This document shows, piece after piece, positions 1 through 23,070 of a stretch of DNA of 23,070 nt. Where the stretch lies: positions 1-23,070 of IMG/VR virus record IMGVR_UViG_3300006752_000247; one strand, 5' to 3'. The DNA is from a virus. The notes beneath the pieces were generated by a model. The model did no database searches. It was given only the letters and a program-made list of their open reading frames with translations, and was not told the DNA's origin. How positions within the stretch are numbered: position 1 is the stretch's first letter; the number at the start of each line of letters is the position of its first letter. Both the position numbers and the translations under genes were made by a program.

Positions 1-1079
1 CTATCTACAAGTATAAGTGTGTTTCCTGATTCTTTTACTGTGCTTAATAATTTGCCTATATATTCTAGTCTTGCCTGATTTGTTGTTAGATATTTTAATT
101 CTTCTTGATAGTTACTGTGTGCTACTACATCTAATAGTTGAACTACATTAACATGACATTGTGATAGTACACCCTTGTCTTGTAATTCTTTAGCACTAAT
201 TTGACCAATAACAGGACCTAATGAAGCATGTATACTTTCAAACTCAAACTTCTCTCTTGGTATTGTTCCTGTTAGTCCCCAACGTATTGGAGCGTTCTTT
301 AAATTACGTGTAAGTAAATTTTTTAATACTTCTGCTTTAGCCTGGTGTACTTCGTCGACAATAACAGTGCTTACACCATCTAAGAACTCTGCAAGTGATA
401 ACACTGCTTCTCCGTCCTTGTGCTTCTTGTCAAGTATATTCAAACTTTGCCAAGTACATATAGTGTGAGTCTTACCTAACTCTTTTCTGTCTCCGAAGTA
501 CACCCCAGCATCGAGTCCGCAGTTAATATAGTCTTCCTCCGTTTGTGTAACAAGACTCTTGTTAGGCACAATAATAAGACTACGTCCATACGGCTCAGTT
601 ATATGTGAAAGTGTTGCTGTAGTAATTGTTTTACCTGCACCAGTAGCAATTTGTTGCAAGCTCTGTGGATGTTTTAAAAAGTTGTTAATTGACTCTACTT
701 GATAGTCACGCAGAATAATTTCTTCACCTTCTGCAGGATGTCCTTTTGGCCAACGTACATTTTGGTCAGCCCAATAACGTTCTGTTACTGGTTGGAAGTC
801 AAACTGTATAGGATGTCTATTGTCTTGAATGTCTACTATTTGTACATTATTTTTTTGTAGCACTTGACTAACAACGTCAAGATGATTGACATAGCCAGTA
901 CCGCCAATACCAAAGAAAGCAACCTTTCCATCCCAGCGACCAAGTTTATATTGTGGCATATATCTTGCGTAAGGCACTTCAAACTTGAGAGCGTTCGCGA
1001 GCTTCCTTCGTACGTCAACTTCTAGTCCTTCTAGTTTGATGTTTACTTCATCTTCAATAATTAGTCTACATGTTGCCAT
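1..1079 (-). CDS. uvsW: UvsW-type SF2 DNA/RNA helicase (partial, C-terminus outside window)
   Basis: ATP-dependent helicase/annealase of T4-type recombination and replication; in T4 it remodels branched DNA and unwinds R-loops, switching origin replication to recombination-dependent replication. I translated 359 residues from ATG at 1079; the frame stays open to base 1, so the C-terminal RecA-like lobe is missing. Visible motifs: an N-terminal UvsW-type domain (about 1-110, with YARYMPQYKLGRWDG), a Q-motif region (LRDYQ, 123-127), Walker A ATGAGKT (145-151), DEVH box (242-245) and motif III-like GLTGT (268-272). The stop codon of the upstream 410-aa gene (TAA, 1082-1080) directly abuts this ATG, so the two are probably translationally coupled. 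No Shine-Dalgarno sequence is visible. The family assignment is secure from motif order and from the nearby uvsX, uvsY and gp32. Confidence 0.93.
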   Translation of the reverse strand, partial: MATCRLIIEDEVNIKLEGLEVDVRRKLANALKFEVPYARYMPQYKLGRWDGKVAFFGIGGTGYVNHLDVVSQVLQKNNVQIVDIQDNRHPIQFDFQPVTERYWADQNVRWPKGHPAEGEEIILRDYQVESINNFLKHPQSLQQIATGAGKTITTATLSHITEPYGRSLIIVPNKSLVTQTEEDYINCGLDAGVYFGDRKELGKTHTICTWQSLNILDKKHKDGEAVLSLAEFLDGVSTVIVDEVHQAKAEVLKNLLTRNLKNAPIRWGLTGTIPREKFEFESIHASLGPVIGQISAKELQDKGVLSQCHVNVVQLLDVVAHSNYQEELKYLTTNQARLEYIGKLLSTVKESGNTLILVD

Positions 1080-2312
1080 TTATATTGTCTCAATTGATCT
1101 CATAAAAGGACTTAGCTGATTGTCGTAATGTATTATCAAATCTAACTCTCCTATGTATGTACTAGTTTTTGCATCACCATATGCTTTTCCAGCAAATGTT
1201 GTTATAGCCGCGCTAGGAAACCATTCACTCTTTAGTAACGGTTTCGGTATTTTATTACTATTAATATACACTATTTTTGTGTCTTTGTCAACCATATTAT
1301 TAAGATTGTTTTGTTGAATGTATTCGTTAAACGGTTTTCCTTCTGTAGTGTTGTCTAATCTAAACATTACAGACATACGCTCACTAGGTATAATATTTTG
1401 GAAAGCCTTATTAAATTGTGTTAAATGATCGTAGCATGTATCTTCGTGTAATACAATAACTAACGGAAATCTATATAATTCTAATATTATTTCAGCAAGA
1501 TTGTTAACAGTGTATTCTCTATTGTTTACAAATATATTTGCTTGTTTTCTGTTTACTACTTTTTGTGCAAGAGGAGTTAATGATTTTAAACTTTGTTCTA
1601 ACTCTTCATGATCAAAGTGTTCTAATCCAAACTGATCTTTTTTGTCGTAATAGTTACATAGGTTATCTAGACTAGGTTCACCTATACTGCTAATAGCAAA
1701 TTTAAAACTTTTCTCATGTAAGTTTTTTAATTTAAACGAATATATCCCTGGCACATATTTGTCTTGATTGTTTTTCATTTCTAATAGTTTCTCATAATAT
1801 TCTAATAACTGTTCCTCAACTTCAAAGTTGTTATTTTCGTTAAATGTATTAATTATTTCGTAGCAAGTATTTTCACTAAATTTAAAGTAGTGTATCTTTT
1901 CTATTTTATCATAGTAGCCGTCACCTAAGAACCTATTCATTCTTTCAATAGCATTAATAAGTTTCTTTTGAAAAACAAACCTTACACCTATCCAAGGACC
2001 TTCTTCATCTGAAACTAAATGTTGTTCATTAAATACTTTTACCCAACGACTTCTATCTATTGAACGTAAAGGCATTCTTAAATTACTATAAGAATCTTCA
2101 ATGTTATATCCGTTGGCATCAAACTGATCTTTATATTGCAACAGTTTTTGTTTAGCAAGTTCTGCTTGCCTATCTGTATATGCTGTGCCTTTAAAAGTCT
2201 GACGGGCGAGGCTGGTAAGTAAGCTATAGTCGCTACGATCTATTTCAAACTTATCTGTTTCTCTTGACTGTATTCCGACAAGATGTTCTATGCAATCTTC
2301 TAATGTTTCCAT
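1080..2312 (-). CDS. Unknown 410-aa protein, co-transcribed with uvsW
   Basis: I do not recognise this 410-aa protein. It is soluble-looking, with no signal peptide, membrane segment, Walker motif or cysteine cluster. The middle (about 110-260) is rich in Asn, Glu, Lys and Tyr and probably helical; the C-terminal part (about 265-400) alternates hydrophobic strands (FPLVIVLHE, TKIVYINSN, LDLIIHYD), as in an alpha/beta fold. It starts at ATG 2312 and ends with TAA immediately before the uvsW ATG (0-nt gap), which points to a role with UvsW in recombination or replication; that is inference from position only. A near-consensus sigma70 promoter (2319-2347) lies directly upstream, and no ribosome-binding site is seen. 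Adjacency to uvsW could be a conserved marine T4-like arrangement, but I cannot verify this. Confidence 0.8.
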   Translation of the reverse strand: METLEDCIEHLVGIQSRETDKFEIDRSDYSLLTSLARQTFKGTAYTDRQAELAKQKLLQYKDQFDANGYNIEDSYSNLRMPLRSIDRSRWVKVFNEQHLVSDEEGPWIGVRFVFQKKLINAIERMNRFLGDGYYDKIEKIHYFKFSENTCYEIINTFNENNNFEVEEQLLEYYEKLLEMKNNQDKYVPGIYSFKLKNLHEKSFKFAISSIGEPSLDNLCNYYDKKDQFGLEHFDHEELEQSLKSLTPLAQKVVNRKQANIFVNNREYTVNNLAEIILELYRFPLVIVLHEDTCYDHLTQFNKAFQNIIPSERMSVMFRLDNTTEGKPFNEYIQQNNLNNMVDKDTKIVYINSNKIPKPLLKSEWFPSAAITTFAGKAYGDAKTSTYIGELDLIIHYDNQLSPFMRSIETI

Positions 2313-2318
2313 AGTGTT

Positions 2319-2347
2319 AGTATACGCTATTTTAACTTAGAAGTCAA
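2319..2347 (-). promoter_or_regulatory. Sigma70-type promoter for the 410-aa gene and uvsW
   Basis: On the minus strand a -35 TTGACT (2347-2342) and a -10 TATACT (2324-2319) are separated by exactly 17 nt. The -35 lies inside the 3' end of the preceding glycosyltransferase gene. Six bases (AACACT) separate the -10 from ATG 2312, so the expected transcription start falls on the A of the start codon. It would give the recombination pair a transcript independent of the glycan island. Confidence 0.7.
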
Positions 2348-3175
2348 GCGTTTAAGTGGTATGCCCTGTGATATTTCTTCTAAAGTAAATTCTGTCCAGG
2401 CGTAGTCATTAAGCCATTTAGTTCTGTCTGTATAAAGAGGATTCTCAATATTGCGAAAGTTTTGTTCAGCAACATCAAATGCTAAACTACTTGGTCCTGT
2501 AAATGCAGGTACACCATTAATAATACTGTGTATGCCTGGATTGCTTGACCAACTTATAGTAGCCCATATGTTATCAAACTTCATATCGAAGTCGTCATAT
2601 GAACCTAGTAGTTGTCGTGGTTCTTGTCTTATTACATCTTTGAAGTCTTTTTCGATTGCTTCAAGTCTGCATCTAGGGTGAGGTCTAAATATGATAGGAC
2701 GTTTCGTTTGAGCTCTTATGAAAGTTATTGTGTCATGTACCCATTGAGACATTGGAGGCATACCTGCCCATTGCAGACTTTTGTCGTGTTGCCCACAGAG
2801 TAAAATGTATTCGCCGTTATAGTTCCAGTCTTTTAACTTGATGTTAAGACTGTTAGCACGATTGCTATCTGTGCTACTAGGGCCAAAGTAAGCGTCCCTA
2901 TTAATGCCATTTAATCCAACCTTCCATGTTGTACCTCTACTTATGCCACCGACTTCTAAAACTATTATCGGTTTCGATTGTTGTACTGCTTGTTTCCAGA
3001 TATTTTCATTTGGAGCCATTCTACCACTCCAAAGAACGCTCCAAATAACGTCAACGTCACAACCACTAGTATTATACAAAACGTCATGCCCAGCAACCAC
3101 AAGGCTGTGAGCAAAGGCATCAAAAACTGATTTGCTATTTTGTGCGCCATATTGTGTCCATAAACTGAATCTCAT
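2327..3175 (-). CDS. Capsule-synthesis-like GT-B glycosyltransferase (paralog 1 of 4)
   Basis: A 282-aa protein resembling the capsule polysaccharide synthesis / KpsS-type GT-B group, which transfers activated sugars to glycan chains. The C-terminal half carries family landmarks: GEYILLCGQ (about 121-129), KRPIIFRPHPR, then WSSNPGIHSIINGVPAF near the presumed nucleotide-sugar site, then IENPLYTDR and a terminal FTLEEISQG. The same blocks recur in the genes ending at 4751, 6351 and 8561, so the four are paralogs. The N-terminus begins MRFSLWTQYG after ATG 3175, with AGGAAT (3190-3185) 9 nt upstream as a plausible ribosome-binding site. It is the last gene of the island in transcription order, and its neighbour at 3217 is divergent. 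Acceptor and sugar cannot be read from sequence. No signal peptide, so it should act in the host cytoplasm. Confidence 0.75.
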   Translation of the reverse strand: MRFSLWTQYGAQNSKSVFDAFAHSLVVAGHDVLYNTSGCDVDVIWSVLWSGRMAPNENIWKQAVQQSKPIIVLEVGGISRGTTWKVGLNGINRDAYFGPSSTDSNRANSLNIKLKDWNYNGEYILLCGQHDKSLQWAGMPPMSQWVHDTITFIRAQTKRPIIFRPHPRCRLEAIEKDFKDVIRQEPRQLLGSYDDFDMKFDNIWATISWSSNPGIHSIINGVPAFTGPSSLAFDVAEQNFRNIENPLYTDRTKWLNDYAWTEFTLEEISQGIPLKRLTSKLK

Positions 3176-3196
3176 AAGTTAAATATTCCTATAAGC

Positions 3197-3203
3197 TATT
3201 TAC
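3197..3203 (-). promoter_or_regulatory. Weak late-promoter-like GTAAATA in the divergent intergenic region
   Basis: The 41-nt space between the divergent genes starting at 3175 (minus) and 3217 (plus) holds GTAAATA on the minus strand, 21 nt before ATG 3175, one base off the NATAAATA element seen elsewhere. A plus-strand purine run (AGAGAGAG, 3205-3212) just before ATG 3217 can serve as its ribosome-binding site. I see no convincing -35/-10 pair for the plus-strand gene. Confidence 0.3.
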
Positions 3204-3216
3204 AAGAGAGAGTATA

Positions 3217-4065
3217 ATGTCAGACATAACTGTGGTTACAACGTTTCATCGTCCGGGTTTAAAATTATATGGACAGCGTATGATAGATTCATTTGCTGAA
3301 AATGTAAGTGATAAGATCAAACTGCTAGTATATGCAGAAGATTGTAATCCAATTAATCCTAAGCCAGAGCAAATTACAATACTAGATGCAACTAAAGAGT
3401 TGCCCAAACTTGTAAAATTTAAAGAGCGTTGGGGTAATGTAGACAAAGCAAATGGCATTCCTCCAGATGATATTAAAGCACGTAGACCAAGAGATTGGCA
3501 AAAGAAGTTTAAGTGGGACGCTATACGTTTTGCTAATAAAACTTATGCAGTGTTTGATGCGTGTGAACGTAGCAAAGGTTGGTGTGTATGGATGGACGCA
3601 GATACATTTATTCACAGTCCTTGGAAGCACAAAGACTTTGCTCGCTTACTGCCCAACAATGCGTACATTACATATGTAGGTAGAGGTAAAGGATCACAGA
3701 CGTGGCCAGAGTGTGGCTTCTATGGTATGAACTTAAATCATCCTGTGTGCCACGAGTTCCTTAAAGAGTTTGAACGTATGTACGAAGATGCCGATAATGG
3801 AATTTTTGAATTAGAAGAATGGCACGACAGTTATGTGTTTGGACACATACTAAAACATTATAAAGCATTTGATGCTAATGCATTTGACTATAGTGCTACT
3901 ATGTATATGCGTGAAGCACGTACAGGTGGAGGCGGACATCCATTAATTAATACTGAACTGGGTAGATGGATGGATCATATGAAAGGTGATCGTAAAACTG
4001 CTGGCAGGAGCAAACGTACAGATATAATGGTTAATAGGAAAGAGGACTACTGGACTAAATCGTAG
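3217..4065 (+). CDS. GT-A glycosyltransferase with DAD motif; only plus-strand gene
   Basis: A 282-aa glycosyltransferase of GT-A type, expected to use a nucleotide-sugar donor with a divalent metal held by the DxD motif. It opens with a strand-turn typical of the fold (MSDITVVTTFHRPG), has CVWMDADTF with D127-A-D129 as the metal-binding DxD, and WPECGFYGMN followed by EWHDSYVFG in the acceptor half. The block around WMDADT matches the minus-strand genes ending at 4047 (WIDADT) and 5662 (WLDADM), so these are relatives. It is the only gene of the window on the plus strand: divergent from the gene starting at 3175 and overlapping tail-to-tail by 19 nt with the gene ending at 4047. That orientation suggests an inversion or separate acquisition. 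Donor and acceptor unknown. Confidence 0.8.
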   Translation: MSDITVVTTFHRPGLKLYGQRMIDSFAENVSDKIKLLVYAEDCNPINPKPEQITILDATKELPKLVKFKERWGNVDKANGIPPDDIKARRPRDWQKKFKWDAIRFANKTYAVFDACERSKGWCVWMDADTFIHSPWKHKDFARLLPNNAYITYVGRGKGSQTWPECGFYGMNLNHPVCHEFLKEFERMYEDADNGIFELEEWHDSYVFGHILKHYKAFDANAFDYSATMYMREARTGGGGHPLINTELGRWMDHMKGDRKTAGRSKRTDIMVNRKEDYWTKS

Positions 4066-4067
4066 TC
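4045..4067. repeat. Inverted repeat carrying both convergent stop codons
   Basis: GACTAC (4045-4050) and GTAGTC (4062-4067) form a perfect 6-bp inverted repeat around an 11-nt spacer. The left arm contains the minus-strand stop (TAG, 4049-4047) and the right arm the plus-strand stop (TAG, 4063-4065). There is no flanking T-run, so it is not a classic intrinsic terminator. Confidence 0.5.
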
Positions 4068-4754
4068 AATACGTTCTTTTAATCCTGCTTTATTGTGTTC
4101 AATAAATGGTGCTAATGGACTTCTAGGCACAGGTGTTTTTACACGATCCCCGTATGTCATATTATACATTTTAAAGTTTCTACTGTGCATTGCTTGTACA
4201 GTTTTACCGTAAATTTCTCCATCATAAAATCTACGCATGCCTTCACGTTTGTCATTATAATAAATGTCTTTGTATGTATCACAAAACTCTTTATAGCCTT
4301 TGTGTCTTGTATTTAAAACAAAGAATCCTGTTTCACAACTATAATAGTCAACATCATTTTTGTTATGCCATACTTGTAAGTGCGAACTTAAAAACTTATC
4401 TTGTGTAATATTTCCAAACACTGCTAAGTCAAAAGGTTTCTTAATTATTGTATCTGCATCAATCCAAATAATTCTATCAGCATCTATATTATCCATAGCA
4501 TGTATAATACTAAAACCTTTTTTAGCAAATGTTTTTACTCTTTTATTTTTATGTCTTGCTTGAAATGATTCGTATTCATTGCCTAAGTCCCAGCCCATTT
4601 CAATAAACGTATCGTCATTTAATGAGAAGTTATCTTCATTATAAACGTGCAAGTTTATTAAGTGTGACCAATGTTTCTTAAACGTATTCAACATATTAGA
4701 ACCACAACGATCATAATATGATTGATCCATACTAGTTATACCTGCGTATTTCAT
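4047..4754 (-). CDS. GT-A glycosyltransferase with DAD motif
   Basis: A 235-aa GT-A-type glycosyltransferase. Residues 91-103 (DADRIIWIDADTI) contain the metal-binding D99-A-D101, preceded by a helix FAKKGFSIIHAMDN that matches FWGKSVAQIHAIKN in the gene ending at 5662; in both proteins the DxD falls at residues 99-101, good evidence for duplication. Downstream, SCETGFFVLN and YDGEIYG are typical of the donor/acceptor half. ATG at 4754 overlaps the stop of the upstream gene by 4 nt (ATGA), so translation is coupled. It converges on the plus-strand gene ending at 4065. No signal peptide or membrane segment: a cytoplasmic enzyme by inference. Sugar specificity unknown. Confidence 0.8.
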   Translation of the reverse strand: MKYAGITSMDQSYYDRCGSNMLNTFKKHWSHLINLHVYNEDNFSLNDDTFIEMGWDLGNEYESFQARHKNKRVKTFAKKGFSIIHAMDNIDADRIIWIDADTIIKKPFDLAVFGNITQDKFLSSHLQVWHNKNDVDYYSCETGFFVLNTRHKGYKEFCDTYKDIYYNDKREGMRRFYDGEIYGKTVQAMHSRNFKMYNMTYGDRVKTPVPRSPLAPFIEHNKAGLKERIDYDLVQ

Positions 4755-5665
4755 AGGTACTCCTTAATAATATTCCATGCAGTTCCTTTTTCTAAATCTG
4801 CAAAATTAAAATGACTCATTGCTAGTTTTTCAATCCACTGTTGTCTTTCAGGACGTATTGGATTTTCTAGTTGACTTAAATCTGTATTGCCTATATCATA
4901 TGCTTGACTAACTTTAGCATTAGGGTCTGTTATAAACACAGGAATACCCTCTATCGCCGCCGCTACGCCTGGACTACTGTTGTATGTAACTACTGCCCAG
5001 CATTTTCTAAAATCGTCTAATATAGACGGTGCTGTGCTTATCTTAACGCCCGGATAGTTCAAGGTCAAGTATTGTTTTGCTTTTTTATCTCCAGGGTGCG
5101 CTCTAACTATAATATCTCGATCAGTATGCTGTTGTATTTCTTTAATAGTTTTATTACACCAGTCCATTACGTCATAGCCGCCCATACTCCATCCACCGTT
5201 ACGTTGTAAACATAAAAGTATGTGCTTACCTTTATTGGTCCACGGTTGCAAATCAAAACCTAAGTTGCGTTTTAGTTTTTGCCAACGTTCAGGATCTACA
5301 TTATCTGTAAAGTAATTGCCTGTAGTTGGAAATACATCATCTAAACTAAAACGTAGATACTGTTTAGTATTTCCAGGGTCTCTATATAAAAATAAATTAC
5401 TATCAATAGCAAGTGTATGTTTGCCAATAAGTTTCTGTTGTTGTATTACTTGTCTACGAAACATTAAGTGCGGAGTGTTACCACTATTTGCATGTACCCA
5501 TCCTTGTATAACACCCAAGTCACTTGGTTCCCAATTAGCTGATTGAATTTCTAAACTTTCACCGTCAGTACCTACACCGTTATGAAAACTTGTTAGAACT
5601 TGTCTTTTTTCTAAGTTTTTATTATGTGCGGGAATACCTGCATAGTAAATTCTTACAGACTTCAT
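4751..5665 (-). CDS. Capsule-synthesis-like GT-B glycosyltransferase (paralog 2 of 4)
   Basis: A 304-aa protein of the same KpsS/capsule-synthesis-like GT-B group as the genes ending at 2327, 6351 and 8561. Shared blocks in order: RWQKLKRNLGF, KGKHILLCLQ, TDRDIIVRAHPG (RPHP-like site with Ala for Pro), YNSSPGVAAAIEGIPVF, LENPIRPERQQWIEKLA and a C-terminal FADLEKGTAW. The N-terminal half (about 1-140) is the more variable, presumably acceptor-binding, lobe. It starts at ATG 5665, overlapping the stop of the upstream GT-A gene by 4 nt, and its own stop overlaps the next start by 4 nt. This GT-A/GT-B pairing in coupled translation suggests partner enzymes. Acceptor unknown. Confidence 0.75.
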   Translation of the reverse strand: MKSVRIYYAGIPAHNKNLEKRQVLTSFHNGVGTDGESLEIQSANWEPSDLGVIQGWVHANSGNTPHLMFRRQVIQQQKLIGKHTLAIDSNLFLYRDPGNTKQYLRFSLDDVFPTTGNYFTDNVDPERWQKLKRNLGFDLQPWTNKGKHILLCLQRNGGWSMGGYDVMDWCNKTIKEIQQHTDRDIIVRAHPGDKKAKQYLTLNYPGVKISTAPSILDDFRKCWAVVTYNSSPGVAAAIEGIPVFITDPNAKVSQAYDIGNTDLSQLENPIRPERQQWIEKLAMSHFNFADLEKGTAWNIIKEYL

Positions 5666-6354
5666 GTTGATGCCAACGTATGTTTAAGTTTGTCTTTATT
5701 AGTTTTATTAATATGATGTTTGAGATATAAACTAAAGCGTGTATTTTGTAATGCATTTACATTTTCACATACGTCATCACATAAATTTAAGAAGCCTGCT
5801 TTTTCACCTTTAGCAAAGTTACCAAGTACTGTAGCATCATAAGGTTTATGTAAACTTTCTAGTTTACTTTGATCGTTCCAAAATGCCCAATACTTGTTTG
5901 ACCATAATGTTAATTTTTCGTATTCTTCGTTAAAAATTACAAGTCCTGATTCGTAACAGTCAGGATGTGAATTGTTACTTTGCATCATAGCAACTGGATT
6001 TATAAATGGAAAACTAAATGCTTCTTCGGGTATTTTGCGTGTTTGCTCCATGTCAGCATCTAGCCAAATTATTCTTTCGCCCATGTCTCTATTTTTTATA
6101 GCATGTATTTGTGCTACACTTTTGCCCCAGAACTTTCTTATTTTAGTATTAACATCAAACTCGCTATCAACATCTAATGCAGGTACATGCAACAGTCTTT
6201 TGTTGAAAGGTAATTCATTAAACCATTCAACTTCACCTTCGTGTTGGTCAATATATATTTCTACTTTGCCAGGCAAGTCCCATGTACTAATACAATGCTT
6301 GCCAACACTTTTCCAATAGTTTTTTGATATACTTGTAACAAATTTTAATTTCAT
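5662..6354 (-). CDS. GT-A glycosyltransferase with DAD motif
   Basis: A 230-aa GT-A-type glycosyltransferase, sister of the gene ending at 4047. The metal-binding motif is D99-A-D101 in RIIWLDADME; the preceding FWGKSVAQIHAIKN helix and the following ESGLVIFNEEYE strand-turn (compare ETGFFVLN) are shared. The start at ATG 6354 overlaps the upstream stop by 4 nt, and the stop at 5662-5664 overlaps the ATG of the next gene (ATGA). The C-terminus is Lys/His/Asn-rich (LYLKHHINKTNKDK), different from its sister, so acceptors may differ. It acts presumably in the cytoplasm with its coupled GT-B neighbours. Confidence 0.78.
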   Translation of the reverse strand: MKLKFVTSISKNYWKSVGKHCISTWDLPGKVEIYIDQHEGEVEWFNELPFNKRLLHVPALDVDSEFDVNTKIRKFWGKSVAQIHAIKNRDMGERIIWLDADMEQTRKIPEEAFSFPFINPVAMMQSNNSHPDCYESGLVIFNEEYEKLTLWSNKYWAFWNDQSKLESLHKPYDATVLGNFAKGEKAGFLNLCDDVCENVNALQNTRFSLYLKHHINKTNKDKLKHTLAST

Positions 6355-7127
6355 ACTAAGCCCTTTATTATTCTATGTGCTGTACCGTTTTGTAATTCTT
6401 CATTATGGAATTGTCCGTATGCTAAATGACATGCCCATTTATATATTTTATGCGAGTCTTGTTGTGTTGGATTTTCAATGTGACTAATATCCTTATCGCA
6501 TACTGGATCAGCGGCTGTAGGCGCTGTAGTAAACGCTGAGACGCCATATAACACACTTTCTACTGCCGCTATGCTTTGATATGTAACCATTGCATGACAG
6601 TTATCTAAGTCATCATATATAGTTTTGTTTATGCGATTTTGACGTGGTGCTTTGTCTCTAATTATAATAGTTCTATCTGTATGCTTTTCTATTTCGTTAA
6701 CAGTATCTTTGACCCATTGATCTCTATCAATACCATAAAACTTACAAGGCTTTTCGCTAGGCGTGACAAGTAATATATGTGCGCCACCCTTCTTAGGTTT
6801 GTGTATTGCTTGTTGTAGTCGGTTCCATCTGTCGTTTGGTCTGTCTATTATTTCGTTGTGTTGCACATCGTTCTTTACTATACGGTGCCATTGTTTCCAA
6901 CCGTTTGGATTTATTGATGACTTGTAGTTTCCTACATAACCACTATCCATGTAGTAAAAGTCTCTTTTGTTTTGCCAGCATTCGTGTATAAGTTTTCGTT
7001 TACCCATGCTACGTATTACAATAGGAACATTGTCCGGAAAGTCACTGTAGTCATATATAGGTAAGTTTGCACTTTTAGCAAACATGTTTATATATTGATC
7101 TGTTTTATTTTTACTTAAACATATCAT
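6351..7127 (-). CDS. Capsule-synthesis-like GT-B protein with altered RPHP site (paralog 3 of 4)
   Basis: About 258 aa if started at ATG 7127 (17-nt overlap with the upstream gene). ATG 7151 is an alternative (266 aa), and the frame extends to a TTG at 7178 that I consider unlikely because of a 68-nt overlap. Family blocks: RWNRLQQAIHKPKKGGAHILL, TDRTIIIRDKAP, TYQSIAAVESVLYGVSAF, HIENPTQQD and FHNEELQNGTAHRIIKG. The RPHP-type site of its paralogs is replaced by RDKAP, losing the histidine, and the conserved SS before the second motif is QS, so catalysis may be altered or lost. It is sandwiched between two GT-A genes and coupled to the next by ATGA at 6351-6354. Probably a diverged glycosyltransferase or a non-catalytic partner. 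Confidence 0.7.
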   Translation of the reverse strand: MICLSKNKTDQYINMFAKSANLPIYDYSDFPDNVPIVIRSMGKRKLIHECWQNKRDFYYMDSGYVGNYKSSINPNGWKQWHRIVKNDVQHNEIIDRPNDRWNRLQQAIHKPKKGGAHILLVTPSEKPCKFYGIDRDQWVKDTVNEIEKHTDRTIIIRDKAPRQNRINKTIYDDLDNCHAMVTYQSIAAVESVLYGVSAFTTAPTAADPVCDKDISHIENPTQQDSHKIYKWACHLAYGQFHNEELQNGTAHRIIKGLV

Positions 7128-7782
7128 AAAGTTCTTGTTTCCATAACTCATTAAATTCGCAGTCTCTGTAGTTTTCAAACCACGGTCCGCCTTCAGTATA
7201 ATGTATTAGTTTTGGAGTTTCAATATCATCATACACACCTACTAAGTAGTTCCATGTATGATCTAGTTCACCAATTTCTTTATCTTCTAACCAACTAAAC
7301 CTATGAAAGTATGCGCCATTTAATTCTAAACTGTTAACTTGATCTTGGTCAACAACTCTATTACTAGGATGTCCACAGTTCCATAACACAACACTTGACC
7401 AGTTCTTGCGTGGATAGATAGTTTGCTTTTGTCCATCCATTTTAAAACCTTCTTTAGGTGTGTAATCATGTTGCACACACATAACAGCATACTTGTCGTC
7501 TGCTTGTGCAAATAGTTCAGCAATGTCTGTTGTAAGGATCATATCACAATCCATAAACAATGCCCAGCCTCTAAAGTTAGTAAGCTCTGGTATTAAGAAA
7601 CGTGTAAATGTAAATTCTGTTGATGCAAGTTTATCTTCAGGTCGACTGTACCAACCTGCTTGTCGTAATTCTTTTTGTACTAATGGAATAACTTCTGCAT
7701 CGGGTTGATGCTTTAGTATGCTATGCTTACACACTTGGTAAGCCATATCTTCTCTTGGGTCGTAGCCGATGAATACTTTCAT
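7111..7782 (-). CDS. GT8-like GT-A glycosyltransferase (DCD motif)
   Basis: A 223-aa GT-A-type glycosyltransferase that looks closer to GT8-like enzymes than to the other three GT-A proteins here. It opens with MKVFIGYDPREDMAYQVCKHSI, has TEFTFTRFLIPEL before the metal site, and ALFMDCDMI with D78-C-D80 as the DxD. WSSVVLWNCGH and LIHYTEGGPWF (with a His that could complete metal binding, as in GT8 HxxGxxKPW-type ends) follow. ATG 7782 overlaps the stop of the upstream fusion gene by one base (TAATG). It is expected to be a retaining, metal-dependent transferase if the GT8 link is right; donor unknown. Confidence 0.78.
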   Translation of the reverse strand: MKVFIGYDPREDMAYQVCKHSILKHQPDAEVIPLVQKELRQAGWYSRPEDKLASTEFTFTRFLIPELTNFRGWALFMDCDMILTTDIAELFAQADDKYAVMCVQHDYTPKEGFKMDGQKQTIYPRKNWSSVVLWNCGHPSNRVVDQDQVNSLELNGAYFHRFSWLEDKEIGELDHTWNYLVGVYDDIETPKLIHYTEGGPWFENYRDCEFNELWKQELYDMFK

Positions 7783-8552
7783 TAATCTCTTCTTTCTATA
7801 TCTTCTTCATAACAGTCGCCCCATTGTACTTCTAGTATATGAGTGTTCTCTGTTCCAGGATTGCTTGCTTTGTGCCAAACTTCCTTACCAATTTCAAATG
7901 TTCTACTTTTTTGTTCTAGTAGTATACTACTTTGTATACCATTCCACTCAGTGTCCATTTTAACTGTACCTTCTAGTACATTCCATTCTTCTGAACGCTT
8001 AAAGTGTTTTTGATCACTTAAACTTTTGCCCGGATATATTACAAGCTCTTTTACTTTGTAACCCTTTTCTGGTTTATGATCTAACACACGCCAGTAACCC
8101 CAGTCACGTTCTGTCTTTTGTGTTTTCCATTCATCAAGTATCCAACTACTTGAATTCATTTTGTTAGTGCCGCCTATACCAAAGGCAAAATCAACATACG
8201 GCATATCTCCGTAAATTTTGTATTCAGGGGTCGTGAAATTTGTCCTGTCGCCACCGTTAGCAAAGATAACTTTTGTTCCGCTACCGTGTGTACTAAGTGT
8301 ATGAAAGATAGCCTGACATGCGCTATCATCAGTATCATCAAAACCAATAACTTTGTCAACAATACTAAGTTCTCTAATGATAGCAACTCTATCATTAAAA
8401 GGCATAAAGTGTCTGCCTTTTTTACGTGCTAACCATTCGTCACTATTGACGCCAACTATAAGTTTACTTCCTAGTTTACGTGCTTCTTTAAAATATTCTA
8501 TGTGTCCTGAGTGTAGCGGATCAAAGCCGCCTGTTACTAATACTACATCCAT
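7782..8552 (-). CDS. Cytidylyltransferase-cupin (ManC-C/PMI-II-like) fusion
   Basis: A 256-aa two-domain protein. Residues 1-140 form a nucleotidyltransferase of the HldE/TagD-like class: GGFDPLHSGH (8-17) supplies the HxGH nucleotide site, NSDEWLARKKGR follows, and the domain closes with FGIGGTNKMNSSSWIL (124-139). Residues 151-256 form a cupin like the C-terminal part of type II mannose-6-phosphate isomerase/GMP: WGYWRVLDHKPEKGYKVKEL, SLSDQKHFKRSEEWNVLEGT (metal-ligand candidates H183, E189) and VWHKASNPG (H227). It would make or isomerise an activated sugar or polyol phosphate for the neighbouring transferases. Start ATG 8552 has no ribosome-binding site, but TATAAATA lies just upstream. 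The fusion is unusual; the individual domain calls are fairly secure, the substrate is not. Confidence 0.8.
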   Translation of the reverse strand: MDVVLVTGGFDPLHSGHIEYFKEARKLGSKLIVGVNSDEWLARKKGRHFMPFNDRVAIIRELSIVDKVIGFDDTDDSACQAIFHTLSTHGSGTKVIFANGGDRTNFTTPEYKIYGDMPYVDFAFGIGGTNKMNSSSWILDEWKTQKTERDWGYWRVLDHKPEKGYKVKELVIYPGKSLSDQKHFKRSEEWNVLEGTVKMDTEWNGIQSSILLEQKSRTFEIGKEVWHKASNPGTENTHILEVQWGDCYEEDIERRD

Positions 8553-8557
8553 ACAGA

Positions 8558-8565
8558 TATTTATA
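8558..8565 (-). promoter_or_regulatory. T4-type late promoter box TATAAATA
   Basis: Exact match to the T4 late consensus TATAAATA (8565-8558), overlapping the stop codon of the gene ending at 8561. Five bases separate it from ATG 8552, so a start about 6 nt downstream of the box would coincide with the start codon. Confidence 0.6.
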
Positions 8566-9547
8566 GCATGATTTGTGTATGCTTTTGCGTCTTGGCTTGT
8601 TCAAATAAAGACTGTAGTGTAGGCCACGGATCTCCTCTTTGTATCTCTTCACCTGTCCACTGTGCATAACTCATATCGTTTAACCATTGTTGCCTATCAA
8701 TAGGCTGCCAAGCAGTCTCAATATGATGTAAATTGCTTCTAGCAATAGGTGATGCTACTGAACTTGGGTCTAATGTATACGTTGGTTTGCCATTAAAAAT
8801 GCTCTCAACTGCCGTTAAACTACTAAAAACTATAACGCATTTCGAGTCTAAAATGTCCTTTTTAAGCCCACCGCTGGGTGCCATAGTAACACTTCCGTTG
8901 TATTCAAAGTTGCTACTCATTACCACATTTGTATATTTGCTTGCTAATTCTGAAAAATATCTTACTTGTGGTCGCATGTTATTTGGGTGCGGACGTATTA
9001 CAATTTTTCTATCTGTATTACTACGTATATCGTCTAGTGTATCTTTTAACCATAAGGTATATGCTTGCCAGGCTGTGTCAGTATTGTACTTTTTATACAA
9101 ATGATTTAAACTACTATCGCCTATTTTCTGTAAGCATAGCAATACATAATCGCCTGTATCGTCCCAAGGTTTTATTTGTAAATCAAAATCCTTTTGCATC
9201 ATTTCCCAACGGTCACTAGGACAGTTTTTTGGGTATGTGCCGGTATTATAAAAATAACTATTCCACGCAAGCCTGTGCCATTTAGTTAGTTTACTGTTGC
9301 CTTGTAAATCTCTAAAGATAGGACTTTCGTTTACAATAGAAGGTTTGTCACTACGTGCAATAAATTCAAATGCATCTCTAGTTACTTTATTTCCTTCATA
9401 GTGTTTTAAAATATTTGTTTGAAAATAAAAATCAGCATAGTTAGAATCTAAGCAACTTTTTAAATCAAAGGTATGTCCGTGTGCATATAACATACGCTTT
9501 AGTATTCCAGATGACTTACTTGCGCCTATTACTGCTACGCCCTTCAT
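8561..9547 (-). CDS. Capsule-synthesis-like GT-B glycosyltransferase (paralog 4 of 4)
   Basis: A 328-aa protein, the longest of the four paralogs. It opens with MKGVAVIGASKSSGILKRML, a strand-glycine-helix start of the GT-B N-lobe. Shared C-terminal blocks: DRWEMMQKDF, TGDYVLLCLQK, TDRKIVIRPHPNN (intact RPHP), VIVFSSLTAVESIFNGKPTY, HHIETAWQPIDRQQWLNDM and WTGEEIQRGDPW. An insertion around YNGSVTMAPSGG lengthens the region between RPHP and the SS motif compared with paralogs. ATG 9547 overlaps the upstream HAD gene stop by 4 nt (ATGA), while 8 nt separate its stop from the next start. Predicted cytoplasmic sugar transferase; donor and acceptor unknown. Confidence 0.75.
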   Translation of the reverse strand: MKGVAVIGASKSSGILKRMLYAHGHTFDLKSCLDSNYADFYFQTNILKHYEGNKVTRDAFEFIARSDKPSIVNESPIFRDLQGNSKLTKWHRLAWNSYFYNTGTYPKNCPSDRWEMMQKDFDLQIKPWDDTGDYVLLCLQKIGDSSLNHLYKKYNTDTAWQAYTLWLKDTLDDIRSNTDRKIVIRPHPNNMRPQVRYFSELASKYTNVVMSSNFEYNGSVTMAPSGGLKKDILDSKCVIVFSSLTAVESIFNGKPTYTLDPSSVASPIARSNLHHIETAWQPIDRQQWLNDMSYAQWTGEEIQRGDPWPTLQSLFEQAKTQKHTQIML

Positions 9548-10767
9548 TTCTTTTTCTCGTTAAACTTTGCCCATTTAATATTTGTAGTTGCATATTCTTT
9601 GCTGTGCATACGTTCAACAAACTTTAATAATAGTTCTTTGTTAGGCTTAGGTTTAAATAAATCGCAAATTGCGATTGCACTAGCCATTGCATTATATTGT
9701 ATCTTTGCAACGTGTTGAGGATGATCGTTTGGTCCTCTAATAGGTCCATCTTCGTCCCAATCAATTACTGGTCCAAGGTGATAGCAGTTGTGTTTTTCTA
9801 AACTTTTTGTAGCAAACGGTACAAGACGATCAATATAAGGAAGTGTCTTTCCTCCTATGTATATTGTATGCGGCGGTGCTTGATCATAAAATTTATAAAT
9901 GCTATTACCTTCACCTTGTAAATCTACTATAGTTGTGTTAGTGTCAACTGTTCTATCTATATATTTTTTAAAATGTTCGTTAGGTTCTAAATACATTTTC
10001 CTACTAGTAATAAGCATCTTACTTTTCTTACCAGTCATTGCTTCGTATAATGGTTGCCAATTACAACAGTCTCTATATGTAAAAGCAATATCTCTATCTG
10101 GTAGTTCTAGTGTAGCAAGTGCTAGTACAGGCAAGTTTAAGTTTGCTTGTTCGATCCAATACTTCTTTGCATCGCCTGTATGTGGGCATAGTAGCCTAGT
10201 TTTACGCATCCAACATGCTAGTTGTGGATCTACTTCATATGCCATTTGTTCAAGCTCTGTGAAGTGTGTAAGCGTGTCTAAGACGCCATTAACTCCATTT
10301 GCTTGTGCAGTTTTAACATCACTGTGATTGTTATCTCCATAGTGTGTATCTATGTTATACTTTTGTTTTACACTATCCCAAATGTATCCATGACGCTTGC
10401 CATATCTAGTAACAATAATATCTACATTTTTTGTTAGTCCGCAGTTGCGTAATATTTTCATAATTTCATCTGCACTAAGATACATGTCACTTAGTATTAA
10501 GTCACCGTCTTTGACTTTGTTTATATTTTCTACTATTGGAAATAAGTGTTCAAGTTCTACTTGTAATTCAACTTGTGGATCGTACTCGGGTAATAGTTTA
10601 TAGATGTCTTCGAAGTTACCTTCGTCTTTCTTAGTTGCTTTTTCAGCACGTATACGTTTTTTAACGTAGTTAGAATCGTTAATACGTCTAGCAGTTTCTT
10701 CATGTACTGTTTTAGGATAAAAGAATCTACGTGCAATTAGTGTATCAAATACGTCCCAGCTATTCAT
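9544..10767 (-). CDS. HAD-superfamily hydrolase-like protein of polysaccharide clusters
   Basis: A 407-aa protein if started at ATG 10767 (8-nt overlap with the upstream methyltransferase); a TTG two codons earlier is less likely. The N-terminus is a HAD phosphatase signature: SWDVFDTL with nucleophile candidate D5, ILSDMYLS (motif II) and HYGDNNHSDVKTA (motif IV acidic pair). The C-terminal half contains TTIVDLQGEGNSIYKFY, which resembles the VDLGW-type segment following the HAD domain in large bacterial lipopolysaccharide-cluster proteins. A role in dephosphorylating a sugar-phosphate intermediate is inferred from context. It is coupled downstream to the GT-B gene starting at 9547 by ATGA. 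Confidence 0.72.
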   Translation of the reverse strand: MNSWDVFDTLIARRFFYPKTVHEETARRINDSNYVKKRIRAEKATKKDEGNFEDIYKLLPEYDPQVELQVELEHLFPIVENINKVKDGDLILSDMYLSADEIMKILRNCGLTKNVDIIVTRYGKRHGYIWDSVKQKYNIDTHYGDNNHSDVKTAQANGVNGVLDTLTHFTELEQMAYEVDPQLACWMRKTRLLCPHTGDAKKYWIEQANLNLPVLALATLELPDRDIAFTYRDCCNWQPLYEAMTGKKSKMLITSRKMYLEPNEHFKKYIDRTVDTNTTIVDLQGEGNSIYKFYDQAPPHTIYIGGKTLPYIDRLVPFATKSLEKHNCYHLGPVIDWDEDGPIRGPNDHPQHVAKIQYNAMASAIAICDLFKPKPNKELLLKFVERMHSKEYATTNIKWAKFNEKKK

Positions 10768-11413
10768 GCTCAAATTCTATATCCCACTTGTTGATTCTAT
10801 GTACTTTGTATCCGTGTGGTGATAAGAAATTGGTTAACTTTTCAATCATGCCTTTTCTATTACCATGCTCAATAGTCATAAACTTTATTGTAATTTTATC
10901 AAAGTCTATACCTTGCAGGGCTTCTAGTTCGGCACCTTCTGTATCCAAACTCATGTAGTCAATTGTACACGGCACTTTATAATTCTCTTGTAATATTCTA
11001 GTAACAGTTTTACTTGTTACTGTTGTAGTTTCTGTTTTATCTTTAAAATGTGTTTTAAAGTATTTTTTATTTCTAGCATCTAAATCTGCATTTGTAATTC
11101 TAGATAGCAAGTCGCCTCGAATATCTTTATGTTCGCTTAAAGGAATTTCAAAAGTAACTGTACCGTCAGTATTAAAAACAGCACAATGAACTACTGTACT
11201 ATGCTGTCTGTTGTTTTGCAGTTGTGGTATTAGATGCGGATTTGCTTCTATACAAATACCTTTCCAGCCAAAGGAATATTCTAATGTAGCAGTATTACTT
11301 GTAAATACTCCATCATTAGCACCAATATCTAAATAGAATCCGTCACGTTTGCCACGTGATATATTTTCAATATAATACTTGTCTTGTTCTATTTGACTGT
11401 AGTATTGTGTCAT
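10760..11413 (-). CDS. FkbM-family SAM-dependent methyltransferase
   Basis: A 217-aa methyltransferase of the FkbM type, which O-methylates small molecules and glycans. Features: the usual YYSQIEQDKYYIENI lead-in, SAM motif I LDIGANDG (28-35), an acidic residue E56 after the second strand (GICIEANPH) for ribose binding, and IDYMSLDTEGAELEALQG, the typical FkbM post-motif block. The start ATG 11413 overlaps the uvsY stop by 4 nt (ATGA), so the island is fused transcriptionally and translationally to the recombination operon. It probably methylates a sugar or glycan end made by the downstream glycosyltransferases; this is inference from neighbours. Confidence 0.88.
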   Translation of the reverse strand: MTQYYSQIEQDKYYIENISRGKRDGFYLDIGANDGVFTSNTATLEYSFGWKGICIEANPHLIPQLQNNRQHSTVVHCAVFNTDGTVTFEIPLSEHKDIRGDLLSRITNADLDARNKKYFKTHFKDKTETTTVTSKTVTRILQENYKVPCTIDYMSLDTEGAELEALQGIDFDKITIKFMTIEHGNRKGMIEKLTNFLSPHGYKVHRINKWDIEFEHE

Positions 11414-11865
11414 AGCGTGGCATCTTCCATACCCGCTACTCTAAGTTTAACTACGTTTGTTATTTGCCATTGCTTTTGATCAAGTCCTTTTAAGACACCT
11501 AACCACTTGTTACGCATTAGTGCAAACTCGTTAATAATTTTTTCGTAATCAACAACGTCTGCCTCGCCGTCAACGTATTTTTCTACGTCACGACTAGACA
11601 GAGCTCGTTGATAGTTTTCTAAGTATTTTTTAAAGTATGAACTACGCAACCTGCGTAGCTCAATATTTAGATAGTTTAGGATTGCTTCAATCTCTTGTAA
11701 TTGATTGAATCTGTGTTCTACTATGCCTGGCATTGCCGCAGATGCTTTTTCTACACTACCAACTAATTTAACTTCTTTCTTTGCGTCAATTAGTTCAGTT
11801 TCATAAAATGTAACTGCATTAGGTATCTTGTTAATGTCTCTAGATACTTCGCTATACCAACCCAT
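11410..11865 (-). CDS. uvsY: UvsY recombination mediator
   Basis: A 151-aa homolog of T4 UvsY (137 aa), which displaces gp32 from ssDNA and loads UvsX. Recognisable features are a helical, charged middle (EIEAILNYLNIELRRLR, SYFKKYLENYQRAL) and the C-terminal block typical of marine T4-like UvsY: EKYVDGEADVV, NEFALMRNKWLGVLKGLD and KLRVAGMEDATL at the end. It follows uvsX with one 76-aa gene between, the same module as in T4-like phages, and its stop overlaps the methyltransferase start (ATGA, 11413-11410). ATG 11865 lies 3 nt after the upstream stop. Confidence 0.88.
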   Translation of the reverse strand: MGWYSEVSRDINKIPNAVTFYETELIDAKKEVKLVGSVEKASAAMPGIVEHRFNQLQEIEAILNYLNIELRRLRSSYFKKYLENYQRALSSRDVEKYVDGEADVVDYEKIINEFALMRNKWLGVLKGLDQKQWQITNVVKLRVAGMEDATL

Positions 11866-11868
11866 AAT

Positions 11869-12099
11869 TTAATCCCAATCTATTTCTTCGTCAAGAACAT
11901 CTTCTTCGTCGATGTCTAGATAATAGTTTATTGCATTATCTAATGCACTATCACTTCCTAGTGCGTTAGTAAACACATCGTCACCTGTACCCATATCGGC
12001 CATCAAGTCTACAAAGCGTTCAGCGGCAATCTCAATATGTTTTTTATCGAGATATTCCTTAAACATATTCCATGTATCTACGATTTGTTCTTCTTCCAT
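11869..12099 (-). CDS. Small acidic protein between uvsX and uvsY
   Basis: An unrecognised 76-aa, strongly acidic protein (ends DEEDVLDEEIDWD). The N-terminal half could be an amphipathic helix pair (VDTWNMFKEYLDKKHIEIAAERFVDLMADMG). A good Shine-Dalgarno AGGAG is built from the last codons and stop of uvsX just upstream of ATG 12099, and only 3 nt separate the genes, so it is a real coupled gene. Its position between recombinase and mediator suggests a link to presynaptic filament function or simply a conserved passenger; acidic character could also mean a DNA mimic. No function assigned. Confidence 0.75.
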   Translation of the reverse strand: MEEEQIVDTWNMFKEYLDKKHIEIAAERFVDLMADMGTGDDVFTNALGSDSALDNAINYYLDIDEEDVLDEEIDWD

Positions 12100-12102
12100 A
12101 CT

Positions 12103-13200
12103 CTACTCCTCGATTGTTTGTATGTCGTCTAATTCTACTTCGTCATCGATAATAGTTTCGTCGTCCGAGGTATTTACCAAAGTCGCTTCTTTTATTAGAT
12201 AATCTGACATAACAGTATCGAGGTTTTCGCCGATCCATTTTTTACGATATTCTAAGATTTCTTCGCCAGTGCTGGAAACATACTTTAGTCTGTTACCTTG
12301 TTTTTCAATGACGCCTTTTGCTTCAAATAACTCCAATAGTCCGCTATATGGATTCATGCCTGTTTCATAAGGAATTTTAACTTGCACTGCCTCGAAAGGT
12401 TTTGCATATCTAGTTTTCATTACTTTACAGCCTGCACGTATACCCATAACTTGACTGATCTTGTTACCGTCTTCATCTTCTTTTAGTTTTAGTTTTTTCA
12501 TTGCTACAACAATTGAAGATGCATAGATAAAGCCTTGTCCACCTGATATCTTATCATCTGGATCAAACATATCTTGTGATGCATATGTATGGTTAGTACA
12601 CACTAAGCCTACGTTATGTGAACCAATCATGTTAACAGTATTACGTACAAGTGATGTTAGTGCTTTAGGCTTACGACCCATATCACCTTTCATATCACCC
12701 TTGTTAAACTGATCAACATCTGTTGGTGTTAATAGCATACCTAGTGAGTCGATAACAAACAATACCTTAGGACGTTCTTCTTCGTCCATTGCTTTATAGT
12801 CTGCCATAAATGTTGATACTGTTTTAGCAACATCATCAATCATTGACATATTAAGTTTTAGTAGTTTGTCATCTGCTGTGTCTACATCTAATGCTTGTAG
12901 CCACGCTTCGTCAAGTGCGTTCTCTGAATCAATTAAGACTACAAAGATGCCTTGTTCTTGTGCCGCTTTTACAATGTTACCTGCACAGATATATGATTTA
13001 CCTGCACCTGATTCACCTGCAAAAACAGATACCTTACCTAGTGGAACACCTTTGTGGAAGTCTCCTGAGATAAGATAGTTGAGTGCATAATTTCCTGTAC
13101 TAATCCAATCAGTCGGGTCATTGAACCCTGCACTCATTCCTGAAATGGATTTAGTTAGTTGTGTCCTAAACTTAGTAGGATCAAACGCTTTATTCGCCAT
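12103..13200 (-). CDS. uvsX: UvsX RecA-like recombinase
   Basis: A 365-aa RecA-family strand-exchange protein (T4 UvsX is about 390 aa). The ATPase core shows Walker A GESGAGKS (62-69), the catalytic-glutamate region DSENALDEAW (91-100), Walker B VLFVIDSLGML (146-156) and a DNA-binding loop region GQGFIYASS. It ends in an acidic tail (DDETIIDDEVELDDIQTIEE) as is common in RecA proteins. Start ATG 13200 has a strong Shine-Dalgarno AGGAGA 5 nt upstream. It follows gp32 across a 74-nt spacer holding a hairpin and precedes the 76-aa gene and uvsY. Confidence 0.95.
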   Translation of the reverse strand: MANKAFDPTKFRTQLTKSISGMSAGFNDPTDWISTGNYALNYLISGDFHKGVPLGKVSVFAGESGAGKSYICAGNIVKAAQEQGIFVVLIDSENALDEAWLQALDVDTADDKLLKLNMSMIDDVAKTVSTFMADYKAMDEEERPKVLFVIDSLGMLLTPTDVDQFNKGDMKGDMGRKPKALTSLVRNTVNMIGSHNVGLVCTNHTYASQDMFDPDDKISGGQGFIYASSIVVAMKKLKLKEDEDGNKISQVMGIRAGCKVMKTRYAKPFEAVQVKIPYETGMNPYSGLLELFEAKGVIEKQGNRLKYVSSTGEEILEYRKKWIGENLDTVMSDYLIKEATLVNTSDDETIIDDEVELDDIQTIEE

Positions 13201-13231
13201 GGTATCTCCTGTTTTAAAAAGCCGTTAATGT

Positions 13232-13262
13232 GTGAGTTACAAGCATAATACTTGTAACCCAC
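13232..13262 (-). terminator. Strong hairpin between gp32 and uvsX (attenuator or 3'-end stabiliser)
   Basis: On the minus strand, 12 nt after the gp32 stop, GTGGGTTACAAG and CTTGTAACTCAC pair over 12 positions (one G-U) around a 7-nt loop. No T-run follows directly; a short T5 comes about 11 nt later. So it may be a partial terminator, an RNA processing site or a 3'-stability element that lets gp32 be made in excess over UvsX. Confidence 0.55.
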
Positions 13263-13274
13263 GTTATATTATTA

Positions 13275-14264
13275 TTAACTTTGACGTGCTCTGATCATTG
13301 CTAGAATGTCATTTGCATTGCCGCCACCTTCTGCAGGTGCTTCAGCAGTTGGTGCTGGAGTTGCCGCAGGTGCCGCTTCTGCTACTGGAGCAGGTGCCGC
13401 TTCTGGTGCTGGTGCCGGAGCAGGTGTTGTTGCCGCTGGTGCAGATGTCTTTAATGGATCACCTGTACGCTGTTGCATACCTGCTGGACGGAAGTATTGT
13501 CCCCAACGATCTGCATCAAATGCTTCACCGTCTACTGACGCTTCGAACATTTCTTGCATTACTTTAAGTTCAATCTCTCCTGGCTTTTTAGGCAGGAAGT
13601 CTGACAAATTAAACAGACCGTTCGTATTAACTGCATTCATTTCTTCATCACCTAGTGGTCGATCTCTACGTGCCCAATTACTTGTGCTGTAGTCTGCGTA
13701 TCCACCTTTGGATGTTTTGTTTAGACGAAAGTCTACGCCTGCAGTGTAGTCTGTTGGCAATTCTTCCATGTCTGGATCCATAAGCGCCTGCTTAATGATC
13801 TGGAAGATTTGTGGACCAATAATAAACCTACGAATTGGATTCTCAGGTGTTTTATCGTCCGTTAGTGGGTTATCCGTTACAAAGCCTTGGAAAATGTACG
13901 AACGCTTTTTCCAATACTTACGACCCATGTCTTCTAAACTTGGATCTTTAAACCAGCCACGTACTTCGTTAAGAATGTTACATGTCTCGCCATACATTTC
14001 CATACATGGAATTTGTACTTGTGTAGGGCGTGAATCTGTTTCACCTTTAATGCCTGCAAATGGAAGTTTAATAACGAGTCTTTCTTTCCAAAAGAAAGTG
14101 TTATCTGCATCGCCATCTGGCAAGAATCTCATCGTTGCCGACTCGCCTTCTTTAATATTCCAAAATGGGTAAATGCTGTTGTCACCGCCGCCTGCGCTAC
14201 GGTTACCTGAAGCGTTTGCTTCTTGCTCTTTGAGCTTTGCTCGGATTTCTGCTAATGATGCCAT
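13275..14264 (-). CDS. 32: Gp32 single-stranded DNA-binding protein
   Basis: A 329-aa gp32 homolog that coats ssDNA in replication, recombination and repair. The N-terminus MASLAEIRAKLKEQE is the basic, helical cooperativity (B) domain; the core begins at NSIYPFWNIKEGESATMRFLPDGD and continues through IPCMEMYGETCNILNEVRGWF. The T4 zinc ligands (His and three Cys) are not all present: I see only C87 and C95, and no histidine at all. Residues 275-311 are an Ala-Pro linker, and the protein ends NANDILAMIRARQS in place of T4's acidic tail. Start ATG 14264 has a perfect AGGAGG 7 nt upstream and a near-consensus sigma70 promoter, fitting high expression. The stop is followed by a hairpin and then uvsX. 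Confidence 0.92.
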   Translation of the reverse strand: MASLAEIRAKLKEQEANASGNRSAGGGDNSIYPFWNIKEGESATMRFLPDGDADNTFFWKERLVIKLPFAGIKGETDSRPTQVQIPCMEMYGETCNILNEVRGWFKDPSLEDMGRKYWKKRSYIFQGFVTDNPLTDDKTPENPIRRFIIGPQIFQIIKQALMDPDMEELPTDYTAGVDFRLNKTSKGGYADYSTSNWARRDRPLGDEEMNAVNTNGLFNLSDFLPKKPGEIELKVMQEMFEASVDGEAFDADRWGQYFRPAGMQQRTGDPLKTSAPAATTPAPAPAPEAAPAPVAEAAPAATPAPTAEAPAEGGGNANDILAMIRARQS

Positions 14265-14271
14265 AGTTGTG

Positions 14272-14277
14272 CCTCCT
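14272..14277 (-). promoter_or_regulatory. Strong Shine-Dalgarno AGGAGG of gp32
   Basis: AGGAGG lies 7 nt before ATG 14264, the best ribosome-binding site in the window and consistent with the abundance required of an ssDNA-coating protein. Confidence 0.8.
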
Positions 14278-14332
14278 ATATGATTGTTATGCCTATGTGC
14301 TTTTGTGCCTATTTGTTTGTAGCACAGTATAT

Positions 14333-14361
14333 ATAATACACTCTACTACTTACCTTGTCAA
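14333..14361 (-). promoter_or_regulatory. Sigma70-type promoter of gp32
   Basis: Minus-strand TTGACA (14361-14356), exactly 17 nt, then TATTAT (14338-14333). This predicts a start near 14326 and a leader of about 60 nt carrying AGGAGG. It lies in the 136-nt gap after the 656-aa gene, the largest gap of the window, and probably opens the gp32-uvsX-uvsY-island transcript. Confidence 0.8.
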
Positions 14362-14400
14362 GTCTTTTTTAAAGAAAAACCTGAAAAACTTATAACCAAT

Positions 14401-16371
14401 CTATCTTAGACCGGCTAATTCTTTCATTCTATCCATTTCTGGATTCGTATCTTCTGCCTGTTTGTATCTTTCCGTCATTTCATATACACTTTCAATAAAT
14501 GCTTTTGCTGGATTGATAAACTGTTCACCGTAATCTTTTTCTACCATTGTTAGTACTGCTGTTTCGCCTTTTGGAAATGCACCTGCTTCTTTATCGTAGT
14601 AAGAAAGTATAAACTCGCCTAATGGTGTCTTTTCGTCCTTTTCAAGTGTTATTTCGTCGCCGTCTGGACCGTCTATCTTATCGCCTTTTTTCTTGCCATT
14701 CATTTTGGCTTTCTTTACAGCGTGTGCGTATGCATTGCCTTCGTCAAACTCAATATCGCCATCGCGCATTGCATCCATTGCTTGTTGCTCAATATCAGCA
14801 TCATCCCAATAAAGCATATCTTCTGGTCCAGGTAATGTATTAGGATCAATCTCTGGCTTACCATTTACAATTTTAACTTGAACTTCTACTTCGTGTTCGC
14901 CGCCATCTTGATCAGTAACAAATAACGCCATAGTTCCTACTTTGCCTTCATCTGCTTCGTTAGTAGGTGTTTCAGCAAACTGACCCATCATTTCTTCAAA
15001 CGCTGATTCAATTTCCATTTCTTCTTTACTTAGATACTTGTCTTTGATTGCGCCTTTTTCTTCTTCGCTTGCACCTTCACGTCCAGCTTTTTGTAATGCT
15101 TCAAAACCTTTTTTGCCGTACTTCTTAATACCTGTGTAACGTTGTAAGCCTGACTCTTCTACTTCTTCGTCATCTTTTTCCCACGGTGCTTTTTTAAGAC
15201 TAACTTTTTTCTTCTTCTCACCACGTGGAGTTTCATCTGCATTATAACGGGCGCGATCTTCTGCACCTTCAATTTTTTTACATTTGTTTACACGTTTGCC
15301 TTTGTTCTTGCCAGTACCTGCTTGTGTACCAACTTTTCTGTGTCCAGGCCAGCACTTGTCTGGTCCTGCTACTTCTGCCATTAAATCTTCAGCAGTTAAT
15401 TCTTCAGCTTTGTTTGCTTCACTTACTAATTTATAAATGTAGGGGAATACATCTGATAGTTCTTCATTGAACTGTTTAATAGTAAGTTGATCAATCCAAT
15501 TTTCAGCAACATCAGTAGGAACATCTTCAAGTACAGGGGTTTCAAATGCTTCAAATGTTTCTTTATAATATGCTGGCTTCTGTAATGATTCTAGTGTTTT
15601 CTTAATTGTACCTACACGTTGCTTAACAACATCTACATACTCTGCAAGGCTTTCTGCCATTACTGCTGAACGACCCATGTAAGATTTAAACTTACGTAGT
15701 TTATTCATTTCTTCTGACATACTTACAATATGCTTACCAAACTCATCATGCGGTACTCCGCCTTCTGATACATGTCTTGCCATTGCTCTTGCACCAGTAA
15801 GATGTTTGAAAGGATATTTAAATCTTTCACCTTCTGAGCTTTCAACATATATTGCGCCAATTTTTCTAGTGCGTCCTGCACTGGCTTCTTGATCAACACC
15901 TTCTGTATGTTTGATCATTAAACGTGCTCCATCAAAGTCTTGATAAGACTGTCTTGATGTGCCATATAATTTTGATTCGTTCATTCCGTTATCCCCGTCA
16001 CGATTCTTTGCCAAAAATTTGTAATCTCTTTGATCTAAATTAGATTTTGTTATGTCTCTTGTGTCAAATTCTAGTGTTCGTTTTCTTGCAAACATGCGTA
16101 GTTCTTTTAAGAAATCGTACCAGCCTTTTTTTGCTATATCAGACTCAGTAGCAACTAAGTCGCCACCGTATACTACTGCCACACTTTTTTCATCTAGACT
16201 TACACTAACTTTACCAATTGGACGACCTTCATTTACAAAGTCAAAATCAAAGTATCTACCTAGTTTAGGTTCGTTAGTTACATTGCCTTCAGCATCACCA
16301 ATTGTAATACTTGGAAAGCGTCCACGTATCTTATTAAATAGTTCTTCTGCTGTTACGTCTAAATTCTGCAT
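14401..16371 (-). CDS. Large acidic protein of unknown function (possible virion/head-associated protein)
   Basis: A 656-aa protein from ATG 16371; a TTG five codons upstream would overlap gp17 and is not needed. I do not recognise a catalytic domain. The N-terminal 130 residues look like a compact alpha/beta domain (ITIGDAEGNV, VSVSLDEKSVAVVYGG). Residues from about 340 to 420 are Lys-rich, with DKCWPGHRKVGTQAGTGKNKGKRVNKCKK, a pattern I associate with marine T4-like phage proteins. The C-terminal third is strongly acidic and ends MDRMKELAGLR, resembling the LAGL-type ends of several marine phage structural proteins. Start is preceded by GATAAATA with a 5-nt spacer and no ribosome-binding site. 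Position after gp17 and the late-type element suggest a late, virion-related role; that is inference. Confidence 0.8.
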   Translation of the reverse strand: MQNLDVTAEELFNKIRGRFPSITIGDAEGNVTNEPKLGRYFDFDFVNEGRPIGKVSVSLDEKSVAVVYGGDLVATESDIAKKGWYDFLKELRMFARKRTLEFDTRDITKSNLDQRDYKFLAKNRDGDNGMNESKLYGTSRQSYQDFDGARLMIKHTEGVDQEASAGRTRKIGAIYVESSEGERFKYPFKHLTGARAMARHVSEGGVPHDEFGKHIVSMSEEMNKLRKFKSYMGRSAVMAESLAEYVDVVKQRVGTIKKTLESLQKPAYYKETFEAFETPVLEDVPTDVAENWIDQLTIKQFNEELSDVFPYIYKLVSEANKAEELTAEDLMAEVAGPDKCWPGHRKVGTQAGTGKNKGKRVNKCKKIEGAEDRARYNADETPRGEKKKKVSLKKAPWEKDDEEVEESGLQRYTGIKKYGKKGFEALQKAGREGASEEEKGAIKDKYLSKEEMEIESAFEEMMGQFAETPTNEADEGKVGTMALFVTDQDGGEHEVEVQVKIVNGKPEIDPNTLPGPEDMLYWDDADIEQQAMDAMRDGDIEFDEGNAYAHAVKKAKMNGKKKGDKIDGPDGDEITLEKDEKTPLGEFILSYYDKEAGAFPKGETAVLTMVEKDYGEQFINPAKAFIESVYEMTERYKQAEDTNPEMDRMKELAGLR

Positions 16372-16376
16372 AAATG

Positions 16377-16384
16377 TATTTATC
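16377..16384 (-). promoter_or_regulatory. Late promoter-like GATAAATA for the 656-aa gene
   Basis: GATAAATA (16384-16377) overlaps the gp17 stop (TGA followed in frame by TAA) and sits 5 nt before ATG 16371. It matches the NATAAATA late motif of T4-like marine phages. Expected start coincides with the A of ATG. Confidence 0.55.
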
Positions 16385-17963
16385 AATAGTTACTACTAAT
16401 GAAGATCGGCATTGGTGCTTCATAATCTTCATCTTGTTCGGCTTGATTGAATGTATTATACACTCTTGGATCCCAGTCTTTGAGAACAGCCATCATTCTT
16501 ATAGCAAGTAATGTAGCACTTACTAGATCATCTGTCATTCCTGATTTTGCTTGGAAACTTGATCCTGTTGCAACAAATCCTTTTAGTTCTGATAATAAAG
16601 GTTTACTTGTTATAGACATTTTATCGTTTTCTATCATAGTTTTAAGTCTACTACATGCAGTAATTTTTGTACCGTGTGTAGTATTAAAGCCTTTGCGGAA
16701 CTTACGTACATGTCCTTTACGTATAGGTTCACTTACAAATAGTCCTGGTATGTTTTCTTCACCAAAGTCATTAATAACAATAAGTGCGGCTTCACCTATA
16801 CCATTGTTTTCTACACTCCAATATACATTAGTATCAGACTTAGTTTCAGTAGCAATGTAATTACATATATCACTTAATACTCTAACTTGTCCTGGAATGC
16901 CTGTTTGGTTATGTTGCCACTCTGCTACTTGTTCATAACTAGGTAATTCAAATACTTCGATTGCGGCATTATCTCCGCCTGTACCCATACTTGGATCTAG
17001 TGCAACTGCATATGTAAACTCTGAGCTTGGCTTTTTATACCAGCGAGTCTGACCCATATTTAATATAGGATTTTTACCATCCATTGCGGCCAACTTAATA
17101 CTGTTAATAAGTGTTTCGTCAAATACTAGGAATTCACAACCATACTCACGTCTAAACTTTTCTTCGCCTATACGTCCAATTTCTGCTTCTTTCCACTCTT
17201 CGTCTCTGTCTGGATGTTCTTGCCATTCTGCAACAAAACTATGAAAGCCATTTGATCCTAGTTCTTGCTCATTGCCATGTGCATCAAACTTTTCTTCTGC
17301 TTGTTTCCAAATAGTAGCAAATGTATCTTCATCACTGTTAGGTGTGCTAGTAATAATAGCACGACCACCTGTTGCTAGTGTAGGTGATATTGATGTCCAA
17401 AACTCTTCTGCGATGTTAGGTTGCACAAATGCAAACTCGTCACAGTATAGTAATGATATGGACATACCACGTCCAGTATTTCCAGTAGTTGTTTGTGATA
17501 CAATTCTACTACCATTTTCAAATTCAATTGAGCCTTTATTATAACTTGTAACACCTGCTCTAATATGATCTTCACACGTTTCATATATGTAACGTATACG
17601 TGCCATAATCTCTTGAGCACCTGTGTACTTGTGTGCCGCAATTAGTATAGTTTGATCAGGTACAAACATTGCATACCATGCTAGGTATATTGCCGCACAT
17701 GTAGTTTTACCTGTTTGTCTAGGCATCATGTTTATATTAAAGCGATAGTTGTGATAACTGTGCATCAAACGCAACTGATACTCATAAGGATCAAACAACA
17801 ACTTACCTTGTACAGGGTGTTGTATGTAAGCAAACTTCTTAGCAAAGTACAAGTAACCTTCGTTAGGATCTGTACATGCTAGTAAGTCAGCAATTTGTGC
17901 TTCGCTAAATGTTTCTGTTTGATTGGCCTTTTTGGTAAGGACACCGTCTAAACTCTTGCTCAT
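16383..17963 (-). CDS. 17: Terminase large subunit gp17 (packaging ATPase/nuclease)
   Basis: A 526-aa DNA-packaging motor that pumps concatemeric DNA into proheads and cuts it at headful. N-terminal ATPase: Walker A PRQTGKTT (81-88), Walker B LLYCDEF (171-177), coupling motif STPN (206-209). C-terminal RNase H-like nuclease: D323 in ALDPSMGTGGD, E385 in ENNGIG, D478/D479 in MTDDLVSATLL. Length is slightly below T4 gp17 (610 aa). I start it at ATG 17963 (MSKSLDGV); an upstream in-frame TTG at 17978 would abut the T-run of the preceding terminator. No clear ribosome-binding site; GTAAATA lies 4 nt upstream. Its probable small subunit (gp16) is separated by two genes and a terminator. Confidence 0.95.
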   Translation of the reverse strand: MSKSLDGVLTKKANQTETFSEAQIADLLACTDPNEGYLYFAKKFAYIQHPVQGKLLFDPYEYQLRLMHSYHNYRFNINMMPRQTGKTTCAAIYLAWYAMFVPDQTILIAAHKYTGAQEIMARIRYIYETCEDHIRAGVTSYNKGSIEFENGSRIVSQTTTGNTGRGMSISLLYCDEFAFVQPNIAEEFWTSISPTLATGGRAIITSTPNSDEDTFATIWKQAEEKFDAHGNEQELGSNGFHSFVAEWQEHPDRDEEWKEAEIGRIGEEKFRREYGCEFLVFDETLINSIKLAAMDGKNPILNMGQTRWYKKPSSEFTYAVALDPSMGTGGDNAAIEVFELPSYEQVAEWQHNQTGIPGQVRVLSDICNYIATETKSDTNVYWSVENNGIGEAALIVINDFGEENIPGLFVSEPIRKGHVRKFRKGFNTTHGTKITACSRLKTMIENDKMSITSKPLLSELKGFVATGSSFQAKSGMTDDLVSATLLAIRMMAVLKDWDPRVYNTFNQAEQDEDYEAPMPIFISSNY

Positions 17964-17967
17964 ACTG

Positions 17968-17974
17968 TATTTAC
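17968..17974 (-). promoter_or_regulatory. Late promoter-like GTAAATA upstream of gp17
   Basis: GTAAATA (17974-17968) lies 4 nt before the gp17 ATG and directly after the T-run of the terminator, one base from the NATAAATA pattern. A terminator followed by a promoter here would make gp17 a separate late transcript. Confidence 0.4.
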
Positions 17975-17976
17975 TC

Positions 17977-18003
17977 AAAAAAATAGGGCCCGGAAGCCCT
18001 ATT
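17977..18003 (-). terminator. Intrinsic terminator before gp17
   Basis: Minus-strand AATAGGGC, a 6-nt loop TTCCGG, GCCCTATT, then seven T. The 8-bp GC-containing stem plus T-run is a textbook rho-independent terminator, 13 nt after the stop of the 224-aa gene. Confidence 0.85.
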
Positions 18004-18016
18004 GAATTTGTGTATT

Positions 18017-18691
18017 TTAGCTACAGCCGCAAGAGCCGCAAGCCATTAATTTCTTTTTGCCTGGAGCACCGCATTCTGGACAATCATGTTCTTCGTCATC
18101 ATCATGATCGTGGTCGCCTGCTTCTTCTACATCGCCAGCCATTAACTCTTTGAGTCTAGCCGCTAATTTTTCTTTAATTTCGTCTTGTAACGCCATTGGA
18201 TTGTCGCCGCCCTGTGTTGCAGGATATGCCGCTTTAGACTTATGTAAATCATCACCTGAATTAATTACATCGTCAATCGCACCGTATTTTTCATCTGGTT
18301 CGTTAGCATATGCTTCATCAGCTTCAATATCGTCCATACAACTACTTGCACCAACATGTTGCTTACCGCAATTATCACATGGTTCGTCTTGTACGCCTGG
18401 TTTAAGATCGTCCATATCTTTATCCATATCTGGACCTTTAACTATGTCACGTAATCTTTCCATGTCTCTACGCATTGGCATAATATCAGCGTCAACTTCT
18501 TTAGCGCCTTCCATGCCTGCGTTTTTCATCATATCAATTAAATCTGCAACATGTTCTTTGCCGCTTGCATTCATTGATACATTCATTGTTACTGGGTTAC
18601 CTTTGTCCATCTCTGGTGCTGGACTAGGCATAGGCATTGGTAAGCCTTCCTGTGCAACATCAATCGACTCTATTAACTTTTTCATATTCAT
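18017..18691 (-). CDS. Unknown 224-aa protein with two Cys clusters (zinc-ribbon-like)
   Basis: I do not recognise this protein. It begins MNMKKLIESIDVAQEG, then has a Met/Pro-rich stretch (PMPMPSPAPEMD) and an acidic helical middle. Two metal-site candidates are clear: CDNCGKQHVGASSC (C105, C108, H112, C118) and a C-terminal CPECG...CGSCGC (C204, C207, C218, C221, C223), just after an Asp/His run DHDHDDDEEHD. This could be a pair of zinc ribbons or knuckles. It starts at ATG 18691, sharing a base with the stop of the upstream gene (TAATG), and ends before a strong terminator, so it closes the gp16-containing transcript. A role in packaging or assembly is inferred only from position. Confidence 0.75.
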   Translation of the reverse strand: MNMKKLIESIDVAQEGLPMPMPSPAPEMDKGNPVTMNVSMNASGKEHVADLIDMMKNAGMEGAKEVDADIMPMRRDMERLRDIVKGPDMDKDMDDLKPGVQDEPCDNCGKQHVGASSCMDDIEADEAYANEPDEKYGAIDDVINSGDDLHKSKAAYPATQGGDNPMALQDEIKEKLAARLKELMAGDVEEAGDHDHDDDEEHDCPECGAPGKKKLMACGSCGCS

Positions 18692-19212
18692 TATTTTGTC
18701 TCCGATACCGCCGCACTTGGATCGTGCTCACGTTCTGTTTTTACTTTTTCAAGTTCTTTTAACAATTCCATTACTCTGTTTTCACCAACTGAATCTTGTG
18801 CGCTTTCGCCGCCCATATCTTCTGTTGTTAACTTTGCTTGATACACAGTGTCTTCAGGCATTTCCTGATACTTCTCTTGCATCTCTAATGGATTTCTTAC
18901 AATGATATGTGCTTGATCTATGTTACAGCACTGTCCAATATATTCTTGTAATACTTGTTGTGTGGAAGGATAGTTAAGTTCAACTTCGAAGTATGTAACT
19001 TCCATGTTTTCTAATTGTGGAAAATCTAACGGACGTTCTGTAATAGGGGTCTTTTTACCTTTGCTCATACTAGCAACATCATACTTTTGTAAGCATGTTT
19101 TGATGCTGTCTTCGCAACCTTCAGGTAAATTACCTGCAATACCTATTTTAAATGCATAAGTCTTTTTAGACTCGTTTAGCAATTCTTGAAATCGTGTTTC
19201 CATATTATCCAT
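18691..19212 (-). CDS. Unknown 173-aa protein between gp16-like and zinc-ribbon genes
   Basis: A 173-aa protein I cannot name. The N-terminal part (about 15-110) reads as an alternating strand/helix domain (KKTYAFKIGIAGNLPEG, DSIKTCLQKYDVASMS, VTYFEVELNYPSTQQVLQEYIGQ, AHIIVRNP), compatible with a ferredoxin-like fold. The C-terminal 40 residues are a charged helix and disordered tail (RVMELLKELEKVKTERE). ATG 19212 is used here; ATG 19203 (METRFQELL) is an alternative with better spacing from AGGATGG. GATAAATA lies 11 nt upstream. Its stop overlaps the next start by one base (TAATG). It sits in a packaging/assembly block, so it may act there. Confidence 0.75.
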   Translation of the reverse strand: MDNMETRFQELLNESKKTYAFKIGIAGNLPEGCEDSIKTCLQKYDVASMSKGKKTPITERPLDFPQLENMEVTYFEVELNYPSTQQVLQEYIGQCCNIDQAHIIVRNPLEMQEKYQEMPEDTVYQAKLTTEDMGGESAQDSVGENRVMELLKELEKVKTEREHDPSAAVSETK

Positions 19213-19222
19213 CCTATATAAG

Positions 19223-19723
19223 TTATTTATCCTTATCGAGTCCTTTGAGCTTTTCTAAGAGGCTGTTGCGATCTGTTACAACATAGCCTTCTCCAGCAAT
19301 CATACCGTCTTCTGTAACACCGCTGTCTTTATCTTGCTTTTCTTTTCTAAGTTGTAGTTCAACCATTTTTAACTTATTATTAAGTTTTGCTACCTTTGCA
19401 TCTAGTCCTGTTTTAAGTAGTCCTCCAGCAACTTCAAATACTCTGCCGCTATAACGACTTTCTACATTCATACCAAGATTCATTAAATCATCATATGCTT
19501 CAAGTGCTTTATCTGCTATTTCATTTAGCTCACTATCTGCTTTATCACCTAAGCCTTTAACGGCTGGTAATGCACTAGTAATTTTATCAAACTCTGCTAT
19601 ATCACGAAAACTATCTTCATGAGCTACTTCGTGTTTAGCTTGCGCTTTTTCTTGTTTTTCTGCCTGTTGTATAATTTCTTTCGAATCAGGCATGTTGAGT
19701 AAATCTTCTAGTTTTTTGGTCAT
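19223..19723 (-). CDS. 16: Probable terminase small subunit (gp16-like)
   Basis: A 166-aa, nearly all-helical protein of the same length as T4 gp16 (164 aa), the small terminase that recognises DNA and regulates gp17. The supporting pattern is a central helical hairpin ALEAYDDLMNLGMNVESRYSG, then RVFEVAGGLLKTGLDAKVAKLNNKLKMVELQLRKEK, similar to the central coiled coil of T4 gp16 (R-x-x-EV-x-x-x-L, then N-x-x-L-x-L-x-K), followed by a flexible tail. Sequence similarity is weak by eye, so the call rests on length, helix layout and the packaging neighbourhood (gp4 upstream, gp17 downstream). ATG 19723 has a ribosome-binding site AGGAC and GATAAATA 27 nt upstream. A different helical assembly protein cannot be excluded. 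Confidence 0.6.
   Translation of the reverse strand: MTKKLEDLLNMPDSKEIIQQAEKQEKAQAKHEVAHEDSFRDIAEFDKITSALPAVKGLGDKADSELNEIADKALEAYDDLMNLGMNVESRYSGRVFEVAGGLLKTGLDAKVAKLNNKLKMVELQLRKEKQDKDSGVTEDGMIAGEGYVVTDRNSLLEKLKGLDKDK
19224..19231 (-). promoter_or_regulatory. Late promoter-like GATAAATA before the 173-aa gene
   Basis: GATAAATA (19231-19224) overlaps the final codons and stop of the gp16-like gene and lies 11 nt before ATG 19212. Confidence 0.5.
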
Positions 19724-19750
19724 GTGTCCTATACCATTATATGCTACTAT

Positions 19751-19758
19751 TATTTATC
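19751..19758 (-). promoter_or_regulatory. Late promoter-like GATAAATA before the gp16-like gene
   Basis: GATAAATA (19758-19751) overlaps the stop of gp4 and lies 27 nt before ATG 19723, leaving room for a leader with the AGGAC ribosome-binding site, the normal arrangement for a T4-type late gene. Confidence 0.6.
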
Positions 19759-20191
19759 GTCTTTTGCCGTTATGGAATATATCTTGTTCTGTTATAACTC
19801 TAAAAAATATACCTTTTTGTTTACAATATGCCCTTGCGGCTTCCCATTTTGCTTGGTTAACGACCCAAGATGCTTGGTTATGCTTACTTCGACCTAGTTT
19901 TTCTTTTACTGCTTGATTCTCTGGTTTTACTTCTATTAGTTCTACACGTTGCTTGCCTTTACGGTCTGCATATGCAATAAAGAAGTCCGGAACATATATT
20001 GTATGCTTTCCGGTTAATGGATTTTTGTATGGTATTTTAATTGCTTCACTAGCCCACTTAGCAACACTTGGGTGTTCGTCGCAAAAACGCATAAACGTAA
20101 ACTCCCAACTACTTCTATAAGTTGGTGTTTTTGTACCTATATACTTCTCAGGATTTTTGAGACTATATTTTCCCTGTGCAAATCTTCCCAT
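19754..20191 (-). CDS. 4: Head completion protein gp4 (PD-(D/E)XK nuclease fold)
   Basis: A 145-aa homolog of T4 gp4 (about 150 aa), needed to finish DNA-filled heads before tail attachment and related to TnsA-type nucleases. Family landmarks: GKYSLKNPEKYIGTKTPTYRSSWE at the N-terminus, FMRFCDEHPSVAKWASE, IPYKNPLTGKHTIYVPDFF and VELIEVKPE. The last two supply the PD...E-x-K catalytic pattern (D in VPDFF, E and K in EVKP). The C-terminal half has NQAKWEAARAYCKQKGI and a strand FRVITEQDIF. ATG 20191 lies 6 nt after the upstream stop; no strong ribosome-binding site. It sits between a 122-aa unknown gene and the gp16-like gene. Confidence 0.8.
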   Translation of the reverse strand: MGRFAQGKYSLKNPEKYIGTKTPTYRSSWEFTFMRFCDEHPSVAKWASEAIKIPYKNPLTGKHTIYVPDFFIAYADRKGKQRVELIEVKPENQAVKEKLGRSKHNQASWVVNQAKWEAARAYCKQKGIFFRVITEQDIFHNGKRR

Positions 20192-20197
20192 GGCATT

Positions 20198-20566
20198 TTA
20201 GTATATGATGTTTCGCTTTTCAATTTTTTCGTAATTTGAAGTTACTTTAAAACCAAGTGTGCTTGTTTTTTCTCTACTGTAGTTTAGTATGTTAGCAATG
20301 ATATCACTCATTTGTGTTGCATTTATACCTTTTAGTGTATCAATAAGTTCAAACACATTTATGTCATCTACTTTTGCTTGATTTAAGATTGCTGTACCTA
20401 CTGCAATAGCACTTGATTTTTCAAAGCCTCTGTTTTCAAAAAAGCCTATTACTGCGTCAACATCATTTGCTGGATAAGAAGTTTTTTCTGTTAAGTATTG
20501 ATTGAAAAATTCTTTAACTTCAGCACCACTATCTTGTGCTTTAACTGCTGGTAAATTATTTGCCAT
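20198..20566 (-). CDS. Conserved-looking 122-aa protein, unknown function
   Basis: A 122-aa mostly helical protein. It has an amphipathic middle (VIGFFENRGFEKSSAIAVGTAILNQAKVDDINVFELIDTLKG), then MSDIIANILNYSREKTSTLGFKV and a short C-terminal strand ending RNIIY. I associate this layout with small proteins encoded near baseplate/tail genes in marine T4-like phages, but cannot name a function. It starts at ATG 20566, one base after the stop of the tail-tube-like gene, so translation is coupled and it may be a tail or baseplate assembly partner. Confidence 0.72.
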   Translation of the reverse strand: MANNLPAVKAQDSGAEVKEFFNQYLTEKTSYPANDVDAVIGFFENRGFEKSSAIAVGTAILNQAKVDDINVFELIDTLKGINATQMSDIIANILNYSREKTSTLGFKVTSNYEKIEKRNIIY

Positions 20567-20567
20567 A

Positions 20568-21983
20568 TTATACGTTTCCTAATGGATTCTTTTGTGCGGC
20601 AATAGTACTACTGCCTGATTGTGCTTCTCTGTATTTAGTGACTATGGAGTTGGTAATGGATAGCATCTTGGGATCTTCATTACTTAGTAATTGATCAACT
20701 TCGTTTCTAACTATTGTTTTTTCATTTACAGTAAGGTTATCATATGCACCAAGTCCTGCGGCATTACCTACATTATAACCTGACAGTGTACTTACTGCAC
20801 CTATTGCAACAGCTCTTTCTGCAACTAAGTCTTTTAGTTCTGTATTGTTATCTAATGCTGTTTGTAAGTCTGCTGTATCTAATTGTTTAGATTGCCTAAT
20901 AGTTGTAATTGGTTTTGCTTCAGTTGTTTGTGTACCGTTACCACCTGATTTTGGAAAACTAGTATTAGCAAGTCCGCTTACATTTGTTCCTGTTGCTGTT
21001 CTAATAGTTTGTCCTGCAACTTGATATGCTTCATTACGTAAACCTTCTTTAGTAAGTTTCTTAGCGTTTTTAACTGTACGTGCCGCTGTAAGTAATGTAC
21101 CTAAGTCTGCTTTACCGCCTGCTAAATCTCCTAGTACACTAACACCGCCTGCTAATATACCCGAGCTACCAAATAGTCCTCCACCACTACCTGCGGCAAT
21201 TGGACTAGGTGTCGAATCATAATGTTCTGTTGCAAATCCTTTAGGTGTTGATCCTTCTGCTACAGCACCGTCTGCATAGAATACGCTTTCGTATGCTACT
21301 GTCATTGTATTCTGCACAGGCTCAGCACTTGCTGAATTATCAAGTGTGTCATGTGACCATTTTTCAATTATTGGATTTACTAATGTTAGTGTAAGATATT
21401 GATGTCTTGCTAACTGTGATATCTGTATACTTGTAAAGAACGGTTCGTATTGATTGTTATCTAAACCAAAGCGGTCGCCGTTTTGTGTACTACCTTTATA
21501 CGTATTAAATCTATCATATGGTCTTGCAGTTTGATTTGGTGCACCTGCGCCATCTCTACTACCATATGTACCATCTCTAAACATATAGTTATAGTATGCT
21601 GTCCATAACTGTGTTGTTATGCTATTGTTATCATCATGGAATATAATATTTACAGGACCGTAATCTATACGTGTTTGTACATTCTTTTTACGATTGTATT
21701 TGTTCTTAGTTTCAGTTGTAATATCAAAACTAGGCATAGTTACACTCTTAACAAGCATATTAACTTCATTAGTATGTCTGCTAACCCAACCTGGTAATAC
21801 TTTGTTTACTACGTTGTCGTTTAAGTTAAGTGTTACATGATATAGAAACTTTTGTTTGGGAGCTAAACGAAAGTTGTCGTCTGTGAATAAACGTGCCGCA
21901 TGTGAATAGTCGGCCATGTCGCCCTTTGGACTAAGTGCGCCGTTTACTAAGTTATCTAAGAATCCATTGAATATGTTCGCCAT
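20568..21983 (-). CDS. Gp19/gp54-superfamily tail-tube-like protein (possible tube initiator)
   Basis: A 471-aa protein. Residues about 35-245 look like a tail-tube fold related to T4 gp19 and gp54: KFLYHVTLNLND, then VNMLVKSVTMPSFDITTETKNKYNRKKNVQTRI, then GPVNIIFHDDNNSITTQLW, and later FFTSIQISQLARHQYLTLTLVNPIIEKW and TMTVAYESVFYADG. The rest (about 255-471) is a Gly/Ala/Ser/Thr-rich, low-complexity extension (AAGSGGGLFGSSGILAGG), absent from T4 gp19. Position directly after gp19 and this architecture fit a baseplate-tube initiator (gp54-like) or tail-terminal protein; I am unsure which. ATG 21983 has no ribosome-binding site but GATAAATA 5 nt upstream. Confidence 0.7.
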   Translation of the reverse strand: MANIFNGFLDNLVNGALSPKGDMADYSHAARLFTDDNFRLAPKQKFLYHVTLNLNDNVVNKVLPGWVSRHTNEVNMLVKSVTMPSFDITTETKNKYNRKKNVQTRIDYGPVNIIFHDDNNSITTQLWTAYYNYMFRDGTYGSRDGAGAPNQTARPYDRFNTYKGSTQNGDRFGLDNNQYEPFFTSIQISQLARHQYLTLTLVNPIIEKWSHDTLDNSASAEPVQNTMTVAYESVFYADGAVAEGSTPKGFATEHYDSTPSPIAAGSGGGLFGSSGILAGGVSVLGDLAGGKADLGTLLTAARTVKNAKKLTKEGLRNEAYQVAGQTIRTATGTNVSGLANTSFPKSGGNGTQTTEAKPITTIRQSKQLDTADLQTALDNNTELKDLVAERAVAIGAVSTLSGYNVGNAAGLGAYDNLTVNEKTIVRNEVDQLLSNEDPKMLSITNSIVTKYREAQSGSSTIAAQKNPLGNV

Positions 21984-21988
21984 ACTAA

Positions 21989-21996
21989 TATTTATC
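21989..21996 (-). promoter_or_regulatory. Late promoter-like GATAAATA for the tail-tube-like gene
   Basis: GATAAATA (21996-21989) follows the gp19 terminator and precedes ATG 21983 by 5 nt, with no ribosome-binding site between. Being in a true intergenic gap just after a terminator strengthens the promoter reading. Confidence 0.6.
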
Positions 21997-22021
21997 CAAT
22001 GTTATTAACTGCGTATAAAAT

Positions 22022-22044
22022 GAAAAAGGGGCAATGAAGCCCCT
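22022..22044 (-). terminator. Intrinsic terminator after gp19
   Basis: Minus-strand AGGGGC, loop TTCATT, GCCCCT, then a T-run: a 6-bp GC-rich stem with T tract about 30 nt after the gp19 stop. The rest of the 90-nt gap (21984-22073) contains only the GATAAATA box. Confidence 0.82.
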
Positions 22045-22073
22045 AATCCTAATTTGTTGTACTATTAAGTAAC

Positions 22074-22712
22074 TTAGCTTGCGCCAGTTGTACTTGCTAT
22101 AGCCGCTACTGATCTTCCAATAGCAGTACCTACTCCACCACCGCTTGCGCCTGATGTTTGGATAGCATTGTCGTACTTAACTGTTAATGCAACTGTTACT
22201 GGTTCGTTAGCACTGTATGCTAATGAATTGTAATTTGCACTTTCTAAGTAACAACCGTATAGTTCAAAAGTTTCTAGTGTTTCAGGTGCATAGTTACCGT
22301 TACCACCGTCTAGAATTTCAATTCTAGTTACAAACTTATAATCAATTCCGCTTGCCGCACTTGACTGTTCCATAAAGTCGAACTGTCTTTGTAGTTGTTC
22401 ACCAACTAGTTTTTGTACAGCACCAGTAGCATCGTCTCTTAAAGTAAGTGTAATAGCTTCCCAGGTATGTTTACCTGCAAGATAAACTCTTGAGTTGTAT
22501 ACGTCAACAGTCATTGTCTCGAAGCTTACGTTTGGTCTAGTAACATCCTGTACCTGTTTAGTTAGCTCAGTTACTTCTCCTGCGCTTACACCAAAGTTTT
22601 CCAGTGACACTCTAAAGCGATACTGGAGTTTTGGCATGAGCAACCCTTGTGTAGAGTTGCTTGCGTCAGAAGCTAACGGAACTGTGATTTTTGATAATGA
22701 TGAAATAGCCAT
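22074..22712 (-). CDS. 19: Tail tube protein gp19
   Basis: A 212-aa major tail tube protein that stacks into the inner tube of the contractile tail. The tube fold is visible as LMPKLQYRFRVSLENFG near the N-terminus, then VQDVTRPNVSFETMTVDVYNSRVYLAGKHTWEAITLTLRDD (paired strands and loop that line the tube), ending in LETFELYGCYLESANYNSLAYSANEPVTVALTVKYDNA. A Gly/Ala/Ser-rich tail follows. T4 gp19 is about 163 aa, so the extra length lies mainly in the tail. ATG 22712 has a strong AGGAG ribosome-binding site and GATAAATA 26 nt upstream; a terminator follows, so it forms its own late transcript, as expected for an abundant structural protein. It follows gp18. Confidence 0.92.
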   Translation of the reverse strand: MAISSLSKITVPLASDASNSTQGLLMPKLQYRFRVSLENFGVSAGEVTELTKQVQDVTRPNVSFETMTVDVYNSRVYLAGKHTWEAITLTLRDDATGAVQKLVGEQLQRQFDFMEQSSAASGIDYKFVTRIEILDGGNGNYAPETLETFELYGCYLESANYNSLAYSANEPVTVALTVKYDNAIQTSGASGGGVGTAIGRSVAAIASTTGAS

Positions 22713-22738
22713 TTAATTTGCTCCTAATTTGTTATATA

Positions 22739-22746
22739 TATTTATC
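22739..22746 (-). promoter_or_regulatory. Late promoter-like GATAAATA for gp19
   Basis: GATAAATA (22746-22739) between the gp18 stop and the gp19 ATG, 26 nt upstream of it; a start about 6 nt downstream leaves a leader of about 21 nt with AGGAG. Confidence 0.65.
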
Positions 22747-22749
22747 AAT

Positions 22750-23070
22750 TTATAGTCCTGCTATCTCACCAGTGTTTTTCAAGCGTAGTGGAATATAAAT
22801 AAATTCTACTGCTTTAACTGGTTCAATCGCTATATCTAAATACATTTCATTTCTGTCAATTCTTGCTGGTGTGTTATTGCTTTCGTCACATACAACTAAG
22901 AAGTCATATAATGCTCTTGCACCCACTAGCTCTAGACATAAACTCTCTGCTGCTTGTTTGATTTGATCACGTGTGACCTTATCATTTGGTTCAAATATAT
23001 ATGGTTTTGCAAGTTTCTTAAGCTGGCTGCGTAAGTAAACTACCAAACGTGCTACGTTAATTCTATCAAC
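22750..23070 (-). CDS. 18: Tail sheath protein gp18 (C-terminal part; start outside window)
   Basis: The C-terminal 106 residues of a contractile-tail sheath subunit; the frame stays open to base 23070 (VDRINVARLVVYLRSQLKKL...), so the gene begins beyond the window. The segment is the conserved sheath C-terminal domain: RINVARLVVYLRSQLKKLAK, then FEPNDKVTRDQIKQAAESLC, then VVCDESNNTPARIDRNEMYL, then DIAIEPVKAVEFIYIPLRLK. This domain forms the inter-subunit strand network that survives contraction. An apparent TTG at 23046 is internal, not a start. It precedes gp19, as in T4. Confidence 0.9.
   Translation of the reverse strand, partial: VDRINVARLVVYLRSQLKKLAKPYIFEPNDKVTRDQIKQAAESLCLELVGARALYDFLVVCDESNNTPARIDRNEMYLDIAIEPVKAVEFIYIPLRLKNTGEIAGL

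Follow-up and report, generated by a model that had tools for sequence, protein, structure and literature searches.

The interval between uvsY and uvsW in an uncultivated T4-related jumbo phage and its relatives is a hotspot of glycan genes which, in the intervals listed, consists of two parts, a conserved core on the uvsW side and a variable uvsY side. What is new here is the presence, before the first gene of the core, of sequence motifs resembling T4-type late promoters, as before tail-tube genes. With modest confidence, we interpret the island as a late pathway whose product is a variable glycan carried by a virion protein.

The uvsY-uvsW interval

The window (the whole stretch of 23,070 nucleotides analysed) is a fragment of such a phage, with a terminase 53% identical to that of PA5oct. 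A DNA-level search of named phages gave nothing beyond a match of 3%, to XaC1, and PHROGs support the identities of UvsY, UvsX, gp32, UvsW and TerL. The island spans positions 2327-11413 (Table 1). All eleven ORFs that a sequence-only reading had placed between uvsY and the pair formed by the 410-aa ORF and uvsW were found; ten lie on the minus strand, GTA1 being the sole plus-strand gene. The overlaps said to join most of the genes are present at most junctions: 4 bases at 4751, 5662, 6351, 9544 and 11410, 1 base at 7782, 14 bases at 10760 and roughly 41 bases at the GTB3-GT8 junction (GTB3 starting with ATG at 7151 or TTG at 7178). The exceptions are an 8-base gap (8553-8560), a divergent 41-base gap (3176-3216) and the 19-base overlap of the convergent genes GTA1 and GTA2 (4047-4065).

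Table 1. Positions of the genes and motifs in the window.
Feature	Position	Strand	Remarks
uvsW, cut by contig end	3..1079	-	right border; phrog_16 1.5e-44
410-aa ORF	1080..2312	-	next to uvsW
GTB1, core GT-B, predicted KpsC/WbbB-like fold	2327..3175	-	282 aa; RXHP, QXXXS not QXXXD
GTTAAATA, late-promoter-like motif	3178..3185	+	31 bases ahead of GTA1
TGTAAATA, divergent late-promoter-like motif	3197..3204	-	ahead of GTB1
GTA1, core GT-A	3217..4065	+	282 aa; model pLDDT 90
GTA2, accessory GT-A	4047..4754	-	235 aa; clusters with GTA1
GTB2, core GT-B	4751..5665	-	304 aa; RXHP, QXXXG
GTA3, rare accessory GT-A	5662..6354	-	230 aa; BLASTP to GTA2 8e-9
GTB3, core GT-B half	6351..7151	-	without RXHP or alignable QXXXD
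GT8-family glycosyltransferase, core	7111..7782	-	223 aa; Pfam PF01501 7.4e-7
CTcup, cytidylyltransferase-cupin fusion, first core gene	7782..8552	-	Pfam; cytidylyltransferase structures
CTcup divergent segment, residues 46-134	8151..8415	-	47% identical to closest relatives listed
TATAAATA, putative late-promoter motif	8558..8565	-	5 bases ahead of CTcup ATG
GTB4, accessory GT-B	8561..9547	-	328 aa; QKIGD 140-144, RXHP 185-188
HAD phosphatase, Bcs3 CrpP type, rare accessory	9544..10773	-	profile match 5e-9
FkbM-type methyltransferase, rare accessory	10760..11413	-	Pfam PF05050 1.2e-17; NCBIfam
uvsY	11410..11865	-	left border of hotspot; phrog_231 2.6e-16

The relatives are the matches listed for queries taken from the window, and their genes were named by best BLAST hits at E 1e-3. 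The loci listed include 34 distinct complete intervals of 6.8-16.2 kb. Another set comprises 66 uvsW-anchored loci, kept from 80 fetched after removal of 14 with less than 7 kb upstream; it was not de-duplicated, its presence counts are free of bias from the CTcup query, and its 10-kb flanks often stop within the island. The core has the nearly fixed order CTcup-GT8/GTB3-GTB2-GTA1-GTB1, makes up about half of the window's island and is composed of CTcup, GT8, KpsC-like GT-B proteins and one GT-A protein. GTB1, GTA1 and GTB2 are carried by 65 of the 66 uvsW-anchored loci listed, GT8 by 63 and CTcup by 61, the five without CTcup all ending at GT8. CTcup is found in 33 of the 34 distinct intervals listed, a frequency biased by the fact that some loci were fetched with CTcup itself as query. 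The 410-aa ORF, for which the PDB yielded a single, unconvincing match (E 0.0017), lies beside uvsW in all 66 loci listed, and still adjoins it in locus L301, where the glycosyltransferase genes are gone. No match to GTB1, GTA1, GTB2 or GT8 was obtained in a 275-kb relative, and the glycan therefore seems dispensable.

Concerning the accessory genes, HAD and GTA3 were each detected in one and FkbM in two of the 34 intervals listed. The eleven genes are thus not fixed in order in all relatives, and the variable glycan island proposed from the sequence is borne out, with the reservation that its core is nearly fixed. GTA2 has a best-hit relative in 11 of the 66 uvsW loci listed; in the window's island, GTA2 and GTA3 are insertions inside the core. 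Gene exchange was counted on interval pairs (496 pairs, 31 dropped beforehand for an empty uvsY side). Among the 65 pairs with UvsX at least 90% identical, 43 have no uvsY-side gene in common at 60% identity and 27 have no homologous uvsY-side gene in common at all. In loci L186 and L190, the first uvsY-side genes belong to one family (59% identical) and the remaining ones are unrelated.

Enzymes of the island

CTcup, proposed earlier as a cytidylyltransferase-cupin fusion, passes the profiles of the mannose-6-phosphate isomerase-type cupins and of the HIGH nucleotidyltransferases (PF01050, 63.7 bits, and PF01467, 56.1 bits; E 2.3e-17 and 5.6e-15, respectively), and reaches no NCBIfam equivalog cut-off. 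The nucleotidyltransferase occupies approximately residues 1-140 and the cupin approximately residues 145-254. The divergent segment of the former sits within DNA that is about 95% identical. The description of the island as an almost complete pathway of sugar activation, transfer and methylation was overstated, because CTcup is the sole sugar-activating enzyme recognised in it, and initiating and export proteins were not recognised there.

Structure prediction, suggested as a check, was run for GTB1 and GTA1, and the models agree with the GT-B and GT-A assignments, respectively. The GTB1 model (pLDDT 92) resembles KpsC (GT107; Z 13.8, rmsd 4.0, 239 aligned), WbbB (GT99; Z 12.2) and KrkA (GT140; Z 10.9, tied with the next row at 10.1), at 10-14% sequence identity; T4 DNA glucosyltransferases are absent among the 50 entries listed for this model. 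The GTB1 family is linked to GTB2 (hhalign 2e-39) and GTB3 to the GTB2 family (hhalign 9e-23). GTB4 is assigned by its motifs and by matches to surface-carbohydrate families that lie far under the cut-offs (TIGR04396, 4.3e-6). None of the four GT-B proteins exceeds a Pfam cut-off, GTB1 and GTA1 gave no identification by Pfam, PHROGs or NCBIfam, and the profile comparison of GTB1, GTA1 and GTB2 with PDB sequences was equally negative.

The RXHP motif is found in 91 of 91 GTB1, 108 of 108 GTB2, 46 of 49 GTB4 and none of 79 GTB3 sequences, which suggests CMP-sugars as putative donors; the CMP-binding motif (K/R)XHP is also found in sialyltransferases. The motif QXXXD, with its nucleophilic Asp, is described as defining the retaining beta-Kdo transferases (PMC12887879). 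Its last position is Ser in 89 of 91 GTB1 and Gly in 102 of 108 GTB2 sequences, so that these two core proteins, unlike KpsC, WbbB and KrkA, lack the nucleophile. The Asp is present in all 46 GTB4 sequences bearing RXHP, which leaves GTB4 as the only candidate member of GT99, GT107 or GT140.

The four GT-A proteins named in the sequence-only reading are recovered by Pfam for GT8, by the model for GTA1, by clustering with GTA1 for GTA2 and by similarity to GTA2 for GTA3; in Pfam, GTA1, GTA2 and GTA3 are all without a match over cut-off. The tree built for GTA1 is a quick one. In the relatives GT8 is frequently fused to GTB3 (60 fused against 112 separate GT8 ORFs, counted without de-duplication of the loci), and probably through these fusions GT8 was placed in the GT-B cluster in the gene clustering. 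Pfam and NCBIfam agree on the FkbM methyltransferase. The HAD-type hydrolase has no HAD domain according to Pfam and is identified by its profile match to Bcs3, the capsule polymerase of H. influenzae b. Its N-terminal part resembles the CrpP phosphatase domain, with the motif blocks FDTLI and HYGDN common to both; the match stops approximately where CriT begins and gives no support for a ribosyltransferase in the C-terminal region. Inversion of GTA1 by site-specific recombination was considered and rejected, no repeat flanking 3176-4065 among the 25 longest of the 85 inverted-repeat pairs of positions 1-14000. The longest pair (34 nt, 76%) falls inside the coding sequences of GTA1 and GTA2.

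Late-promoter-like motifs

The TATAAATA-like element before the first gene of the core appears to match a late promoter of the T4 type, for which the consensus TATAAAT is given (PMC3037559). Upstream of CTcup, NATAAATA was detected in 77 of 121 distinct upstreams (5.7 expected) and for 54 of 86 distinct proteins (mean 4.9 and maximum 14 in 200 mononucleotide shuffles), with a spacing of 5 or 8 bases to the ATG in 72 of 80 occurrences. The tail-tube-like gene o471 displays a similar spacing (5 bases before the start in 35 of 39 occurrences), and the motif also precedes o173 (60 of 60) and o212 (18 of 19 distinct proteins). There are no occurrences of NATAAATA upstream of UvsX, UvsY, UvsW, GT8, GTB2 or the 410-aa ORF, and the same-strand variable genes are at chance level (12 of 331, 17 expected). 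Several virion genes are poor in the motif, namely TerL (1 of 25 distinct proteins; TAAATA in 15 of 25), VSP (8 of 19), o224 (0 of 55), the head-closure gene o145 (1 of 64) and o122 (1 of 62 upstreams), perhaps because of a position inside operons.

Where GTA1 is inverted, a divergent pair of TAAATA is present both ways in 39 of 41 cases, mostly as GTTAAATA and TGTAAATA, one base away from NATAAATA. Where GTA1 is co-directional, TAAATA was found in 1 of 41 and 1 of 43, hence no second motif there. Within the window, TATAAATA with at most one mismatch is not enriched (72 matches, 73.6 expected), so that the case for a promoter rests on the positions of the motif across the relatives. From these positions, we infer that the core is expressed late.

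The product of the pathway

The sequence-only reading had left the product open between a virion glycan, the host surface and DNA. The late motifs of the core, the near absence of membrane proteins and the Asn-type thymidylate synthases now favour the virion, without settling the choice. The conserved core (CTcup, GT8 with GTB3, GTB2, GTA1 and GTB1), expressed late, would act as inner-glycan machinery, activating one sugar or sugar-alcohol phosphate to an NDP derivative and, in the cytosol, equipping a phage virion protein with a common inner oligosaccharide. The swappable uvsY-side cassette (here GTB4, HAD and FkbM, with GTA2 and GTA3 within the core) would add lineage-specific sugars and methyl groups, and its exchange would generate a serotype-like diversity of the virion surface. 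The cytosolic assembly, the virion protein as acceptor and the identities of the sugars are presumptive. VSP (14401-16386) was tried as a Ser/Thr-rich acceptor and rejected, its variable half not being Ser/Thr-rich. More tentatively, the glycan may be serotype-like, with a fixed inner part, exchanged outer sugars and a CTcup that swaps its substrate half, virion O-antigens then diversifying like bacterial surface antigens. Should the virion reading hold, the sugar coat of ocean phages would be diversified under strong exchange, and this would bear on adsorption, grazing and recognition.

By hydropathy, segments of transmembrane type occur in 2 of 1210 island proteins, compared with 89 of 854 downstream proteins. 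Flippases (PF01943) and initiating transferases (PF02397) were detected in none of eight long contigs, these two families matching 13 and 9 of 14 positive-control genomes. Thus, with these two families covered, the membrane exporter and initiating phosphoglycosyltransferase of a Wzx/Wzy- or ABC-dependent locus were not found. These counts weigh on the main rival explanation, rather unlikely in our view, that the enzymes remodel host surface polysaccharide, as a precursor of O-antigen or capsule on the inner side of the membrane, and block superinfection, for which expression of the core would also come late. Cytosolic LPS-core or O-antigen transferases are likewise devoid of membrane segments, so this rival keeps part of its probability. 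In its predicted fold, GTB1 is similar to the Kdo transferases of capsules and O-antigens, and CTcup has homologues in SAR86 and SAR11 bacteria. One of three bacterial contigs scanned, from SAR86, has Wzz, a glycosyltransferase, methyltransferases and a UDP-sugar dehydrogenase alongside CTcup; in the other two the neighbours are unrelated genes. Remodelling of the host surface is also the published reading for the cyanophage and jumbo-phage (PMC7824862) and pelagimyophage (PMC7029224) clusters.

Glycosylation of the phage DNA, as by the alpha- and beta-glucosyltransferases of T4, is improbable. The replication genes are T4-related, and phage glycosyltransferases putting diverse glycans on DNA were reportedly described by Pyle in 2024 (cited in PMC12619734). 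A dCMP hydroxymethylase has Asp where thymidylate synthase has Asn; the homologues (PF00303) detected in three of the eight long contigs are all of the Asn type (PFN). The other five contigs, possibly fragments, gave no match, and the window's own genome is not among the eight. Late expression would, moreover, follow most of replication. It is very improbable that host-derived glycan genes were merely collected at a recombination hotspot without steady function, despite the strong uvsY-side turnover, the relative without glycosyltransferase genes and the 'stuffer DNA' option named for cyanophage LPS genes (PMC3037559), given the conserved core order, the many residues invariant across 41 GTB1 and 41 GTA1 sequences and the conserved motifs in front.

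Comparison with known systems

Glycan gene clusters of marine phages have been known at least since 2010 (PMC3037559), and the authors cited here mostly favour the host surface as their target (PMC7824862, PMC7029224). The late-type motifs before the conserved core and the lack of a recognised export system are a reason to examine the virion. Like the island, the LPS clusters of the cyanophages P-SSM2 and S-SSM7 and the capsular clusters of jumbo phages come from marine T4-related phages, are polymorphic between relatives and contain many glycosyltransferases, HIGH nucleotidyltransferases, cupins, HAD phosphatases and methyltransferases (PMC3037559, PMC7824862). The cyanophage clusters are reported near hli03 or phoH, whereas the island lies between uvsY and uvsW, its nearly fixed core behind putative late-promoter motifs. 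The moraphage paper seems to concern another lineage. The host recognition cluster of the marine T4-like pelagimyophages is also hypervariable and carries glycosyltransferases, GT8 being the commonest family in these phages; unlike the island, it sits alongside tail fibres in the VrlC-gp14 interval. Late promoters were not detected there by its authors, who inferred a change of the host O-chain (PMC7029224).

The capsid glycan genes of the chlorovirus PBCV-1 also combine a conserved central glycan core with variants, made by virus-encoded enzymes (PMC7826918). The GTA1 model matches the PBCV-1 capsid glycosyltransferase (Z 13.9, 12% identity), a fold match tied with GT6 enzymes and others (Z 13-14) and, unlike the island, concerning a eukaryotic virus. 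In the Caulobacter phage CcrSC, a distant GTB1 homologue (21% identity) is found in a block directly after the tail genes.

Gene order and lineage

The window corresponds to the entire virus record (23,070 bases). On the minus strand, the genes from the high end are the end of a tail sheath gene, two tail-tube-like proteins, a 122-aa ORF, a head-closure protein, two small proteins (weak small-terminase match; virion structural), a 224-aa ORF, the terminase TerL, the virion structural protein VSP, gp32, UvsX, a 76-aa ORF, UvsY, the eleven island genes, a 410-aa ORF and UvsW, truncated at the contig end. The presence of eleven genes between uvsY and uvsW, reported in the sequence-only reading, is confirmed. 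The TerL proteins of PA5oct and its relatives are 53-54% identical to that of the window, that of Sinorhizobium phage Phosso is 49% identical, and the region is also present in records of up to 357,559 bases; by these sequence criteria, the window is a member of a T4-related jumbo lineage. No close cultured relative was found in the phage collection searched.

The second half of VSP is hypervariable, and the length of the whole protein ranges from 341 to 1055 aa (131 relatives, not de-duplicated). The 410-aa ORF adjoins uvsW in all 66 loci counted and diverges far faster (median 34%, against 70-98% for UvsW among the matches listed); family searches with this ORF gave no recognised family. A 335-kb contig in a Neomarinimicrobiota MAG (L337) holds the gp32-to-uvsW stretch and is therefore probably a misbinned jumbo phage.

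Coordinates of the features discussed (window positions unless another locus is named)
Feature	Coordinates	Description
uvsW	3-1079	truncated
410-aa ORF	1080-2312	
Island	2327-11413	eleven genes
GTA1	3217-4065 (3176-4065 with the divergent gap)	GT-A protein, inverted
CTcup	7782-8552	cytidylyltransferase-cupin fusion
CTcup mosaic segment	8151-8415	residues 46-134
uvsY	11410-11865	
VSP	14401-16386	between TerL and gp32
CTcup-only locus	L301:7485-10004	relative, 275-kb contig

A conserved core and a variable cassette

Three viral scans detected at least 236 loci, from which 34 complete uvsY-uvsW intervals (6,751-16,212 bases, median 8,927) were kept after removal of near-duplicates. GT8, the GT-B proteins GTB1 and GTB2, the GT-A protein GTA1 and the 410-aa ORF are present in all 34, and CTcup in 33. 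A separate GTB3 was found in 27 intervals, GTB4 in 13 and GTA2 in five. The eleven genes are not fixed as a set, since FkbM occurs in two intervals, and HAD and GTA3 in one each. A fourth scan, anchored on UvsW and not favouring glycan genes, gave at least 80 loci; counts were made in the 66 whose upstream sequence reached 7 kb or more. GTB1, GTA1 and GTB2 are each found in 65 of them, GT8 in 63 and CTcup in 61 (the five without CTcup stop at GT8), with FkbM in 10, HAD in seven and GTA3 in four. Because GTB3 is frequently fused to GT8 (60 fused GT8 ORFs and 112 single, loci not de-duplicated), it is counted with the core as well. The earlier description of a variable glycan island thus holds for the uvsY side, but not for the core, which is near-fixed.

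The variable genes form 160 clusters, of which 108 representatives were scanned against families. Among the best 25 of 54 families, the commonest are methyltransferases, sulfotransferases, GT25 and pyruvyl transferases, together with sugar dehydratases/epimerases, aminotransferases and UDP-sugar dehydrogenases. This repertoire is that of an O-antigen locus. An exception to the general organization is L301, with the order uvsY-CTcup-410-aa ORF-uvsW, where GTB1, GTA1, GTB2 and GT8 have no match anywhere in the 275-kb contig. CTcup is there the sole gene between uvsY and the 410-aa ORF, and the T4-type late-promoter-like motif NATAAATA is absent directly upstream.

Marine phage glycan clusters as such are not new, having been described in cyanophages, jumbo phages and pelagimyophages (PMC3037559, PMC7824862, PMC7029224). 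Those of jumbo phages and pelagimyophages were interpreted as host-surface modifiers (PMC7824862, PMC7029224); for those of cyanophages, PMC3037559 leaves the function undecided. No description of a uvsY-uvsW glycan locus was found in the open-access literature, judged from titles and the starts of abstracts. The nearest working analogy is the conserved glycan core with variants reported in chloroviruses (PMC7826918).

Exchange of genes and segments

A uvsY-side gene shared at 60% identity is lacking in 43 of the 65 interval pairs with UvsX at least 90% identical, and 27 of the 65 have no homologous uvsY-side gene in common. Common gene content is weakly correlated with UvsX identity (Spearman 0.25, 465 non-independent pairs). 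The relatives L186 and L190, identical in UvsX, are 95% identical in DNA over the stretch that starts immediately upstream of CTcup and extends across uvsW; between uvsY and CTcup they contain three and eight genes, respectively, and relatedness is limited to the first gene of each (59% identity).

The island-nearest relatives of the window (L224 and L229) match it at about 94-96% outside 265 bases in CTcup. This segment is 47% identical to theirs and up to 83% identical to other phages. In 102 CTcup pairs that match at 90% identity or more in the cupin half, it is below 60% in 26 and at least 80% in 38. As the segment is located in the nucleotidyltransferase part, downstream of the HXGH motif, its exchange could plausibly change the substrate. 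The loci L224 and L002 differ also in part of VSP.

Enzymes of the island

FkbM, GT8, the nucleotidyltransferase and the cupin are ordinary members of their Pfam families. GTB1 has no match in the family profile search or the PDB sequence search, and its sequence homologues are weak and from phages only. The structure predictions run for GTB1 and GTA1 agree with the glycosyltransferase folds first proposed. The GTB1 model (pLDDT 92) has KpsC as top match (Z 13.8, rmsd 4.0, 239 aligned), with KpsC, WbbB and KrkA ranked above the remaining rows; in a comparison with viral models, it was matched to Tetraselmis virus 1 proteins named 'capsule polysaccharide biosynthesis' and to one protein of CcrColossus. 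The GTA1 model (pLDDT 90) adopts a GT-A fold. Its leading match, to the PBCV-1 capsid glycosyltransferase (Z 13.9, rmsd 3.0, 180 aligned), scores level with those to GT6 and other enzymes, so that a function is not deducible from it.

Conserved elements of the retaining Kdo transferases are QXXXD and (K/R)XHP (2026 KrkA paper, PMC12887879). In the relatives, RXHP is retained in GTB1 (91/91) and GTB2 (108/108), and the nucleophile position (Asp of QXXXD) is occupied by Ser in 89 of 91 GTB1 and by Gly in 102 of 108 GTB2. GTB3 lacks RXHP in 79/79 sequences. RXHP is missing in three of 49 GTB4, and the 46 having it all possess the Asp. From these counts, it is a fair guess that three of the four GT-B proteins use CMP-sugar donors, and a Kdo-transferase-like mechanism would be assignable to GTB4 only.

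Residues 1-180 of the HAD protein match the phosphatase CrpP of Bcs3 (E 5e-9), which removes phosphate from freshly added ribofuranose-5-phosphate (PMC10299916). The phosphoribosyltransferase family PF00156 is matched by two of the 108 variable-cassette representatives (alignment A7). Together, these matches hint at PRPP-derived ribofuranose in some islands.

The nearest PDB sequences of CTcup are cytidylyltransferases for ethanolamine-phosphate and glycerol-3-phosphate, plus a putative one. Full-length homologues (41-53% identity, 80 loci kept) come from SAR86, SAR11 and other marine bacteria, and the top one (53%) is itself a phage contig. In a Rhodobacteraceae bin, three loci (L339, L340 and L344) carry a CTcup and, at a distance of about 6 kb, a gene resembling TerL (30-31% identical); they apparently represent a separate phage group that shares this fusion enzyme.

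Late-promoter-like motifs

The T4 late promoter consensus is TATAAAT, as quoted in PMC3037559; in pelagimyophages, late promoters could not be detected (PMC7029224). In the window, TATAAATA is located five bases upstream of the CTcup ATG. Of the 121 distinct CTcup upstreams, 77 have NATAAATA within the 60 bases preceding the gene (5.7 expected); with each distinct protein counted once, the figure is 54 of 86 (200 shuffles: mean 4.9, maximum 14). The motif also precedes the tail-tube-like genes o471 (35/37) and o212 (18/19) and the ORFs o173 (60/60) and o166 (38/46). It was never found upstream of UvsX, UvsY, UvsW, the 410-aa ORF, GT8 or GTB2 in relatives (0 each), and is at chance before same-strand uvsY-to-CTcup genes (12/331 vs 16.7 expected). 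Not all virion genes carry it (VSP 8/19, TerL 1/25, o224 0/55, o145 1/64, o122 1/62). Before CTcup, 72 of the 80 motif occurrences lie 5 or 8 bases from the ATG. As the spacing at o471 is similar (5 bases, 35 of 39 occurrences), the CTcup transcript may be leaderless.

GTA1 is found in both orientations. In a quick tree built from 78 distinct GTA1, 41 inverted and 37 non-inverted, at least 12 orientation changes are needed, against 21-31 when the labels were shuffled 30 times. Where GTA1 is inverted, as in the window, TAAATA occurs in 39 of 41 distinct upstreams of GTA1 and likewise in 39 of 41 of GTB1; with non-inverted GTA1, it is present in 1/41 and 1/43. The divergent pair reads mostly GTTAAATA and TGTAAATA, each one base off NATAAATA. 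An inverted GTA1 is thus nearly always accompanied by two divergent late-like motifs; no inversion mechanism was visible. Together with the motif before CTcup, we read this as putative late control of the core by more than one route.

Target of the glycan

The target, first left open between virion glycan, host polysaccharide and DNA sugar, is narrowed towards the virion, without being proven. By hydropathy, a membrane-like segment is present in two of 1210 island proteins of at least 100 aa (136 loci, not de-duplicated), and in 89 of 854 in a comparison set of genes downstream of uvsW. Peripheral LPS transferases of the host likewise have no membrane segments, and for this reason we retain, at a low probability, a modification of the host surface by these enzymes. 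The flippase family PF01943 and the initiating transferase PF02397 are absent from eight long contigs (115-357 kb; controls positive). Thymidylate synthases are of the Asn type in three of these contigs, with no match in the other five. Caulobacter phage CcrSC possesses a distant GTB1 homologue (21% identity) in a six-gene block immediately after the tail genes, which also holds a sialyltransferase-named gene and a methyltransferase. These data, with the near absence of membrane segments, are best explained by a cytosolic acceptor produced late, i.e. a virion protein, which would receive the glycan.
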